Shown piece by piece: positions 1 through 64,000 of a stretch of 64,000 nt of DNA (within the stretch, counting starts at the first letter, position 1; every line of letters starts with the position of its first letter). This DNA is from Sulfurospirillum oryzae (lineage in GTDB: Bacteria > Campylobacterota > Campylobacteria > Campylobacterales > Sulfurospirillaceae). Made by a program: the position numbers and the translations under genes. The notes beneath the pieces are model-generated. The model was not told the origin of the DNA and ran no database searches. It saw only the letters and a program-made list of their open reading frames with translations. The DNA is taken from assembly GCF_025770725.1 (NCBI RefSeq), contig NZ_JANZKZ010000001.1, forward strand, positions 62,001 to 126,000, written 5' to 3'.

Positions 1-783
1 CTCTTTTAAAAACTCTTCGGCTTCTTCCTCTTCAAGGGCGATCATCTCTTCTTCAACTTTGGCACATAAAACAACGACGTCCGCACCGACCTCTTTAGCG
101 TGTGCTTTTACCGCTTTGACATGCTCGTTTTCTTCGAGTAAGCCTGCTTCATCGACATTGGCACCGTAAATGATGGTTTTGTTAGAGAGGAAACGTAGTT
201 CTTTATCGAGTGCTTGGAAGTTTTCATCGTCTTTGCGAGCAAACGTACTGACAGGTTTGATGTCATCAAGATGTGCTCGAAGTTCTGTGGCAATCTCTGC
301 CATCGCTTGCGCACCCTTTTCGAGTTTGGCTTGACGTTTGAGACGGTCTAGCTTTTTGTCGAGTTGTTGAACATCGGCAAAGATAAGCTCACTCTCGATG
401 ATCTCAATATCACGAAGGGGATTGATGCTGTTTTCAACATGCGTGATGTTCTCATCTTCAAAACAACGTACCATGTGTAAAATGACTTCGACTTCACGAA
501 TGTTTGATAAAAACTGATTGCCAAGTCCTTCGCCCGCACTTGCACCTTTAACCAAACCAGCGATGTCAACAAAATCCACCGTGGAGTGCTGAATGCGCTC
601 AGGATTGACGATCTTTGCAAGCTCTTCAAGTCTTGGATCTGGAACAGGTACGACAGCTTTATTTGGCTCTATTGTACAAAAAGGATAGTTTGCAGATTCT
701 GCATTTTGCGCTTTGGTAAGTGCATTAAAAGTGGTTGATTTTCCAACATTGGGGAGTCCTACGATACCGACACCTAAGCCCAT
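1..783 (-). CDS. ychF: Ribosome-binding ATPase YchF/EngD (3' end outside window)
   Basis: The first 261 codons are present and the gene runs off the left edge. The protein begins MGLGVGIVGLPNVGKST, an Obg-family P-loop (GLPNVGKS) at residues 9-16, followed by the YchF-typical NYPFCTIEPN and DIAGLVKGASAGEGLGNQFL segments. YchF is a cytosolic P-loop NTPase that prefers ATP, binds ribosomes and takes part in stress responses. The ATG at 781-783 follows an ACGAGG ribosome-binding site, and a TATACT -10-like element lies about 35 bases upstream. It is a housekeeping gene unrelated to the nap operon next door, which ends convergent in order but on the same strand. Identification rests on the G1 motif and the diagnostic YchF N-terminus. 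Confidence 0.93.
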   Translation of the reverse strand, partial: MGLGVGIVGLPNVGKSTTFNALTKAQNAESANYPFCTIEPNKAVVPVPDPRLEELAKIVNPERIQHSTVDFVDIAGLVKGASAGEGLGNQFLSNIREVEVILHMVRCFEDENITHVENSINPLRDIEIIESELIFADVQQLDKKLDRLKRQAKLEKGAQAMAEIATELRAHLDDIKPVSTFARKDDENFQALDKELRFLSNKTIIYGANVDEAGLLEENEHVKAVKAHAKEVGADVVVLCAKVEEEMIALEEEEAEEFLKE

Positions 784-815
784 ATATTACCTCGTATTTA
801 GTATATTTTAAGGAT

Positions 816-821
816 AGTATA
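816..821 (-). promoter_or_regulatory. Candidate -10 element for ychF
   Basis: TATACT on the minus strand, in the 61-base gap between the PAS-RHH gene and ychF. No convincing -35 is seen, which is usual for Campylobacterota sigma-70 promoters. Sequence match only. Confidence 0.35.
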
Positions 822-844
822 GCGAGAAAGGGCTTAAGACTCCT

Positions 845-1381
845 CTAAAAGAGCGTGTCGCTTAATATCTCATTAATAATCTCATCGGCTGGACGATTTT
901 TCTCGCGTGCTAATTTTTCGATTTTTTCCACCAAAGAGCTTTGCAAGTAAATCACTGCTCTACTCGTGTTTTCTTCGTCTTTTTTACATTCATCGTACTC
1001 GCGTTGCATCTTAATTTTTGTCTCTTCATCCATGGGTGCTCGAAGAGATTTGTACTCAACCAGTACGCCGTCTTTATAGACACCCGAAACTTCAGCATAG
1101 ACCCAGTAGTAGCCTCCATCTTTGCGAAGATTTTTGACATACCCTTTCCACATTTCACCTCGTCCAAGCGTTTCCCAGAGTGTTTTAAAAACAGAGTGAG
1201 GCATATCGGGATGACGAACAATGTTATGAGGCTTTCCAATGAGCTCATCAATCGCATAACCAGAAATGCGAGCAAATGTTTCGTTGGCATACGTTATTTT
1301 TCCACTTAAATCCGTACGTGAGATAATGAGTTCATCACTTGGAACCGACGTTTCAACAAACATCTGATAGGTCGTTTGCAT
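845..1381 (-). CDS. Aer-type PAS protein with C-terminal ribbon-helix-helix-like segment
   Basis: 178 residues. Residues about 15-125 are a single PAS domain of the Aer/CetB type (LSGKITYANETFARISGY, then GKPHNIVRHPDMP), a family that commonly binds FAD and senses redox state. Residues about 138-178 read RAVIYLQSSLVEKIEKLA and then EKNRPADEIINEIL: a short beta strand and two helices resembling a CopG/Arc ribbon-helix-helix DNA-binding fold. No membrane segment or signal peptide is visible. The ATG follows AAAGG with 6-base spacing and starts 9 bases after the napD stop, so it is probably the last gene of the nap operon. A PAS-RHH protein could be a redox-responsive transcription factor; without DNA binding it would be a CetB-like energy-taxis adaptor. 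The PAS call is firm, the RHH call is by eye. Confidence 0.75.
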   Translation of the reverse strand: MQTTYQMFVETSVPSDELIISRTDLSGKITYANETFARISGYAIDELIGKPHNIVRHPDMPHSVFKTLWETLGRGEMWKGYVKNLRKDGGYYWVYAEVSGVYKDGVLVEYKSLRAPMDEETKIKMQREYDECKKDEENTSRAVIYLQSSLVEKIEKLAREKNRPADEIINEILSDTLF

Positions 1382-1390
1382 AAGATGCCT

Positions 1391-1744
1391 TTAGTGTATT
1401 TTTTTCTTCAAATCACCCTTATAGACAATGTCTTTTAGGGCAACATTTTCATCATTGAGTATGGGTGGAACACTGGGTGATTGCTCTAGCTTTTCTCTCT
1501 CCGCGTCTAGTTCATCTTCACTGTATGCCATCATCATATCGGCACAGATAACATGAGGGATTTTTTCAATCTTTTTCATTTTTGACATCTCTTCATCGAG
1601 ATTTTCGCCCTCGATGGTCACAACAATTTTTCCTTTTTCAATATCGTGAAAATGGTAGTCGCAAAAATCATTCGCTTCGCATGTTGCAATAATTTCTTCA
1701 ACATACTCAGGCTTTGTTTGTATCACAATACTTGAAATATTCAT
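1391..1744 (-). CDS. napD: NapD, periplasmic nitrate reductase maturation chaperone
   Basis: 117 residues starting MNISSIVIQTKPEYVEEI. NapD is a small cytoplasmic chaperone that binds the twin-arginine signal peptide of NapA until its cofactors are inserted. The N-terminal ferredoxin-like fold pattern (SSIVIQ, then GKIVVTIEG) fits the family; the last 35 residues are an acidic/basic extension typical of epsilonproteobacterial NapD. I chose ATG 1744 because GGAG lies 6 bases upstream and it overlaps the napL stop as ATGA; a TTG four codons earlier has no ribosome-binding site. Last recognised member of napAGHBFLD. Confidence 0.88.
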   Translation of the reverse strand: MNISSIVIQTKPEYVEEIIATCEANDFCDYHFHDIEKGKIVVTIEGENLDEEMSKMKKIEKIPHVICADMMMAYSEDELDAEREKLEQSPSVPPILNDENVALKDIVYKGDLKKKIH

Positions 1745-2688
1745 GGCAGTCTCCAAATCATAATAAATTGATCATCGCTTGCACTGACGAGTTCTTTGTC
1801 GCTGGCAAAAATGATGGTATTAAGCGTACTTTTTTGCCCTTTTAACGTATGGACTTTACGTTTAGAAATAAGATCAAACAACACAATATCGTTTTGTTCA
1901 TTAAAGGCAAATGCACCTAAATTGAGGTTTGGGCTAAGGGCACCCGCATAAATGAGAAATGAGCCATCAAACCGCTCAAAGCCACCACTTCCAATATCGT
2001 AAACAATGCCTCGTCTGTCTTGCCCCGCACACAAAACTTTCTCTTTTTTAAAGTCAACTTTATAGACATTGTCCACATTACCGCCTTTAAGCACGGTGGA
2101 TATCTTTCCATTGAGCGCATCAATAATAGTAATCTCACCTGACTCACAAGAGCTTGCAAACATTGTCTTATTTTCATTCAAGGCAAAATCACTAAAATGC
2201 GAAGGATTAGGCTGGATACGGTATATCTCTTTTTTATTTTTAATATCCCACAAAAAAAGCTCGTTGCTTAAAAGCGCTACTAAAATGCGGTTTTTATCGA
2301 TAAATTTGGCTTTAGAAATGAAAAGGTTTGCGTGAGCATCAATAATCACTTTAGGCTTACCCTCTTCAACAAGATAAAGTTCCCTTGCACCACTGCTGGT
2401 TTGAACGACGGCAAGAAGCGTTTTATCTATCATGTCCACGGAAAAAACCTTAGGTGCTATCTCATCTGCTGTAAAGTCTTTGATTTTGGGAAATTCTATT
2501 TTAGAAAGTTTCGTTACGTCGCTTAGTTTATAGGTTTCAAGCGTTCCATTACTCGTCCCTGCAATGATTTTATCATTGACAAGTGCTATTTGCTGTACGG
2601 TACCGGATGCTTCTATGATGTGTTGTGGCGTTAATTCACCACTCCAAAGTAAGCTTGCACACACACTTAAAAAAAGAAGATATTTCAT
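1741..2688 (-). CDS. napL: NapL, periplasmic WD40-like beta-propeller protein of the nap operon
   Basis: 315 residues from MKYLLFLSVCASLLWSG, a Sec signal peptide. The mature part is built of WD40-like blades (SNGTLETYKL, LSNELFLWDIKNK, SGEITIIDALNGK, SASDDQFIMIWRL). NapL occurs in epsilonproteobacterial nap operons; its role is not settled, but it is thought to support NapA maturation or electron transfer in the periplasm. The ATG at 2686-2688 has GGAAGG upstream; a longer reading adds 24 residues that merely overlap napF. The stop overlaps the napD start (ATGA). Confidence 0.85.
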   Translation of the reverse strand: MKYLLFLSVCASLLWSGELTPQHIIEASGTVQQIALVNDKIIAGTSNGTLETYKLSDVTKLSKIEFPKIKDFTADEIAPKVFSVDMIDKTLLAVVQTSSGARELYLVEEGKPKVIIDAHANLFISKAKFIDKNRILVALLSNELFLWDIKNKKEIYRIQPNPSHFSDFALNENKTMFASSCESGEITIIDALNGKISTVLKGGNVDNVYKVDFKKEKVLCAGQDRRGIVYDIGSGGFERFDGSFLIYAGALSPNLNLGAFAFNEQNDIVLFDLISKRKVHTLKGQKSTLNTIIFASDKELVSASDDQFIMIWRLP

Positions 2689-3203
2689 GCCTTCCCTTCC
2701 TCTTTGATCCGAATTGCATCGCTTGGACAAATGCCTATGCACATACCGCATCCAATGCACTGGTCTATCTCAATCGTAGGTTTCCAAAGTCCCAAAAAAT
2801 GAATGGCTCTTGGTTCACACGTATCAAGGCAACTATTGCACAAACTTTGATGCCATGCCATACATGCCATTATATCAATCTCAGCTTTGACATGTAAGTT
2901 TTTTTCATCGTTACATGAAAGGCTTAAAACGTCGTTCGGACACGCTCTTGCACACGCCTCACAAAAGGTACATCCGCCTTTTGTAAAGTCTACGCAAGGT
3001 GTATGGGTGGTAGCATCCAAGAGGATGATATTTTCTTCACACGCTTCCATGCAAGGCGTATCTTTACATGTAACGCAATGATCCAAAAATTCATACCCCT
3101 CTTGATGGTAAGGAGGGCGCACACACAACTCATTTTGATTTTTTTGCGCCTTTTTTTTACCAAAAAGAGAGGCGAAAACCCCTCTTCTGCTACCATCTGT
3201 CAT
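2685..3203 (-). CDS. napF: NapF, cytoplasmic 4Fe-4S ferredoxin-type protein
   Basis: 172 residues with four cysteine clusters: CVTCKDTPCMEAC, CTFCEACARACP, CNSCLDTCEP and CIGCGMCIGICP. NapF is a cytoplasmic iron-sulfur protein that interacts with NapA during maturation. Four-base overlap with napL; follows napB closely. The first cluster is encoded across one copy of the TTACATGTAA palindrome (3064-3073), read in the T-C-K frame. No twin-arginine signal or membrane helix is visible. Confidence 0.9.
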   Translation of the reverse strand: MTDGSRRGVFASLFGKKKAQKNQNELCVRPPYHQEGYEFLDHCVTCKDTPCMEACEENIILLDATTHTPCVDFTKGGCTFCEACARACPNDVLSLSCNDEKNLHVKAEIDIMACMAWHQSLCNSCLDTCEPRAIHFLGLWKPTIEIDQCIGCGMCIGICPSDAIRIKEEGKA

Positions 3204-3205
3204 GG

Positions 3206-3730
3206 CTACTTCACACCTTCATTGAGCGTATCAATGAGGTTTGAACGATTTTTCTCACTCTCTTTACGATAGTCTGGTTTAAAATTATTTTGAACCAAAG
3301 GCTCGTTAGCCGATTGTGGCACATGGCATGCTGAACAGTTATAGCGAGCTTGACTCATCTCTGTAAGCACTTTTTGCGTTCTCATATCGAAAAAGTGAGA
3401 CTTAGGAATTGGAGTCGCTTTCACTGCCTCAGCAACTTCAGGCAAGTGACAACCCGTACACGCATTGCTCTCTTTCGTCATATCTAGCATACCCTCAACA
3501 TCATGAGGAATCAATGGAGGTGCATTTTCAAACGATCTTTGAATCACTTTTGATTCACCTGCGCTCACAGTAGAATACGACGTTGGTTCACCAACAACCG
3601 TTTTTTCGCTGTAAAGATCCACCTTTCTAAGCCCTAACTCTTCTTCATTGTATGATTGTGATACCGCACATCCAGTTGCCACAATAATACTTAACAAAGA
3701 ACCCATTATTAACGTTTTTGTACTAATCAT
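3206..3730 (-). CDS. napB: NapB, periplasmic diheme cytochrome c subunit
   Basis: 174 residues with two heme-binding motifs, CTGCH (91-95) and CSACH (132-136), the hallmark of NapB, the small subunit that passes electrons to NapA. The N-terminal hydrophobic stretch (about 7-20) ends ATGC at Cys21, which could be a Sec cleavage region or a weak lipobox. The mature spacing, with a His-rich PIPKSHFFDMRT segment between hemes, fits the family. The start overlaps the napH stop by 4 bases. Confidence 0.93.
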   Translation of the reverse strand: MISTKTLIMGSLLSIIVATGCAVSQSYNEEELGLRKVDLYSEKTVVGEPTSYSTVSAGESKVIQRSFENAPPLIPHDVEGMLDMTKESNACTGCHLPEVAEAVKATPIPKSHFFDMRTQKVLTEMSQARYNCSACHVPQSANEPLVQNNFKPDYRKESEKNRSNLIDTLNEGVK

Positions 3731-4560
3731 TCTTTTTCTCCTACATTTGTGTTAATGTAATTCCTCACACCAAAAGAGAGTGCATCACTCTCACACACCT
3801 CAACACATCGTCCGCAATTGGTACACTCTCCTGAATCTATGGCGCCACTGCTTTTAGAGATAATGCCAAGAACTTGTTTCTCAGGACAAATCTCTTTACA
3901 CTTCATGCACAAAGTACACTTCGTGTGGTCGTGTTTAACACGTACCAGACTTAAACGCCCCACAAGAGAGTAAAACCCGCCCAAAGGGCAGATGTGTCCG
4001 CACCAGCCATTTTTTACGGCAAAAAGATCAAACAAATAAATGCAAAGTATAGGAGCAGCACTCATACCTATTCCAAATATGACGCCTCTGCTTAAAATCC
4101 CGATAGGACTGACCAGCTCAAATGCCGCAACACCTGTTATGAACGATAGTATAAGGCTAAGGGCTAAAACCCAGTACCTTACATTACGACTCATCCATAC
4201 TTTTCTTTCGACTGCTTTATCCAAGAGGAGCACTCTTCGTGTCCAGTTTGCTGCGTCTGTTACCATATTGAGAGGACATACCCATGAACAAAATGCGCGA
4301 CCACCGACAACCATGTAAAAAAGCAGGATCACAGCAGCACCCGTAAGAACATCTATCCCTGCAAGCGCTCCTGCCGCAAACATCTGCAACAAGGCAAATG
4401 GATCGGCTAAAGGAAGCTTTTTCATCACCAAAGAGGCACTTAGATTGCCGCTTAGAAGCATAAAGCCATACGCATTTGCTGCCACATACAACAAAAGTAT
4501 GCCCAACTGAGTGAAACGTCGTGCCATCATAAAACGGTGGCTTCTTATCCATTCTCTCAT
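3727..4560 (-). CDS. napH: NapH, membrane quinol dehydrogenase subunit
   Basis: 277 residues, NapH/NosR type: four or more membrane helices (about 15-35, 75-95, 130-150, 160-185), a cytoplasmic CxxxCP motif (CSWVCPLN) and a second (CGHICPLGG), then two 4Fe-4S clusters (CTLCMKCKEICP and CTNCGRCVEVCE). NapGH oxidises menaquinol and supplies electrons to NapB/NapA. There is no napC in this operon, so NapGH is presumably the only quinol route. Starts with ATGA overlap on the napG stop. Confidence 0.94.
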   Translation of the reverse strand: MREWIRSHRFMMARRFTQLGILLLYVAANAYGFMLLSGNLSASLVMKKLPLADPFALLQMFAAGALAGIDVLTGAAVILLFYMVVGGRAFCSWVCPLNMVTDAANWTRRVLLLDKAVERKVWMSRNVRYWVLALSLILSFITGVAAFELVSPIGILSRGVIFGIGMSAAPILCIYLFDLFAVKNGWCGHICPLGGFYSLVGRLSLVRVKHDHTKCTLCMKCKEICPEKQVLGIISKSSGAIDSGECTNCGRCVEVCESDALSFGVRNYINTNVGEKE

Positions 4561-5378
4561 TTGAACATCTCCTCATTCGTATTTAAGTAGTCCTGCGCAG
4601 ACTTCTCACTACGTTTGGTATGTGTCGTAACATCGCCGCTCGCTTTTTCTAAGCGTTTCTCGTCCCCTTGCTCCCAGCCTTTAATGTAATGTGAGCCGAT
4701 ACTTCCTTTGGCAATTTCCAAAGGTAACACATGGATCGCCGCTTTTTCGGTGACACACGCTCTCTCGCACAAACCACATCCCGTACAGGTTAGGCTGTTT
4801 ACTATCGGTGTTAAATAAGCATGTTTGCCTGTTCGCTCATTTCGTCTATACTCTAACTTAATCGCACTGTCCATAATAGGACACGCCCTGTAACACGCGT
4901 CACACTGAATCCCCCAAAACGCGATGCACGACTCAACGTCAACGACGGCAAGCCCCATGCGGGCTTTGGTGATGTCAAGTTCTTTGACACCCTCAGTGAT
5001 CTTAGAAACGCTCTTTTCATCCAACGCTCCGCTAGGGCATACAGGCACACAGGGTATGTCTGTACACATATAACACGGAACCTCACGAGGCACAAAAAAA
5101 GGCGTTCCCATAGGTTTTGTGTCACCCGGTTTGGCAAGACTTAGCGTATGGTATGGACACGCAACAACGCACTGTCCACACTTAATACATAGGCGCATAA
5201 AGTCTTTTTCGGCAACTGCCCCAGGTGGGCGAAGAATCAATGGAGCCTTCTTTGCCTCTTCCAAATACCCTGTCCAAACCATGCCACCCAACGCTAAAAA
5301 TCCACTACTTTGAGCGATCAAAGAGAGAAATTTACGACGTGGGCTGATTGCGATTTTATTTGTTTCGTGATTGCTCAC
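4557..5378 (-). CDS. napG: NapG, twin-arginine-exported ferredoxin of the quinol dehydrogenase
   Basis: 273 residues from a GTG at 5376-5378, preceded by AAAGGA at 6 bases; a TTG two codons earlier lies too close to that site. N-terminus SPRRKFLSLIAQ is a twin-arginine signal. Four 4Fe-4S cluster motifs follow (CIKCGQCVVACP, CYMCTDIPCVPVCP, CDACYRACP, CTGCGLCERAC). NapG sits on the periplasmic face and relays electrons from NapH to NapB. Same order napA-G-H-B as in Wolinella and Campylobacter. Confidence 0.93.
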   Translation of the reverse strand: MSNHETNKIAISPRRKFLSLIAQSSGFLALGGMVWTGYLEEAKKAPLILRPPGAVAEKDFMRLCIKCGQCVVACPYHTLSLAKPGDTKPMGTPFFVPREVPCYMCTDIPCVPVCPSGALDEKSVSKITEGVKELDITKARMGLAVVDVESCIAFWGIQCDACYRACPIMDSAIKLEYRRNERTGKHAYLTPIVNSLTCTGCGLCERACVTEKAAIHVLPLEIAKGSIGSHYIKGWEQGDEKRLEKASGDVTTHTKRSEKSAQDYLNTNEEMFK

Positions 5379-5405
5379 TAACAATCCTTTTACATATTGC
5401 GTGCA

Positions 5406-8195
5406 TTAAGCTTTATAAAGCTTAACCGCACATTTTTTATAGTCTGTCTGTTTAGAGATCGGACATGTTGCATCAAGGCACACTTTATTGATGAAAACTT
5501 TCTCATCAAACCAAGGAACATACACCAAACCACGAGGTGTTCTGTTTCTTCCTCTGGTTTCAACGCGAGCTTTACAAGAACCTCTACGACTCTCCAACCA
5601 GATAAGATCACCTTGTTTAAAGCCCTTAGCTTTGGCGTCTTCTGGGTGCATATAACAAAGTGCCTCAGGAACAGCACGGTAAAGCTCAGGTACACGCATG
5701 GTCATCGTACCACTATGCCAGTGCTCTAACACACGACCTGTACATAACCAGCTGTCATACTCAGCATCTGGCATCTCACATGGGTCCATATACGGTCTAA
5801 AGAAAATTTTCGCTTTGTTTTTAAGTGGAAATGTCTCTTCAGTGGTTGGTTTGAGTAAGTTACCTTTTTTGAGGGCTTTCGCAAAATCACCATAGAATGC
5901 AAACTCACCATTATTTGCTTTTGCAGCATAAGGATCATACTTAGCGTTAAATCTCCATTGTGTCTCTTTACCATCGACAACTGGCCATTTAAGTCCTCTT
6001 ACTTTGTGGTAGGTGTCAAAGTCAGCCAAGTCATGTCCATGACCTGTACCAAATTGGCGATACTCTTCCCAGATTGCTTTTTGCAAGAAGAAGCCATACC
6101 CTTTCCACTCTTTACCATCACTGCCCATAACACCACGTTTGTCACCAAAGACTTCCGTGTTGTCAAAGCCATCCCCGATAGGATCTTTTGCTTTAAATGA
6201 TTTGAAAAAGTCGTTTGCAAACAAAATGTCATAAAGCGTATCGGTCTCTTTGTAACCCATCGCTTTTGCCGCTTCGATAACGTTTGGTAATTTGCCACCT
6301 TTAATCGGTTGTTCACCCCAAACATCTGCAATCGTAAAGCGTTTTGAAAGCTCAACCCATTGCCAAGTATCACTCATCGCATCGCCTACTGGGAGGACTT
6401 GTTGTTTCCACTGTTGTGTACGACGCTCTGCGTTGCCGTATCCACCCCATTTCTCATAGATCATCGCAGAAGGTAAAATAAGATCAGAGACTTTGGCAGA
6501 AATTCCTGGATACGCGTCAGAACAGACGATGAAGTTGTCCAAGTTACGTGCCGCTTTAATCCAGTGCTCTGCATTTGCAGTGTCTTGGTATGGATTACAA
6601 ACGTTAACCCATGCAAATTTAATTTTTCCACTCTCGATTTGTCTGTGGATATTCATAATATGTTGGTAACCCATAGGGTTAAGTGTACCAGCAGGCAACT
6701 TCCATACTTTTTCAGTTACTTCTCTATGCTTTGGAATCGAAACGTCCATATCTGCAGGCAAGCGGTGTGTAAATGTACCTACTTCACGCGCTGTTCCACA
6801 AGCACTCGGTTGTCCTGTCAAAGAGAAAGCGCCTTCCCCTGGTTTAGCTTGTTTGCCAAGAAGGAAGTGAACCATATAAGACTGTTCATTGACCCACGTG
6901 CCACGTTGATGTTGGTTCATACCCATTGTCCAGAAACTGACGACTTTACGCTCTTTTTCGATGTAAAGGTTTGCTAATGTTTGAAGTTTTGCTTTGAAGT
7001 CTTCGAGTTTTTCATCAGGATTGCCTTTAGCAATTTTCGCAACATAATCAAGCGTATAAGGCTCTAAACCTTTTTTGAAATCTTCAAAGCTAATTTCCCA
7101 GTGAACACCCGCTAAGTCAGCTTTATCCATGACCATAGTATCGCCGGCTTTAATGCCTAAATGCGCAAGACCTGGAGCCTCTTTTTCAGAGATAATTTTT
7201 TTGTCTTCTTTTCTATTGATTACAAGTTCTTTTTCAGAATAACCATTTTTCTTAGCATCAGCTTCATTTCGCAAACCATAACCGATGTTCGCAAAACCTG
7301 TTGCAAAAATAGTGTTTTTCTTAACAAAATCCCAATCAATCGCTTCTGGGTGATTGTAAACAATCTCACGAGCGATATAGTTCCAAATGGCAAGATCAGT
7401 ACTTGGAGAGAAGATGATTTCGATATCCGCGAGATCAGAACAACGATGTGTATACGTTGAAAGGTTGATGACTTTAACTTTCTCTGCATGTGAAAGCTTG
7501 CGATCACTTACCCTTGACCATAAAATCGGATGCATCTCCGCCATATTTGCACCCCATGTCACGATAGTGTCAGTGAGTTCGATGTCATCGTAACAGCCTG
7601 CTGGCTCATCAATTCCAAACGTTTGCATAAAGCCAGCAACCGCTGAAGCCATACAGTGACGAGCATTTGGGTCGATGGCATTTGATCTAAAGCCCGCTTT
7701 CATAAGCTTGGCAGCGACATAGCCTTCGTGAATGGTGTATTGACCTGAACCAAACACACCGATGGCTTCTGGGCCACCTGCTTTCATCGCAGCTTTCATG
7801 TGTTTTTCCATCTCGTCAAACGCACGTTTCCATGAGACAGTTTTGAATTGACCATGTTTGTCAAATTCACCTTTGTCATTCATACGTAAAAGTGGTTCTT
7901 TGAGACGGTCAGCTCCATACATAATTTTGGCATTAAAATAGCCCTTGATACAGTTAAGTCCACGGTTTACCGGAGCTGCTGGATCACCTTTAACAGCGAC
8001 AATTTTACCGTCTTTTGTTGCCACCATGATGCCACAACCGGTACCACAGAAACGACAAACGGATTTGTCCCAACGCCAACCGGCTTCTGCTTGTTCACCA
8101 GCAGCCTTTAGCTCGGCGGGTACGCTAATACCCACAGCAGCAGCAGCGCTCGCAGCGGCAGTTGTTTTTAGAAAGTCTCTTCTTGAAAGCGACAT
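5406..8195 (-). CDS. napA: NapA, periplasmic nitrate reductase catalytic subunit
   Basis: 929 residues, the usual length. Twin-arginine signal [10 protein letters not shown] at residues 3-12 with an Ala-rich hydrophobic stretch. The 4Fe-4S ligands are Cys47, Cys50, Cys54 and Cys82 (CRFCGTGCG, later NCIKGYF). Cys181 in the [10 protein letters not shown] segment matches the molybdenum-ligating cysteine of NapA. C-terminal molybdopterin-dinucleotide binding segments ([19 protein letters not shown]) are intact. It reduces nitrate to nitrite in the periplasm, with a Mo-bis-MGD cofactor. AGGAGG precedes the ATG. First gene of napAGHBFLD, expressed from a Crp/Fnr-type promoter at 8227-8268. Confidence 0.97.
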
Positions 8196-8226
8196 ATTGA
8201 TACCTCCTGATTTGAGTTACGGGGTC

Positions 8227-8268
8227 ATTCTATCACTAAGCGGAAATCCAATCTATGACTTAAGTCAA
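8227..8268 (-). promoter_or_regulatory. nap promoter with Crp/Fnr-type box
   Basis: On the minus strand a 14-bp box TTGACTTAAGTCAT (8255-8268, core TGACTTAAGTCA is a perfect palindrome) lies upstream of an extended -10, TGATAGAAT (TAGAAT at 8227-8232). The box centre is 34.5 bases from the distal edge of the -10, so about -41.5 from the expected transcription start near 8220: class II activator geometry. The leader to the napA ATG is about 25 bases. The nrf promoter has the same layout. Box and spacing are seen; the factor is inferred (one of the two Crp/Fnr proteins near nrf). Confidence 0.75.
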
Positions 8269-8690
8269 TACTTTAGTTTGCTAAATTTAATTTTTCCCAT
8301 AAATTGGCTGTTGGAAGCAAAAACGCATTGTTAACTTTTTTGGTAGAGAATTCATCATTTTCGCACACTCTATCTTAAAGATTCTTTTAAAAAATTGGAC
8401 AGTTTTTTACATGGAAGTATGTGTTGAACTTTTCTAGCCATCTTTGACTTCTTTCTGCAACAAAAGCATTACATGTAAAACGCTTTCAACAAGAGGAGAA
8501 TTATTTTTATTCAGTTTGATTTGATCCAATTATTTCATCGGCGTTTCTAGGAAAAAGGTGGTAAGTGTAGCCTATTGCCTTTATTTGTCGTAGCCGAGGG
8601 AGTTTTAAATCTCTTTTCTTCAAAAAACAATAAAAAGAAAAGAAAAAAGTAATCTTTTGGAAAAATGTGAGCCTTAAGAAGATGAAAGAA
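8269..8690. other. Intergenic stretch between nap promoter and porin terminator
   Basis: About 420 AT-rich bases with no convincing gene on either strand. It holds one TTACATGTAA palindrome at 8469-8478 and several poly-A/T runs. No tRNA-like or riboswitch-like structure recognised. Confidence 0.5.
8469..8478. repeat. TTACATGTAA palindrome, intergenic copy
   Basis: One of only four copies outside genes; it lies about 250 bases upstream of the nap transcription start and 265 bases after the porin stop, so a promoter role for this copy is unlikely. Confidence 0.8.
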
Positions 8691-8692
8691 GT

Positions 8693-8716
8693 AACAGTGG
8701 CATTACTGCCACTGTT
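8693..8716 (-). terminator. Stem-loop terminator after the porin gene
   Basis: Perfect 10-bp inverted repeat AACAGTGGCA / TGCCACTGTT with a 4-base loop, 26 bases past the porin stop. The minus-strand tail (ACTTCTTTC) is only partly U-rich, so termination may be incomplete or aided by other factors. Confidence 0.65.
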
Positions 8717-8742
8717 TTAGAAAAGATCAAAGCGTATACAAA

Positions 8743-10077
8743 TTAGAATTTGTAGTTCGCTCTAAATCTCATCTCATTAGAATTTACAGTAGCTGTATCT
8801 TCTTTTTTTGCATCTTCATACTCTAAAGAGAGTGTCAAACCTTTGAGTGAAGGAATGTCATAAGCAAGTTGTCCTTCCCAGTATTTAGTTTTCGTATCAC
8901 TAGAGGCATTATTCAATATAGCGCCTACAGCGACAGATGAAGCATCTTGATTAATTTTTACATATTGACCTAAGACTTTAAGACCTGCAACACCCACTTT
9001 TGCAAAATCATAACCAACTTCAACTTTGTATGCATCTGTGTTAGCACCCGAAGTTACATCAGCACCTTTGATCAGTGGAGCGGTATACGTTGTTGGTCCA
9101 TTTCCTGCACCTAAAAGAACAGATTGTCCACTTGATACGGTACTGTAGGCAAAAGATGCATTAAAGCCTGCTAGCTCTTTAAAACCAACACGTCCTTGGT
9201 ACATATCACCTTCAACATGGAAACCATCAAATGTAGCATTTGATGTTCTAGAACCACGATATGTTGCATCAAAAAGTAGTTTCATATTGCTTAAAGGCAC
9301 TACATAGTTACCCTCTGCGTAGAAAACGTTTGCATCACCACCATTTGTGAATTCAACATCATTAACAAATAAGTATTGACCTATTAATGTTAAGTTTGTA
9401 ATAGACGTGTTAATCGCAGCGGCTGTGTACGCACCATCAAATCCAAAAACATTTGATGCACCGGTTCCATAAAATACAGCTTCTTTTTTAAAGCTAGGCG
9501 CCTTTGAATCCTCACCAGCTACACTTCCGTCATAATCGGATGTTTTACCTTGAAATTTGTCAGAGTAACCAGCAACCAATGTTGTGTTTGGGAGGTCTGT
9601 GTTGATAAGAACGGCCGCTTGGAATGCCTCTTTGAACATACTTGTTCCAGAGCTGTTAACCAGTGGGCTTGCAATAAATTGACGACCCACTTTTGCGGTC
9701 GTTTTACCAATCGTATATGTTATATAGGCTTCTGAAAGTACCGCACCTGAACCGTACATATCAGTTGCATAAAGATTTTTTGCATCTTTGTCAGCAAATG
9801 GAGCAGAGCTTGATTGGAATGTTGTACCAAGAGATAAACCATAGAATGAATCTGTTACATAACTAAGCATAACACCTGTTGAGAAAAGGTCAGCATTACC
9901 TTTTGTCAATGTACCGTCATTTTGATCACCTGTATCTCTATCAAAATACCAGGCTCTTAATTCACCCGTTACTTTTCCGTTCTTAAAGGCATCAGCAAGA
10001 GTATCACTTGCTGCGAATGAGCTAGATGCAAGTCCAGCAACGACCATGGCCACCAAGCTAAGTTTAGCTAATTTCAT
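8743..10077 (-). CDS. Major outer membrane porin (epsilonproteobacterial MOMP/OprD-like)
   Basis: 444 residues from MKLAKLSLVAMVVAG, a Sec signal peptide ending near SSFAA-SD. The mature protein alternates amphipathic strands and glycine/aromatic turns and ends in phenylalanine (RANYKF), the outer-membrane insertion signal. Segments such as GKVTGELRAWYFDRDTG and KTTAKVGRQFIASPLV are typical of Campylobacterota porins. It would form the general diffusion channel of the outer membrane. AGGAGG precedes the ATG; a longer frame upstream lacks a ribosome-binding site. Monocistronic, with a hairpin terminator downstream and a long AT-rich upstream region. Confidence 0.88.
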   Translation of the reverse strand: MKLAKLSLVAMVVAGLASSSFAASDTLADAFKNGKVTGELRAWYFDRDTGDQNDGTLTKGNADLFSTGVMLSYVTDSFYGLSLGTTFQSSSAPFADKDAKNLYATDMYGSGAVLSEAYITYTIGKTTAKVGRQFIASPLVNSSGTSMFKEAFQAAVLINTDLPNTTLVAGYSDKFQGKTSDYDGSVAGEDSKAPSFKKEAVFYGTGASNVFGFDGAYTAAAINTSITNLTLIGQYLFVNDVEFTNGGDANVFYAEGNYVVPLSNMKLLFDATYRGSRTSNATFDGFHVEGDMYQGRVGFKELAGFNASFAYSTVSSGQSVLLGAGNGPTTYTAPLIKGADVTSGANTDAYKVEVGYDFAKVGVAGLKVLGQYVKINQDASSVAVGAILNNASSDTKTKYWEGQLAYDIPSLKGLTLSLEYEDAKKEDTATVNSNEMRFRANYKF

Positions 10078-10171
10078 AAATCCTCCTTGTGAAAGTGTAA
10101 ACTCCTTACATAATCTAAGGAAAGGCAATGAGCTAGGTTATGTAAAAAATCTGTCAAAATCTTACATAAAG

Positions 10172-10177
10172 TGTATA
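10172..10177 (-). promoter_or_regulatory. Candidate extended -10 of the porin gene
   Basis: Minus strand reads TGCTATACA: TG extension plus TATACA, giving a leader of about 90 bases to the porin ATG. The surrounding 10.1-10.3 kb is strongly AT-rich. Match by eye only. Confidence 0.4.
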
Positions 10178-10305
10178 GCATGAAAATAGCATAAAAATTT
10201 TATTTTTTTTTAAAATTAAAATGAGAGAGTTAAATTTTCAATACTCAAAAATTTAATCTTTGAAGATAGAAAGCAAATAATAAATGATCTAAAAGAGGAA
10301 AGCTC

Positions 10306-10321
10306 CGCCTCAGACGAGGCG
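10306..10321 (-). terminator. Short GC-rich hairpin after the phosphoribosyltransferase gene
   Basis: CGCCTC-AGAC-GAGGCG, 6-bp GC-rich stem, followed on the minus strand by a pyrimidine-rich tract (CTTTCCTCTTTT). It lies 73 bases beyond the stop at 10395. Probable rho-independent terminator. Confidence 0.55.
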
Positions 10322-10394
10322 AAGTAGCCAAAAAAATTAAAAGAGTAAAAAGAAAATAAAAAGACTTAGAGCTTGGTTTTTCAATTAACCTTTT

Positions 10395-11522
10395 CTAACG
10401 CCCTTTTTTAAGCAAAAATTCTCGTCCGACTTTGACTTTTGGTGTGCCACCGTAAGCGATGATGTCAGCGGTAGCGCAGGTCTCACTCCATTTTTCGGGT
10501 AGAAAGGAACCTGTTCCAATGATGTCGATAGGCGCTTTTGCCCATGCCATACTTCGGCATTTTTGTGGCGTAAAGCCCGAAGAGGCGATAATGCGTACTT
10601 TGGTAAAGCCTGCATTATCGAGGTTTTCTCGCATACTCCATATCGCTGCCGCTGAAACGCCCGTACCAATAAGGTCGTGTAGTTCAGCTTCTGTACGGTA
10701 GTCACGCACAGCGTCAGGTGCATGACGGCCTAAAACATCATAACTTTTTTGAGTATCGAGTCCCTCTAAAAAACGTCCTCCGTGCGTATCAAGCCGTACC
10801 GCGATCTTTCCTGCATACGCCAAATCAGCAAAGGCGCTACATATCTCTAATGTATCAGTAATTTCCCGACCAAAATAATCCGCCAAGATGGGGATATTCT
10901 CATTAGGGAAGCATTCATGGAACATTTGAGCCGCTTTGAGTGTTGAGCCTGCGTATCCGATGAGCGCGTGCGGAACGGTGCCTAGTCCTTTTTCACGACC
11001 AAAAAAATGAGCTGTCGCATCGGTCGCATTACCGATGAATCCTACTGCTCCAAATTTGCGTTGTGCCACTTTTGAACCAACAGAGGCTCCATAAGCCATC
11101 ATCTCTGCCATCTCTCCTCCTGCACAGTGACGCGCGTCCATCGCTAAAAAAGAGACGTGGGGAAGTATTTGGCACATTTCATAGGCGTTGTAAGCGGCGA
11201 CGCATGCCGAGCCTAACTTCTGTAAAATGAGCGTTTCTAACTCCACCAAAAAAGCAAAAGATCCACCAAGATAAAACAGAGGCTCACCCGCACCCACCCA
11301 TTCGCCCTCTTCGTGCATCATTTCGATGGTAACGTTCTTATGGCACTTTTTTGCTTCTGTTTCAACCCACTCAAGGGCTAAACGTGCTGCGCAAAGAACA
11401 GGGCGGCGTAAGAAAAAGGCGTAAGTGACTTCGGTATCGCCAAAATGCTCGATGATCGTTTTTGTATTGGAAAAATATTTATCCGTTTTTGCAGATACGC
11501 TAAGTTCATTACACCTTTGCAT
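10395..11522 (-). CDS. Nicotinate phosphoribosyltransferase-like protein
   Basis: 375 residues from the ATG at 11520-11522, which has AGGA at 6 bases; another ATG seven codons upstream and a TTG at 11588 have poorer sites. Family signatures of PncB-type enzymes: DKYFSNTKTI, FFLRRPVLCA, an active-site-like MDARHCAGG and AVGFIGNATDATA, then VRLDTHGGRF and RIIASSGF. PncB joins nicotinate and PRPP in NAD salvage. Divergent from the ferredoxin gene. The family also contains quinolinate-type relatives, so the substrate is assigned with moderate confidence. Confidence 0.78.
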   Translation of the reverse strand: MQRCNELSVSAKTDKYFSNTKTIIEHFGDTEVTYAFFLRRPVLCAARLALEWVETEAKKCHKNVTIEMMHEEGEWVGAGEPLFYLGGSFAFLVELETLILQKLGSACVAAYNAYEMCQILPHVSFLAMDARHCAGGEMAEMMAYGASVGSKVAQRKFGAVGFIGNATDATAHFFGREKGLGTVPHALIGYAGSTLKAAQMFHECFPNENIPILADYFGREITDTLEICSAFADLAYAGKIAVRLDTHGGRFLEGLDTQKSYDVLGRHAPDAVRDYRTEAELHDLIGTGVSAAAIWSMRENLDNAGFTKVRIIASSGFTPQKCRSMAWAKAPIDIIGTGSFLPEKWSETCATADIIAYGGTPKVKVGREFLLKKGR

Positions 11523-11606
11523 AAAACTTCCTTGTATTTTCATTGCCTCTTTATAGTCTCCTTTTGCTATACAATTGCTTAGAGTCAAAACGTGAGACTA
11601 ATTTTT

Positions 11607-11616
11607 TTACATGTAA
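11607..11616. repeat. TTACATGTAA palindrome, intergenic copy
   Basis: In the divergent region between the phosphoribosyltransferase and ferredoxin genes, embedded in a T/A-rich run (TTTTTTTACATGTAAAGA). Confidence 0.8.
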
Positions 11617-11722
11617 AGATAAAAAAAAATAACTACGTTAATTCATTTATCTATAAAGCTATTTTCATGCTACGATCTTATTGTAATATTTTCTGATAAA
11701 AATCCCAAAGTAAGGAAAAGTT

Positions 11723-11935
11723 ATGGCAGTAAAAATTACTGATATCTGTATCGCGTGTGGAGCTTGTATTGATGAGTGTCCTGTGGAGGCTATTGTAGAT
11801 GATAGCGATAACCCAACAGGTGCTGATATTTATTATGTTTACGCAGACAAATGCGTTGAGTGTGTAGGTCATCATTCTTCACCAGCATGTATGGAAGCCT
11901 GTCCAACAGAAGGCTGTATTGTTTTAGGTGCTTAA
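11723..11935 (+). CDS. 2[4Fe-4S] ferredoxin
   Basis: 70 residues with two clusters: Cys9, Cys12, Cys15, Cys19 (CIACGACIDECP) and Cys44, Cys47, Cys56, Cys60 (CVECVGHHSSPACMEAC). The 8-residue insert in the second cluster is typical of the Alvin/YfhL-type low-potential ferredoxins common in Campylobacterota. It carries electrons in the cytoplasm, for example to pyruvate or 2-oxoglutarate oxidoreductases or radical SAM enzymes. AAGGAA precedes the ATG and a hairpin terminator follows. It sits between NAD salvage and the radical SAM cluster, but on its own transcript. Confidence 0.93.
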   Translation: MAVKITDICIACGACIDECPVEAIVDDSDNPTGADIYYVYADKCVECVGHHSSPACMEACPTEGCIVLGA

Positions 11936-11962
11936 TTCTTTAAGTTAATAAACGCTCATTCC

Positions 11963-11992
11963 AAAGGTGTTGGACTTAGTTTCAACACCTTT
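11963..11992 (+). terminator. Rho-independent terminator of the ferredoxin gene
   Basis: Perfect 10-bp stem AAAGGTGTTG / CAACACCTTT with a 10-base loop, followed by a T-rich tail (TCCTCT after TTTT). The opposite strand has no T-run, so it mainly serves the ferredoxin transcript. Confidence 0.85.
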
Positions 11993-12007
11993 TCCTCTAA
12001 TACTCCT

Positions 12008-15001
12008 TTAAAATATCGGACACTCTTTCCCATAGCAATACTGATTAAATTCCCTTTGGTCGCATTTGACGTCTATTTGTGCTAAAAGCTTTACATGTAA
12101 AAACGTTTCAGAGAGTGATGAAGCGATGTTAAGCGCTGTCCAGACCTCCCTGTGACAGCAACGAGCCGCTTCGTACTCTGCAATTTTACCCAGCACCGCA
12201 TACATTACTTTTTGAGCAGCAGAGCGTGCTTCTTTTGCGACAGGTGAAGACTCTAACAAAATGGCAAAACCGATGCCAACACCGCTTGCAGCACCACACA
12301 TCCCTAAGAAGCCACATGCACCACCCATCACACTAGTGCCCCTTGAAATGGCAGTTTTTAGTGCATTTTCGGGAAGTTTTCCGCCACTGTTTTTATACGC
12401 CGTTACGATGATGGCAGGAACCATCGCATGGTGTTCAGGCCCGTGTTTGGGGATACTTGGATGCTCACGGATATGCTCAAAGAGTTTAAGCATATCGCGC
12501 TCTTTCGAGGTAGCGCAGATGTGTTCAATCACCTCAAGTGCCTCTTTTGCATGACACGCATCGCAAACATAATGCCCCTCTTTACATGTAACGCTCTGAA
12601 CGCTTACATTTCCGCAGTAGTAACACGTTGCTTCTTCGAGTGTTGCCTTATACACAAGCTCCGAGGAGCAGACCATGCAGTTATGGCGCTGCTTTGGAGG
12701 CGTTATTAACCCAAAGGAGAGTTTTGCCGTTGGTTTGGGACTGAGTAAAAGACTCGGTTTGCGCTCAGGCGGTGTCGCACAACAACAACTCTCCCCCTCT
12801 TGGTTGGAGACATGTCCTTTAGCGTCTAGTATAAATAGCTCGCTCTCCAAACGCCTTGCCAAAGCCTCATCAATGCGTGTTTTAATTCCTTTAAACAACA
12901 CGATACCATTTTCCAAAGTAAGGCTCTCGCCCACACCTTTATAGATGACTTCAATCTGCTTTTGAACGTTTGGCTTGTGTGCCTCAAAAGTGAGCGAGTA
13001 AAAAGTATGCCCTTGCACTTCTCGGTAAAAAAAGCGTTTGAGAAGCTGTATGTGCTCAAAACCACTCTCACGAAGCAGTCCTAAAAGATGGGTTTGCGTC
13101 AATGCTCCACCGATGCACTCGCCACTGAGTTTCGCGTCATTGCGGATGAGCGCACTGGCTTCTTCATCACAGATGACATCGGAAACCACGAGCCTTCCGC
13201 CTTGTTTAAGCACCCGAAAGATCTCTGCAAAGAGTTTGCGCTTGTGGCTTGAGAGATTGAGCACGCAGTTGGAGGTAATGACATCAAAAGACGCATCGTC
13301 TTCTGGCAACGCTTCAAGGTAGCCTTTGGCAAACGTGAGGTTGTTATACCCCAAACGTTGCGCCACCTCTTCCGCACCACTTCGTGCGATTTTCAGCATG
13401 GAGTCGAGCATATCAACCCCGACAATACGCCCACTTTTTCCTACAAGTTTTGAGGCGATAAAACACTCAATGCCCCTGCCAGAACCCAAATCAAGCATTG
13501 ATTCACCCTGCTTTAGTTTCGCATCTAAAATAGGACTTCCACAGCCATATCCACGAAAGCGCAAATGCGCAGGAATGTGCGAAAGATACTGCTCTTCGTA
13601 GCATGCAGGATTAAGAATGTTCTCCTTGTCCTCCAACGCCGCGTCATGGTAAAAGGCTTTAACAAGGCGTAACGACTCGCTCTCGCCTGTGGCAAGCAGA
13701 CAGTTGGCATGGGTATGCACCACGCCCTCATTGGCACCACAACTCTGTAAAATGTCGCCCATTTCTAAGCACAAAGCGGGTTTTACATGTAAAGGCTCAA
13801 ACCGCTTCGCCTCCTTCGTTATCAGCCACAACGCAAGTTTTTCCAAAAGTGGTTCATACGGGTCATCCCCCATCAAAGTTTTGGCATGGGCAAAGCTGTG
13901 GTCTAAGTCGCCACCACCCAGTAAAAAGCGAAGTGGTGAGGTAAGCGAGGTAATGGAATGTGACGCAATCGCTTTGGCAGTAGAACTTTCAAGCGCCCGA
14001 GCGATGCTCTCCCCCTCCATCAAAAGCGCACTCTCGCCCACCATCGCCGCACTCGGGTAAAAGTGTCCATCGTAGCCTAGCGCGATAGAACTGCGTCCTG
14101 AACTAGAGCCGTCATGCACTGTGCCTTTGGGGGCGAAGATTTGCGTTTTCAGCACTTCAAAGTTGTCGATGACTAAGCCTAATTGTTGCGCTTTTTCATA
14201 GGCATGTATCAGCACCTTAAAGAGTACATCTTGGTCTATCAAGCCCTCATTTTCACCACGTCCACGTGAGAAGTACCACAAGAAATGCAGATGCCCCGCT
14301 TTAAGCTCACTTGCCAATGCCACAATGGCTTCTAAACTCTGAACATTTAGAGGATGCAGACACACTGACAATGAGAACGAATAACCCACTTTTTGAAGCC
14401 AAACGATGTTTTGCTCTAACCTCTCAAAACTCCCATGCCCACGAATCGCGTCATGTTCTTTGGGCAGACCATCAAGGCTGATTTGAAAGTGCAGTCTAGA
14501 CTTCGGGAATGTTTTACATGTAAAAACTTTTTCAAGCAATATGCCATTGGTCAAAATGACCACTTCGGTGTCGCTCAACGCTAAGATAAACTCCACCAAA
14601 GAAAGCAGTTCAGGGTGCACCAATGGCTCGCCACCAGAGATGATAAAAAGCCGACAGCCAAGGGCATACGCTTCTTTTACATGTAAAGCTATGGTCTCAA
14701 AATTCAACGTCTCTTTCTCGCTGGGCGAAGATCTAAAAAGGCAGTGCGTACAAGAGAGATTGCAACGGTTAGTCAAATGAATCCAAAACTCTTGGAGTGC
14801 TATTTTAGACATTGTTTTTGGCGAGTAAATCAAAGGATTTGGCGAAGAGATGCGACTTTGTAACTGCTGATACGCCAATGTATTTTCACCACTTTGCAAC
14901 AACGCATCGGCACTCGCATTGGGCACAAACCAGTCCGCACTGTGACGATGCACATAAATGGGACATCCCTCAAAAACCATTCTTAACCAACTATTTTTCA
15001 T
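12008..15001 (-). CDS. Radical SAM / ArsM-like methyltransferase / Cys-rich DUF5714-like triple fusion
   Basis: 997 residues. 1-65: unassigned leader domain. About 70-330: radical SAM core with CxxxCxxC (Cys80, 84, 87; RCNLSCTHC) and GGEP at 123-126. About 480-670: methyltransferase with YGCGSP, LDLGSGRG and VGVDM. Cys487 (GYGCG), Cys579 (TSNC) and Cys629 (GECIGGAL) fall in the three contexts that hold the arsenite-binding cysteines of ArsM. 739-741 is CCC. About 774-997: a domain I take for DUF5714, with CxxC pairs (775/778, 793/796, 813/816), a glycine-rich GGACGFLGMCGAASG and RCCH. I infer an enzyme that methylates and adds an adenosyl- or SAM-derived group to a metalloid. Last gene of the 17.8-12.0 kb operon; its ATG overlaps the upstream stop. 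Six TTACATGTAA copies lie within the region from its start to its end or immediately at its codons. Confidence 0.85.
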   Translation of the reverse strand: MKNSWLRMVFEGCPIYVHRHSADWFVPNASADALLQSGENTLAYQQLQSRISSPNPLIYSPKTMSKIALQEFWIHLTNRCNLSCTHCLFRSSPSEKETLNFETIALHVKEAYALGCRLFIISGGEPLVHPELLSLVEFILALSDTEVVILTNGILLEKVFTCKTFPKSRLHFQISLDGLPKEHDAIRGHGSFERLEQNIVWLQKVGYSFSLSVCLHPLNVQSLEAIVALASELKAGHLHFLWYFSRGRGENEGLIDQDVLFKVLIHAYEKAQQLGLVIDNFEVLKTQIFAPKGTVHDGSSSGRSSIALGYDGHFYPSAAMVGESALLMEGESIARALESSTAKAIASHSITSLTSPLRFLLGGGDLDHSFAHAKTLMGDDPYEPLLEKLALWLITKEAKRFEPLHVKPALCLEMGDILQSCGANEGVVHTHANCLLATGESESLRLVKAFYHDAALEDKENILNPACYEEQYLSHIPAHLRFRGYGCGSPILDAKLKQGESMLDLGSGRGIECFIASKLVGKSGRIVGVDMLDSMLKIARSGAEEVAQRLGYNNLTFAKGYLEALPEDDASFDVITSNCVLNLSSHKRKLFAEIFRVLKQGGRLVVSDVICDEEASALIRNDAKLSGECIGGALTQTHLLGLLRESGFEHIQLLKRFFYREVQGHTFYSLTFEAHKPNVQKQIEVIYKGVGESLTLENGIVLFKGIKTRIDEALARRLESELFILDAKGHVSNQEGESCCCATPPERKPSLLLSPKPTAKLSFGLITPPKQRHNCMVCSSELVYKATLEEATCYYCGNVSVQSVTCKEGHYVCDACHAKEALEVIEHICATSKERDMLKLFEHIREHPSIPKHGPEHHAMVPAIIVTAYKNSGGKLPENALKTAISRGTSVMGGACGFLGMCGAASGVGIGFAILLESSPVAKEARSAAQKVMYAVLGKIAEYEAARCCHREVWTALNIASSLSETFLHVKLLAQIDVKCDQREFNQYCYGKECPIF

Positions 15002-15599
15002 ACGTCTCTAACCTCTTTTTAACACGTTGTTTTAAAACCATTGAAACCACGACAAGCACGACCAATAAACCTACTGAAATGTAAAACTCACTACTTCCAA
15101 AACTCAGCGATTGCGCACCGATGTTGGCGTACACCAAAACACCCGGGCTCATGCCCAAAAGCGTTGCAAAGAAAAAATCACGATACCGAATCGTTGAAAA
15201 TCCAGCGCTGTAGCTGATGATGTTAAAAGGAACTAACGGCACAAGTCGCAAAAGTAAGATCATCACAAATCCATGTTTTTGAACGCTTTTTTGAAAGTTA
15301 ATCAATTTTTCATGCGCCAATTTTTCACGCATTTTATTGCCATAAAGCCGTGCGAGGTAAAACGACAATGTCCCGCCACAGAGTGCGCCTAAAACGATGT
15401 AAACACTCCCCAACGCAAAGCCAAAAATAAGTCCACCTGCGAGAGCTAAAATACCATCGGGAAAGAAGATGAGAGGTGCAAGTGTGAAAAGGAGAATGAA
15501 GATAAGCGGTGCGTACATACCAAAGCCCAGCACAAAGGTTCTGATCACCTCGACTTGCGCATAAGAGATCACGCCATTTTTATAAAAGACGAACATCAA
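14991..15599 (-). CDS. TVP38/TMEM64 (VTT domain) membrane protein, copy 2
   Basis: About 200 residues, five to six membrane helices. The VTT/SNARE-associated core is seen as FFPDGILALAGGLIFG and LLRLVPLVPFNIISYSAGF. DedA/TVP38 proteins include lipid scramblases and transporters of charged small molecules; the substrate here is unknown. The start is uncertain: ATG 15596 or TTG 15599 cut into an open frame extending to about 15638 that would add a hydrophobic stretch with AAAGG upstream but no standard start. Overlaps the fusion gene by 11 bases and follows the Fe-S reductase closely, so it is operonic. Confidence 0.85.
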   Translation of the reverse strand: MMFVFYKNGVISYAQVEVIRTFVLGFGMYAPLIFILLFTLAPLIFFPDGILALAGGLIFGFALGSVYIVLGALCGGTLSFYLARLYGNKMREKLAHEKLINFQKSVQKHGFVMILLLRLVPLVPFNIISYSAGFSTIRYRDFFFATLLGMSPGVLVYANIGAQSLSFGSSEFYISVGLLVVLVVVSMVLKQRVKKRLETYEK

Positions 15600-15631
15600 A
15601 ATGCCAAAGGCTAAAAAAAGAGTGACCTTTT

Positions 15632-16735
15632 TTATGTGTTATCCTTTAGAGCGCTGATTTTCTGACGTGAACTAAAACGGTTATACCACTTTTTCAACAC
15701 GCTCTGCTCTTCTTGTTTCATTAAAAAGTGAGGGTTAAAGATGAGATCGAGCAGATGCACCCCGTTTTTGCCACCTCGGCTCATCGACTCCGCGCAACTT
15801 TGGCAGTAACTTACGATGCTTTCGCACTCGGTTTGCTTGGCACGCGTACGCATTTGCTCTTTGGCTAAAGCAGCATGAGTGAGTTCTAGCATGCCGCCAC
15901 TGCCACAGCAAAGTGTTTGTTCGCGGTTTTGTTTAAACTCTTGATATGGCAAACCAATCTGCGCTAAAAGCGTACGGACACCCTCATGAATCTCTTTTTC
16001 ATACCGTGTGGGGCACGGGTCGTGAAGTGCCATTTTAGGACTATGTATATGGCGCTCTTTTGCCTCTTCTGGAAGTCCAATTTGCGCTAAAAGCGAATAA
16101 AGTGAAATGATTTTGATATGCGGCGAGTATGTTTTAAGGCTCATAAAACAGTTCTCACATGCGGTTACAACGGTGGTTGCACCCATATATGCAAGATCAC
16201 GTTCAAGCTGTGAGTGGTACATTTGAAATTGTGCCATATCGCCCATCATGCGAGTGGGTGTGCCACAGCACTGCTGAATGATACCCATACCTGAGCATTT
16301 GGACTGCAAGTAAGAAAACACTGTGTGAACAAGGCTGGGAGAGTACGAACTAAGCGCGCATCCCGGCATAAAGGCTGTATGGGTGTACTCTCCTGTTGTA
16401 AACTTTTTTGTAGTAGAAAAAAGTTTTGAAAAACTACTTTTTTGATGGAAGATCACCCCACCATAGCCATACTTTTTCAATACTTTTTTATCTTCCGCGT
16501 AACTCTTTTTAGACGCCGTAAAAATCGCTCCAAAGTCGATGTCACGAGGACACGAATGCGCACAAAGCCCACAATTTGCACACGCATAAGCCATCTCTGA
16601 ACTTGGAAGCTCTGTGGTAAATTTTGTGAGCAATTTTTTGGGCGAAATCGTGAAACTATAGAGCATCGGACAGCCCTTCATACAGCTTCTACAGTCCACA
16701 CACTCGCTTTCATACACCTTGATCTTAGCGTCCAC
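15632..16735 (-). CDS. CCG-domain Fe-S oxidoreductase (GlpC/HdrD/LldE-like)
   Basis: 367 residues from a GTG at 16733-16735. Two N-terminal 4Fe-4S clusters (CVDCRSCMKGCP at 12-23, CANCGLCAHSCP at 52-63), then two CCG domains: PGCALSS...QCCGTP...ACENC and DPCPTRYE...LCCGSGG...YCQSC. Such proteins pass electrons in heterodisulfide, lactate, glycerol-3-phosphate and related reductions, using a cubane cluster bound by CCG cysteines. Here it could reduce an arsenic/thiol intermediate or feed the radical SAM enzyme. An upstream TTG at 16777 has no ribosome-binding site; the GTG overlaps the preceding gene by 11 bases. Confidence 0.83.
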   Translation of the reverse strand: MDAKIKVYESECVDCRSCMKGCPMLYSFTISPKKLLTKFTTELPSSEMAYACANCGLCAHSCPRDIDFGAIFTASKKSYAEDKKVLKKYGYGGVIFHQKSSFSKLFSTTKKFTTGEYTHTAFMPGCALSSYSPSLVHTVFSYLQSKCSGMGIIQQCCGTPTRMMGDMAQFQMYHSQLERDLAYMGATTVVTACENCFMSLKTYSPHIKIISLYSLLAQIGLPEEAKERHIHSPKMALHDPCPTRYEKEIHEGVRTLLAQIGLPYQEFKQNREQTLCCGSGGMLELTHAALAKEQMRTRAKQTECESIVSYCQSCAESMSRGGKNGVHLLDLIFNPHFLMKQEEQSVLKKWYNRFSSRQKISALKDNT

Positions 16736-17396
16736 GATACACCCGTTTGATAAGATAGACCAAAAGTGTGAGCGCAAAAAGTGTCATAAGTCCATAGACA
16801 ATTGTAGCCGCTCCACCACTAAGCATTTCACCCACATAAGAGTACACAAGCGTTGCAGGCAATTGCCCTACCCCTGTAGCGATCAAGAAAGAGCGAAGCG
16901 TCATCGACGTTAGACCTGCCGCGTAACTGACCACATCAAACGAAATGAAAGGCAAAAGACGTGCAATTAAAATCGCGTACGTACCATGCTTTTCAAAAAA
17001 GGCATCCACACTCTCAAGCGCTATCTTACTCGTAAGCTTTTCGACCACATCGCGTCCTAAAAACTTAGCGATGTAAAAGCATAAAAGTGCGCCCACCATC
17101 GCACTTACCCATGAAAGAGCCGCACCCCAGAGCCAACCAAAAAGGGCAGCGTTGGCAAAGGTGATGAGAAAAGCAGGCAAAGGCGCTAAAATAGCTTGAA
17201 AAACCATGAGTAAAAAAGAGATAAGTGGGGCTAGCATACCAAAAGAGAGAATGTACTCTTTAATTTTCTCAATGTCCAAACTTTGAAACAACGCAATGAG
17301 CTCAAAAAAATAACTTCTACTTTGCGGGCAGACGAAAATAAGAGTAAGCGCGATACCACTGAGAAGCAGTATCACGATTTTAGAAGGTTTTAGCAT
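16725..17396 (-). CDS. TVP38/TMEM64 (VTT domain) membrane protein, copy 1
   Basis: 223 residues with helices near 7-25, 50-75, 85-110, 140-165 and 190-215. The VTT signature is visible as APLPAFLITFANAALFGW and LLPFISFDVVSYAAGL. It is about as similar in plan to copy 2 as expected for diverged paralogues. ATG 17394-17396 shares a base with the rhodanese stop (TAATG), so the genes are translationally coupled. Function inferred only as a membrane transporter or scramblase for the pathway. Confidence 0.86.
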   Translation of the reverse strand: MLKPSKIVILLLSGIALTLIFVCPQSRSYFFELIALFQSLDIEKIKEYILSFGMLAPLISFLLMVFQAILAPLPAFLITFANAALFGWLWGAALSWVSAMVGALLCFYIAKFLGRDVVEKLTSKIALESVDAFFEKHGTYAILIARLLPFISFDVVSYAAGLTSMTLRSFLIATGVGQLPATLVYSYVGEMLSGGAATIVYGLMTLFALTLLVYLIKRVYRGR

Positions 17397-17842
17397 TATT
17401 TGCTGACGGCTAGAACGTCTTTGACTTTATCGCGTGGCCAACCGTATTGTCCATCTTTGAGTGTCAAAAGTTGCTCTTTTTTAAGACCTTTGGAGAGATA
17501 AAAATCATAAGCACGATCCGCTCCTCCACCGCCTCTTGGGCAGACGATAATCACTTTTTGATTTGCTTTAATCTCTGGCAAAAGTGCTTCAAGTCTTGCT
17601 TTTTCATCCTCTGTTTTAACAGGGTACGCATAAGTAGCCAACGCTCCTTTTAAGTGCTCTTCGTTAAAATCAGGCTTCTCCTGAATGTCAACAATAACGA
17701 TTTTAGAAGCATCTTCACGAATGAGCTTTGCTGTTTCATCTGCTGTAATGTAGTTGTACTTTGAATTTTCCTTCACCTTTCCACCACAACCAATGAGTAA
17801 TAAAGCCGCCATCGGCAACGCCAAAAATAAAGAGAGTTTCAT
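17396..17842 (-). CDS. Rhodanese-domain lipoprotein
   Basis: 148 residues. Signal peptide with lipobox LLIGC (Cys19), so the protein is probably anchored on the periplasmic side. A rhodanese fold follows: VIVDIQEKPDFNEEHLKGA, and an active-site loop starting Cys101 as CPRGGGGADRA, a longer glycine-rich loop than the usual CRxGxR. Loop size in rhodaneses correlates with the element handled (six residues for sulfur, seven for phosphate or arsenate in Cdc25/Acr2 types), so the odd loop deserves attention in a putative arsenic locus. First gene of the minus-strand operon; AGGAG precedes the ATG. Confidence 0.86.
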   Translation of the reverse strand: MKLSLFLALPMAALLLIGCGGKVKENSKYNYITADETAKLIREDASKIVIVDIQEKPDFNEEHLKGALATYAYPVKTEDEKARLEALLPEIKANQKVIIVCPRGGGGADRAYDFYLSKGLKKEQLLTLKDGQYGWPRDKVKDVLAVSK

Positions 17843-17863
17843 CTGTTCTCCTAAAAGGAATTT

Positions 17864-17873
17864 TTACATGTAA
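17864..17873. repeat. TTACATGTAA palindrome, intergenic copy
   Basis: In the divergent control region between the rhodanese and mtnK-like genes, 22 bases upstream of the rhodanese ATG, where it overlaps the likely 5' leader. Confidence 0.8.
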
Positions 17874-18009
17874 AGGAGTGGAAGTATCAAAAAGAGCAGT
17901 TTCATGTCACTTTTGATGTACGCTTAAACCTTAAGCCATTACATGAGTTATGCGACATAATAAGCTTTTATGACTTAGAAAAAGGTTAACGTTCATTGAC
18001 TACTTTTGC

Positions 18010-18015
18010 TATAAT
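18010..18015 (+). promoter_or_regulatory. Promoter of the mtnK-like / transferase operon
   Basis: Perfect TATAAT with a TG extension (TTTTGCTATAAT). Expected transcription start near 18022, a leader of about 22 bases, then AAGGA before ATG 18044. No good -35 at 17 bp; the TTGACT at 17996 is too close. Strong match for a Campylobacterota housekeeping promoter. Confidence 0.7.
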
Positions 18016-18043
18016 AGCGCTTTTACAGGTAAGGATTTTGGGC

Positions 18044-19135
18044 ATGAAAACGGAAAATGAGATTAGGCATTATATCGACAGGACAACTACTTTAAAAGCT
18101 TTTTTCAAAAGTTTGCCTTTACATGTAACCGAAATAGGTGATGGTAACTTAAATTTTATCTTTCGCATCAGCGATGAGAGTGGAAATTCGCTTATTCTCA
18201 AATATGCAGCTCCTTATCTACGGCTTTTAGGCGAAGATTTTCCGCTTCCACAGGAGCGTATATGTGTAGAGATGCACACGCTCTCTTACTTTAAAAACAT
18301 TACACCTTCTCTTATCCCGAATATTTACCATTGCGATGAAGAGGCATTTTGCTTTGCGATGGAAGATCTTTCTGACTATAAACTCTTGCAAACCGCCCAG
18401 TTCGATCAGTTTATTTCACTCTCTATTTACACTAAATTGGGCTCTTTTTTAGCAAAACTCTACGCCAAAACACCTCCTAGACATGAGGAAAGTTACTACG
18501 AAAATGCCACGCTCAAACGCATCAGCGAAGAGTATATTTTCATCTTTCCTTACATCGAAAATCATCCTGCACTCATGCTGCCTGAATTTTTTACGCCGAT
18601 GCCCAAGAGTGAGCTGTTTATGCAAAATATCCAAACCCTGCTCACACTCTTTCAAGATTCTAAAGAGTGTTTGATTCATGGCGATTTGCATACAGGCTCT
18701 ATCATGGTAAAAAACGAAAGCCTTGCCATCATCGACGCTGAATTCTCCCTTGTCGCACCTTTGGGATTTGACGTGGGAGTCTTACTTGCGCACATTCTTT
18801 TTGGTGAAATTTACGCCTACTTTGAACGCAAACCTTTAAACTACTTTGCCATCATTCACGCATTATGGAAAGAATTTGAAAAAGAGATGGGTGGCGTGCC
18901 AGAGCATATTTTAAAACAAAGTGTCGGGTTTTGCGGAGCAGAACTTTCGCGTCGTTTGGTCGTCCCTGCCAAAGCCAAACCCCTTGAAGCAATCACCTCT
19001 TTAAAAGCCAAAACAAAAGCTTATGAACTCTGTGAAGCACTGAGTATTGCGTTGGTTGAAGACTTTTTACATGTAAAGAGTTTGGAAGATTTTATTGCTA
19101 TCGTAGAGCGGCATTTATGCGTCAAAACGCACTGA
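18044..19135 (+). CDS. mtnK: S-methyl-5-thioribose kinase (MtnK)-like sugar kinase
   Basis: 363 residues from ATG 18044 (AAGGA 8 bases upstream; a TTG at 17996 lies inside the promoter). MtnK signatures: GDGNLNF at 32-38, KYAAPYLRLLGEDFPL at 53-68, MEDLS at 106-110, catalytic HGDLHTGSI at 212-220 and metal-binding DAEF at 231 with GFDVG at 241-245. MtnK phosphorylates the anomeric hydroxyl of 5-methylthioribose in methionine salvage. No mtnA or other salvage gene is adjacent; instead it overlaps a double transferase and is divergent from the radical SAM operon. The natural substrate may therefore be another 5-deoxy-5-substituted ribose. Fold and family secure, substrate inferred. Confidence 0.83.
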   Translation: MKTENEIRHYIDRTTTLKAFFKSLPLHVTEIGDGNLNFIFRISDESGNSLILKYAAPYLRLLGEDFPLPQERICVEMHTLSYFKNITPSLIPNIYHCDEEAFCFAMEDLSDYKLLQTAQFDQFISLSIYTKLGSFLAKLYAKTPPRHEESYYENATLKRISEEYIFIFPYIENHPALMLPEFFTPMPKSELFMQNIQTLLTLFQDSKECLIHGDLHTGSIMVKNESLAIIDAEFSLVAPLGFDVGVLLAHILFGEIYAYFERKPLNYFAIIHALWKEFEKEMGGVPEHILKQSVGFCGAELSRRLVVPAKAKPLEAITSLKAKTKAYELCEALSIALVEDFLHVKSLEDFIAIVERHLCVKTH

Positions 19136-20430
19136 TTCTTTTTATGAAAGCACCCCGTTTTGGGCATGTGAAAACACGCCTTGCGAAGCATTTGGGTGAT
19201 GAAAACGCTTGCACACTTTACCGCCTTATGTGTGAACAGCTACTCTCGCACATACCGCCACACGATGTCGATGTCGTTGTTGCATACAATGATGACCTAT
19301 ATACCCCTTTGCCTGCTTATTTGGAAGGTCAAGCTCTTTTTTATCAAAGCGGAAATGGCTTGGGTGAGCGCATGAAAAACGCGTTTGAAGCACTATTTGC
19401 ACAAGGGTATAAAAGCGTTATTTTGGTAGGTTCAGACATCCCAGAAGTTGATGAAACTGTTTTAGAAGAAGCCTTTACGCTTCTTGCTAAAAGCGATGCA
19501 CTCCTTAGCCCAACCGTTGATGGAGGCTATTATTGCATCGGTTTTCATCAGAACACTTTTTGCCAAGAGGCGTTTGAGGGCATCACTTACAGCACACATG
19601 ATGTCTATGCCAACACGCTTTTAAAAATGCCTCATCTTCGTGTTGCCAAAGGCACGGTGCTGCAAGACATCGACACACTAGAGGATCTGCGTGCTTTTAC
19701 ATGTAAAGCGTTTACGACACCTCTTGCTCACTTTGCACAGAGCATTTTAAACACATTGCCTCGTATCAGCGTCATCATCCCCGTCTTTTATGAAGATGAA
19801 ACTTTGCTTCACACCCTAGCGCATTTAAAAGCGATGGCACACGCACAAAACTACGAAATCATCGTGGTTGACACGTATGACAAAACAACCGTTGAGCGTT
19901 TAGCGCTAAAAGATGTTCATGTGGTTCTCTCGCCCAAAGGTAGAGCCTTGCAAATGAATGAAGGCGCACGCAAAGCACGAGGGGAAATGCTGCTTTTTTT
20001 ACATGCTGACACGTTTGTACCGCACTACTGGGATAAGTGCATTGAAGAGGCTTTACATGTAAACCATGCGGGAGCTTTTTCTTTGGGAATTGATGATGCG
20101 CATATCGCTTTTTCTTTCCTTGAACGTATGGCAAACCTTCGCACCTCATTCACCCAAATTCCTTACGGCGACCAAGCGCATTTTTTTAAAACGTCTTTGT
20201 TTAAAGAGCTTGAAGGTTATGCCAAGATTCCTTTGATGGAAGATGTGGAGATGATGAACCGACTTAAAAAACGAGGCGAAAAGATCGCCCTTTTAGATGC
20301 CAAAGTTCTCACTTCTGCGCGTAGATGGCACAAAGAAGGTATTTTCTACACCACGTTACGCAACCGTGTTTTGAGCCTTTTATATGGGTTGGGAGTTTCA
20401 GCTGAGAAATTAAAAAAGTACTACCTTTAA
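19117..20430 (+). CDS. Fused rSAM-associated transferases 1 and 2 (arsenosugar-type glycosyltransferases)
   Basis: 437 residues in two halves. 1-205 is the DUF2064/transferase 1 type: LILFMKAPRFGHVKTRL, GSDIPE at 105-110, DGGYY at 135-139. About 215-437 is the transferase 2 type, a GT2-like fold: ISVIIPVFYEDETL, GRALQMNEGA at 275-284, LHADT at 295-299, GDQA at 351-354 and PLMED at 372-376. In other bacteria these are separate genes beside a radical SAM (ArsS-type) enzyme and are annotated as arsenosugar biosynthesis glycosyltransferases. The usual VDGGS acidic motif is VDTYD here, still with an Asp. Overlaps mtnK by 19 bases, so translationally coupled. Confidence 0.88.
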   Translation: MRQNALILFMKAPRFGHVKTRLAKHLGDENACTLYRLMCEQLLSHIPPHDVDVVVAYNDDLYTPLPAYLEGQALFYQSGNGLGERMKNAFEALFAQGYKSVILVGSDIPEVDETVLEEAFTLLAKSDALLSPTVDGGYYCIGFHQNTFCQEAFEGITYSTHDVYANTLLKMPHLRVAKGTVLQDIDTLEDLRAFTCKAFTTPLAHFAQSILNTLPRISVIIPVFYEDETLLHTLAHLKAMAHAQNYEIIVVDTYDKTTVERLALKDVHVVLSPKGRALQMNEGARKARGEMLLFLHADTFVPHYWDKCIEEALHVNHAGAFSLGIDDAHIAFSFLERMANLRTSFTQIPYGDQAHFFKTSLFKELEGYAKIPLMEDVEMMNRLKKRGEKIALLDAKVLTSARRWHKEGIFYTTLRNRVLSLLYGLGVSAEKLKKYYL

Positions 20431-21260
20431 AGAGATTTGTTTCGCCTCTCATTTTTATTTTGATACATTTGTATGTCTGCAATCGTGACTATTTTTTCAA
20501 ACTCATTGCCCACGGTGAACATAGCTTCACCAAAAGAGAAACCTAAAGGCTCTTGTTGATCTTTCAATGAAATCATAAATGCTTTTTCTTGAAGATGCTG
20601 GAAAGTACTACGTACAAAATTGACACTCTCTTCTTCAATGACCACAACAAATTCATCACCACCAGCACGGCATAAAAATTTTTTCTCATCGCAAACAAAC
20701 GTTAACTCTTTTGTCAATAAGTTAGCAAAAGCCTTTAAAGCGGCATCTCCATACTGATGCCCGTATGTGTCGTTAATATGCTTAAAATGGTCCAAATCAA
20801 TAAAAAACAAAGAGCCATTTATTTGCAGTTGTCCAGATGACGTACAGACTTTTTTACGTAAGCCGTTGCGATTTAAAAAACCTGTAATATCATCAAAATA
20901 GGCTTTCTGCTCTAACTCTTTCATGTTATCTAAGAAAGCGGCAGTTTGAGCTTGAATAGACTTTAAGCCTGTTTTATCTTCATTTTCCATTGCACTCAAT
21001 GCTTTATCAGAATACTCAAGCAGTATTGAAAAATTATCTTCATTCGCATGCGCTTTTTGATCCATCTCTTCGAGAAGTTTATTGAACTCCTCATCTATAT
21101 CGCGCGCTGTTATTTTGAGATTCATCTCTGCCATTTTACGGTTAAAAATGGCAGTATAAACACGTGGAATAACAAAATTAAATTTAGCATGCAACTCTCC
21201 AAATGTCTGACGCGTCACCTCTTGAAGTGCTTTTTTAAGCTCAGTACCTGATTTATACAT
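20427..21260 (-). CDS. Diguanylate cyclase (GGDEF)
   Basis: 277 residues, soluble. 1-110 is a helical region with no known domain recognised. 118-275 is a GGDEF domain starting FDDITGFLNRNGL, with FIDLDHFKHINDTYGH and an intact active site AGGDEF. No clear RxxD inhibitory site. Makes cyclic di-GMP. The 3' ends of this gene and the transferase gene overlap by four bases, convergent, with no terminator between them. AAGGGA precedes the ATG. Confidence 0.88.
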   Translation of the reverse strand: MYKSGTELKKALQEVTRQTFGELHAKFNFVIPRVYTAIFNRKMAEMNLKITARDIDEEFNKLLEEMDQKAHANEDNFSILLEYSDKALSAMENEDKTGLKSIQAQTAAFLDNMKELEQKAYFDDITGFLNRNGLRKKVCTSSGQLQINGSLFFIDLDHFKHINDTYGHQYGDAALKAFANLLTKELTFVCDEKKFLCRAGGDEFVVVIEEESVNFVRSTFQHLQEKAFMISLKDQQEPLGFSFGEAMFTVGNEFEKIVTIADIQMYQNKNERRNKSL

Positions 21261-21462
21261 GTTTTTTATCCCTTAATCAAGTGCAAAATACGCAACAATC
21301 AGGCTGATGCTATGATAGAGTATACCGGATCTAAAAGTTTCCTCTCATTTCAGCCTGAGCGTTTCATAAAATCCTTATTTTCCACTAAAATAATATATTT
21401 TATTCACGCTAAATATACCCTAATTTAAGCTATAAAATCGTTACATAAAAACAATCATAAAA

Positions 21463-21494
21463 TGACCAATATATGACCTTATCAATGTTAGAAT
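21463..21494 (+). promoter_or_regulatory. Direct-repeat operator and extended -10 of the PAS-GGDEF-EAL gene
   Basis: Two TGAC(C) units at 21463 and 21474, spaced 11 bp, followed 15 bases after the second by TG-T-TAGAAT (TAGAAT at 21489-21494). The stretch TGACYTTAYYAATGTTARAAT is shared with the promoter of the response regulator at 39433. An 11-bp direct repeat next to -35 is how OmpR-type regulators usually bind. Layout seen, regulator inferred. Confidence 0.6.
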
Positions 21495-21560
21495 ATCAGC
21501 ATGTTAAAAAAATGCAAACAGCCTTAAGTCTCCAAAAGGCAGTCATTTGAAGGATTTAGC

Positions 21561-23528
21561 GTGTCAGCAAAAGATGATGATTTTGAGCAATATCTAAACC
21601 TAAGTCCAACTGTTTTTTTTAAATGGCGCGCACAAGATGGCTGGCCAATCGAGTATGTTTCAAAAAATGTTTTAACCCTCTTAGGTTACAGCAAAGAAGA
21701 GTTTATGTCTCAAGCTATTTTGTATAGCGATCTGATCCATCCACTTGATCTTGCCAAAATTTCTAATGACTTAGCGCAATTCGTACGCGCCCAAAAATCC
21801 TTTAAACACTCACATTATCGTCTTATCAGCAAAAGTAAAAAGATTATCTGGGTAGAAGACTCTACGCAAATAGTCCGCGATGAAAACGGCGATATCTTGC
21901 ACTATTTTGGTTATATCTGTGATATCACTTCGCTTAAAACATCCAATCAAAATTTAGAAATGTACAAGCACATCCTCAACGCCAATAACATTATCACCCT
22001 ATCTGACAAGCAAGGAAATATCACCTATGCTAATGACCTTTTCCTCCAAAGCTCAGGCTACACACTCGAAGAGATCATAGGCAAACCACACAATATTTTA
22101 CGCCATCCAGACACGTCCAGCGAAGTTTTTAAAACCATGTGGCATTGCATACAAAACAAGCAGTCATGGAAAGGCATTCTCAAAAACAAAAAAAAAGATG
22201 GAACTCCTTTTTACGCCGATGTTTTCATAGCACCCCTGCTTGATGAGCACCAAGAGATAGAGCAATACATCGGTGTTAGACACGATATTACGGAGCTTAT
22301 CGAAACAAGCGAAGCACTGACCAAACAGTCACAAACAGACAACCTCACAGGACTTGGTAACCGTTTTAAACTTTTACAAAACATTCAAGAAGCACACCAT
22401 CCCCTCCTTGCCCTTTTCGATATAGGACGCTTTAGCGAAATCAATGATTTTTACGGCTATGCACTTGGAGATGAACTTATTTGTGCGTTTGCTCGAAAAC
22501 TACACGCCTTCACACGACCACAGTTTCAACTTTACCGTATCAACGCGGATGAGTTTGCCATTTTATACGACAGTGTTCAAAACGATGAATTTCTTACAAC
22601 CATACAGACCATACACTCTATTCTTAACTCAGAGCCTTTACATGTAAAAAATAAAACTATCGTTATCTCCGTGACCACAAGTCTCTCTTTTGAATCAAAA
22701 AAGAGTTTGCTCACAACAGCTGACATCGCTAAAAACCATGCCAAGAACACAAAGATGCTCTTTTGCCTCTACAACAAAGAGATTGAACTGGCACGTGAAT
22801 ATGAACGAAATATTTACTGGGCATCCAAAATCAAGCAGGCATTGGATGAAGGCAAAGTGACCGCTTTTTTTCAACCCATTTTTAACAATAAAACCCAAAA
22901 AATTGAAAAATACGAAGCATTAGTGCGCATTGTTGATGGTGACAAGATTATCGCACCTGCACATTTTTTAGATATTGCCAAAAAGACACATCAGTACATC
23001 GATATTACCAAAAGAGTGATTGATGCCTCGTTTAAGCTTTTTGAGACCAACAATTTAGATTTTTCAATCAATCTCACCCATGAAGATATTCTGAGTGATG
23101 AACTGAAACACCATTTATGGCAAGGTATCCACACCTATAGCATGGAAGGAAGGCTTATCTTAGAAATCGTAGAATCAGAAGGACTTAAAGACTCCACTGC
23201 TATTAAGACCTTTTTATCCCATGCCAAAGCATCGGGATGTCGCTTGGCAATTGATGATTTTGGAACAGGTTATTCCAATTTTGAGTATCTTATCACACTA
23301 GGCGCCACCTATATCAAAATCGATGGCTCTATCATTCAAAAAATACATGCCAACAATGGTGCAATGGATGTTATTAAAGCCATTATCACCTTTGCTAAGG
23401 CTCGTGGTATGCAAACCGTTGCAGAATTCGTCTCTAGCAAAGAGATTTTTGACACGGTATGTGAGTTGGGAATTGATTATTCTCAAGGCTATTATATCGG
23501 TGAGCCTAAAGCTCACCTCCTTTATTAA
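21561..23528 (+). CDS. PAS-PAS-GGDEF(degenerate)-EAL c-di-GMP phosphodiesterase
   Basis: 655 residues, soluble. PAS 1 about 10-125, PAS 2 about 140-255, an Aer-type domain (GKPHNILRHPDTS). GGDEF about 265-425 has NADEF at 328-332 instead of GGDEF, so it should not make c-di-GMP, though it might bind GTP. EAL about 430-655 keeps YEALVR (Glu452), NLTHEDIL, EIVESEG, DDFGTGYS and IKIDG, and so should hydrolyse c-di-GMP. GTG start with AAGGA 7 bases upstream. The 3' end overlaps the small gene on the opposite strand by four bases. Confidence 0.9.
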   Translation: MSAKDDDFEQYLNLSPTVFFKWRAQDGWPIEYVSKNVLTLLGYSKEEFMSQAILYSDLIHPLDLAKISNDLAQFVRAQKSFKHSHYRLISKSKKIIWVEDSTQIVRDENGDILHYFGYICDITSLKTSNQNLEMYKHILNANNIITLSDKQGNITYANDLFLQSSGYTLEEIIGKPHNILRHPDTSSEVFKTMWHCIQNKQSWKGILKNKKKDGTPFYADVFIAPLLDEHQEIEQYIGVRHDITELIETSEALTKQSQTDNLTGLGNRFKLLQNIQEAHHPLLALFDIGRFSEINDFYGYALGDELICAFARKLHAFTRPQFQLYRINADEFAILYDSVQNDEFLTTIQTIHSILNSEPLHVKNKTIVISVTTSLSFESKKSLLTTADIAKNHAKNTKMLFCLYNKEIELAREYERNIYWASKIKQALDEGKVTAFFQPIFNNKTQKIEKYEALVRIVDGDKIIAPAHFLDIAKKTHQYIDITKRVIDASFKLFETNNLDFSINLTHEDILSDELKHHLWQGIHTYSMEGRLILEIVESEGLKDSTAIKTFLSHAKASGCRLAIDDFGTGYSNFEYLITLGATYIKIDGSIIQKIHANNGAMDVIKAIITFAKARGMQTVAEFVSSKEIFDTVCELGIDYSQGYYIGEPKAHLLY

Positions 23529-23746
23529 GCATAAACTGGCTTTAAAAACTTACGCAAGCTTTGACACAGACTTGCCATCACGCCTTTATTTTTCTTTTTT
23601 AGCTCTTCTTTATACTCTGCTTCTGGAATAAACTTAACTTCATTGGTCGCAGGATCAACATAAAACCACATCCTCTCCCCAGTAAAGTTATCCGTTAAGA
23701 TATCATCATCCCCGATGGTGTATTGTTCCCAAAACTCTTTTTTCAC
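23525..23746 (-). CDS. Small conserved-looking hypothetical protein (73 aa)
   Basis: 73 residues, GTG start with AGGAG 6 bases upstream, which is why I accept it as a gene. Acidic and aromatic N-terminal half (DDDILTDNFTGERMWFYVDP) followed by a lysine-rich segment and a short helix. No family recognised, no membrane segment. It lies 40 bases upstream of nothing it could share a transcript with downstream except the convergent EAL gene, and follows the CZB MCP on the same strand, so it may be that operon's last gene. Confidence 0.55.
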   Translation of the reverse strand: MKKEFWEQYTIGDDDILTDNFTGERMWFYVDPATNEVKFIPEAEYKEELKKKNKGVMASLCQSLRKFLKPVYA

Positions 23747-23786
23747 TTCTTTCTCCTCTTCATCTCAAATCGTTTTCATTTAATTT

Positions 23787-25238
23787 TTATGCGACATCAG
23801 GGTTGGCTTCAACAACCATACGTTCTAATGTCACAAAAAGCGTCTCACTGTTTCGTTCCATCATCTCAATATTAGACACAATGGCATTTTTATTCTGAAC
23901 CATCATCTCCCACGTTTGAGTCATCTTAATCGTTTCTAAGATTTTGTCATGAATCATTTGGTGTGGCGCTTGCAACATTTTGAAGCTTGGTGTTCGAACA
24001 AAGTGTTCTTTTTCACTGCTGACATCGCCCTCATACCATCGACCAAACGCACACTGATGATGATCAGGAAAGACTTTTTGGTTTTCATTTTTATCCATAA
24101 TTGCGGTATAGGCATTATGTTTTAAAATAATATGATCCACTTTAAAACGTGCACTCAAAAGTGAATCATTGATGAACCTAGAGACTTTTTCAGAATAAAG
24201 CGCATTGGTCGCAAAATCTTTTAGCGTCATCGTAAAATTGCTCATTTTTACTTGGGACTGTGTTGCAATCGTGCTAATGGTTTCTGAATTGTCACGAACT
24301 TCCATAGCACCTTGTTTAAGACTTTGAAGCGTCATAGAAATGTTTTGTGTTGCTTTGGAAGTTCGTTCTGCTAAATCACGTACCTCAGAAGCAACTACGG
24401 CAAAACCACGTCCATGCTCACCTGCGCGTGCCGCTTCAATAGCCGCATTAAGGGCTAAAAGGTTCGTTTGATCTGCAATATCATTGATAAGGCTAGCCAC
24501 GCTATTAATATCATTAATACGCTCATGCAGTGAAACGATTGTCGCATTAGAATCCCCTAAGAGACGCATCAAATGATCTAAGCTAATAACCATCTGTGCG
24601 ATACTTTCTTGGCTAGAGAGAGCATCTTTAGCTGTTTTGGTTGAAGCATTATTGATATTGTGAGCAAAATCACTGTTTTTAATAATATCGCTAAGGATCA
24701 TCTCTAAAGACTCTGCAATTCCCCCACTAATGCGTTTGAATTCCATGTTCAGGTCATTGTGAAACTTCCCTTTGTACGACGCAGCAACATCATGAACGAC
24801 CTGTGTCACCATCTGTGAAACGGTAACAAAATCACCTTTGTATCCCTCTTTAAAGGAGATACGGGAATTTTGACCAAGATTGGCACACTCCAAAGAGGCT
24901 CTCATATCACGAATCATCTGCTCCACTTGATCTAAAAGATCGTTAATATCCCATGCAACCCCTTGCAAAACATGATCTTCAGGAATATTGACAATGCGGT
25001 AAGAGAGGTTACCCTTACCTGCTTTCTCCAAAATATCGCGAATTTGACGAATCAGATCATCGTTAAAAATTTTCTGACATACAGACTCCTGAGGTAAAAA
25101 ACATCCTCCTAAAAGCAACACGAAAATACTTAGCGCAACGGCGGTATAACCTAAATAAGCAAAAAAACCTGCGCACCCTACTATCAGAAGCACATATAAA
25201 AGTGTTTGTTTAGTGTTGTAAAGAGAGGACAAATTCAT
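23787..25238 (-). CDS. Methyl-accepting chemotaxis protein with C-terminal CZB zinc-binding domain
   Basis: 483 residues. Two membrane helices near 10-50 with almost no periplasmic part, then a HAMP-like/linker region, the MCP signalling hairpin with [34 protein letters not shown] at about 262-295 (quoted in part: [20 protein letters not shown]), and a CZB domain at about 365-480 with HNAYTA and [15 protein letters not shown] domains bind zinc through Cys/His and sense zinc or hypochlorous acid. Its start overlaps the upstream PAS gene by 29 bases, an arrangement like CetA/CetB, in which a separate PAS protein delivers the signal. Confidence 0.88.
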
Positions 25239-25719
25239 CGTATGTCATTCCTTGCTTATTTAATTGTTCGTCTAAAAATTTCTTAGAAGCTTCCAGCCCT
25301 TGGCTCTTTTCAATGCTTAAAAGTTCACGGTATAAAGAGGGGATTACCTCCATACTTTTGGCACTTGGCTTGCGTCTGACCGAGTGAAAATCACGAATCT
25401 GCCCTTGCGCATCCGTTGTGGCTGTCACATTGGCAAAAACCCAATAATAAGAACCATCTTTCGATAAATTTTTGACATAAGCAAAAATCTCTTCTTTCTT
25501 TAAGATGCGATTCCATAACATTTTAAAAACGATTTGTGGCATATCAGGATGTCTCAGAATGGAGTGAGGCGAACCTAAAAGTTCTTTGTCACTGTAGCCT
25601 GAGAGCTGAATAAAACTTTTATTTCCATAGGCAATCACCCCTTTGGTATCGGTTTTAGAGACAATAAAATCATCTTCAGATAAAAATTTTTCATTTTTGT
25701 TAGGAATGGGTTGTTCCAT
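25210..25719 (-). CDS. Aer-type PAS protein (CetB-like energy-taxis partner)
   Basis: 169 residues; PAS at about 14-125 with [18 protein letters not shown] and [13 protein letters not shown], the flavin-binding Aer type. C-terminal 45 residues are helical ([21 protein letters not shown]), unlike the RHH-like tail of the PAS protein at 845-1381. No membrane segment. AGGAG precedes the ATG. Coupled to the downstream MCP, so probably the redox sensor for that receptor. Confidence 0.83.
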
Positions 25720-25764
25720 ATATATTACTCCTATAAATTTCTAAACCTTATATATAAAGTTTAT

Positions 25765-27456
25765 TCACGTTCTAAACTCAGAGAGTTTGAGGTTCAACGT
25801 TTCAGTCATACGACTTAGATGTTCAGCCGTACTAGCGATCTCTTCAACACTTCTAGCATTTTGAGATGAGATGCCATTGATCTTAGTAACATCATCTATC
25901 ATAGACTCAATGTCCGTACCCGTTTTAAGATAATTTTGCGTTGTCTTATCGGAAATGTTTGTTGAAATTTCCATAACACGAGAAAGTTCGTTGATTTTTC
26001 CTTCAACATTGTTTGCTGTAACCGCCAATGTTTCGACTTTTTTCGAATTTTGCGTCATCTTTTCACTGCTATCGATGATAGCTTGGACAATAACATTGAT
26101 CGTGGCATTGATCTCTTGAAGACTTTTTTGGGTACGTTCTGCAAGCTTTCTTACTTCATCAGCAACAACCGCAAAGCCTCGTCCATGTTCACCAGCCCTT
26201 GCTGCTTCAATAGCCGCATTAAGAGCAAGTAAATTGGTTTGGTCAGCAATATCTCCGATGACAACTAAAATATCCTTAACCTGCTCGGCATCGGTACTTA
26301 ATTGTTGAATCTTCCCTGCAAGTTCAATTTCAGTTATAACGCTACTTTGAATATCTTGGGTTAACACTAAAAGAGCACTGTTTGCTTCACTTAAAAAAGT
26401 ATTCGCTTTCAGTAACTCCTCTTTTCCCTCTTTTGCTTCGACGATTCCTGCAGCTAGTTCATCTTTCAAAACATTGGCTTTTGAAGTCGTACCGCTAACA
26501 ATTTGCATTGAGGTTTCTACAGCTCGACCTACTTCTAAAGAGGTGGAAGAGAGTTCATGCGAAATAGAAGAGTTTTCATTAGAGAGATTTTTTGCCTCAC
26601 TGATGAGAACACGTACTTTTTCAATAAAACGATTAATGCTCGTACTTGCAAGTGCAATCTCATCATTGCCAATCACTTCAAGTTGACGTGTAAGATCGCC
26701 CTCTCCGCTAGAGAGGTTATCAGCTCTTTGAATTAAATTACGAAGTGGCGTTGTCACTGTCTTGTTGACATAAAATAACGTAGCAAGAATACACACAAGA
26801 ATAAATGCCAAGGAAACAAGCGTAAAATACTTAATTTGTTGTCCAATACTTTCATCCATCTCTTGCTTAATAAGCGCAATTTCTTCTTCAACATTATCAA
26901 CATAAACCCCTGTTCCTAAAGCCCAATTATAAGGCTCAAAAGAAACTGCATACGTAAATTTGAGCAAAGGCTTTCCATCTTTAACTTTAGGGAAGTAGTA
27001 TTTAATTAAACCACCTCCTTTTTTAGCAGCTGCAATAAGTTCTTTAACGATATAAAAGCCATTACTGTCTTGGATTTCTAACCGATTGACACCTACCATT
27101 GCTTTATTGACGGGGAACAAAACAGTAACCCCATTGGGGTCATAACCAAAGATATAACCACTCTTGTCATTGAAAAAACGTATTTCATTGAATTTTTCTA
27201 AAATGGCTTCCTTAATTTTTTCATCAGGAACTCCTCGCTCTTTTTCAGTTTTATAAATAGCATTTGCCATGTCTAAAACAACTTTCATAATCTCTTTGAT
27301 GTCTTTTTCATACGCGGCATACTGACCTTGTCTATATTTTTCTATAAACAATGCCGTATTTTTTTTCGTATTGATATACGATAAACCTAAAAAACCAATA
27401 CCTAAAAGCGTCATTGACACGATTAATGCAACAATAATCTTACTCGAAATCTTCAT
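25765..27456 (-). CDS. Methyl-accepting chemotaxis protein with single-Cache sensor
   Basis: 563 residues. TM1 about 7-28, periplasmic sCache-type domain about 35-205 ([40 protein letters not shown]), TM2 about 210-232, HAMP about 233-285, then the signalling domain with [20 protein letters not shown]. sCache_2 domains bind small carboxylates or similar ligands. The cytoplasmic half is nearly identical to that of the next MCP gene (27526-29154), which has a different sensor. No C-terminal CheR-tethering pentapeptide. Confidence 0.9.
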
Positions 27457-27508
27457 TCTATCTCCAACTTTTCAATATTCACACACAATTTTTGAACTCT
27501 TTTTTGTT

Positions 27509-27518
27509 TTACATGTAA
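27509..27518. repeat. TTACATGTAA palindrome, intergenic copy
   Basis: In the 69-base gap between two MCP genes, just after the stop of the upstream one. Read with flanking T/A runs it forms a short palindrome with no terminator character. Confidence 0.8.
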
Positions 27519-27525
27519 GGTTTAT

Positions 27526-29154
27526 TTAGGTTCTAAACTCAGAGAGTTTGAGGTTGAGCATCTCAGTCATTTTATTGAGATGCGCTGCTGCACTCGCTAT
27601 CTCTTCAACACTTCGTGTATTTTGGCTTGAGATGTCATTGATTTGCGCTACGTCATCAATCATCTCAGTAATGTCATCTCCTGTTTGAAGATAATTTTCT
27701 ACGGTTTTATCAGAAATACCCGTTGCAATATGCATCACATTTAAGAGCTCATTAATCTTTGCTTCAACATGGGTTGCAGTGGTTGAGAGCGCTTCAACTT
27801 TTTGAGAGTTAGCCGTCATCTGATCACTACTGTCCATAATGGCTTGAACAATGACATTGATCGTGGCATTGATCTCTTGTAAACTTTTTTGGGTACGTTC
27901 TGCAAGCTTTCTTACTTCATCAGCAACAACCGCAAATCCTCGTCCATGTTCTCCAGCGCGTGCTGCTTCAATGGCGGCATTAAGAGCAAGTAAATTGGTT
28001 TGATCGGCAATATCACCAATAACAACTAAAACCTCTTTAACCTGTTCCGCATCGGTACTTAATTGTTGAATTTTATGCGCCAGTTCGATCTCTGTTGCAG
28101 CACTGCTTTGAATCTCTTGTGATAGCACTAAAATAGCACTGTTTGCCTCACTTAAAAATGTATTGGCTTTGAGAAGTTCTTCTTTACCTTCTTTTGCTTC
28201 GATAATACCCTCATCCAACTCATCTTTTAAAAGAGTCGCTTTAGAAGTTGTTTTACCAACAATGTTCATAGAGGACTCTACGGCACGCCCCACTTGCAAA
28301 GAGGTAGAAGAGAGTTCATGGGAAATGGATGAGTTTTCATTGGAGAGGTTTTTCGCCTCACTGATGAGAACACGTACTTTTTCAATGAAACGGTTGATGC
28401 TACTGCTTGCAAGAGCTATTTCATCACTTCCAACGACTTCAAGCTTACGGGTTAGATCACCATCGCCACTAGAGAGGTTATCGGATCTTTGAATCAATTC
28501 ATTGAGCGCACTCGTAATACTATAGCTAACACCAAAAGCAAGCAATAAACCCAACAGGGTCGCAGCTACAGAGAGTGCTATCATCATGGTACGCGTCTCA
28601 TGATAATTTGATGAAGCATCATTCGCGGCATCATCAACAATTTTCGTAATCAAATCTACCATTGTTTGTATCGCATCAAGATAGTTTTTTTCTAACGGCG
28701 TAACATCCCGTTGCAAAATGACAAATGCTTCACTTTTCTTACCTGCAGCATCAAGCTCTAACACTTTGTTACGCATGTCAATATAAGCTTTTCGTGCAAC
28801 AATAATCTGTCCAAATAACGCTTTGCCTTTTTCTGTATTAAGCTGTGCTTCAAAATTTTTATAAATCTCGCCCAGCCGTTTACTTCCTTCTTTCATCTCA
28901 TCTTTAATCTGCTTATCTATTTGGGGATCATCATTGATCAATAAATTACGCACTAAAACTCTATTGCGATTGATCTCACTAAGAATTTGATTGACTAAAA
29001 CAACTTTGGGAAAACGATCATGGGCGATGTCTTCTAAATCCTCATCTATCGTTGCAAGACTTCTAATTCCAACTATCGCAATCACTCCTAAAAAAACAAG
29101 CACGACTGCAAAACCTATGGCTAACTTGATTCCTATCTTCATATTCTTAAACAC
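27526..29154 (-). CDS. Methyl-accepting chemotaxis protein with four-helix-bundle sensor
   Basis: 542 residues from a GTG with GAGGA upstream. TM1 about 10-32, periplasmic 4HB_MCP helical bundle about 35-190 ([16 protein letters not shown]), TM2 about 193-215, HAMP about 216-265, signalling hairpin [20 protein letters not shown]. The HAMP-signalling region matches the adjacent MCP (25765-27456) over some 320 residues with few changes, pointing to duplication with sensor replacement. 4HB sensors bind amino acids, organic acids or aromatic ligands; the ligand is unknown. Confidence 0.9.
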
Positions 29155-29266
29155 ACAATTTCCTCAATATTTTCTAGAATCTTTTTGATCCTCAATATAA
29201 AAACTTAATAATATATTTTATCCGATAGGTGGAGAGGAAACGGTCTCTTTCGCAAGTGTTAGTATG

Positions 29267-29281
29267 TGACCAAAACATGAC
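29267..29281 (+). repeat. Third copy of the TGAC 11-bp direct repeat
   Basis: TGTGACC then CATGACTTT, TGAC units at 29267 and 29278 spaced 11 bp, in the 221-base gap upstream of the MCP at 29154. The orientation is opposite to that gene and no -10 follows at the expected place, so its role is less clear than at 21463 and 39343. Confidence 0.4.
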
Positions 29282-29375
29282 TTTCTATTTTCTTACAACC
29301 CTTAAACGAGAGTACTTGACTGCCCACAGCACTGTTACAGGGAGATTCATTACTCGAAAATTTTTAACATCCTTT

Positions 29376-29789
29376 TTATTCAAAAAATTCTAAAGACTCG
29401 TGATGTTTTGATTCTAAGGCATTGCCACTAAACGCTTCTTGTTTATCTTTAGCAACCTGAAGGGAGCGCATCAGCTTTGCAGAGAGTTTATCGATGTTTT
29501 CACCCAGCATCATCTCATCATGACTAAGGGCATGCAAATAGATATTGATACTCTGCTCAATAGTTCCTATCGCCTCGCTAACAGCACTGAGCTGTTGTTT
29601 CATGACGTCTTGATATTGAAAGGCTTGCAGTACTTTTTCATCAGGCTGTAAAGAATGCTGTTCCAAAAAATGGTGAAAAGAGATAGCAGAACGTTCTGAT
29701 AGCTCCTTAACATCGCATTGAACTTCATCGATATGCTTTAAAATAGCAAGAATTGAAGAGAGTATGCTTTCGGTTTTACAAAATTCCAT
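29376..29789 (-). CDS. CheZ-like putative CheY phosphatase
   Basis: 137 residues, wholly helical. Around 55-80 it reads LQAFQYQDVMKQQLSAVSEA, close to the CheZ active-site helix, in which an Asp and a Gln four residues later (QDLTGQ) dephosphorylate CheY; here Asp61 and Gln65. The tail is acidic/aromatic (HESLEFFE). It sits 17 bases after the pseudo-receiver gene in the che cluster, with AAGGA before the ATG. Helicobacter-type CheZ is longer. Motif-based call; it might instead be a structural partner with no phosphatase activity. Confidence 0.5.
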   Translation of the reverse strand: MEFCKTESILSSILAILKHIDEVQCDVKELSERSAISFHHFLEQHSLQPDEKVLQAFQYQDVMKQQLSAVSEAIGTIEQSINIYLHALSHDEMMLGENIDKLSAKLMRSLQVAKDKQEAFSGNALESKHHESLEFFE

Positions 29790-29806
29790 TATGTTCCTTT
29801 TAAGTG

Positions 29807-30880
29807 TTAAAAAAAGATAAGGTCATCATCGTTTGCAGTGCTAGCACTCTTCTGTGGAGGAATAATCATGCTTATAATCATCCCAGCATCATTAATAATC
29901 GAATCATTAAAGAATTTTGGATCTTCTGCCTCTTTGTCCCACACCTGTGCTATAAAAGCTTGCAATACGGAGCAAAATCCACTTAGTAAAGGTTCAAAAT
30001 CACTGCTTTTCTCCGCAACAAGCGTGCATTTATCACTAATACTTTGTCCTAGTTCAATAATACTCATACCCGTATCACTAAAAAATTGATAGTGCATCAA
30101 GATATTGCCAAAGCGCGCTAGAGCATCCCCTAAAACAGAGATATAGTGTATATCTGCTACTTGACTTTCACCAAAAGCATTAAAGAGAAGCGTATCTATA
30201 TCACTGAGTTGATCGTGCAACTCTTCTTTGTCATCAACCATTAAAAAACTAAAATAATCTTTATAAGCTGATTTATCCACTGTCGGCGTAAGGGCTGTAG
30301 CACTACAAGATGTCGGAGGTGTTGGGAAAAATTCAAAATCGTCCTCTATAACCTCAGGTGATGGAGCAATATGTTTACTTAAGATAGACGCTTTGGGGCA
30401 CTCTGCACGACATGGCACATATAAAGCCGCCAGAATCTGTTCTTCCAAATCTTTGACGTAATGCACCAATAAAGAGCGATCGTGCACTTGTGCAAAGACC
30501 CGCAAGAAAAGTGGAAAAAATTCACTGACAGGCAAAGATTTATTGACAAAACCAACAACACCAAGATTCGTAAGCTTCATCACGATTTCAGGATCATTAA
30601 ATTGACGTGCAGAGATAAGAATTCTCTGATCAATATCTTTTTTTAACATTTCACTTATAAGATGCAAAGCATCTCTGCCAAATCGATCTATGTTGATAAC
30701 TACAAGGTCTATTGTTTCTTGGCTCTGTTTCGTTAACGCCTCTTCTATGGTAGGTGCAAACATTATTTTTTTGCAACGCGACACATACTCTTCACCTAAA
30801 TAACAACGAACATCTTCTTCTTCATTGACAAACATAATCGTCAAAAAAGCTGTAAATTCATATAAAATATCAATGGACAT
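29807..30880 (-). CDS. Pseudo-receiver protein of the chemosensory cluster
   Basis: 357 residues from ATG 30880 (AGGAG upstream; a GTG two codons earlier lies closer to that site). About 14-140 looks like a receiver fold: FVNEEEDVR near strand 1, LVVINIDRFGRD where LxxxDxxMP is expected, and VGFVNKSLP with the conserved Lys. The acceptor position reads Asn, so phosphorylation is doubtful. 190-330 is a helical domain without known relatives; linker and tail carry acidic-aromatic peptides (DDFEFF, DDDLIFF). Overlaps cheB by 11 bases. Possibly a CheY-binding adaptor. Confidence 0.62.
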   Translation of the reverse strand: MSIDILYEFTAFLTIMFVNEEEDVRCYLGEEYVSRCKKIMFAPTIEEALTKQSQETIDLVVINIDRFGRDALHLISEMLKKDIDQRILISARQFNDPEIVMKLTNLGVVGFVNKSLPVSEFFPLFLRVFAQVHDRSLLVHYVKDLEEQILAALYVPCRAECPKASILSKHIAPSPEVIEDDFEFFPTPPTSCSATALTPTVDKSAYKDYFSFLMVDDKEELHDQLSDIDTLLFNAFGESQVADIHYISVLGDALARFGNILMHYQFFSDTGMSIIELGQSISDKCTLVAEKSSDFEPLLSGFCSVLQAFIAQVWDKEAEDPKFFNDSIINDAGMIISMIIPPQKSASTANDDDLIFF

Positions 30881-31967
30881 TTTCACTCCTCTTGATGGTT
30901 TCTACAATTTCTTCTAAAGTCAGCACTTCCATCACAGCACCTAATTCAACTGCCACTTTCGGCATCCCATACACAATACAACTCTCTTTATTCTGTGCGT
31001 AGGTTTTAGCCCCTCGCTCTTTCATCTCTTTTAACCCTTTTGCGCCATCATCTCCCATGCCTGTGAGTATAAATCCCATGCCATTGACACCCGCTTCATT
31101 GGCACATGATCTAAAAAGAACATCAATGCTGGGCTTATGACGACTCACTTTTGGTCCATCTTTAATCTCAACAACGTATGTATTGGCTGAACGTTTGAGC
31201 GTCATGTGTTTGTTACCAGGAGCAATCAAAACGTGACCGTAACAGAGTTTATCGCCATCTTTTGCCTCTTTGACAAACATCGTACACATACGGTTTAATC
31301 GCTCCGACAAAGAACGGGTAAATCCTTCAGGCATGTGTTGGACGATTAAAATTGGCGGTGTTTTCTGCGTTAAAAAAGGGATAATCCTTTCCAGTGTTTG
31401 AACACCTCCGGTAGAAGAGCCAATGACAATCAGTGGATGCGTAAGGTTATGTGAAAGCTTGCTTTTAAGCGGCAAAATTGCATCGGCATCTATTTTTGGA
31501 GACAGCCCTTTATCACTTCGTGGCTTGGAAAAAATTGTTTTTTGTTTCATACTACTTTTAGATTCATACGCCGCTTTAATGGCATGAATCAAGGTATATT
31601 TTGACTCTTCTAAAAAAATCTTCAATCCCACTTCCGGCTTTGCAATCACTTCAACTGCCCCTAAAAAAAGTGCCTCAATGGCTTTGCTACTTCCTTTTTG
31701 CGCAACAGAAGAGCAGATAATAACAGGGGTAGGATGCTCCAACATGATTTTTCGTAAAAAGGTCAATCCATCCATGCGTGGCATCTCAATATCTAAGATA
31801 ATAACATCGGGCCACCCAAAACGCTCAAATTTTGACTCAGCAATAATAGGATCAGAAGCAACACCATGCAGTGATATATCAGATTCTCCTTCGAGTAACG
31901 TCCCAATGGTTGTGCGAGCAATGGCAGAATCATCGACAATAAATACTTTTATAGCACGTTCTTGCAT
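30870..31967 (-). CDS. cheB: CheB, chemoreceptor methylesterase with receiver domain
   Basis: 365 residues. Receiver domain 5-125 with phospho-acceptor Asp59 (VIILDIEMPRMDG), linker, then methylesterase 175-360 with the catalytic triad in GSSTGG (Ser185), QHMPEG (His211) and TGMGDDG (Asp). Full-length CheB, unlike the receiver-less CheB of Campylobacter jejuni. Removes methyl groups from MCP glutamates when phosphorylated by CheA. Adjoins cheR with no gap. Confidence 0.95.
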   Translation of the reverse strand: MQERAIKVFIVDDSAIARTTIGTLLEGESDISLHGVASDPIIAESKFERFGWPDVIILDIEMPRMDGLTFLRKIMLEHPTPVIICSSVAQKGSSKAIEALFLGAVEVIAKPEVGLKIFLEESKYTLIHAIKAAYESKSSMKQKTIFSKPRSDKGLSPKIDADAILPLKSKLSHNLTHPLIVIGSSTGGVQTLERIIPFLTQKTPPILIVQHMPEGFTRSLSERLNRMCTMFVKEAKDGDKLCYGHVLIAPGNKHMTLKRSANTYVVEIKDGPKVSRHKPSIDVLFRSCANEAGVNGMGFILTGMGDDGAKGLKEMKERGAKTYAQNKESCIVYGMPKVAVELGAVMEVLTLEEIVETIKRSENVH

Positions 31968-32765
31968 TTATGCTCCATTTCGATAAATTGTTGGTCTTAC
32001 TTGGCGTATTTTCATACCAAGATGCGTGATAGACTCTGCATGACCGATAAAAAGATACCCATTAGGGTTCAGTGCTTTAAGCACATGGTTAACGATACGT
32101 TTGCGATTTTCTTGATCAAAATAAATGAGCATATTGCGTAAAAAAATCACATCAAATTTTCCCAATTCTGGATCTACTGGAACCATAAGATTAGCGCATG
32201 AAAAAGAGACTTTCTCTCTTAAATAATCACCTATTAAAAATTCCCCTTCATGTGATCCTACACCTTTTAAACAGTAACGCCTGAGATACTCAGAGGGAAT
32301 TTGCTCGGCAAACCGCATAGCGTAAAGTCCTTTAGAAGCGTTTTCGATCACTTCAGTGTTAATGTCAGTGCCAGTGACTTCCCAATTAATGCCCGAAGGT
32401 GTTAAAATATCATCAAGCTCCATCGCGATGCTATAGCCCTCTGCCCCAATACTAGCAGCTGCACTCCAAACACGAAATGGTGCATGTTTAACATGAGAAA
32501 GAATATTGTTTCGCATAAAATCAAAATGATGCTGTTCTCTAAAAAAGCTGGTTTCATTGGTTGTTAGCATATTGATCATAATCTGAAGCTCATCAAAGGA
32601 GCTTAAACAGGCTTCATAGTAAGCGTCATAATCAGGCACATTAAGATGCCTTAACCTTTTAGAAAGCCTACCAACGACCAACTGCTTTTTGGAATCATTC
32701 AGATGAATACCCGAATGGACTTTCACTAATGTTGTAATATTATGAAACGCTTTAGAACTAATCAT
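31968..32765 (-). CDS. cheR: CheR, chemoreceptor glutamate methyltransferase
   Basis: 265 residues: helical N-terminal domain 1-70 (SKRLRHLNVPDYDAYY, then TTNETSFFRE) and SAM-binding domain with VWSAAASIGAEGYSIAMELDD (quoted in part), TGTDIN and FDVIFLRNMLIYFD. Adds methyl groups to MCPs, opposing CheB. None of the MCPs in this window shows a C-terminal NWETF-like tether. Confidence 0.95.
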   Translation of the reverse strand: MISSKAFHNITTLVKVHSGIHLNDSKKQLVVGRLSKRLRHLNVPDYDAYYEACLSSFDELQIMINMLTTNETSFFREQHHFDFMRNNILSHVKHAPFRVWSAAASIGAEGYSIAMELDDILTPSGINWEVTGTDINTEVIENASKGLYAMRFAEQIPSEYLRRYCLKGVGSHEGEFLIGDYLREKVSFSCANLMVPVDPELGKFDVIFLRNMLIYFDQENRKRIVNHVLKALNPNGYLFIGHAESITHLGMKIRQVRPTIYRNGA

Positions 32766-32774
32766 TCGATACTT

Positions 32775-33725
32775 TTAAACCCTTGCATACATTTGAATTT
32801 GATGCTGTAAATCTTCAACATCCAGTTTATGAATAACATGATCCACGCCATGCCTTTTTGCTTGTTCTATGATGGATGGATTCGCCATATTGGTATTCAT
32901 AATAAACGGTATATCTCGAAGTCCTGCTTTGCTTTTGACCTCTCTTAGCAATGCCATGCCATCCATCACTGGCATCTCAATATCACTTAAAATCAAGGCA
33001 ACATTTTCAAGTTCAAGGCTCAAAAGTCGCTCTAATAAATCTTTACCATTATCAAAGACTTCAAAATCTAGCTCCATCTGCGAAAGGGCTAAACTAACGG
33101 CATGCTGAACGATCTTACTATCATCAGCAAATAAAATTTTCTTCGTAAGATCTAATTTATTTAAGATATTAACTTTCCCCAGTTCTCGCTCGTGCGCTTC
33201 TGAGAATACTTCACTTAAAAGTGTATCGGAGTTAAAAATCACACACAGTTTCTTTTCACCAGCGATATAAAGCTCTGTTATCTGCGCCGTTTTTGGGTCA
33301 CGAGATGAATTGTCGATGAGCTTATCGGCTTCAATGTTTTGAATCCCAATCACATTTTTAATGATGATGCCAACGCGTTGATGTCCAAAGTTACAGACAA
33401 CGACAAGCTCATAAAAACATCCCTCTGCCTCGCCTTTGCCCAGCCATCTGTCAAAATGGATGATCGAGCACATCTCATCGCGAATCTTCGCGGTTCCAAC
33501 AAGTGTGCTGGTAGCATCCGAATTTTTAGCGATATTAAGCTCTTTATTAACGATAAGTTCTTCCACTTTAGCCACATTGATCGCATAAAGCTCGTCATAG
33601 CCATTGCGAAAAATGACATACTGCGAAGTCACATCCGCATTGGATGTAACTAAACGGATAAGCTCATCACTACTATCAATCTGATTGGCTGAACTTTGTT
33701 TCTCTTTTACTTCAACTTCTTGCAT
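32775..33725 (-). CDS. cheV: CheV, CheW-receiver coupling protein
   Basis: 316 residues: CheW domain about 30-180 (QYVIFRNGYDELYAINVAKVEE, split here for length, and GTAKIRDEMCSIIHFD) followed by a receiver domain about 192-314 with ILSDIEMPVMDG. CheV couples receptors to CheA and can act as a phosphate sink. AAGGAA precedes the ATG. The first 30 residues are acidic and probably disordered. Confidence 0.9.
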   Translation of the reverse strand: MQEVEVKEKQSSANQIDSSDELIRLVTSNADVTSQYVIFRNGYDELYAINVAKVEELIVNKELNIAKNSDATSTLVGTAKIRDEMCSIIHFDRWLGKGEAEGCFYELVVVCNFGHQRVGIIIKNVIGIQNIEADKLIDNSSRDPKTAQITELYIAGEKKLCVIFNSDTLLSEVFSEAHERELGKVNILNKLDLTKKILFADDSKIVQHAVSLALSQMELDFEVFDNGKDLLERLLSLELENVALILSDIEMPVMDGMALLREVKSKAGLRDIPFIMNTNMANPSIIEQAKRHGVDHVIHKLDVEDLQHQIQMYARV

Positions 33726-33735
33726 TTAAGTTCCT

Positions 33736-34230
33736 TTATAATGTACGTTTTTGCGTAACACGGGAGAGTTCGCTCAAATCAAGAATGCCATTCATATCTA
33801 AAAGGGTGATAAACCGCTCTTCAATGCGTGCCATCATTTGCATAAAATCTTTACGAATTTTTGCACCAAATTCAGGGGCTTCCATCTTATGAGCAAGCGT
33901 GATTTCGTAGACTTGATCCACCATATCTACGATGAGTCCTATCTCGCACTCATCGCCGCCAATCATCGCTTCAATGGTAATAATGCAGCTCTTTTTACTA
34001 ATATCACTCATCCCCAAACCAAGTCTTGCTGAAAGATCAAGTACGGGAATAACATTGCCACGAATGTTGGTCACACCTACGACAAAACGCTCCATCGTAG
34101 GTACATGGGTTATCTGCGTATATTCGATGATCTCTTTGACATAAGCAACATTGATAGCAAATCTCTCGTTTTTTAAAAAAAACGAGAGGAACTGATTGCC
34201 CTCAGGATTTTTATGGGTTATATCTGCCAT
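33736..34230 (-). CDS. cheW: CheW, coupling protein
   Basis: 164 residues, single CheW domain (QFLSFFLKNERFAINVAYVKE, split motif; VTNIRGNVIPVLDLSARLG). Links CheA to receptors. Located between the poly-HAMP MCP and cheV with short gaps, GAGGA before the ATG. Confidence 0.94.
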   Translation of the reverse strand: MADITHKNPEGNQFLSFFLKNERFAINVAYVKEIIEYTQITHVPTMERFVVGVTNIRGNVIPVLDLSARLGLGMSDISKKSCIITIEAMIGGDECEIGLIVDMVDQVYEITLAHKMEAPEFGAKIRKDFMQMMARIEERFITLLDMNGILDLSELSRVTQKRTL

Positions 34231-34240
34231 CAGATCCTCA

Positions 34241-36538
34241 TTACGCGAAATTTTTGAAATCTTTTTTGTTTACATGTAACGCTTTTGTCTCACTACTTTT
34301 CTTCACTTCACCCATTGGTTTTGTATTAGGTGCTAAGACTTTTTGATTGTTTTCTACGATAAAGAAAGACATCATACTTCTTAGTCCTTCAGCTTGTGCG
34401 GTCATCTCTTCAGAGGCACTTGCTAGCTCTTCACTGCCTGCGGCATTTTGTTGGGTTACGGAGTCTAATTGGTTCATGGAGCCATTGATCTGCTCTATCC
34501 CTGCATTTTGCTCTGAGCTTGCTGCTGCTATTTCTTGAACGAGTTCAGCGGTTTTTTTAATATTTGGGATGATCTCTTTAATGAGCTCTCCAGCACTTTC
34601 ACTGACTTTAACACTATCACCTGTGATTTTACTAATCTCTTGGGCTGCGACTTGGCTTCGCTCTGCTAGTTTTCTAACTTCTACGGCTACAACGGCGAAA
34701 CCTTTTCCATGTTCACCTGCACGTGCGGCTTCAATAGCAGCATTTAGGGCTAGAAGGTTGGTTTGGTAAGCAATATCTTCAATAATGCTAATTTTCCCTG
34801 CGATTTCTTTCATAGCGTCTACGGTTTGGTTAACCGCTTTACCACCCTCTTCTGCCATCTTGGCAGCATTACTTGCCATCTCATCGGTTCGTTTTGCATT
34901 TTCAGCATTAAGGTTAATACTTCCTGTCATCTCTTCGATAGCAGCAGCTGTCTCTTCGAGGTTACTCGCTTGTTCAGTGGCACCATTACTCAACGACTGA
35001 GCTGTTCCACTGACTTGTTCACTGGCACTTGTGATTTGAAGGGCTGCGTTTTGGACTTCGATAATAATATCTTGAAGTTTTTCACCCATTTCATTGGTTG
35101 AGCTTTTAACCAGTGCTAAATCACCGATCCAGATGTCTGAGGTGATACGTTTGGTCAAGTCACCGTTTGCCATCGCGGCATAAACAGCGCTCTCTTCCAT
35201 AATCGCTTTATCAATCGCTTCTGCTACGCCATTGATAGACACTTTAAATGCGGCAAAGTCACCTGGTAAATCAGCGGTAATTCTTGCTTTAAAATCTCCA
35301 TTAGACAATTTACCCATAACGGTTTGCACGTCAGATACTGTCGCTTGAAGTTTATCGCCCATATCGTTTGCTGAACTCTTAACAAGTGCTAAGTTTCCTA
35401 TCCAGATGTCTGAGGTAATACGTTTTGAAAAATCTCCATTAGCCAATGCCATAAACACGGCACTCTCTTCTTTAATAGCTTTATCAATTGCTTCTGCTAC
35501 GCCATTTACAGCACGTTTAAACACATCGTAGTCATTTTTATACTCTTTGGTGATACGAACGGAGAAGTCACCCTCATTGGATAGTTTGGCTAAGGTATTA
35601 ACGCCATTATTTACCACAGCATCATAAATGGCTTCGAGCATATTATTGATACCATCAACGATTTTTCTAAAGTCACCTTGGTGTCTTGAAGCGTCAGCTC
35701 TGGTTGAAAGTTTGCCTTCACCTGCGGCAACGGCTAACATATTGGTATCGGCAACGAGGAGTTTAATAGTCTCGATCATTTGTGCCATCGCAGCTTTGAC
35801 TTGTCCTGTCTCTTCAGTGCTATCGGCGACAACTCTGACACTCATATCTCCTTTGGAGATCGACTCTGCTGCGTTTAACACTTCACTAAGTGGCGTGGTG
35901 ATGCTTCGTGTCACAAACAGGGCGAGTAGGACGCCAAAGATAAATGCAAAAACAGAAACAGCGATAACGATCATTTTTGTGGAAGCATAGTCTGTATCAG
36001 CTTGTTTACCTGCTTGATTAAGCGATTCTGTTTGGTGATCTATAATGGCATTAAGTGCATCAAAATACGCTTTACGCAAAGGTAACATCTCTCCACTCAT
36101 CACTGCCCAAGCCTCTTCACTTTTATTGGCAGCTCCAAGCTCAATAACTTTATTGGTTACAGCCGCATACGGTGCTCTTGCATCCGTTGTAGCTTTAAAG
36201 AGTGCTTTACCTTTTTCGCTCTTCATCATCTTCTCTAATTTTGCGTATAACTCGCTAATTTTTTTTCTGCCTGCTTCTATTTCATCTTTGATCTGTCTGT
36301 TTTTCGCATCATCGGTGTTAATAACAAGATTTCCAAGCAAAATACGATCATTATTGACAAGATCTTGAATATCATTGGCAAGAACGACTTTCGGGAACAT
36401 CTCATCCGTGATCTCGCCTATCGAATCATTCATATTACCTAACCTTGTAAGTCCCAAAATGGCAATGCCTGCAAGGAACACAAGAACAATTCCAAAACCA
36501 AAACCGAGTTTGGCACCTATTTTCATATTTTTAAACAT
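34241..36538 (-). CDS. Poly-HAMP methyl-accepting chemotaxis protein
   Basis: 765 residues. TM1 about 10-32, four-helix sensor about 35-190, TM2 about 192-212, then about five HAMP-like units in tandem (about 213-500), then the signalling hairpin ([20 protein letters not shown]) and a positively charged tail ending [12 protein letters not shown], encoded across a TTACATGTAA copy. Two HAMP pairs are near-duplicates ([10 protein letters not shown] and LALVKSS occur twice), the DNA repeats lying at about 35100-35230 and 35345-35520. Poly-HAMP chains often occur in receptors that signal to specialised CheA proteins. It lies between cheA and cheW, so probably the cognate receptor of this system. 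Confidence 0.9.
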
Positions 36539-36585
36539 TGGCTCTTCCTTAATGTATATTTTTTACTTTGTTTACGTTAATTAAT

Positions 36586-38580
36586 TTATGCGCTTTTTGA
36601 TTCATCTATTCCACCTTTAAGGGTGAGAATAAAATTAATCAACATTGGCACATCTAAAATGAGTGCCACCGTACCGCTACCTAAGATAGTTGCTCCACTA
36701 ATACCTTTGAGTGCATGAAAGATTTTGCCTAAAGGCTTGATGACGGTTTGAAACTCTCCAAACAGCTCATCGACAATAAAGCCATAACGACGCCCCGCAT
36801 AATGCACCACAACGATGTTCGCCCTCGCATCTTCATTTTTTTGCTCATCGAAAAAAGCGCCGATGTTGAGAAGTGGCAAAATGCTTCCTCGAAGGTTAAT
36901 GTAGTTGTTGCCGTGCATCTCTGCTTTTTCTTTATCATTGATTTCGATGCACTCAACCACCATATCCAAAGGTACAACATAAAATGTCTCACCCACTTTG
37001 ACCAAAAAGCCATCGATGATCGCTAAGGTTAAAGGAAGCCTGATGATCAGTGTTGTTCCCTCTCCTTTTTTACTTTTAATTTCGATGTCACCACGAAGTG
37101 CTTCGATGTTTCGCTTCACCACATCCATGCCTACTCCTCGTCCGGAGAGGTCAGTAACAGCAGGTGCGGTAGAGAAACCAGGGGCTAAGATAAGTTTATA
37201 AATCTCTTGTTGAGAGAGCACCACGCCTTCTTCAATCAGCCCTTTTTCCACCCCTTTTTTGTACAACATCTCTTCATCAAGCCCTTTACCATCATCGCTG
37301 ATTTCGATGACAACGGTTCCAGCATCATGGTAAGCGTTAAGCGTTAAAGTTCCTTTATGAGATTTATCGCCTCTATCACTTGGAAGTTCGATACCATGGT
37401 CAATGGCATTGCGGACGATGTGAACGAGAGGATCGGTAATTTTTTCGACCACTGTTTTGTCCAGTTCTGTCTCCCCACCTTTAATGACAAGGTCAATCTC
37501 TTTGCCTAGCTTTTTAGAGAGATCCATTACGATGCGTTTAAACTTGTTAAAGGTTTCCCCAATTTGCACCATACGAATTTGCATCGCACCCTCTCTGATG
37601 TCCTCAAGCATTCGTGAAACGATAGAGACAGACTCAATCAGTTCAGAGTTTTTCATGTCGATGGATTGTTGCACCACATTGGCATTTGCGATGACCATTT
37701 CACCGATCAGATTGATGAGTTGGTCAATTTTTTCTGCATCCACACGAATACTATAAGCCGTTGGTTGTGCTTGCGTTGTCGTTTTTTTGACCTCTTCTTT
37801 TGGAGATTGTCTAGCGGTAACACTCTGTGTTGAAACAGCGGTAACCTGCTCATTTAAGACAATTTCGCAATCATCTTTAATAAAATCAAACACATCTAAA
37901 ATCTCTTCTTTACTCATTGACGTTGTAAATTCAATCTCAAAAGAGAGATAGCATTGTGTCGGATTTAATGCTTCAATCACAGGAATGGAAGTGACATGAA
38001 CCTTTGCATCAAAAGTAGCTGAGTTTTTACGAAGATACGCCAAAAAGCTGGCTGGTTCAAACCCTTGCTCCATAATGCTATGCCCTAGTTTCAACTGCAT
38101 GGTCCATTCTTTTTCAACCAAAGGGGTAATAGGTGCAGAGGTGCTTACGTCTACGGCATGGTGCAAAGAAATAGGCATGATCTCATTTAAAGAGGCTCCC
38201 AATTTTTTAGTCATGTCGCACAGCTCTTGTGTTGGAGCTTCTTCGTTACATGTAAGCACTGCAAACTCGACAAGATGCTGTATATGGTCTTTACATTCTA
38301 AAAGTAGCTCGCTTAATTCATCACTCATAGCAATCGTTCCATTGCGGACTTGATCGAGCACATTTTCAGCGATATGGGTAAACTCTACAACAAAATCAAT
38401 CTTGTACATACCTGCCGCACCCTTAATGGTGTGCGCTGCACGAAAGACTGCATTGATCGCTTCATCATCCATCCCATTTTCACGGATATACACCAAAGAG
38501 TTTTCCATAGCCTCAAGCAGTTCAATACTTTCAATATGAAACTCTTTAGCAATATCACTAAATTGCAATGTCGAATTCAT
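36586..38580 (-). CDS. cheA: CheA, chemotaxis histidine kinase (no receiver domain)
   Basis: 664 residues from ATG 38580, with AAAGGAG upstream. HPt domain with His50 (RAAHTIKGAAG), P2-like region, dimerisation helix pair, HATPase (HIVRNAIDHGIELPSDRG, EISDDGKGLD, GRGVGMDVVKRN) and a C-terminal CheW-like domain ending ILDVPMLINFI. It lacks the C-terminal receiver found in the main CheA of Campylobacter and Helicobacter, consistent with an accessory system. ATGA overlap with the STAS gene. Confidence 0.95.
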   Translation of the reverse strand: MNSTLQFSDIAKEFHIESIELLEAMENSLVYIRENGMDDEAINAVFRAAHTIKGAAGMYKIDFVVEFTHIAENVLDQVRNGTIAMSDELSELLLECKDHIQHLVEFAVLTCNEEAPTQELCDMTKKLGASLNEIMPISLHHAVDVSTSAPITPLVEKEWTMQLKLGHSIMEQGFEPASFLAYLRKNSATFDAKVHVTSIPVIEALNPTQCYLSFEIEFTTSMSKEEILDVFDFIKDDCEIVLNEQVTAVSTQSVTARQSPKEEVKKTTTQAQPTAYSIRVDAEKIDQLINLIGEMVIANANVVQQSIDMKNSELIESVSIVSRMLEDIREGAMQIRMVQIGETFNKFKRIVMDLSKKLGKEIDLVIKGGETELDKTVVEKITDPLVHIVRNAIDHGIELPSDRGDKSHKGTLTLNAYHDAGTVVIEISDDGKGLDEEMLYKKGVEKGLIEEGVVLSQQEIYKLILAPGFSTAPAVTDLSGRGVGMDVVKRNIEALRGDIEIKSKKGEGTTLIIRLPLTLAIIDGFLVKVGETFYVVPLDMVVECIEINDKEKAEMHGNNYINLRGSILPLLNIGAFFDEQKNEDARANIVVVHYAGRRYGFIVDELFGEFQTVIKPLGKIFHALKGISGATILGSGTVALILDVPMLINFILTLKGGIDESKSA

Positions 38581-38876
38581 TCGGCTCCTTTTCCTTGTGT
38601 ATTCCAATCAAATCCAAACAGAAGCATGAAGTTGTGTACAGAATTGGTAATGCCATTGATTTCAAAAGATTTCTGTGATGATTCACAGCTTTTCTGAAGA
38701 GAGACCAATAGTTGAAATCCAGCCGAATCAATTTTGTCGAGTTGCGAAAGATCGACATACAACCTTTCAGCGGATGAGATTAATTTTTTCACTTTTTCAC
38801 TAAACTCTTCAACTTGATAGATAGTCAGCTCTCCGGATGGATTTACATGTAAAGAACTTTCTTTGAGTGTTATCAT
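38577..38876 (-). CDS. STAS-domain protein in the chemosensory operon
   Basis: 99 residues, one STAS domain: GELTIYQVEEFSEKVKKL, then YVDLSQLDKIDSAGFQLLV with the serine (IDSAG) that is phosphorylated in anti-sigma-factor antagonists, and LFGF near the end. STAS proteins of this type partner with HPK-like kinases; between cheY and cheA it may be phosphorylated or bind the array. The start region contains a TTACATGTAA copy (38843-38852), encoding SLHVN. Confidence 0.88.
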   Translation of the reverse strand: MITLKESSLHVNPSGELTIYQVEEFSEKVKKLISSAERLYVDLSQLDKIDSAGFQLLVSLQKSCESSQKSFEINGITNSVHNFMLLFGFDWNTQGKGAE

Positions 38877-38886
38877 TGCTTTTTCC

Positions 38887-39252
38887 CTAACCTAAAAGCT
38901 TTGAGACAGCACCCAAGAGTTTTGCTTTATCAAACGGTTTGACCATCCATGCTTTAACGCCTGCGGCTTTTCCTGCTTCGATCTCAGCTTGCCCCGTAAC
39001 CGTTGTAAGCATAATGATCGGAACAAAACGGTACTGCGCGTTCTCTTTGATCTTGCGCGCGAAGGTTAGCCCATCCATAACAGGCATATTGACATCACAA
39101 ATAATAAGATCAATAGGAGCTTGCATCGCTTTTTCTAAAGCCACTTGACCATTTTCAGCTTCAATGACCTCATAACCACTCTCTTTCAACACGGAACTGA
39201 CTGTCATTCGCATAACAGTAGAATCATCAACTATCATCAAACGTTTCGACAT
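38887..39252 (-). CDS. cheY: CheY-type response regulator
   Basis: 121 residues, a stand-alone receiver: VDDSTVMR, acceptor Asp53 in IICDVNMPVMDG, conserved Thr (LTTVTG) and Lys (VKPFDK). First gene of the minus-strand chemosensory operon. Whether it binds the flagellar motor or a different output cannot be told; its close operon with CheA and STAS suggests a dedicated output. Confidence 0.93.
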   Translation of the reverse strand: MSKRLMIVDDSTVMRMTVSSVLKESGYEVIEAENGQVALEKAMQAPIDLIICDVNMPVMDGLTFARKIKENAQYRFVPIIMLTTVTGQAEIEAGKAAGVKAWMVKPFDKAKLLGAVSKLLG

Positions 39253-39342
39253 TTCTTAAAACCTCATTAATATGTAATTTTTTGCTGGAGAATATTATCA
39301 TCTCTTCAGCTCTGAAATGGTCTATTTTTAATGAATACAGTG

Positions 39343-39374
39343 TGACCTAAATGTGACTTTACTAATGTTAAAAT
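39343..39374 (+). promoter_or_regulatory. Direct-repeat operator and extended -10 of the response regulator gene
   Basis: TGTGACCTAAA-TGTGACTTTA: TGAC units at 39343 and 39354, 11 bp apart. A TG-T-TAAAAT element (TAAAAT 39369-39374) begins 15 bases after the second TGAC, exactly as upstream of 21561. A second extended -10, TGATAGAAT, lies at 39385-39390. The arrangement suggests autoregulation by the adjacent OmpR-type regulator. Confidence 0.6.
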
Positions 39375-39432
39375 GTTATAGTGATAGAATAGTTACAAGT
39401 TTATATTATGAGATAAATTTAAGGACACCCTA

Positions 39433-40128
39433 ATGGTCAAAAACCTGTTAGTACTAAAAAACAAAACGGTTCTCTTTGCAGAAGATGATGCGATTATGAG
39501 AGAGCAAACAACTGAGATATTAAGTATGATTTTTAAAAAAGTCTATGTGGCAAAAGATGGTGAAGAGGCTTACGACTTGTACGAAGATGAAAAACCAGAC
39601 CTTATCATCACCGATATTAAGATGCCTAAGAAAGATGGGTTAAAGCTGATTAAACAGATACGTCAGAAAGACTATACAACCCCTATTGTTTTACTGACAA
39701 GTTTTGCAGATTCCGATATGCTGATCAATGCGGCTAACCTCTCTATTGATGGGTATCTCATCAAGCCTATTGAATTTGACCAACTCATTCTTAGTGTTTG
39801 CAGTGCAATACAGCGCACCCAACAAGACCTTGGACTCATTAAACTCAAATCCGATCTTTTTTACAATGCAAGCACACAGGAAATATATTACAAAGGGGAT
39901 GTCATCACGTTCGGTGCTAAAGAGCAAGAGTTACTTTTATTGCTTCTTCGCAATCGCCATAAAACCATTACAAAAGAAGAGATAGCAGCTGCATTATGGC
40001 CGCTTGATCCTATCTGTGATTCCGCTATCAAAAATCTTATTTTACGTATTCGTAAAAAATTAGGCGAAGACCTTATTGTTTCAGTCCGCGGAATTGGTTA
40101 TCGACTCAACACCCGCATGATGTATTAA
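39433..40128 (+). CDS. OmpR-family response regulator
   Basis: 231 residues: receiver 10-125 with AEDDAIMREQ, acceptor Asp61 (LIITDIKMPKKDG) and YLIKPIE; C-terminal winged helix 140-225 (TFGAKEQELLLLLLRN, SVRGIGYRLN). The next gene on the strand encodes a 7TM histidine kinase with giant PAS array, the likely partner. Its own promoter and that of the PAS-GGDEF-EAL gene carry the same 11-bp direct repeat. Confidence 0.92.
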   Translation: MVKNLLVLKNKTVLFAEDDAIMREQTTEILSMIFKKVYVAKDGEEAYDLYEDEKPDLIITDIKMPKKDGLKLIKQIRQKDYTTPIVLLTSFADSDMLINAANLSIDGYLIKPIEFDQLILSVCSAIQRTQQDLGLIKLKSDLFYNASTQEIYYKGDVITFGAKEQELLLLLLRNRHKTITKEEIAAALWPLDPICDSAIKNLILRIRKKLGEDLIVSVRGIGYRLNTRMMY

Positions 40129-40263
40129 AGTTCTTGCAAAGCTCATTTTGCAAGAAAAAAAAGAACCAAAGGTGCGTGGGCGTTCTGCCGAGGAAAACCC
40201 AGTGTTAACGTAGTCTTTAGAGCTTTGCTTTAAAGACGTGTTTAGAGTTCTGCAAGAACTCTA
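40129..40263 (+). ncRNA. Structured intergenic region with competing hairpins
   Basis: Between the regulator and the giant kinase gene: stem 1 at 40131-40156 (TTCTTGCAAA / TTTGCAAGAA, 6-base loop), stem 2 at 40213-40237 (GTCTTTA / TAAAGAC), stem 3 at 40243-40263 (TAGAGTTCT-GCA-AGAACTCTA). AGTTCTTGCA at 40129-40138 is also perfectly complementary to 40251-40260, so stem 1 and stem 3 can be replaced by a long-range helix. No U-tract follows, so it is not a simple terminator. Could be an attenuator, an RNA-processing site or a small RNA; the structure is seen, the role is not. Confidence 0.4.
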
Positions 40264-40292
40264 TTAAGAAACTCACTTATAAATCTTGAAGG

Positions 40293-43200
40293 ATGAAACA
40301 CACAATGTATTGGCGCATCATACTGTTTATCATGACATGTTTTTTACCACTGAGTGCTTTTGAATCCTTTCAAATTTTAGATGAACATCCTTCTATTTTG
40401 GTTTCAAAACCATTATCTTATACCACGGGGAACCTCTCCCCGTTAGAAGCGCACCATGCATTTGCGCAAAACCATTTTCAACCACTTCCTGCACAGGCAA
40501 AAAGTTTCGGCTTTTCCAATGAGCCTATTTGGTTAGGGATTGAAATACAAAATAGCTGTGTCCATAATCTTCTTATGGGGCTTCAAAATTTATCTCTAGC
40601 ACATATTGAGTATTATATTTTTCAAAAAGACATATTGATACAACAAGGGAAAACAGGAGCAAGTGTACCTATAATTGAGCGTCCTATCAAAAGTTTGGAC
40701 CTTCGTATTCCTTTGCTTGAGACAAGTGAACCCACACTTTATTTAATCAAAATAGAAACACATAGCCCATTATTTCTCCCTATTGTTATAGGTACGGATG
40801 GAGCGTTGCAACTTTTCATCTTACCAGAGATTATCACGATTGCTATTTTTACAGGCATTTTTTTAGCACTCTTTTTGTACAATAGTATTCTTTTTATTTC
40901 CACGAAAGAGAAAGATTATTTACTCTACTCGTTGTACATCTTTTTTCTCTTTGCCTTAATGCTTTCCACACGCGAATACTTTGCACCTTTTTTACAAACA
41001 AATCTTCATTTGCAAGACACTATTAAACTTTTAAGCCTTCAAGGAAGTACCCTCTTTATGGTGCTTTTTTCACTCTCATTTTTAAATATAAAAACACTTT
41101 ATCCAAGTCTCTATAAACGTACTCTTCTCTTGAGTGCTCTTTATTTCATACTCTTTTTTACCATACCTTTTATTGAAGTTGAAACGGGACAAAATCTTAG
41201 GGTTATGACAATTATCTTTGTTGTCTTTACCTCTGTGTTTTTAGGTATTTTTTCACACCTGCGTGGCAATACGTTTGCTAAATACTATCTTATCGCATCA
41301 AGCGGCTTTTCAATAAGTGCCATTATCTCTATGGCTATGGCACAGGGATTTATTCCTTATACCTACATGACATACAATGCAACTATTTTTGGTGCTGTTT
41401 GGCAAATTATTCTTTTTTCCCTTGCACTTGGCTATAAAATAAAGCTTCTATACCGCGAACATACCAAAGCCATGACACACATTCAAACCCAAAACAAGAT
41501 GCTTTTTTTACAATCTCGTTATACCTCGGTGGGAGAATTGATCCGAAATATTACCCACCAATGGAAAGAACCTTTAGGAGAAATAGGTTCTATTCAAACC
41601 AATCTTAAAAGTACTCTTGTTTTTCAAGGCAGTGTTAGCAATGAGAAACTCCTTAATGCCATTAATCTCAGTCACAAGATTATCGCGCATTTATCTGAAA
41701 CCATTGATACGTTTTACCGTTTTTTTCGCGCAAAGACAACTGAAAATCAAGAATTTGACATTACCAAAGAGATAGATAATCTCCAAAGAATGGTTAAATA
41801 CACATTTGATTGTGAACAAATTGAGCTTACATGTAAATACAGTGAACGTCCCATTCTTCTGTGTGGACATCCCAATGAATTTGCACATGCTATTTTGAAC
41901 ATTATTCTTAATGCCAAAGATATTCTTATACGACGCCACATTAAGAATCCTAGAGTCAGTATTGATGTATCAACCACGCCAACCAATATTATTATTCACA
42001 TTGAAGATAATGGTGGAGGCATTTTACAAGAACCTATTAGTAAGATTTTTGATGCTGGGATAAGTTCCAATGAAGAGAATATCGGTATTGGTCTGTATAT
42101 TGCTAAAACGATTGTAGAACAAAAAATACAAGGTCGTATTTCTGTCAAAAATAGCGATGTTGGGGCAATTTTCACCCTAGTGCTTCCACATGGTACATGC
42201 GAATCTACATACTCCAACCCTATGCCCTCTTTTATGAATATGGAAGAGTCTGCTATAGCGCGTATTTCGAGATTAGAAAAAGATATTGCGCGACGTATTG
42301 AAGTAGAAAAAAACCTTAAGCAGTGGGCACATATCTTTGAAAACGTTCATTGGGGAATTGCTATTTGTAATGTCACAACCAATACCTTTGACCTTATCAA
42401 TCCAGAATTTGCACACATGCATGGTTTTAGTGTTGAAGAGTTATTAAATCAGCCTATTGAAACTATTTTTTCACCTAAACGCATAGCCCAAATACCTGAA
42501 GTTCTTAAAATTGTTCACGAAGAAGGACACTACGTATTTGAATCAGAACATCTTTGTAAAAATGGCTCAACGTTTCCTGTTGACATTGATATGATCGCTG
42601 TTCAATCAGAGCAAGGCGAAATCTTATACTACATTGTCAATGTTCGAGACATCACGCTTTATAAACAGATGCATGAGCAAATGCTCCTCAAAAAATTCGC
42701 ACTTGATCACATTCAAGACGCTGTATTTATGATAGATGAAAACGCACATTTTTATTATGTCAACCAAGGTGCTTGTACGGCGCTAGGATACAGTGACGAA
42801 GAATTTGAGCAGATGAATGTAGGCGACATAGACCCTGATTGGCCACAAGAGAAGTGGAAAGAGCATTGGAACATGCTCAAAGACGCAGGTTCAATGACGA
42901 TGGAGTTAAGGCATAAACGCAAAAACGGAACGATTTTCCCTGTTGAAGTAAGCGCTAACTATATTGCATTTGGTGGGAAAGCTTACAATATGGGAATTGC
43001 GCGAGATATTAGTGAACGCCTTCTTCTTGAAAAGCAAAAAGAAGACGAACGTATGCGCCTCTTTTTTGAAAAACAGCTGGTGGGTATGGCAATCACTTCG
43101 CCAGAAAAGGGGTGGTTACATACAAATGAAAAACTCCAGCAGATGCTTGGCTATACAAATGAAGAGCTAAAAAAGTTGACATGGGTAGAGTTAACGCATC

Positions 43201-46200
43201 CTGATGACCTCGCTTCTGACCTTGTGTACTTTAACAAACTACTCAAAGGCGAGATTGAAGATTATATACTTGAAAAACGGTTTATGAGTAAAGACGGCAC
43301 CATCGTCTATACCACCCTTGCGGTAAGCTGTGTCCGTAACAATGATCACTCTGTCAACTATGTTCTAGCTCTCGTTGAAGACATTACTGAGCAAAAGCTT
43401 TCGCATGAAGCACTAGCTCAAAAAGAGCAAGAACTTCGCTTGTTAGCAGATTCATCCCCAGGTATGATGGGCAGTTTTTGTTTACGAAGCGATGGATCTA
43501 TTTATATGCCTTACGTTTCACCCAATATTGTAGATCTTTTTGGATTACAACCTGAAGATGTGAACAAAGATGCGATGTCCCTTATGGCACTTACCCATCC
43601 AGATGATGCGCAAAGAATCAACGAGTCCATTGCAAAATCAGCCGAAGAAATGAGTGTATGGCATGAAGAGTACCGCATCATTCACCCACTCAAGGGTGAA
43701 CGTTGGATGGAAAGTAACACCAAACCAGAGCGTAACGCCAATGGCGAAATAACGTGGTACGGTTATGTTCATGACATTACGGAGCGTAAACAGAGTGAAC
43801 TGGCTTTAGATGAAGTACGTCAACGTCTTCAGTGTGTGCTTCAAGGTATTCCTGATCCCGTATGGATGAAAGATGCTAATGGTCATTTTCTCGCTTGTAA
43901 TCACGGTGTTGAGCGTCTTTTCAATACAAAAGAAGAAGATATTATCGGCAAAGATGATTACGACTTTTTCGAGCCTGAACTTGCAGAATTTTACCGCAAT
44001 AAAGATCGCTCTGCCGCTGAAGTTGATTATGGTCGTGTTAACGAAGAGCTATGGACGTTTCGTGATAATGGGGAGCAAGCACTCATGGAAACCCGCAAAG
44101 TTCCTGTCAAAAGCTCAGATGGCAAGCTGATCGGTGTCCTTGGGGTGGCACGTGACATTACTGAGCGCAAAAGAATTGAAGAGAAATTAAAACGAAGTGA
44201 AGCAAGTCTTAATAAAGCGCAGAATATTGCCAAAATAGGAAGCTGGGAGCTTGATATTGACAGTGATACACTCACATGGTCAGATGAAACCTATAGAATC
44301 TTTGAACTTAACCCAGAACAGACCACAGAACTACACAAAACATTTTATGAGATTGTCCATCCTGATGATAGAGAGATGGTCAGTAGTTTATACGTAGAGT
44401 CCGTAAAAACAAAACTCCCTTATGCTGTGGCACATAGAATTGTGATGCGTGATGGACGCATCAAGCATGTCTTGGAAACATGTGAAACACAGTACGACGA
44501 AGATGGAAATCCCAAATTATCGATAGGTACAGTACAAGACATTACAGAGCGCAATCAGATGGAAGTGTCGCTCAAAGAATCCAATGAACGCTATACACAA
44601 ATTCTTGATAATAGCATTGATGTCATTTACCTAATCGAAGTAACCCCAGAGGGACATTTTATCTATGTGGACGTCAACACTGCCTTTGTTGAAGTTACAG
44701 GAATCCCACGTGAGGTGGTCATTGGTCTTCGCGTAGAGGAAATCGAAGACGAAACATTCCGTGCTATCCTCATCGATAAATTTACCACATGCCTCAATGC
44801 AGGAGAAACAACCAACTACGTCGCCGACTATCCGTTCCCTGCAGGCATCAGGACGTTTCATTCTGTCCTTGCTCCTATACGAGATGAAAATGGGAGAATT
44901 GTCCGTATCGTAGGTGCAGCTAGGGATATTACGGAACGTCAAAGAACAGAGGAGATGATCAAAGAACTTAATGCTACGCTTGAAGCAAAAGTTGAAAAGC
45001 GAACTCTGCAACTCCAACAAGCTTTAGAGTTTAGCAATGGGGTTATCAACGCTTTACCCGATTTACTATTTGAAATTGACTTAGGTGGCACATATCTCAA
45101 TGTTTGGGCACGCGATGAAGAGCTTCTTGCCAGACATAAAAAGCTTTTATTAGGTCACAATGTTTACGATGTACTTTCTCCTGAAGCGGCTAATACGGTG
45201 ATAGAAGCACTAAGCGAGGCAAATACTAAAGGAGTTTCTTTCGGTAAGACAATCAAAATAGAACTATCTCAAGGAGCAATGTATTTTGAAGAGTCCGTTT
45301 CCAAGAAAATGTCAAGTGGTACATTTCTTGTCCTCTCTCACGACATAACAGAACGAAAAAAAGCAGAGCTCGAACTGCAAGAGAGAGAAGAAAAGTTCTC
45401 AAAGCTTTTCAAACTAAGCCCAGCAGCTATTTCAATTACTTCGCTGGAGCGCAATATGTATTTAGATGTTAATGATAGCTTCCTCTATCATACCGGATAC
45501 ACATACGAAGAAGTTGTGGGTAAAAGCAGTGCGGAACTAGGTATATTTGTTAATCCCGAAGAGCGAGCAGAATTTTTCCGCAGAGTGATGGAAGATGGCT
45601 ATGTCAAAGACTTTAATTATACGTTTAGAGCAAAAAATGGTACTATTGGATATGCCATGGCGTATGCTTCTCTTATAACATTTAAAGGAGAACGTTGCCT
45701 TATTGGACATAGCTACGATATGTCTGAGCGTAAAAAAATCGAGATACTTCAACATGAGAGACTTGTACTTGAAGAACGCCTCTCCAAAATAGCAACGGCC
45801 GCCCCTGGTGTTAATTATATCTTTGAAAAAACGGCTGAAGGCAACATGCATTTTACTTACGTTGCCTCTGGATTTACAGATTTATTTGGCATTTCATGTG
45901 ATGATGCCCTCACTGATTTTGCTGCTGTCATGGAGCACATACACCCAAGCGATAGAGACATCATACGACAAAGTCTTGTCAAAACCGAACAAAATTTGAG
46001 TAAATGGCATGAAGAGTTCCGCGTCAATCACCCTGAAAAAGGAACTCTATGGATTGAAGGACAATCCAAACCTGAAGCCCAGATGGATGGTAGCATCCTT
46101 TGGTATGGCTTCTTTCATGATGCGACGGAACGTAAAGTTGCAGAAGGAGCACTGGCAAAAAGTGAAGAAGCATTTCGCGCCATTGTCGAAAACTCACCTG

Positions 46201-46541
46201 ATGTCATTGCACGTTATGACTTGTCATACCGACGCATTTACGTCAATCCAATGATGCAACGTCTTTTAAATAGACCCATCGAAGAACTTCTTGGAGAAAG
46301 ACCTAGTAAAAACACACCTCTGCCAAAAGCTATAGATTTTGAAAAGCTTTTAGCACGTGTTATTCAAGACAAGCAAGAAATAACCTTTGAAGCACCTTTC
46401 TCTACGCCTGATGGCGAGGAGCATTGGGGTAACATTCGCATTATTCCTGAAATGAATACACAAGGAGAAGTTATGAGTGTATTAATGCAAGGAAAAGACA
46501 TTACGCAACAAACAGAAAAGGGCGCTATAACGCATGAATAG
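40293..46541 (+). CDS. Giant 7TMR-DISM histidine kinase with about 11 C-terminal PAS domains
   Basis: 2082 residues. Signal-like helix 1-22, periplasmic DISMED2-type domain about 25-170, seven membrane helices about 178-395, histidine kinase about 400-640 with phospho-acceptor His422 (ITHQWKEPL), N box (LNIILNAKDIL) and G boxes (EDNGGGI, NIGIGLYIAK). Then, instead of ending, about 11 PAS/PAC repeats from 675 to the C-terminus, most closed by a DITERK-type PAC tail, with a coiled coil near 1555-1575. Placing the kinase before the PAS array is the reverse of usual. Probable partner of the upstream response regulator. Overlaps the next gene by 8 bases. Confidence 0.87.
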   Translation: MKHTMYWRIILFIMTCFLPLSAFESFQILDEHPSILVSKPLSYTTGNLSPLEAHHAFAQNHFQPLPAQAKSFGFSNEPIWLGIEIQNSCVHNLLMGLQNLSLAHIEYYIFQKDILIQQGKTGASVPIIERPIKSLDLRIPLLETSEPTLYLIKIETHSPLFLPIVIGTDGALQLFILPEIITIAIFTGIFLALFLYNSILFISTKEKDYLLYSLYIFFLFALMLSTREYFAPFLQTNLHLQDTIKLLSLQGSTLFMVLFSLSFLNIKTLYPSLYKRTLLLSALYFILFFTIPFIEVETGQNLRVMTIIFVVFTSVFLGIFSHLRGNTFAKYYLIASSGFSISAIISMAMAQGFIPYTYMTYNATIFGAVWQIILFSLALGYKIKLLYREHTKAMTHIQTQNKMLFLQSRYTSVGELIRNITHQWKEPLGEIGSIQTNLKSTLVFQGSVSNEKLLNAINLSHKIIAHLSETIDTFYRFFRAKTTENQEFDITKEIDNLQRMVKYTFDCEQIELTCKYSERPILLCGHPNEFAHAILNIILNAKDILIRRHIKNPRVSIDVSTTPTNIIIHIEDNGGGILQEPISKIFDAGISSNEENIGIGLYIAKTIVEQKIQGRISVKNSDVGAIFTLVLPHGTCESTYSNPMPSFMNMEESAIARISRLEKDIARRIEVEKNLKQWAHIFENVHWGIAICNVTTNTFDLINPEFAHMHGFSVEELLNQPIETIFSPKRIAQIPEVLKIVHEEGHYVFESEHLCKNGSTFPVDIDMIAVQSEQGEILYYIVNVRDITLYKQMHEQMLLKKFALDHIQDAVFMIDENAHFYYVNQGACTALGYSDEEFEQMNVGDIDPDWPQEKWKEHWNMLKDAGSMTMELRHKRKNGTIFPVEVSANYIAFGGKAYNMGIARDISERLLLEKQKEDERMRLFFEKQLVGMAITSPEKGWLHTNEKLQQMLGYTNEELKKLTWVELTHPDDLASDLVYFNKLLKGEIEDYILEKRFMSKDGTIVYTTLAVSCVRNNDHSVNYVLALVEDITEQKLSHEALAQKEQELRLLADSSPGMMGSFCLRSDGSIYMPYVSPNIVDLFGLQPEDVNKDAMSLMALTHPDDAQRINESIAKSAEEMSVWHEEYRIIHPLKGERWMESNTKPERNANGEITWYGYVHDITERKQSELALDEVRQRLQCVLQGIPDPVWMKDANGHFLACNHGVERLFNTKEEDIIGKDDYDFFEPELAEFYRNKDRSAAEVDYGRVNEELWTFRDNGEQALMETRKVPVKSSDGKLIGVLGVARDITERKRIEEKLKRSEASLNKAQNIAKIGSWELDIDSDTLTWSDETYRIFELNPEQTTELHKTFYEIVHPDDREMVSSLYVESVKTKLPYAVAHRIVMRDGRIKHVLETCETQYDEDGNPKLSIGTVQDITERNQMEVSLKESNERYTQILDNSIDVIYLIEVTPEGHFIYVDVNTAFVEVTGIPREVVIGLRVEEIEDETFRAILIDKFTTCLNAGETTNYVADYPFPAGIRTFHSVLAPIRDENGRIVRIVGAARDITERQRTEEMIKELNATLEAKVEKRTLQLQQALEFSNGVINALPDLLFEIDLGGTYLNVWARDEELLARHKKLLLGHNVYDVLSPEAANTVIEALSEANTKGVSFGKTIKIELSQGAMYFEESVSKKMSSGTFLVLSHDITERKKAELELQEREEKFSKLFKLSPAAISITSLERNMYLDVNDSFLYHTGYTYEEVVGKSSAELGIFVNPEERAEFFRRVMEDGYVKDFNYTFRAKNGTIGYAMAYASLITFKGERCLIGHSYDMSERKKIEILQHERLVLEERLSKIATAAPGVNYIFEKTAEGNMHFTYVASGFTDLFGISCDDALTDFAAVMEHIHPSDRDIIRQSLVKTEQNLSKWHEEFRVNHPEKGTLWIEGQSKPEAQMDGSILWYGFFHDATERKVAEGALAKSEEAFRAIVENSPDVIARYDLSYRRIYVNPMMQRLLNRPIEELLGERPSKNTPLPKAIDFEKLLARVIQDKQEITFEAPFSTPDGEEHWGNIRIIPEMNTQGEVMSVLMQGKDITQQTEKGAITHE

Positions 46542-49500
46542 ATTCAAGTATGTTCTTAACCATACAAAAGTTGGAATGGCTGTATGGAGTACCAAAGATA
46601 ATCGCTTTAAGTTTATGAACACCGCTTTTGCACACATACATGGCTATGAGTCAGATGAACTTTTAGGCGCAGATGTCAGACACCTTTTTGCACCAGAAAG
46701 TATGCAACGCCTAATAGAATGTGAAAACAATCCCGCATGTTTTCATGCGGGAGATATGTTCTTTGAGGCCATTCACCTTAAAAAAACAGGGATAGAAGTT
46801 CCTCTTAACATACACATTACGATCGTAAAGGATGATAGCAATATTGTAAAACACTTCATTGCTCATATTATAGATATTAGCAATCACAAAAAAACAGATA
46901 CAAAACTAGCAATCATGACCAATGTACAAGAGAGTGAACTCCTTCGTTCAATTGCACAAAATATACCTGGATTTGCTTTTATATACAAGCTCCATCCTGA
47001 TGGCAAAGAGGAATTTGTGTACGCTAGCGATAAAATACTGGACACGTATGGCATAGATGCTCCAACCGTACTCTCCGATATTAGAACATTAAGAAACCTA
47101 TTTTATTCTGACGATATGCCACACTTTAGAGCCGCCATCAATGAATCAGCCAAAACACTTCAGCCATTTCACGCTGAATTTAGAATCAATCATCCGCAAA
47201 AAGGCATAAGATGGTTGGAATCAAACTCTATACCAACAGCACAAACCGACGGCAGTATTCTATGGCATGGCATTACAATGGATATTACAAGCCGTAAAAA
47301 TGCAGAACAAGCATTGAGTAAAACAGCAACCCATCTCTCATCCTTAGTCAATACCCTACCCGATCTTGTCTGGATGAAAAATACAGAAGGTACGTATCTT
47401 ACATGTAACCATGCATTTGAGCGATTTTTTGGAGCATCCGAGTGTGAGATTGTTGGTAAAACTGATTATGATTTCATTGATTACAAACTAGCTGATTTTT
47501 TTAGGCAAAAAGACAAAGAAGCCATTGAAAAAGGTAACATTTGCACCAATGAAGAAGTCATCACTTATAAAGATACAGGTACTACAGGTATACTTGAAAC
47601 ACGAAAAGTCCCTATCTTCAACCCAGAAGGAGAGGTATACGGAGTACTCGGTATTGCCAAAGATATTACAGAACAGAAAAAAGCAAAATTAGAACTTCAA
47701 CATCAAAGCAATTTACTAAACTCCATACTAAACAGCTCACCAAATGTCATTATATTTGCTTTGGATACAGAGTATAGGTATTTGACCTTCAATCAAAATC
47801 ATAAAAAAACGATGAAAGCACTATGGAATGAAAATGTAAGTATTGGTATGAATATACTAGAAAGCATAACACGCCAAGATGATAGGCATAAAGCTAAAAA
47901 GCTTTTTGATAAAGCGCTTGCTGGAGAGTATTTTGTTGATGAAACCAGCTATGGTGAAGATCATTTTGTACGCAGTTACTGGCAAACCTTTTATTCTCCT
48001 ATGTATAATCATAATGGCACAATTACAGGTCTAACTTGTTTTAATCTGGATATTACCGAACAAAAAAAGGCAAAAGAGAATCTTCTTCTTAAAGAGTTTG
48101 CTCTCGATAAAATCAATGAAGCCGTATATCTCATCGACAAAGACGCTATGTTTCACTATGTCAATGAGAGAGCCTGTCGTGATTTAGGCTATAGTAAAGA
48201 AGAGCTTCTGACAATGGGCGTTGTTCATATCGATCCCAATATATCAATAGAACTGTGGCATGAACTCTGGCAGGGTATAAAAGAATTTAGATCAATGACA
48301 AGCAAGCATAAACGAAAAGATGGGACGCTCTTTCCTATGGAAGTAAGTTCCAGCTATTTTGAATACAATGGCATACCCTATACTCTTGCGATTGTTCGTG
48401 ACATCACTGAGCGCAAAGCACAAGAAGAAGCTATAGCACAAAGAGAGCGAGAATTTAGAACTCTCACCGAAAACTCTCCCGATACCATCGCTAGATTTGA
48501 TCAGGAGTGTCGTCGCACTTACGTCAATCCTGCTTTTGAACGAGTCCTTGGTCTTTCATCGAAAGATGTCTTAGGGAAAAAACCATCTGAAACGACTCCT
48601 GTAGAAAATGCCTTTGCTTTTGAAAAACAGTTACAAGAAGTTTTACGAAGCGGAAAAGAGTTTACAACAGAAACACCTTATACTGATTGCACAGGTAAAC
48701 ACGGTACAGGACACATTCGTATGCTTCCAGAGTTTGGAAAAGATAATCAAATTGTTAGTGTTATATGTATAGGTAGGGATATAACAGAGCGCAAAAGAAT
48801 GGAAGAAGAATTAGCAAAAAAAGAAGAAGCGTTCCGCACCATCACAGAGCATACCCCTGACACCGTTGTTCGTTTTAACCGCGAGTGCAAACGCACCTAT
48901 GTCAACCCAAGTACCATTCGCATGACTGGGCTTTTGGAAGAAGAACTTTTAGGTGCAAAACCCTCGGATTTTTCGCCGCTTAAAGATAGCCTGTTGTTTG
49001 AAAAAACTTTGATAAAGGTCATTGAAACAGGAGAAGAAGCGACACTGGAGATGGAATTTGTAAGCCCTTTAGGGGAGAAAGGCTGGCGCCATTTGCATAT
49101 CGTTCCCGAAATAGACATCAACGGTGAAATTAGCAGTGTTTTGGCAATTGGACGAGACATTAGCGAACATAAAAAAATAGAACTTCAATTAAGAGACAGC
49201 GAAATCATCTTTCAAGAAGCACAACGTATCGCTAAAATTGGCAGTTGGAAGCTTGATATTGCCACCCAAGCCATTACATGGTCTGAGGAAATGTACCGTA
49301 TTTTTGAGATAGATCCACAAAGTACGAAGTCTCGTCGTAAACTCTTCATGGAGATTATTCATCCAGAAGATTTATCGTATGTAAAAGAGATCCATTATCA
49401 AGCACAAAAAAAATATATGCCGTATGAGACAACGCACCGAATTTTACTGAAAAATGGAACACTCAAATACATTCATGCCAAAGCCATTACCTACTACGAT

Positions 49501-50874
49501 GACAATCAAAACGCCGTTTCGATTATGGGAACCGTGCAAGATGTGACAGAACAAAAGATGGTCGAGAAGCAAGTAGAGTTTTTAGCGCACCACGACGCAC
49601 TCACCGAACTGCCCAATCGTATGCTAGCCCAAAGCAGATGCGAGCAGTCCATCGCGTATGCCAAACGCAATAGCTCTAAAGTCGCTCTTTTGTTTATAGA
49701 TATTGATGGCTTTAAAACCATCAACGACTCTTTAGGTCACGCCTTTGGCGATATGATGCTCAAGATGGTTGCAAGCAGGCTTAAAAAGTACATTCGCCAA
49801 ACCGATACCCTAAGCCGTCAAGGAGGCGATGAATTTTTAATGATGCTCACCGATGTGGAAGATGTAGATGATGTTTCTACTGTTGCGCAAAAGCTTTTAA
49901 GAGAGTTTGAAAAACCGTTTCAACTCGATACCCATAGCATCTCTTCTTCTATCTCGATAGGTATTGCGTTGTACCCTGATGATGGGAAACACTTTGATGC
50001 CCTCCTCCAACGTGCTGATACCGCAATGTATAAAGCCAAAGAAGCGGGACGCAATACTTACTGCTTTTTTACAGAAGCGATGAATAAGGAAATCTTTGAA
50101 CATCTCCATATTCAAAACGATTTGAAACAAGCACTTGTTCAACAACAGTTTGTTTTGCATTATCAACCGCAAATTGATCTTGAAACCAATACCATCAGTG
50201 GAGTGGAAGCGCTTTTACGATGGAATCATCCCAAAAATGGGCTTGTTCCACCTATGAAATTTATCCCTATTGCTGAATCTTCTGGGCAAATTTTAGAGAT
50301 TGGAGAGTGGGTCATATATGAAGCATGCCACCAAGCTTCTAAGTGGCATCAACAAGGCATAAACATCACCATGGCAGTCAATATCTCGGCGATACAATTT
50401 AAACGAGGAAATCTGGAGCAGGTCATTCAAAAAGCGCTTGAAAGTTCAGGTCTAAACCCGCAATATCTGGAATTAGAACTCACCGAATCCATTTTGATCC
50501 ATGATACTGAAAATGTCCTTCATGCTATCAGAAGGCTTAAGATTTTAGGCATTAAACTTTCCATTGATGACTTTGGTACAGGGTATTCGAGTCTTTCATA
50601 TCTCAAACGTTTTGCCGTCGATAAGCTTAAAATTGATCAATCTTTTGTAAAAGATATATCCAAAGACCAAGAGGACGCCATCATCGTCAAAACCATTATA
50701 CAAATGGCAAAAAGCCTTAATCTCAAAACCATTGCAGAAGGCGTAGAAACGAAAGAAGTCTTGGAAATCATCAAAAGTCACGATTGCGATGAAGTACAAG
50801 GATTCTATTTTGCAAAGCCTATGTGCGCAGAAGATTTTATTCACTATTTTTCACAAAAAGAGTTTACTGCATGA
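46534..50874 (+). CDS. Soluble multi-PAS GGDEF-EAL protein (about 8 PAS)
   Basis: 1446 residues, no membrane helix or signal peptide. About eight PAS/PAC modules (1-1010), then GGDEF about 1015-1180 with an intact GGDEF at 1097-1101 (SRQGGDEF) and EAL about 1190-1440 with GVEALLRW (Glu1225), DDFGTGYSSLSYL and KIDQSFV. Both c-di-GMP synthesis and hydrolysis could be active; in such hybrids the PAS part usually decides. AAAGGG lies upstream of the ATG. PAS modules 6 and 7 are close copies (FRT-TENSPDT type) related to modules in the next gene. Confidence 0.89.
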   Translation: MNRFKYVLNHTKVGMAVWSTKDNRFKFMNTAFAHIHGYESDELLGADVRHLFAPESMQRLIECENNPACFHAGDMFFEAIHLKKTGIEVPLNIHITIVKDDSNIVKHFIAHIIDISNHKKTDTKLAIMTNVQESELLRSIAQNIPGFAFIYKLHPDGKEEFVYASDKILDTYGIDAPTVLSDIRTLRNLFYSDDMPHFRAAINESAKTLQPFHAEFRINHPQKGIRWLESNSIPTAQTDGSILWHGITMDITSRKNAEQALSKTATHLSSLVNTLPDLVWMKNTEGTYLTCNHAFERFFGASECEIVGKTDYDFIDYKLADFFRQKDKEAIEKGNICTNEEVITYKDTGTTGILETRKVPIFNPEGEVYGVLGIAKDITEQKKAKLELQHQSNLLNSILNSSPNVIIFALDTEYRYLTFNQNHKKTMKALWNENVSIGMNILESITRQDDRHKAKKLFDKALAGEYFVDETSYGEDHFVRSYWQTFYSPMYNHNGTITGLTCFNLDITEQKKAKENLLLKEFALDKINEAVYLIDKDAMFHYVNERACRDLGYSKEELLTMGVVHIDPNISIELWHELWQGIKEFRSMTSKHKRKDGTLFPMEVSSSYFEYNGIPYTLAIVRDITERKAQEEAIAQREREFRTLTENSPDTIARFDQECRRTYVNPAFERVLGLSSKDVLGKKPSETTPVENAFAFEKQLQEVLRSGKEFTTETPYTDCTGKHGTGHIRMLPEFGKDNQIVSVICIGRDITERKRMEEELAKKEEAFRTITEHTPDTVVRFNRECKRTYVNPSTIRMTGLLEEELLGAKPSDFSPLKDSLLFEKTLIKVIETGEEATLEMEFVSPLGEKGWRHLHIVPEIDINGEISSVLAIGRDISEHKKIELQLRDSEIIFQEAQRIAKIGSWKLDIATQAITWSEEMYRIFEIDPQSTKSRRKLFMEIIHPEDLSYVKEIHYQAQKKYMPYETTHRILLKNGTLKYIHAKAITYYDDNQNAVSIMGTVQDVTEQKMVEKQVEFLAHHDALTELPNRMLAQSRCEQSIAYAKRNSSKVALLFIDIDGFKTINDSLGHAFGDMMLKMVASRLKKYIRQTDTLSRQGGDEFLMMLTDVEDVDDVSTVAQKLLREFEKPFQLDTHSISSSISIGIALYPDDGKHFDALLQRADTAMYKAKEAGRNTYCFFTEAMNKEIFEHLHIQNDLKQALVQQQFVLHYQPQIDLETNTISGVEALLRWNHPKNGLVPPMKFIPIAESSGQILEIGEWVIYEACHQASKWHQQGINITMAVNISAIQFKRGNLEQVIQKALESSGLNPQYLELELTESILIHDTENVLHAIRRLKILGIKLSIDDFGTGYSSLSYLKRFAVDKLKIDQSFVKDISKDQEDAIIVKTIIQMAKSLNLKTIAEGVETKEVLEIIKSHDCDEVQGFYFAKPMCAEDFIHYFSQKEFTA

Positions 50875-53800
50875 GTCAATCATACAACAATACCCAAGAA
50901 CTACTACCAACAAAGAATTCTGAAAAAAAGCACGAGTTTCACTCTTTAGCTGAAAATGTGCATGACCCCATTTATCGTTACGATAGCCATTGCCGACGCA
51001 CCTATGTTAATCCAGCAGTCGAAAAACTTTGTGGAAAAGAAGCCTCAACGCTACTTGGCAAAACGCCTGTTGAATCTTTACTCGTAACGCCTGATGATAG
51101 CTTGATTGTCATGAAAAGCCTTCAATATGTCATTGAGACAGGTAAGGTTGATACGGTTGAAGTTACCTTTAAAAAAGATGATGGAAGTTACCGTTACTAT
51201 CAACATTTACATGTACCAGAGTTTTCACATGATGGAACAGTAGGAAGTGTTTTAGCTATTGGTCGCGATATTTCAACGCACAAAAACCTACAACAAGAAC
51301 TACTTTCTCGTGAGCAAATGTTTCGTACATTGGCAGAGAATTCTCCCAGTATCATTATACGTTACGATAGAGAATGCAAAAGGATGTATGTTAACCCTAC
51401 CTACACTGAGCAATTAGGTATCCCCCTTGAGCAAGCTATCAATACAACACCCAGTTCTCAATGGAATTCTTATATTCACATGCACACAATCAGTGCAGAA
51501 GAGTACCAAAAAAGAATCTTGCATGTCATTCAGACAGGAATTCCTACACAGTTTATCGTCGAATGGGAGCGCCATTACGATCAACAATACTTCATACATG
51601 ATGTACATATTGTCCCAGTAAAAGATGCTCATGGCAATATCACTGGAGCACTCGTACTAGGACACAATATTACCGCATTTAAACAGCAAGAAGCTATTTT
51701 ATTGACCAAAGAGCTAGAGTTTCGCACCCTTGCTGAAAACTCACCTGACACCATAGTACGCTATGATCAAAATCTTAAACGCATCTATGTCAATGCTGCA
51801 TGGGAGAAAGCTAACGCTCTTTCACGCAATGAGATTTTAGGGAAAAGTCCAAAAGATCAAGCAGGACGCATTACAGATAGTGTCGATGAATTTGAGGCAA
51901 TGCTGCAACGTGTTTTAAACACAGGAAAAAGTGAAGAGTTTGTGTTAGAATGGAAAAATAAAGAAGGAAAAATATTTTTCTTTAGCTTTTACTCCGTTGC
52001 TGAATACGATGGATCATCAAGTAATATTATCTCTGTTTTAACTATTTCCCGAGACATTACATCGTATAAAGAGCTAGAATGTGCACTCTCTTCTAAAGAA
52101 CAACTTTTCCGTGCACTTGCGGAAAATTCTCCCGATTCAATTATTCGCTACGATACATCGTGTCGTAAGATTTATGTCAATGCAATGGCAACTAAAACAT
52201 TTGCTCGCTCCGCTACTGAACTGCTTGGAGAGACACCAACAGAAGCAGAGTTGCTTTTAAATTACAAAGAATTTGAATTAAAACTCAAAGAAGTGATTCA
52301 GACCAAACAAGAATCGATGATAGAAGTTTCAACAATCTCATCGGGCGAGCAGATTTGGGCTGAGGTGCGCCTTATTCCTGAATTTGATGACCATGGAGAA
52401 CTTATAAGCGTTCTAGCCGTTGGAAGGCATATTACAAAACGCAAACAACTTGAGATGCACCTTAATGCGACTCTCTCTCAATTTGAGCAATTTGTTAACA
52501 ACATAACCGAAATGGCATGGATTAAAGATAAAGAGAGCCATTATGTCATGGTTAATCAGGTTCTTGCCAATCGATTTGGCGTTATGGCTAAAGATATGAT
52601 TGGAAAACATGATTCTGATTTTTTCGATGAAAAAACATCAGAAGAACATATTGAAGTCGATTCACAAGTCATGAAAGAAGGGATCACAATCAAAATTGAA
52701 GAGATGATTTCATCCAATCCAGATCATGAGATATGGATTGAGAGCATTAAAAATCCTTTTAGAAATAGTAATGGAGAAATCATTGGTACCATTGGAACAG
52801 CTCGCGATATAACGGAACGTAAACACGCTGAAAGACAAATGGCGTATATGGCACAACACGACACACTCACAGCGCTTCCAAATCGAGCCTTGGCAAAAGA
52901 TAGAGCTGAACAAGCTATTGCTCATGCTAAACGCAATGAAAGTAAAGTTGCTTTTTTATTTATTGATCTTGACAAGTTTAAAGATATTAACGACTCGCTT
53001 GGGCATCTTGCAGGTGATACAATACTCAAACTAATCACATCACGATTAAACGCATGTATCCGTGAAACCGATACATTAAGCAGACAAGGCGGTGATGAGT
53101 TCTTGATTATTCTCCCAAATATTCAAAATTCAAGTGATGCCCTTCTCTCAATAGATAAAATTTTTCAAATGCTAGAAGAGCCTTTTACCCTTGGAAGCCA
53201 TACCCTTTTTATGTCTGTTTCGATTGGTGTTTCACTCTACCCTGATGATGGCGTGACGTTTAACAGACTTTATCAAAGGGCAGATATTGCCATGTACCAA
53301 GCAAAAGCTCAGGGTCGCAACACATACACATTTCACTCTTCCACTATCAGTTCCACGATGATCGAACAGTTGAAACTACAAAATGATCTAAGAACCGCGG
53401 TTAAAAACAGCGAATTTATGCTTCACTATCAACCGCAAATTGATTTGAGGAATCAACACATTACAGGCGTTGAAGCGCTCATTCGCTGGATGCACCCAGA
53501 ACGTGGTCTCATTTCTCCTCTGACGTTTATTCCTCTTGCAGAATCAAGTGGATTGATCGTAGAGATAGGTGAATGGGTGTTAATAGAAGCCTGCAAGCAA
53601 GCCGCACTTTGGCATCAAAAACAACTTTTTATCAACATTGCGGTTAACATCTCAGCCATTCAGTTCAAGCGGGGTAATCTTGAAGCCGTTGTTCAAAAAG
53701 CGCTTAAGATTTCAGGGTTAGATCCAAAATTCTTAGAACTTGAACTCACCGAATCTATCTTTATTCACAACACGCAAGAGACGCTTAAAACCATTCAGAA

Positions 53801-54143
53801 TCTGAAAGAAATTGGTATCATGCTCTCGATTGATGATTTTGGGACAGGGTATTCAAGCCTAACGTACCTCAAACGATTTTCTGTCGATAAGCTTAAAATT
53901 GATCAATCATTCATTCGAAATCTTCTTCAAAATCAAGAAGATGCCGTTATTGTCAAAACGATTATTCAAATGGCAAAAAGCCTCAATCTTAAAACGATTG
54001 CGGAGGGTGTTGAAGATAAAACTGTTTTAAAAGCCATTAGTGATTATGGCTGCGATGAGGTTCAAGGATATTATTTCTCAAAACCTCTAGAAGCGCATTA
54101 CATTGCTCCACGCATTGACAAAACGATGAAATGGGTAAGATAA
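50871..54143 (+). CDS. Soluble multi-PAS GGDEF-EAL protein (5 PAS)
   Basis: 1090 residues from ATG 50871, which overlaps the preceding stop as ATGA; a longer frame adds 16 residues inside the upstream gene. Five PAS/PAC modules (about 20-650; four start with the FxxLAENSPD pattern), GGDEF with intact motif at 740-744 and EAL with Glu868 (GVEALIRW). The GGDEF-EAL half is strongly similar to that of the previous protein, so the two arose by duplication. Ends four bases from the convergent P-box sensor gene. Confidence 0.9.
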   Translation: MSQSYNNTQELLPTKNSEKKHEFHSLAENVHDPIYRYDSHCRRTYVNPAVEKLCGKEASTLLGKTPVESLLVTPDDSLIVMKSLQYVIETGKVDTVEVTFKKDDGSYRYYQHLHVPEFSHDGTVGSVLAIGRDISTHKNLQQELLSREQMFRTLAENSPSIIIRYDRECKRMYVNPTYTEQLGIPLEQAINTTPSSQWNSYIHMHTISAEEYQKRILHVIQTGIPTQFIVEWERHYDQQYFIHDVHIVPVKDAHGNITGALVLGHNITAFKQQEAILLTKELEFRTLAENSPDTIVRYDQNLKRIYVNAAWEKANALSRNEILGKSPKDQAGRITDSVDEFEAMLQRVLNTGKSEEFVLEWKNKEGKIFFFSFYSVAEYDGSSSNIISVLTISRDITSYKELECALSSKEQLFRALAENSPDSIIRYDTSCRKIYVNAMATKTFARSATELLGETPTEAELLLNYKEFELKLKEVIQTKQESMIEVSTISSGEQIWAEVRLIPEFDDHGELISVLAVGRHITKRKQLEMHLNATLSQFEQFVNNITEMAWIKDKESHYVMVNQVLANRFGVMAKDMIGKHDSDFFDEKTSEEHIEVDSQVMKEGITIKIEEMISSNPDHEIWIESIKNPFRNSNGEIIGTIGTARDITERKHAERQMAYMAQHDTLTALPNRALAKDRAEQAIAHAKRNESKVAFLFIDLDKFKDINDSLGHLAGDTILKLITSRLNACIRETDTLSRQGGDEFLIILPNIQNSSDALLSIDKIFQMLEEPFTLGSHTLFMSVSIGVSLYPDDGVTFNRLYQRADIAMYQAKAQGRNTYTFHSSTISSTMIEQLKLQNDLRTAVKNSEFMLHYQPQIDLRNQHITGVEALIRWMHPERGLISPLTFIPLAESSGLIVEIGEWVLIEACKQAALWHQKQLFINIAVNISAIQFKRGNLEAVVQKALKISGLDPKFLELELTESIFIHNTQETLKTIQNLKEIGIMLSIDDFGTGYSSLTYLKRFSVDKLKIDQSFIRNLLQNQEDAVIVKTIIQMAKSLNLKTIAEGVEDKTVLKAISDYGCDEVQGYYFSKPLEAHYIAPRIDKTMKWVR

Positions 54144-54147
54144 CCGC

Positions 54148-55524
54148 TTACCCCTCTTTTTGCTCTTTGGTTTGCTGACTGCTCTCGACCATTGCATTAA
54201 GACTTTTTTTCAATTTTTGCAACATTCTATTGACATGAATAAGATTTTCAGCCGACTGAATCGCAATGTCTTCGGTTGCATTGACATTTTTATCAAATGT
54301 TTTTTTATCATGCTCATCAATACCCATATCTTCAATCGCATCTTCAACTTCAAGGGCGAGTTGTTGCAGTTGAGAGACTGCATTTTCCGCTTTTTTAAGG
54401 GCATCCTCGGAATCTTTCATCGCAAAATTAACCTTTTGCACAAAAAGAGAAATATGCGATGTTGCCTCTTTCAGCTCATCTTCACTGTGATCCGAAAGCG
54501 TCACGGGTTTTGCAGAGAAACTGCTAAGGTCTCCATGTGCCAACTCTTTGGCTTTTTGTACAAAGCCTTCTAAATGCTCTATAATCTCTTTGGTCATCAC
54601 AAAAGCATAGACAATAATAATAAGCCCTACAATAAGTGCGATATACTGAAATTTGAGGAACATATCATTCTTAGCTTCACTGTGATCCGTATAAAGCCAA
54701 ACGGCTTCATCCATGGCATTAAGAAGCTGTACATTTTTCTCATAAACAAAGGCTAAATGCTTGTTAATTTCACTCTCCAACGCAATGATATGCTCTAAAT
54801 AAAGAACATAATCTTCCCAATAATCATTGGTCTCTTTAACGATAGCATACACCTCAGGCGCATGTTTAACCGCAGGATCATCTAAAAAGCTCTTAATCGT
54901 TTTGTTATAAAGCGTCTTAGCATCAGCATAAATAAGCAAATCTTGTGCGTTTGCCGTACGCAAATAACGATTAACATAAAGCCCCATTCTCTGAGAAAGC
55001 ATGCGCTGACGACCCGAGAGGTCAATGTGAATATTGCTGAGATTTGCACTGACCATGCGCTGGACAACCGTGTCTGAGAGCACCAATAATTTTTCAATAC
55101 GCGGTGTCAAAACTTCCATATCAGGGCGCACCTCTTCGATGCCACTTTTGAGTGCTTCAACCTCTTCTTTAAAAGGGAGCCAAAGGCTCATCACTTCTTC
55201 AAGTTTTGTTTTAATTCTTTCATTTTGTGGCGCATAAATACCTTTGGAATCATTGCCATACAAAAGATCTTTCAGACTGTTTTCAAAAAGAGCCACAGCG
55301 GTGTTAAGCTCGCGAAAGTCATTGGTATGACGATGCACAATGAAAAAAGTCTCTTTGCTAATCTTCTGCGAAAGCATGCGCTCTTTTCCCGCAATATTGA
55401 TAATATACGAGTCTTTTTTACTCATCTGATTCATCATAACGGTTAATGAAATAATGAAGATAATAACAAACGACAGCAATCCCCCAGCGAGACGCATTTT
55501 TGCACTAATTGCGGTTGGCTTCAT
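54148..55524 (-). CDS. Membrane sensor with two NarX/PilJ-type P-boxes and HAMP, no output domain
   Basis: 458 residues. TM1 about 12-33, periplasmic helical region about 35-290 with two P-box-like motifs, NIAGKERMLSQKISKE (43-58) and LSGRQRMLSQRMGLY (169-183), TM2 about 295-315, a HAMP-like linker about 316-375, then coiled coil to the end. PilJ/NarX N-terminal domains of this type bind nitrate or nitrite. There is no histidine kinase, MCP or GGDEF output. It lies downstream of a Crp/Fnr gene and the nrf operon, so a nitrate/nitrite-sensing role is plausible; the partner is unknown. Confidence 0.75.
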   Translation of the reverse strand: MKPTAISAKMRLAGGLLSFVIIFIISLTVMMNQMSKKDSYIINIAGKERMLSQKISKETFFIVHRHTNDFRELNTAVALFENSLKDLLYGNDSKGIYAPQNERIKTKLEEVMSLWLPFKEEVEALKSGIEEVRPDMEVLTPRIEKLLVLSDTVVQRMVSANLSNIHIDLSGRQRMLSQRMGLYVNRYLRTANAQDLLIYADAKTLYNKTIKSFLDDPAVKHAPEVYAIVKETNDYWEDYVLYLEHIIALESEINKHLAFVYEKNVQLLNAMDEAVWLYTDHSEAKNDMFLKFQYIALIVGLIIIVYAFVMTKEIIEHLEGFVQKAKELAHGDLSSFSAKPVTLSDHSEDELKEATSHISLFVQKVNFAMKDSEDALKKAENAVSQLQQLALEVEDAIEDMGIDEHDKKTFDKNVNATEDIAIQSAENLIHVNRMLQKLKKSLNAMVESSQQTKEQKEG

Positions 55525-55558
55525 TTTAAAATGTCCTAAAAATTATCATTTTTTTATT

Positions 55559-55589
55559 AGACTTCTTTCATAACCATTGAAAAAAGTCT
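55559..55589 (-). other. Imperfect hairpin at the end of the Crp/Fnr 1 gene
   Basis: AGACTTcTTTC and GAAAaAAGTCT pair at 10 of 11 positions around a 9-base loop, covering the last bases of the Crp/Fnr stop. On the minus strand it is not followed by T, so partial termination or RNA stabilisation before the P-box gene is more likely than full termination. Confidence 0.35.
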
Positions 55590-56253
55590 ATTCATAAATA
55601 TCTTTAAGCTCTTGAATATTTAAGAGCACAACACTGTTTTTTTCAATTTCAATTGTACCATTTCTAGTCAGTTTATTTAAAATACGTGAAAGTGTTTCAG
55701 GCTGAATGTGAAGCATATAGGCAATTTCATGTTTTTTTAGGCGATTAAAAGTCTCTAGTTCATTGACCAACATGTGTGCTACTTTGGCAGTTCCATCAAA
55801 GACAACATCACGACTGATAATACACTGCATCTGCTGAATCATCTTAAACGACTCTTCCAATATTTTGGTCATCAAACGATGATTAGCGTAAATCATCTCA
55901 CGAAACGGCTCACTTTGGATGGAAAGAACCGTGCTATCCTCTAAAAACTCAGCGTTTGCGTAGCAGCTAATGAAAAAGCTGTCAATCAATTTAGAAACAT
56001 TAAAAATAAGGGAGTTGGAGTAAAGTTTGTAGAGAAAGATTTCATTATCGAAACGATCAACTTTATAAAACTTGACCGAGCCTTTAATGATGTAATAAAT
56101 TGAATCTTTAGTGTCTTTTTCATAGAAAAGAACATCACCAGCTTTGTGGTGACGTATACTACAAAATGAAGCGATCTTTTCGATGTCTTCACTTTGCAGA
56201 GAATCGAACAGTGGTAATGATGAAACAAGTGCCAAAGGATCGTTGTTTGCCAT
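55588..56253 (-). CDS. Crp/Fnr-family transcription regulator 1
   Basis: 221 residues from ATG 56253 with AGAGG upstream. Cyclic-nucleotide-binding-like beta barrel about 15-130 (HKAGDVLFYEKDTKDSIYYI, split; GSVKFYKV), dimer helix about 130-155, winged helix with recognition helix HIQPETLSRILNKL. The E-xx-SR pattern matches FNR and fits a TTGAC-type half site. The FNR iron-sulfur cysteine cluster is absent. It starts 16 bases after nrfJ, so it is in the nrf transcript. Candidate Nss-type regulator of nitrate/nitrite/NO respiration. Confidence 0.86.
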   Translation of the reverse strand: MANNDPLALVSSLPLFDSLQSEDIEKIASFCSIRHHKAGDVLFYEKDTKDSIYYIIKGSVKFYKVDRFDNEIFLYKLYSNSLIFNVSKLIDSFFISCYANAEFLEDSTVLSIQSEPFREMIYANHRLMTKILEESFKMIQQMQCIISRDVVFDGTAKVAHMLVNELETFNRLKKHEIAYMLHIQPETLSRILNKLTRNGTIEIEKNSVVLLNIQELKDIYE

Positions 56254-56269
56254 CAAACCTCTTTATGAT

Positions 56270-56920
56270 TTATTTGCTAAAAGTAGCGTTTTCGACAATG
56301 ATTTTATAAGAATAGCCCGAACCAAAATCTTTGTCAACACGAACCACGCCAGAAGCCGTTACAACATCTCCCACTTTTGGTAATTCAGAAGAGGTAAAGA
56401 CCACACGCCCTACTTCGCTTCCCTCACCCGTGCCATCTTGAATATGCACCCAATTACGCCCAAGAATATTAGGCGATGCTTTGACAACACGACCTCGAAT
56501 GCTAATCGTTTTATCTTTTAAACTGGCACGTTTTTCCCATGCCTCTTTAACGCTCATCGTATCTTTTTGTTTATAAGGAGACTCTTTAACCTGCTCATTA
56601 ATGAGTGCTAAATTACCTGCTTCTGGAGCTTTTGTTCGGTACTGAAGATTAGAGGCAAAAACGATCTCATCAAATGTTCTATTGAGTGATTTACTCTCAA
56701 AATTCTTTGCACGAAGCTCTTCTGTAAAACGAACTTCTGTCCCTTTTTCAATGTTAACCCCTTCAACAGCAACCCAATACTTTTTCTTTGTATCGTCAAT
56801 CTGCATATACGTATAACCGCCCCCTTGAAGCGTATCAACAACAATACCTTCAAACACATCACCCGCATGAAGGTTTCCCATGAGGGCGAATGCAAGGGCT
56901 AATAATTTTATTTTATTCAT
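56270..56920 (-). CDS. nrfJ: NrfJ-like periplasmic OB-fold protein
   Basis: 216 residues with a Sec signal (MNKIKLLALAFALMGNLHAG). Two OB-like segments: about 22-65 (GIVVDTLQGGGYTYMQID, KKYWVAVEG) and about 135-216 (ISIRGRVVKAS, NWVHIQDGTGEG, VVTASGVVRVDKDFGSGY). In Wolinella nrfHAIJ ends with nrfJ, of unknown function, and order here is the same. It overlaps nrfI by four bases. Symbol given from position and length; a role in metal or heme handling is possible. Confidence 0.62.
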   Translation of the reverse strand: MNKIKLLALAFALMGNLHAGDVFEGIVVDTLQGGGYTYMQIDDTKKKYWVAVEGVNIEKGTEVRFTEELRAKNFESKSLNRTFDEIVFASNLQYRTKAPEAGNLALINEQVKESPYKQKDTMSVKEAWEKRASLKDKTISIRGRVVKASPNILGRNWVHIQDGTGEGSEVGRVVFTSSELPKVGDVVTASGVVRVDKDFGSGYSYKIIVENATFSK

Positions 56921-59292
56921 TTTTTTTCCTTTAAAAGTCTGTTTTTATACGATATCAAAATGAGCAGTAGCACCACGCCACTGCACACATACACCCATGT
57001 AGGAATCGGCACAGGATCACCCGTCGCATACGAGTGCATGCCAGCAAGATAAAAGTTGACGCCAAAATACGTCATCAGTATGGATGCAAAGCCCAAAAGC
57101 GAGAGCACCGCAAACAGATAATGCGAATAAAACCGCGGCACAAGCCTTACATGTAAAATGATCGTGTAGATTAAAATGGAGATGTACGCCCATGTCTCTT
57201 TTGGATCCCATCCCCAGTAACGACCCCATGACTCGTTCGCCCAAACACCACCCAAGAAATTGCCGATAACCAGAAGTGTCAGTCCTAAAATCAGCGTGAT
57301 TTCATTGATGGTGGTGAGGTGCTTGATGGTTACTAGTGTTTGGTTAGAACTTTTACATGTAAAGAGTATCAGCGTGAAAAATCCCAGCGCACACCCTAAC
57401 GCTAAAAAGCCGTAACTTGCTGTAATGATGGAGACGTGTACACTCAGCCAAAACGATTTTAAAACAGGTACAAGGTTGGTGATCTCTGGGTCAATGTGCC
57501 CGAGGTGTGCCACAAACATAAAGATGCCTGCCATCATTACCGAACCAGAGAGTGCAAACAACGAACGGCGTAAAAAGAGCATGCAAAAAAGCAGACACGA
57601 CCATGCGATATAGACAATGGACTCATACGTATCGCTCAAAGGTGCATGCCCGCTGACGTACCAACGCAGTGCCAACCCACATGTATGCAGTACAAAAAGC
57701 GATGCGACGATGAAAAAGAGTGCGCGATCTAGTTTACATGTAAACGTTTGAGGCGCAAAAACCCGTCCAAAAGCAACCACTAAAAGAATCAAACCCAAAA
57801 GCGTATACACTAAGGTTAAGCGCTCAAAGATCATCAGTTTATTAAACAAAATCTCGATGTTAATGTGTGTCGATGAAGGCATTATGTCCGAGCCATATTT
57901 GGTTTGAAAATCCGAAAAAATCTTTACATGTAAAAGAGCTTTGTCATAATTTCGCTCAAAAAGGGCTTCCATAAATGCGGTTGAACTCTCTTGCAATTTT
58001 TCGGCTTCTTCCCCTTGAAGCTGTGAGAACATCTGCTCGAAGGCTAACCACGTATGGTTGGCATCGTTTGGCAGTGGGAAGATTTTAAAAAGCACACCTT
58101 GATAGAGCATAAAAGCAATGCTAAGACGTTCATCAACTTTGATAAGATCGTTCTCAAACGTTCCTCGCTGACTCGGTTTCATCGCCAGTGCTTTTTGAAG
58201 TTCAACATCTAACTTGTAACGATGACCCTCAAAAAAATCTTCAAAAGAAGCTAGCTTTTGCTCTTTTGGAACACCTATAAATTCCCTGAGACGCGGTGTT
58301 TTTGTTTGAATCATTGGCAATTTTTTCCACACACTGGGGTGGGAGAGCATTCCAAGGGCGACTTGCATTGCATCCATGTCGTAGAGGCTATTTTTACCGC
58401 TGAGTTTATAAAGTACCTCTGTGGCAAGTGTATCAAACGGCTTCATCCGCCCCATACGCGATTGCACGACGAGTTTACCAAAAGCATCGCTAACCTCTTT
58501 GCTTTTAGCCTGATGCTCGCTCAAGTAAGTTTGTACATACTCACTCTGAGAAAAAAGCGGTGCATGCGAGAAAAGTAAAAGTGCCACCAGAAACGTACTG
58601 CTTTTCACCTCAGCGATGAGCTTTCTAAAACGTGATTTTGGATCGAACAGATTTAAAATAAGTCCTAAAAACAAGAGTGCATAGCCAATGTATGTCACTT
58701 CAACGCCAGGGTCTTTGGTGACAGAGAGAATCGTTCCTTTTTCATCAGGGTCATAAAATGTTTGGAAAAATTTGTACCCTTTGTAGGTGAGCGTGTGATT
58801 CATGTAAATATGCGCATCTACGCTTGTGTTGCCATCAAGCACGCGAACATCACTGTTGTACGCAGAGGGTGCACGACTACCGTAATAACGTTCTAACTCA
58901 AACTTACTCAAATGCAGGGCAAAGGGCAGTGTAATTTCACTGTTTTTATCGTTAGAAAATATAACATTGGAACTCATGCCTTCGCGGATTTTCATCACAC
59001 CTTCAATACCAAAATAGCGTGTTAATCCAGACCCTATAAGAATGAGAATAAACGCGGCATGAAAGATAAATTTGCTTACATGTAAAATCATTTTAGAGCG
59101 GTAAAGCACAAGTGCAAGATTAAGCGCGCCTAGGGTTAAGAATGCTTCGTACCAAATGGCATTATAAACATAATGGCGCGCGAACTTTGTGCCAAAATCA
59201 TTTTCAACAAAGGTTGCTACTGCGGCACCTACGGCTAAAATGAAGAGAAGTATGAGCGTCGTTTTGTAGGAGCCAAAAACTTTAAGCAACAC
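56917..59292 (-). CDS. nrfI: NrfI, fused ResB-ResC (CcsBA) cytochrome c heme lyase
   Basis: 791 residues. N-terminal ResB part about 1-230 with four helices and a long periplasmic domain, C-terminal CcsA/ResC part about 500-791 with the heme-binding WWD segment (ESWGRYWGWDPKETWA, about residue 695) and conserved His ligands. In Wolinella NrfI is dedicated to attaching heme to the CXXCK motif of NrfA; the NrfA here has that motif (CWTCK). Five TTACATGTAA copies sit in this gene. Separated from nrfA by 103 bases with a hairpin. Confidence 0.9.
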   Translation of the reverse strand: MLLKVFGSYKTTLILLFILAVGAAVATFVENDFGTKFARHYVYNAIWYEAFLTLGALNLALVLYRSKMILHVSKFIFHAAFILILIGSGLTRYFGIEGVMKIREGMSSNVIFSNDKNSEITLPFALHLSKFELERYYGSRAPSAYNSDVRVLDGNTSVDAHIYMNHTLTYKGYKFFQTFYDPDEKGTILSVTKDPGVEVTYIGYALLFLGLILNLFDPKSRFRKLIAEVKSSTFLVALLLFSHAPLFSQSEYVQTYLSEHQAKSKEVSDAFGKLVVQSRMGRMKPFDTLATEVLYKLSGKNSLYDMDAMQVALGMLSHPSVWKKLPMIQTKTPRLREFIGVPKEQKLASFEDFFEGHRYKLDVELQKALAMKPSQRGTFENDLIKVDERLSIAFMLYQGVLFKIFPLPNDANHTWLAFEQMFSQLQGEEAEKLQESSTAFMEALFERNYDKALLHVKIFSDFQTKYGSDIMPSSTHINIEILFNKLMIFERLTLVYTLLGLILLVVAFGRVFAPQTFTCKLDRALFFIVASLFVLHTCGLALRWYVSGHAPLSDTYESIVYIAWSCLLFCMLFLRRSLFALSGSVMMAGIFMFVAHLGHIDPEITNLVPVLKSFWLSVHVSIITASYGFLALGCALGFFTLILFTCKSSNQTLVTIKHLTTINEITLILGLTLLVIGNFLGGVWANESWGRYWGWDPKETWAYISILIYTIILHVRLVPRFYSHYLFAVLSLLGFASILMTYFGVNFYLAGMHSYATGDPVPIPTWVYVCSGVVLLLILISYKNRLLKEKK

Positions 59293-59360
59293 GTTTGTCC
59301 TTGGAGAGGATATTGTGACACACTAAAAGTGCCTTTGGAAGTTTTAGTATATCACAAGGT

Positions 59361-59382
59361 GGGAGAGAGACAAGTCTCTCCC
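59361..59382 (-). other. Hairpin between nrfA and nrfI
   Basis: GGGAGAGA and TCTCTCCC with a 6-base loop (which can slip to extend the stem), 14 bases past the nrfA stop. No U-tail follows. A hairpin placed here typically stabilises the upstream message or lets only part of transcription continue, matching a need for much NrfA and little heme lyase. Confidence 0.5.
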
Positions 59383-59395
59383 CTATTTGAAAACC

Positions 59396-60931
59396 TTACT
59401 TTTTATTTTTATCAAAGTAAGAAGATTTGCTATCGACTGCTGGATCAAGAGCTACAGAATTTGGAGCAAGTCTGCCTTTAGCAGCTGCCTCTTTTTTCCA
59501 CTCTTTCTCTAGTGTCTCTTTAAATTTGAGTTTTTCAGCAATCAAAGCTGGCATATCGACTTTTGCGATTTTTTGAGCTTTTTCTTTTGTGTTAAACTCT
59601 GGAGCCATGAAGTCCATAACACCATGTTTAGCAAGAACACTGACAAGTTTAAGACGTGCTTGTTGTGCTTGCTCATTGGCTGAACCTAAGAGTCTTAAGA
59701 CCTCTTCTGGAGCATGGAAGAACGCACCATGACCTGCAATTGCCATATCGCCTCTCCATTGTGCATGACGGATAAGTGTACGGATTTCTTTAAGTTCATC
59801 ATCACTTGCACCTGCTTCCATCGCACGGCCTGTCTCGATGTGAGCTTTAGCAATATTATCAAATGCAATGTCCATCATAAAGTCTTTACGATCTACTTTT
59901 TGTTTGACAATGTCTTTAAGTTTTTGCTCGCTCTCTCTATGGCAGTTCATACAACTTTTATCCATGTTTTTAAGAGGATTTCCAATTTGGTGATCTGAAT
60001 ACTTCACAGAACCTTCTTGAGTGTAAGGCATGTGACAATCAGCACATGAAACACCTTTTTGTCCATGAATTCCCGTTCTCCAAAGCTCCCAGTCAGGATG
60101 TTGTGCTTTGATCATAGGTGTTTTAGAAATACCATGTACCCAGTCAGAGAAATTGATCTCATCATAATATTTCTCCATACCTTCTACGGTTAAACCATTT
60201 TTGTAAGGGAGTGTAACAACCATAGCTGTCTTATCAGCACCTTGTGCATCTTTCCAGTCTGTTTTTTTGAAGTAATACTCTACGTGACATTGGGCACATA
60301 CAAGTGAGCGTTTCTCTTGGTGAGTAGACTCTTCAAATGTTTTAAGCCCTGCTGCTTGAAGACCACGGTTTAAGTGAGGAACACGAACGCTTAACTGCGC
60401 TGTTTTATCATCATGACATGTTGCACAACCAATAGAGTTAACCACCTGTGAGCCGTATTTTGCCCATTTGCCTGTAAAATACTCTAATTCACCATCTTCT
60501 TCAATCAAACGAGGAACATCAGGTGATTTACATGTCCAACATGCTGTTGGCAAAGGACCTGTTTTTGCGTCTGTTGGAGCACCCGTTCGAAGGGAATTAA
60601 TATTATCTTGAACCGCATAGTAGTGACCACGTGGTGCATTATAATCTTTTGAGAATGGATAACCAGCCCATGCAACAGCAAGGTATGGTTTTTTATCGAG
60701 CATATCAATGAGCTCATCACTCTCTTTTGTTTTTTTCCAAGAATCAAACTGTCTTGGATAGTATTTTGCCCATTCTTCACTTTTCGCTTTACCTTCGATA
60801 CCTGCTTCACTTGGAGCCTTAGCAAGTTCGACGCGTTGTTTCTCTTTTTCTGTTATATTGCCAGCCAATAGTGCCATTGCTCCGATAGCGACAAGTGAAC
60901 CAGCAAGTAACAATTTGAACTTCATCATCAT
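59396..60931 (-). CDS. nrfA: NrfA, pentaheme cytochrome c nitrite reductase
   Basis: 511 residues with signal peptide to about 24. Active-site heme motif CWTCK (131-135), then CATCH (169-173), CAQCH (212-216), CADCH (296-300) and CMNCH (327-331). Catalytic residues are recognisable: Arg115 (NSLRTG), Tyr219 (HVEYY) and His278 (KAQHPDW). Reduces nitrite to ammonium in six electrons in the periplasm. Three ATG codons in a row at the start share one AAGGAG; the second or third is best spaced. Follows nrfH by 8 bases. Confidence 0.97.
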   Translation of the reverse strand: MMMKFKLLLAGSLVAIGAMALLAGNITEKEKQRVELAKAPSEAGIEGKAKSEEWAKYYPRQFDSWKKTKESDELIDMLDKKPYLAVAWAGYPFSKDYNAPRGHYYAVQDNINSLRTGAPTDAKTGPLPTACWTCKSPDVPRLIEEDGELEYFTGKWAKYGSQVVNSIGCATCHDDKTAQLSVRVPHLNRGLQAAGLKTFEESTHQEKRSLVCAQCHVEYYFKKTDWKDAQGADKTAMVVTLPYKNGLTVEGMEKYYDEINFSDWVHGISKTPMIKAQHPDWELWRTGIHGQKGVSCADCHMPYTQEGSVKYSDHQIGNPLKNMDKSCMNCHRESEQKLKDIVKQKVDRKDFMMDIAFDNIAKAHIETGRAMEAGASDDELKEIRTLIRHAQWRGDMAIAGHGAFFHAPEEVLRLLGSANEQAQQARLKLVSVLAKHGVMDFMAPEFNTKEKAQKIAKVDMPALIAEKLKFKETLEKEWKKEAAAKGRLAPNSVALDPAVDSKSSYFDKNKK

Positions 60932-60939
60932 TTCTCCTT

Positions 60940-61473
60940 TTACTTAACTTCTTTGACACCTAAATTATTAGGTGTTGTTGTAAGACCTCTAACTTTACCA
61001 TGCGGTACGCCCTTATGACATTCCCAGCAACGTCTACCCGTTGCCACACTTGGATCGTCATAATTATGATTTACATCGGCATTTTTAACCATTTGAGAGG
61101 TTAAACTCGCATGACAAGAAATACAATTCTCCTGTACTCTTTTCGCTCCATCGTCACTGATTTTAATGGCATTTTTGTACGTATTAAATGTAAACGCAAC
61201 ACTATGGTTGTAACCATCTCGCGCTTTTGCAATGTACTTATTAACCATATTATCACGTGGTAAGTGACAATCGATACAACCAGCCCTTTCAGCATGTGAA
61301 CTGTGTTGCCATGTCGCATATTGCGTATTCATGACGTGACAGTTTATACAGGCCTTAGGATCATGGGAGAGATACGATAGCGCTTTAGATGCGTGTACTA
61401 TATAAGCAAAAAAGCCTATAGCCACAACAAAAACACAAAGTGCCGCGTACTTTAGGAAATTACTATTTTTCAC
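60940..61473 (-). CDS. nrfH: NrfH, tetraheme menaquinol dehydrogenase
   Basis: 177 residues, GTG start with AAAGGAGG upstream. One membrane anchor (about 8-28), then four hemes: CINCH (42-46) with Met48 as the NapC/NirT-type heme 1 ligand (CINCHVM), CIDCH (66-70), CISCH (117-121) and CWECH (149-153). It oxidises menaquinol and forms the membrane complex with NrfA. First gene of nrfHAIJ with a leader of about 150 bases from the Crp/Fnr-type promoter. Confidence 0.96.
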   Translation of the reverse strand: MKNSNFLKYAALCVFVVAIGFFAYIVHASKALSYLSHDPKACINCHVMNTQYATWQHSSHAERAGCIDCHLPRDNMVNKYIAKARDGYNHSVAFTFNTYKNAIKISDDGAKRVQENCISCHASLTSQMVKNADVNHNYDDPSVATGRRCWECHKGVPHGKVRGLTTTPNNLGVKEVK

Positions 61474-61632
61474 ATTTCCTCCTTTGATGTTCTGTGTTGC
61501 TTTTCAACTAAAGCAACAACGCCTAACTCAAGCCAAAACTACAAGGAAAGTCTCCTCACCTTGTCAAAAGCCTACAAACCTCCTAATTATTAATTTTAAT
61601 TTAATCTAATAATCTAATGAAAGCTATAGGGA

Positions 61633-61674
61633 ATTGTATAAAGAAAGGCGAAAAAAAACCTTGACCTATGTCAA
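61633..61674 (-). promoter_or_regulatory. nrf promoter with Crp/Fnr-type box
   Basis: The 14-bp box at 61661-61674 reads TTGACATAGGTCAA on the minus strand (TTGACCTATGTCAA on plus), with perfect TTGAC/GTCAA arms. The -10 TACAAT lies at 61633-61638; box centre to the -10 edge is 34.5 bases, so about -41.5 from the start near 61626. Same geometry as the nap promoter. Confidence 0.78.
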
Positions 61675-61691
61675 GCAGTCATGAAAAAAAG

Positions 61692-62330
61692 TTATAAAAC
61701 CTCTTCTAGCTTTTGACGATCAATGACTTGAATATGGTGCTTATCATCGAGTTCGATAAACCCAGAAGATTTAAATTTTGAAAGGGTACGGGAGAGCGTT
61801 TCGGGAGTAAGGTTGAGAATGGAAGCTACTTGGGTATTTTTAAGCGTTTTAAAGAGCTCGCCATTTTCCAAAATAAACTTTGCAACTTTGGCATCTGCGG
61901 TTAAAATAACCTCTTTTTGAATGACATCAATAAGAATTTTGTGTTTTGCAATGAGAGACTTGATAATCTCAAAAGAGATTTCAGGATTTTTGAAAAAATC
62001 TTGCTCTAATGCTTTGTAGTCGATGCGAAGCACTTCGCTATCGCTCATAAATTCAGCTGTTGCAGGATAAGGAATATTCTCAAAATTGGCAAGTTCTGCA
62101 ACCAATCCACCAGGATAGAACTGATGTAAAAAAATCTGTTGTCCTTTGTGGTTGGTTTTGTATACTTTAAGCGTTCCTTGGAGGAGTACATAAAGATAAA
62201 TGGGTTCATCGCCTTCATAAAAAAGAATCTCTTTGGCTTTGTACTTTTTAATAACAGAAATTTTTTTGAGTTTTTCAAGTTGAGCATCATTAAGTTTTGA
62301 AAAACACGGAACATTTCTAATTCTATCCAT
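61692..62330 (-). CDS. Crp/Fnr-family transcription regulator 2
   Basis: 212 residues: sensor barrel about 8-120 (YKAKEILFYEGDEPIYLYVL, GTLKVYKTN, FYPGGLVAELANFENIPY in part), dimer helix about 120-145, winged helix with recognition helix LTPETLSRTLSKFK. Again E-xx-SR and no cysteine cluster for iron-sulfur. Located just upstream of the nrf promoter on the same strand, so it may act on nrfH and on itself. Together with regulator 1 it resembles the Nss group of Campylobacterota, which controls nitrate and nitrosative-stress genes; the effector is unknown. Confidence 0.86.
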   Translation of the reverse strand: MDRIRNVPCFSKLNDAQLEKLKKISVIKKYKAKEILFYEGDEPIYLYVLLQGTLKVYKTNHKGQQIFLHQFYPGGLVAELANFENIPYPATAEFMSDSEVLRIDYKALEQDFFKNPEISFEIIKSLIAKHKILIDVIQKEVILTADAKVAKFILENGELFKTLKNTQVASILNLTPETLSRTLSKFKSSGFIELDDKHHIQVIDRQKLEEVL

Positions 62331-62351
62331 AATACAGAGCCTTTACAATAA

Positions 62352-62371
62352 AAGTTAAGCTATCCTAACTT
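62352..62371. promoter_or_regulatory. Inverted repeat upstream of Crp/Fnr regulator 2
   Basis: AAGTTA-N8-TAACTT, perfect 6-bp arms, about 22 bases upstream of the regulator's ATG. It could be an autoregulatory operator; the arms differ from the TTGAC half site of nap and nrf. Confidence 0.4.
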
Positions 62372-62456
62372 AAGCATGATTAGAACTTTCTTTAAATTAT
62401 GAAATATTTTCTTTTTCATGTATAACATTTCTATCAAAATTGATTTAACTTCAAAG

Positions 62457-63167
62457 TTATATAACACTCAGAATACTTTTGACGGCCAAGATAGAAAGAA
62501 AGATTTTTAATATAAAAATTAATTTTTTACCATCTATTTTCTCTCTTACTTGTGTTCCAATATAAGAGCCTACAATGGATCCAATAATCATACTAATAAC
62601 AATACTAAGATAGTCACGAAATACAAATCCAAAATAGATAAACACTATGATTTTTAATACATGTGTTAAGCACATGAGAATTGCTGATGTGGCAACGACT
62701 TTATTTTTGTCTTTAAACTCTTTAAGTAATTTTGTCATTGTAAGTTGCCCTGTTGTACCTACAATAACAGATACGCCAGTTTGAAAAAAACCAATGACAT
62801 AATAACTTTCGTACTTCATTATTGCCTTATTAAAATTTTCAGACCATAATGACAATAAGATATATGCTCCTAAAAACAAAGGAATATAGGTAAGTGATAC
62901 CACTTTTAAAAAAGCCATAAAGATACCAATACCAATCAGTGAGCCTATTAAAAACTTTGGTATGACTTGGAACTGTATATCTTTATGCCCAAAATAAGCT
63001 CTTGATATATTGCTTGTAATCTGGTTCAAACTATGTATAGGGATAAGAGCATTTGTAGGTAAGAAGATAGGGAGTATGGAAATAAGCAATAATCCACCTC
63101 CTATACCAACAACACTTGTTATAAGGGACGTACAGAAGCTAATAAATCCTAAAATAAATGCATCCAT
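62457..63167 (-). CDS. TauE/SafE-family sulfite/organosulfonate exporter-like permease
   Basis: 236 residues, about seven to eight hydrophobic helices; the N-terminal SVVGIGGGLLLISILPIF with GIGGG and the second-half GTTGQLTMTKLL are the family's inverted repeat signatures. Family members export sulfite, taurine-related sulfonates or similar anions. The gene is noticeably more AT-rich than the neighbouring nrf genes. The ribosome-binding site is weak. It is separate from nrf and the substrate is unknown. Confidence 0.83.
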   Translation of the reverse strand: MDAFILGFISFCTSLITSVVGIGGGLLLISILPIFLPTNALIPIHSLNQITSNISRAYFGHKDIQFQVIPKFLIGSLIGIGIFMAFLKVVSLTYIPLFLGAYILLSLWSENFNKAIMKYESYYVIGFFQTGVSVIVGTTGQLTMTKLLKEFKDKNKVVATSAILMCLTHVLKIIVFIYFGFVFRDYLSIVISMIIGSIVGSYIGTQVREKIDGKKLIFILKIFLSILAVKSILSVI

Positions 63168-63253
63168 GACATCATCTTTCTAAAAAGTTTAAAACATGCA
63201 AGACACACACCCTGTCAATATCCTTATAGCCTCTACATCTTGAATTTAAGTGT

Positions 63254-64000
63254 TTATCTAAACTGCTGGAGCTTACTATTTAAAATTTCAGACAAACGAG
63301 AGAGATGATCTGCCGCTGCTGCGATTTCTTCAACACTTCTGGCATTTTGAGAGGTCAAAATATTAATGTTACTAACCATCTCAACAATCTTGTCAGTATC
63401 TTGTGAAATCTTACGTGAGTTTTGTGCACTGGTTGTCACCGCTGCAACACTCTCTTGCATGACTTGTGTTGTTCCTAAAATAGTTGTTTCTACGCCACTA
63501 GAAACATTGGAAAGTCTTTCAATATTTTTAGCATTTCTTCCCATTTGTTCTGAAGAGTCCACAATGGATTGAACAATGATATTAATCGTTGCATTAATCT
63601 CAGTGAGTGATGTCTGTGTACGTTCTGCTAGTTTTCTTACTTCATCTGCAACAACCGCAAACCCACGTCCATGTTCCCCCGCCCTTGCAGCTTCAATAGC
63701 CGCATTAAGTGCTAGTAAATTGGTTTGGTCAGCTATCTCAGAGATAACGATTAAGACTTGCTTAACTTGCTCTGCATCATGACTCATCTGTTCTAATTTT
63801 TGAGCAAGGGCAGATTCTGATTGGCTAGCTTGATCCATCTCACCACGTAGCGCTATCACTTCATGTTTAGCATTATCGAGTCTTGCACCTGCTGTGGCGA
63901 TGTTTTGTTTCATGCTTTCAGAAAGAATGGCTGTCTCTTGAACAAATACCTTAATGGCTTCAATTTCATGGATCGTACTCTCAACAATAATGGAGCTTTG
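63254..64000 (-). CDS. Methyl-accepting chemotaxis protein, C-terminal part (5' end outside window)
   Basis: The reading frame stays open to the right edge; 248 C-terminal residues are visible, so the internal methionine at 63913 is not the start. It contains the signalling hairpin ([20 protein letters not shown] in part) and [20 protein letters not shown], closely similar to the MCPs at 25765 and 27526, and ends NSKLQQFR. The sensor domain lies outside. Confidence 0.9.

Follow-up and report, generated by a model that had tools for sequence, protein, structure and literature searches.

The closest described relatives of the protein analysed here come from two sides. One comprises the FAD-PAS proteins Aer of E. 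coli, NifL of A. vinelandii and MmoS of M. capsulatus, which signal through a chemoreceptor module or kinase-type domains, and the other the repressors CopG, Arc, AmrZ and NikR, which carry the strand-helix-helix unit of the ribbon-helix-helix (RHH) fold. An RHH domain in a flavin-linked protein is found in trifunctional PutA, which switches in a redox-dependent way (PMC5293562); there the RHH domain is N-terminal and accompanied by large enzyme domains. In the same phylum as our organism, CetB and CetC of Campylobacter are small soluble Aer-type PAS proteins, which in C. jejuni act on the receptor CetA (PMC10746189). A PAS-domain gene also appears among the nap, nor, nir and nos genes in the denitrification figure of the campylobacterial denitrifier Nitrosophilus labii (PMC11539149); as that figure labels it only as PAS domain-containing and describes neither tail nor function, we liken it to our family by its label alone.

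In a window of 64,000 nucleotides from Sulfurospirillum oryzae we analysed a gene behind napD whose product, called PAS-RHH in the following, joins an Aer-type PAS domain to a tail with an RHH-type fold. The protein has the PAS fold and the FAD-contact residues in common with Aer, NifL and MmoS but differs from them in its output, which is the RHH tail. With the repressors it shares the strand-helix-helix, with R141 aligned by hand to CopG R4, whereas its RHH is C-terminal and preceded by a flavin PAS domain, the other two outward strand positions hold V and Y, and the segment is slightly acidic. The likeness to PutA lies in the RHH domain of a flavin-linked protein, although the flavin is predicted here and no enzyme domain is present, and unlike CetB the protein is encoded next to nap genes and ychF and not beside a CetA-type chemoreceptor. 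A literature search for a PAS and RHH pairing or for PAS proteins in nap operons returned no description of the pairing in the papers searched, which supports an earlier sequence-only reading in calling the combination unusual.

The gene and its place in the nap operon

The genes napD, L, F, B, H, G and A lie upstream of the PAS-RHH gene, contiguous and in order, giving the arrangement napAGHBFLD followed by PAS-RHH (Table 1). Position and strand of the gene as well as the distance of nine nucleotides to napD (1382-1390) agree with the sequence-only reading, which had also proposed a good ribosome-binding site; such a site is indeed present in the upstream sequence (gene strand, 5' of the ATG: CACTAAAGGCATCTT), but the AAAGG, which overlaps the napD stop, would be a moderate one. 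Protein length is conserved: of 17 further relatives in the alignment, 16 have 178 aa and the remaining one has 174 aa. A Pfam search of the protein identified PAS and RHH-like segments only, with no proline dehydrogenase or other enzyme domain. The description as last nap gene is safe, but it is not safe to take it as the end of the transcript, because ychF, likewise on the minus strand, begins 61 nt behind it and a search of the interval for a terminator-like site found none.

Table 1: Features of the PAS-RHH gene, its protein and the nap operon (positions in the window).
Feature	Position	Strand	Residues	Remarks
PAS-RHH gene	845..1381	minus	178 aa	ORF, ATG start
RHH helix B	854..889	minus	165-176	AlphaFold2 model
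RHH helix A	899..940	minus	148-161	AlphaFold2 model
Ribbon strand	941..970	minus	138-147	R141 A V143 I Y145 L; extended in AlphaFold2 model
Connector helix	971..1027	minus	119-137	AlphaFold2 model
Aer-type PAS domain	1037..1330	minus	18-115	Putative FAD-pocket residues H52, R56, W69, N84, R114
napD	1391..1741	minus		Pfam NapD, E 5e-22
napL	1741..2688	minus		Internal ATG start assumed; conserved order
napF	2685..3203	minus		Named from order and ferredoxin-type sequence
napB	3206..3730	minus		Named from order and c-type haem motifs
napH	3727..4560	minus		Named from order and sequence type
napG	4557..5384	minus		Named from order and sequence type
napA	5406..8195	minus		NCBIfam NapA equivalog
Crp/Fnr-like palindrome, napA promoter	8253..8268	minus		TTGACTTAAGTCATAG; -10-like TAGAAT at 8227-8232

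Further observations were made around the start of the operon. The napA promoter at 8227-8268, with its palindrome and a conserved 5' leader, is near-identical throughout the genus. A strong terminator-like hairpin, AACAGTGGCA...TGCCACTGTT, lies at 8690-8716 between a porin-like gene and napA, and two relatives have a similar sequence ahead of napA. In three members of the genus that lack PAS-RHH, the TTGACATAAGTCATAG site occurs a second time, in front of a gene whose product starts with MRRTIKFQLGL, and a second site of this type is also present in genome G015.

Sensor half and tail of the protein

The PAS domain matches Pfam PAS_3 (E 6e-16), its nearest solved structure by sequence is the PAS domain of E. 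coli Aer (E 1e-33), and its model superimposes on the Aer crystal structure with a TMt of 0.90 and an rmsd of 1.1. Judged by sequence as well as by fold, it is closest among solved structures to the FAD-PAS domains in Aer, MmoS and NifL. In the Aer crystal structure FAD is contacted by H53, R57, W70, N85 and R115 (PMC9668731). The five pocket residues listed in Table 1 match these in the same order and are invariant in an alignment of 48 homologues, and because of these invariant counterparts FAD binding by PAS-RHH is likely. The assignment as an Aer-type, probably FAD-containing PAS domain is thus borne out by fold and pocket residues.

For the complete protein we obtained an AlphaFold2 model as a single chain from 48 aligned sequences (mean pLDDT 89.9, pTM 0.80), in which the PAS domain is followed by a connector helix, an extended strand and two helices; the tail modelled alone (44 residues, 34 aligned sequences) reached a pLDDT of 89. 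The best structural matches of the tail model in the PDB were CopG, AmrZ, PutA, ParD-type antitoxins, NikR and Arc, and with either aligner the top rows were almost all RHH proteins. The tail fits CopG over 38 columns at 1.2-1.3 Å with 32% identity. The match scores are modest (best Foldseek E 0.097, Z 4-6), as is expected for a domain of only 44 residues. When the tail profile was searched against the PDB, the top rows were repetitive designed proteins (dTor), which were set aside as composition artefacts, and the natural sequence matches included the RHH proteins AvtR, HP0222 and ORF56.

With Pfam the protein itself scores 15.0 bits against RHH_1 as a whole and 18.3 bits as tail alone, the cut-off being 20.5. 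With the family as a whole the signal is far above what chance would give: among 34 related tails the commonest families were RHH_1 (8 members), RHH_3 (6), RHH_5 (5) and RHH_7 (5), and the same search with 34 shuffled tails gave no RHH match. One Aquificota relative just reaches the RHH_3 cut-off (21.6 against 21.6). Together the models and family matches support an RHH-type fold, so that the beta-helix-helix part of the sequence-only reading, which had proposed a DNA-binding tail of about 40 residues, stood. The tail is under purifying selection in those pairs that could be measured (dN/dS < 0.5), which is a broad statement only as many other pairs were saturated or too close. Its mean net charge is -0.8 and that of the preceding arm -0.9, so both are slightly acidic.

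A second Aer-type PAS protein of the window (25210-25719) indeed does not carry this tail, as had been noted before. It is encoded between two chemoreceptor-type proteins in a CetA/CetB-like set (23787-27456), and further PAS paralogues of the genome (loci L004 and L006) share its own type of tail (GxEASxxFL...YxxF).

Distribution and homologues without helices

A survey covered 397 genomes of the class, with E < 1e-65 defining a strong homologue. Such homologues are present in 91 genomes, all 91 of which also possess napD, and in 82 of them the gene adjoins napD (65 after and 17 before it). Within the genus, 16 of 24 genomes contain the PAS-RHH gene and the other eight lack it yet still have napD. 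Among 18 relatives whose loci were read the gene is located directly behind napD in 17, the 18th locus being on a short contig that carries no nap gene. Homologues following napD with a tail of the strand-helix-helix type were also identified in Aquificota (Persephonella and other Hydrogenothermaceae). One family member is located on a plasmid of Sulfuricurvum kujiense, and the single public record that was checked calls it 'PAS domain-containing protein'; at a close relative of this locus a Crp-type gene comes next. The family is widespread and tied to napD in the nap operons of Campylobacterota and of Aquificota; its anatomy is as described from the window and its distribution wider than could be known from one sequence. 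At four loci of Hydrogenimonas-like genomes PAS-RHH stands behind genes of the glyceraldehyde-3-phosphate dehydrogenase and acetate kinase type, and not with nap.

Full-length matches that include both helices account for 36 of the 91 strong homologues by our reading of the match table, and 32 of these 36 adjoin napD, whereas about 50 of the 82 napD-linked homologues have no match over both helices. Many of the latter, from other families, end at about residue 147, just past the strand (for example ...ENIRRVIYT or ...KTRKVIYE). The spacing between PAS domain and ribbon is fixed across the family: 27 residues beyond R114, 95 of 98 members carry R and two carry K. V/I143 and Y145 are kept alike in long, intermediate and short forms, so that R-x-V/I-x-Y is present with or without helices. 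Strand positions 142 and 146 behave differently, being mostly hydrophobic in long and mostly polar in short forms, and because of this dependence the helices, where present, probably pack on that face of the strand.

The outward face with R141, V143 and Y145 corresponds to the DNA-reading face of RHH proteins, and as it is conserved in homologues without helices it probably has another, helix-independent role as well. Since the helix-less napD-linked forms that were read keep the strand, DNA binding cannot be what this face does in every member. The three residues as a conserved DNA-reading triad were a candidate that is weakened by their presence in helix-less forms; this also weakens the case for DNA binding by the tail, which we still consider plausible. 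A tree of the PAS core (138 columns) shows the forms with and without helices intermingled. Repeated loss of an old RHH tail would agree with this pattern, although 138 columns do not fix the direction.

Possible functions of PAS-RHH

We tentatively regard PAS-RHH as a switch that responds to flavin redox state and acts through an RHH head. It would most likely be a one-component regulator, a reading to which we give a little less than even confidence. According to this model a soluble switch would be made together with the nap enzymes, its PAS domain would bind FAD and, like Aer, NifL and MmoS, sense how reduced the electron-transport pool is, and the redox change may travel via the connector helix of fixed length to the C-terminal strand-helix-helix. 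Two copies of the latter would form an RHH dimer, whose most likely action would be to bind DNA and adjust the transcription of energy-metabolism genes. In favour of such a regulator we counted the structural match to Aer, the invariant FAD residues, the RHH matches, the change of strand positions 142 and 146 from hydrophobic to polar where the helices are missing, the linkage to napD and the selection on the tail. Against it we counted that DNA is not typically read by residues such as V143 and Y145, that tail and arm are slightly acidic, that the strand face is equally conserved without the helices, that no operator linked to the gene was found at napA and that the gene is absent from eight of 24 genus members with napD. 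A refinement, which we consider rather unlikely, would be a new kind of flavin switch within one protein: depending on its redox state, the PAS domain would either clasp the outward R-x-V-x-Y face of its own ribbon strand or let it go, the dimer would read DNA only after this release, and helix-less relatives would keep the docking strand for another output.

The main rival is a CetB-like signalling subunit, in which the FAD-PAS domain would report redox to a protein partner through the ribbon strand and the RHH-like helices would only serve dimerisation or stability in some lineages; NapD, another Nap assembly factor or an energy-taxis chemoreceptor could be the partner. We find this quite possible, if on the whole doubtful. 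Helix-less homologues at the same napD-linked spot keep R-x-V-x-Y, the adjacency to napD survives a change of gene order, and CetB and CetC provide a precedent for Aer-type PAS proteins that act on another protein. However, an RHH fold that does not bind DNA is rarely retained, no chemoreceptor gene occurs in the stretches read around the PAS-RHH gene, and the CetB-type paralogues of the genome have a different tail.

As a special case of the one-component regulator, the RHH head could bind the napA palindrome and tune its own operon, which would agree with the position of the gene in the nap operon and with the strong conservation of the site: TTGACTTAAGTCAT or a close variant is present at the napA promoter in 39 of 44 family genomes, usually in one copy per genome. 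In most napA promoters read, however, the centre of the palindrome is located at about -41.5 when the start is inferred from the -10-like TAGAAT, a position typical of Crp/Fnr-type activator sites. Moreover, the palindrome differs by one mismatch only from the Nss-type Crp/Fnr consensus TTGA-N6-TCAA (PMC11539149), and it is kept in genus members without PAS-RHH. No operator whose presence followed that of the gene was found at the napA promoter among the 44 family genomes, and the palindrome, being present with or without the gene, was rejected as an operator tied to PAS-RHH. The redox feedback on nitrate respiration suggested by the sequence-only reading is unsupported, as the sole conserved napA palindrome is Crp/Fnr-like and independent of the gene, and we regard such autoregulation as improbable. 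That the tail resembles RHH proteins by chance and is an ordinary two-helix PAS cap is very improbable, because, even if this protein by itself scores under the Pfam threshold for RHH and the Foldseek E-values of the short tail are weak, the best structural rows are almost all RHH proteins with either aligner and the family matches vanish in shuffled tails.

If PAS-RHH binds DNA as the one-component reading has it, two known modules would be joined in a very compact redox regulator, carried in the nap operons of sulfur and vent bacteria of two phyla, and flavin redox state would act directly on gene expression in a group for which nap control has otherwise been ascribed to Crp/Fnr proteins. 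Should it not bind DNA, the surprise would be an RHH-like head turned to protein signalling. Either way, the PAS-RHH gene is a clear and overlooked part of the nap locus.

Follow-up and report, generated by a model that had tools for sequence, protein, structure and literature searches.

PAS arrays of a two-component system and two putative c-di-GMP enzymes in Sulfurospirillum oryzae probably evolve as exchangeable cassettes

How does a single locus come to hold 24 PAS modules, and what could be the role of those that stand behind the catalytic core of a histidine kinase? We addressed these questions in a stretch of 64,000 nucleotides of Sulfurospirillum oryzae DNA (contig NZ_JANZKZ010000001.1), hereafter the window, and in related genomes. 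The original prediction had described three overlapping genes for proteins of 2082, 1446 and 1090 residues, and the open reading frames confirmed these lengths as well as overlaps of 8 bp and 4 bp (ATGA); the length of the third protein, D2, was counted from an ATG, while the reading frame tool starts at the GTG at 50823, giving 1106 residues. That one of them is a kinase and the other two are c-di-GMP enzymes, as proposed, was likewise borne out by Pfam domains and intact catalytic motifs. As an inventory, the three genes stood, but three things had been overlooked: the regulator gene at 39433-40128, the receptor (7TM) half of the kinase, and the placement of the kinase's array after the core. 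This fourth gene, an OmpR-type response regulator, belongs with the three PAS genes, and the main interest of the locus lies in the array position behind the kinase and in what is probably a cassette-like mode of evolution. The features are as follows.

39433-40128, + strand: response regulator of REC-Trans_reg_C type, 231 aa (Pfam PF00072 and PF00486), probable kinase partner
40129-40272, no strand: dispersed structured repeat of ~140 bp between the response regulator and kinase genes
40293-46541, + strand: sensor histidine kinase gene, 2082 aa, with 7TMR-DISMED2, 7TMR-DISM_7TM, kinase core and 11 PAS modules; no output domain after the array
40422-40790, + strand: 7TMR-DISMED2 periplasmic domain, kinase residues 44-166 (Pfam PF07696)
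40836-41438, + strand: 7TMR-DISM_7TM membrane domain, kinase residues 182-382 (Pfam PF07695)
41478-42212, + strand: kinase core (Pfam HATPase_c, motif check and alignment)
42312-46514, + strand: 11 PAS modules forming the kinase array, C-terminal to the core
43401-43778, + strand: sharp-edged cassette of linker plus kinase PAS4 (82% nucleotide identity to genome G001, against 51-62% for the adjacent modules)
46534-50874, + strand: D1 gene, 1446 aa, 8 PAS modules followed by GGDEF and EAL
46537-49560, 49585-50055 and 50116-50820, + strand: PAS, GGDEF and EAL regions of D1
50871-54143, + strand: D2 gene, 1090 aa, 5 PAS modules followed by GGDEF and EAL
50925-52826, 52851-53321 and 53382-54086, + strand: PAS, GGDEF and EAL regions of D2

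HMM domain counting returned the same 11, 8 and 5 PAS modules as had been predicted, every domain with E <= 1.5e-23, values that are flattered by an HMM built from these same modules; TIGR00229 alone marked 9, 8 and 5 PAS stretches in kinase, D1 and D2. The set is indeed unusually large: 17 of the 51 PAS_9 matches of the whole genome fall into these three genes, and the other PAS reading frames, taken from 23 further genome stretches and the rest of the window, hold at most three modules each (36 modules in 28 frames). Simple patterns for the LOV cysteine motif and a FixL-like haem motif had no match in the three proteins, and searches of solved structures with P0001 and P0002 yielded no PAS relative from which a ligand could be concluded.

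The receptor half of the kinase was identified by 7TMR-DISMED2 (54.3 bits, Pfam cut-off 22) and 7TMR-DISM_7TM (108.7 bits, cut-off 29). Motif patterns located the phosphoacceptor His-422 in HQWKEPL and the N (NAKD), G1 (DNGGG) and G2 (GIGLY) boxes, all of them present. The order of domains departs from the canonical one, in which PAS modules come before the core: the kinase core spans residues 396-640, and the whole array of 11 is found beyond residue 673. In both GGDEF-EAL enzymes the PAS modules precede the output domains. D1 and D2 each keep the GGDEF motif, the RxxD site, EAL, DDFGTGY and EGVE, and GGDEF was intact in all 11 output domains read; by these motifs, both are putative bifunctional enzymes. 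Structure prediction of the kinase core with PAS1 and PAS2, as a monomer and with nine sequences (mean pLDDT 77, pTM 0.44), gave values below 50 for fragment residues 241-263, after the ATPase domain, and placed a helix at 253-287 that runs up to PAS1 and a second one that connects PAS1 with PAS2. We read the low-confidence stretch and the helices that follow as a putative flexible tether and a helically chained array. An AlphaFold model of D2 (mean pLDDT 53.7) was too poor for use.

The regulator, whose receiver domain scored 93.9 bits (PF00072), is also encoded directly before the kinase in seven other loci (L040-L043, L075, L128 and L129) and is the probable phosphotransfer partner of the kinase. 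In relatives the two genes are separated by -4 to 21 bp; in the window the gap holds the ~140-bp repeat, which is absent there in the relatives read. This repeat has 37 matches in its own genome and 1-37 in each of the 24 genus genomes. Nine aligned copies keep several hairpins, with 5 of 34 predicted pairs changed on both sides, the ends (40123-40144 and 40245-40266) are 82% complementary, and the stretch scanned had no Rfam match; the repeat could be a REP-like or RNA element. Given the gene overlaps, a shared transcript of the three PAS genes is plausible, whereas co-transcription of the regulator with the kinase is less sure, because the dispersed repeat lies between them and may break it in this genome. 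Promoter-like sites (42, versus 41.3 in shuffles) and terminator-like sites (11 versus 11.1) occurred at chance level.

This layout suggests a path for signals. 7TMR-DISM kinases read external signals, and the kinase described here would read a periplasmic signal via its 7TMR-DISM half and transfer phosphate to the product of the regulator gene immediately before it. Within D1 and D2, helix-linked PAS modules may shift the cyclase/phosphodiesterase balance of the domains behind them; coiled-coil linkers carry signals from sensor to kinase and between consecutive sensor modules (PMC6798134). The kinase array, tethered flexibly to the ATPase domain, might serve as a second, cytoplasmic input, as a surface for dimerization or docking, or as both.

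Order-wide searches, one with the receptor half and one with kinase plus PAS1 as query, each over 398 genomes with up to four candidates scored per genome and the strongest inspected, were positive in at least nine of them: at least ten kinases with PAS modules after the core occur in at least nine Campylobacterales genomes and one Sulfurimonas MAG (JAABQD010000019.1). Within the genus, 4 of 24 genomes (the window's own, G001, G013 and G022) carry an array-bearing DISM kinase, in open frames of 1672-2083 residues; other members have 7TM kinases of ~630 residues without an array, a short form also found in the window's own genome (L080). Elsewhere in the order, we counted 8 PAS modules in G127, 9 in G133, 3 each in G258 and G091, 10 in G294, where the kinase is cut by the contig end, and 12 in the Sulfurimonas MAG, there behind a kinase without a receptor half. 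Array length across the 10 kinases ranges from 3 to 12 and changes by whole modules. The 7TM kinase genes in L017 (G011) and L018 (G010) look broken, the receptor-kinase match being split over shorter frames. A strict single origin of the array kinases was set aside, as two changes are required on the tree and grouping them in a single clade was weakly rejected (p-AU 0.034). Seven genus kinases without an array fall among the array kinases in this tree, which left out Q294 (cut by the contig end), matches shorter than 190 residues and duplicates, and in which Q258 is row L059_0.

The complete gene set, comprising the response regulator, the kinase with PAS array and one to three PAS-GGDEF-EAL genes, is found in the four genus species and in other families (G127, G133), and, with its order rearranged, in the Sulfurimonas MAG; in all of these the PAS-GGDEF-EAL genes adjoin the kinase, and the relatives read hold up to 9 PAS modules in such proteins. 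Searches of an open-access library, from which subscription journals are mostly absent, listed no publication that deals with this gene set or with PAS arrays located after the core of a kinase. The proximity of a kinase to two enzymes whose GGDEF and EAL are both intact would fit a feedback in which the kinase array senses the product of its neighbors, c-di-GMP or a co-regulated metabolite, by analogy with the PAS-B of CckA, which is reported to respond to c-di-GMP (PMC8534201). We consider such a feedback improbable, since no c-di-GMP site was identified in the array and since G258 and G091 have PAS modules after the core but no GGDEF-EAL gene on the stretch read.

The surroundings of the genes yielded further observations. 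In G133, a gene for a PAS-PAS-MCP chemoreceptor lies between the kinase-PAS and PAS-GGDEF-EAL genes (L128, 14865-16412), so chemotaxis may be part of the same circuit there. In the window, a chemotaxis-type set on the opposite strand (29807-38607; CheA-, CheW-, MCP-, CheV-, CheR- and CheB-like by eye) adjoins the cluster, and parts of it also stand beside the cluster in L041, L043 and L075. Two adjacent window genes (25765-29154) both match one G001 gene beside the cluster (L042, 15266-17029), at 69% and 83%, and are therefore a probable tandem pair. In the Sulfurimonas MAG, two consecutive response regulator genes precede the kinase-PAS gene (L040, 4381-5921).

Where, then, do the modules come from? 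Many of them had been taken for recognizably recent copies, and the original prediction had proposed to trace their duplications by module phylogeny. Comparison of 112 and later 141 modules from 22 proteins contradicted this view. The most similar pair within the window (W_HK.2/W_D1.5) is 51% identical and the FRTLAENSPD-type modules are 29-46% identical to one another, whereas identities to modules of other genomes reach 88%. Of the 24 modules, 21 are matched more closely in another genome than by any module of the window, usually at the corresponding place; as for the exceptions, W_HK.10 ties, and W_D1.6 and W_D1.8 fall just below. Every D2 module has a 65-84% match at the corresponding place in another species. 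Growth of these multi-PAS sensors by recent tandem duplication in this species would fit the high PAS count relative to the rest of the genome and the adjacent D1 modules 6 and 7, each of which scores best against the other (43%), but the low identities within the window and the better matches outside largely refute it, and we regard it as very improbable. The modules are old, common to several species and mostly not mutual nearest relatives.

For some modules, the gene that carries them differs between species: W_D1.5 shares 70% identity with module 4 of the MAG kinase and 66% with module 2 of the G001 kinase, and W_HK.7 shares 55% with the opening module of the G127 cyclase. Against the other PAS stretches fetched from their own genome, 22 of the 24 modules scored at most 65 bits and the remaining two 113 and 127 bits, compared with 100-235 bits for the same modules against the clusters of other species. 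Together they make up a pool that is almost exclusive to this gene family.

The arrays follow a grammar. With type labels assigned at one threshold, the first module type is identical in all 10 kinase arrays and the second in 9 of 10. The order test covered 8 kinase and 6 D arrays and excluded Q258 and Q091 (three modules) as well as the D2-lineage and Q133 D arrays. Kinase-array order was conserved, with a summed longest common subsequence of 143 versus 91.9 in shuffled arrays (0 of 2000 shuffles as good), and so was the order of D1-type arrays (43 versus 31.5; 1 of 2000). Between kinase and D arrays, with the first D1 type set by hand equal to the first kinase type because they are sister groups, the six same-genome pairs reached 13 versus 12.2 in shuffles (2030 of 5000 as good), and when every kinase-D pair was included, 134 of 2000 shuffles did equally well. 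A mirrored order of the two arrays, suggested by types common to W_HK and W_D1, was no better than shuffled.

These tests bear on two further explanations. If like PAS types paired across proteins, kinase, regulator and c-di-GMP enzymes could be united in one physical assembly. The conserved gene set, the module types common to kinase and D arrays, a kinase array without an output of its own and the known role of PAS modules as dimerization domains (PMC3949515, PMC8694187) are all consistent with this idea; yet it is unlikely, as the type order of kinase and D arrays from the same genome was no better than shuffled. Alternatively, the kinase and a PAS-GGDEF-EAL protein may once have been fused or have had a common ancestral array, with the part behind the kinase now drifting without function. 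The sister relationship between the opening modules of the kinase arrays and those of the D1 arrays (98/93), the lack of an output domain at the array end and the array-less kinases of the genus would agree with such a relic. The arrays of 8-12 modules, however, are in open frame in 8 of the 8 kinases that have them (one of the eight being front-less at a contig start), their order is conserved and some of their modules are 69-77% identical between genera, which makes a decaying relic quite improbable. A kinase-cyclase fusion split by a frameshift, an idea prompted by the 8-bp overlap, was rejected, because no such fusion occurs among the 22 proteins that were divided into modules.

Linker length was measured from the module end to a fixed column of the next module and could be determined for 103 of 119 junctions, 56 of which have 23 residues. 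It went with the type of the downstream module in 81 of 97 typed junctions (shuffle mean 54.6; 0 of 2000 as high), a count inflated by sequence kinship; linkers of type B have 19 residues (14 of 16) and those of type H have 21 (7 of 7). As linker length is set by the downstream type, the natural unit is a linker plus its PAS module. The lengths 23/30, 19/26, 21/28 and 41/48 differ by 7, but the longer ones were too few to claim a heptad periodicity. Whole-module change is most readily seen in the D2 lineage, where the window holds five types in order, G001 has the same without the second and third, G013 without the first, and G022 has two extra modules in front; all these differences between species are clean whole-module gaps.

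Comparison with G001 located the edges of such a unit in the kinase. Flanking genes of the two genomes are 89-95% identical at the protein level, compared with 75% for the regulator, 50% for the receptor half, 63% for the kinase, 33-54% for PAS1-3, 46% for PAS5 and 64% for PAS8, and with 74-84% for the D2 modules and 85% for the D2 output. Kinase PAS4 stands out at 87%. Its sliding nucleotide identity is 0.72-0.91 inside and falls to 0.44-0.57 past edges that coincide with module junctions, and its overall 82% equals the genome background of 82-89%, while 7TM, kinase, PAS1-3, PAS5 and PAS8 are at 51-66%. PAS4 may be the sole remnant of a kinase that was otherwise replaced, and not an incoming cassette; either it was exchanged or everything around it was, and recombination at module edges is needed both ways. 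To explain the pattern without recombination, constraint on this one module would have to be far stronger than on any of its neighbors.

A second case involves an enzyme. The D2 modules of G013 are 65-83% identical to those of the window, but its GGDEF-EAL output is 89% identical to the output of window D1 (381 columns) and only 60% to that of window D2, with a switch point near residue 600-630, just inside GGDEF. The background between the window and G013, given by two genes only, is 74% for CheA and 70% for the regulator; since the 89% exceeds the CheA value, transfer between species is indicated. By sequence, the two junction-sharp chimeras demonstrate recombination of arrays and of cyclase domains, either between species or between genes. 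In trees, a single clade for the kinases of the four genus members was not rejected (p-AU 0.116 for module 1, 0.148 for type H), so they do not prove single-module exchange, and loss of old paralogues is a possible account of module 1 and type H.

Overall, the sequence comparisons document the gene set, the domain order, the array grammar, whole-module gain and loss, the linker rule and breakpoints at module edges or just inside GGDEF. We favor, as the probable explanation, that a two-component system is coupled with two c-di-GMP enzymes and that the PAS arrays of all these proteins evolve as exchangeable cassettes. Homologous, frame-compatible linkers would act as recombination points for the loss, gain and exchange of linker-plus-PAS cassettes, and species could thereby re-tool the sensing of the same enzymes. 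A combined version, in which cassettes move between genes and species at linkers and like cassettes also pair across proteins, so that one hub is re-tooled by exchange, appears rather improbable to us. The natural series of arrays of 3-12 modules, all following a similar kinase core, together with the grammar, linker rules and breakpoints of the series, makes it testable how long PAS chains pass signals and what an array behind a kinase does, and it suggests a route by which bacteria may alter the sensing of a signaling enzyme while leaving the enzyme unchanged.

Among known systems, 7TMR-DISM kinases with OmpR-type regulators resemble the kinase described here in their DISMED2 and 7TM receptor, HQWxxPL core and adjacent REC-Trans_reg_C gene; unlike them, it carries up to 11 PAS modules behind the ATPase domain. 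Chains of PAS modules within a histidine kinase are also familiar from CckA and FixL. In CckA, they are located N-terminal to the kinase. The same holds for the tandem PAS of FixL (PMC8534201), so that in both proteins the PAS modules precede the kinase, whereas here they come after the core. D1 and D2 share with DosP the position of PAS upstream of intact GGDEF and EAL, and full-length DosP was among the solved relatives of the D1 output half. They differ from DosP-type PAS-GGDEF-EAL proteins in reaching up to 9 PAS modules in relatives, in whole-module gain and loss, and in a chimera that joins the array of one gene to the output of a neighboring gene. Finally, truncation, swapping and transfer are known to rewire c-di-GMP networks, as described in a review (PMC10333796); compared with these cases, the present locus is distinguished by repeated cassette-wise change and by module types common to kinase and cyclases.
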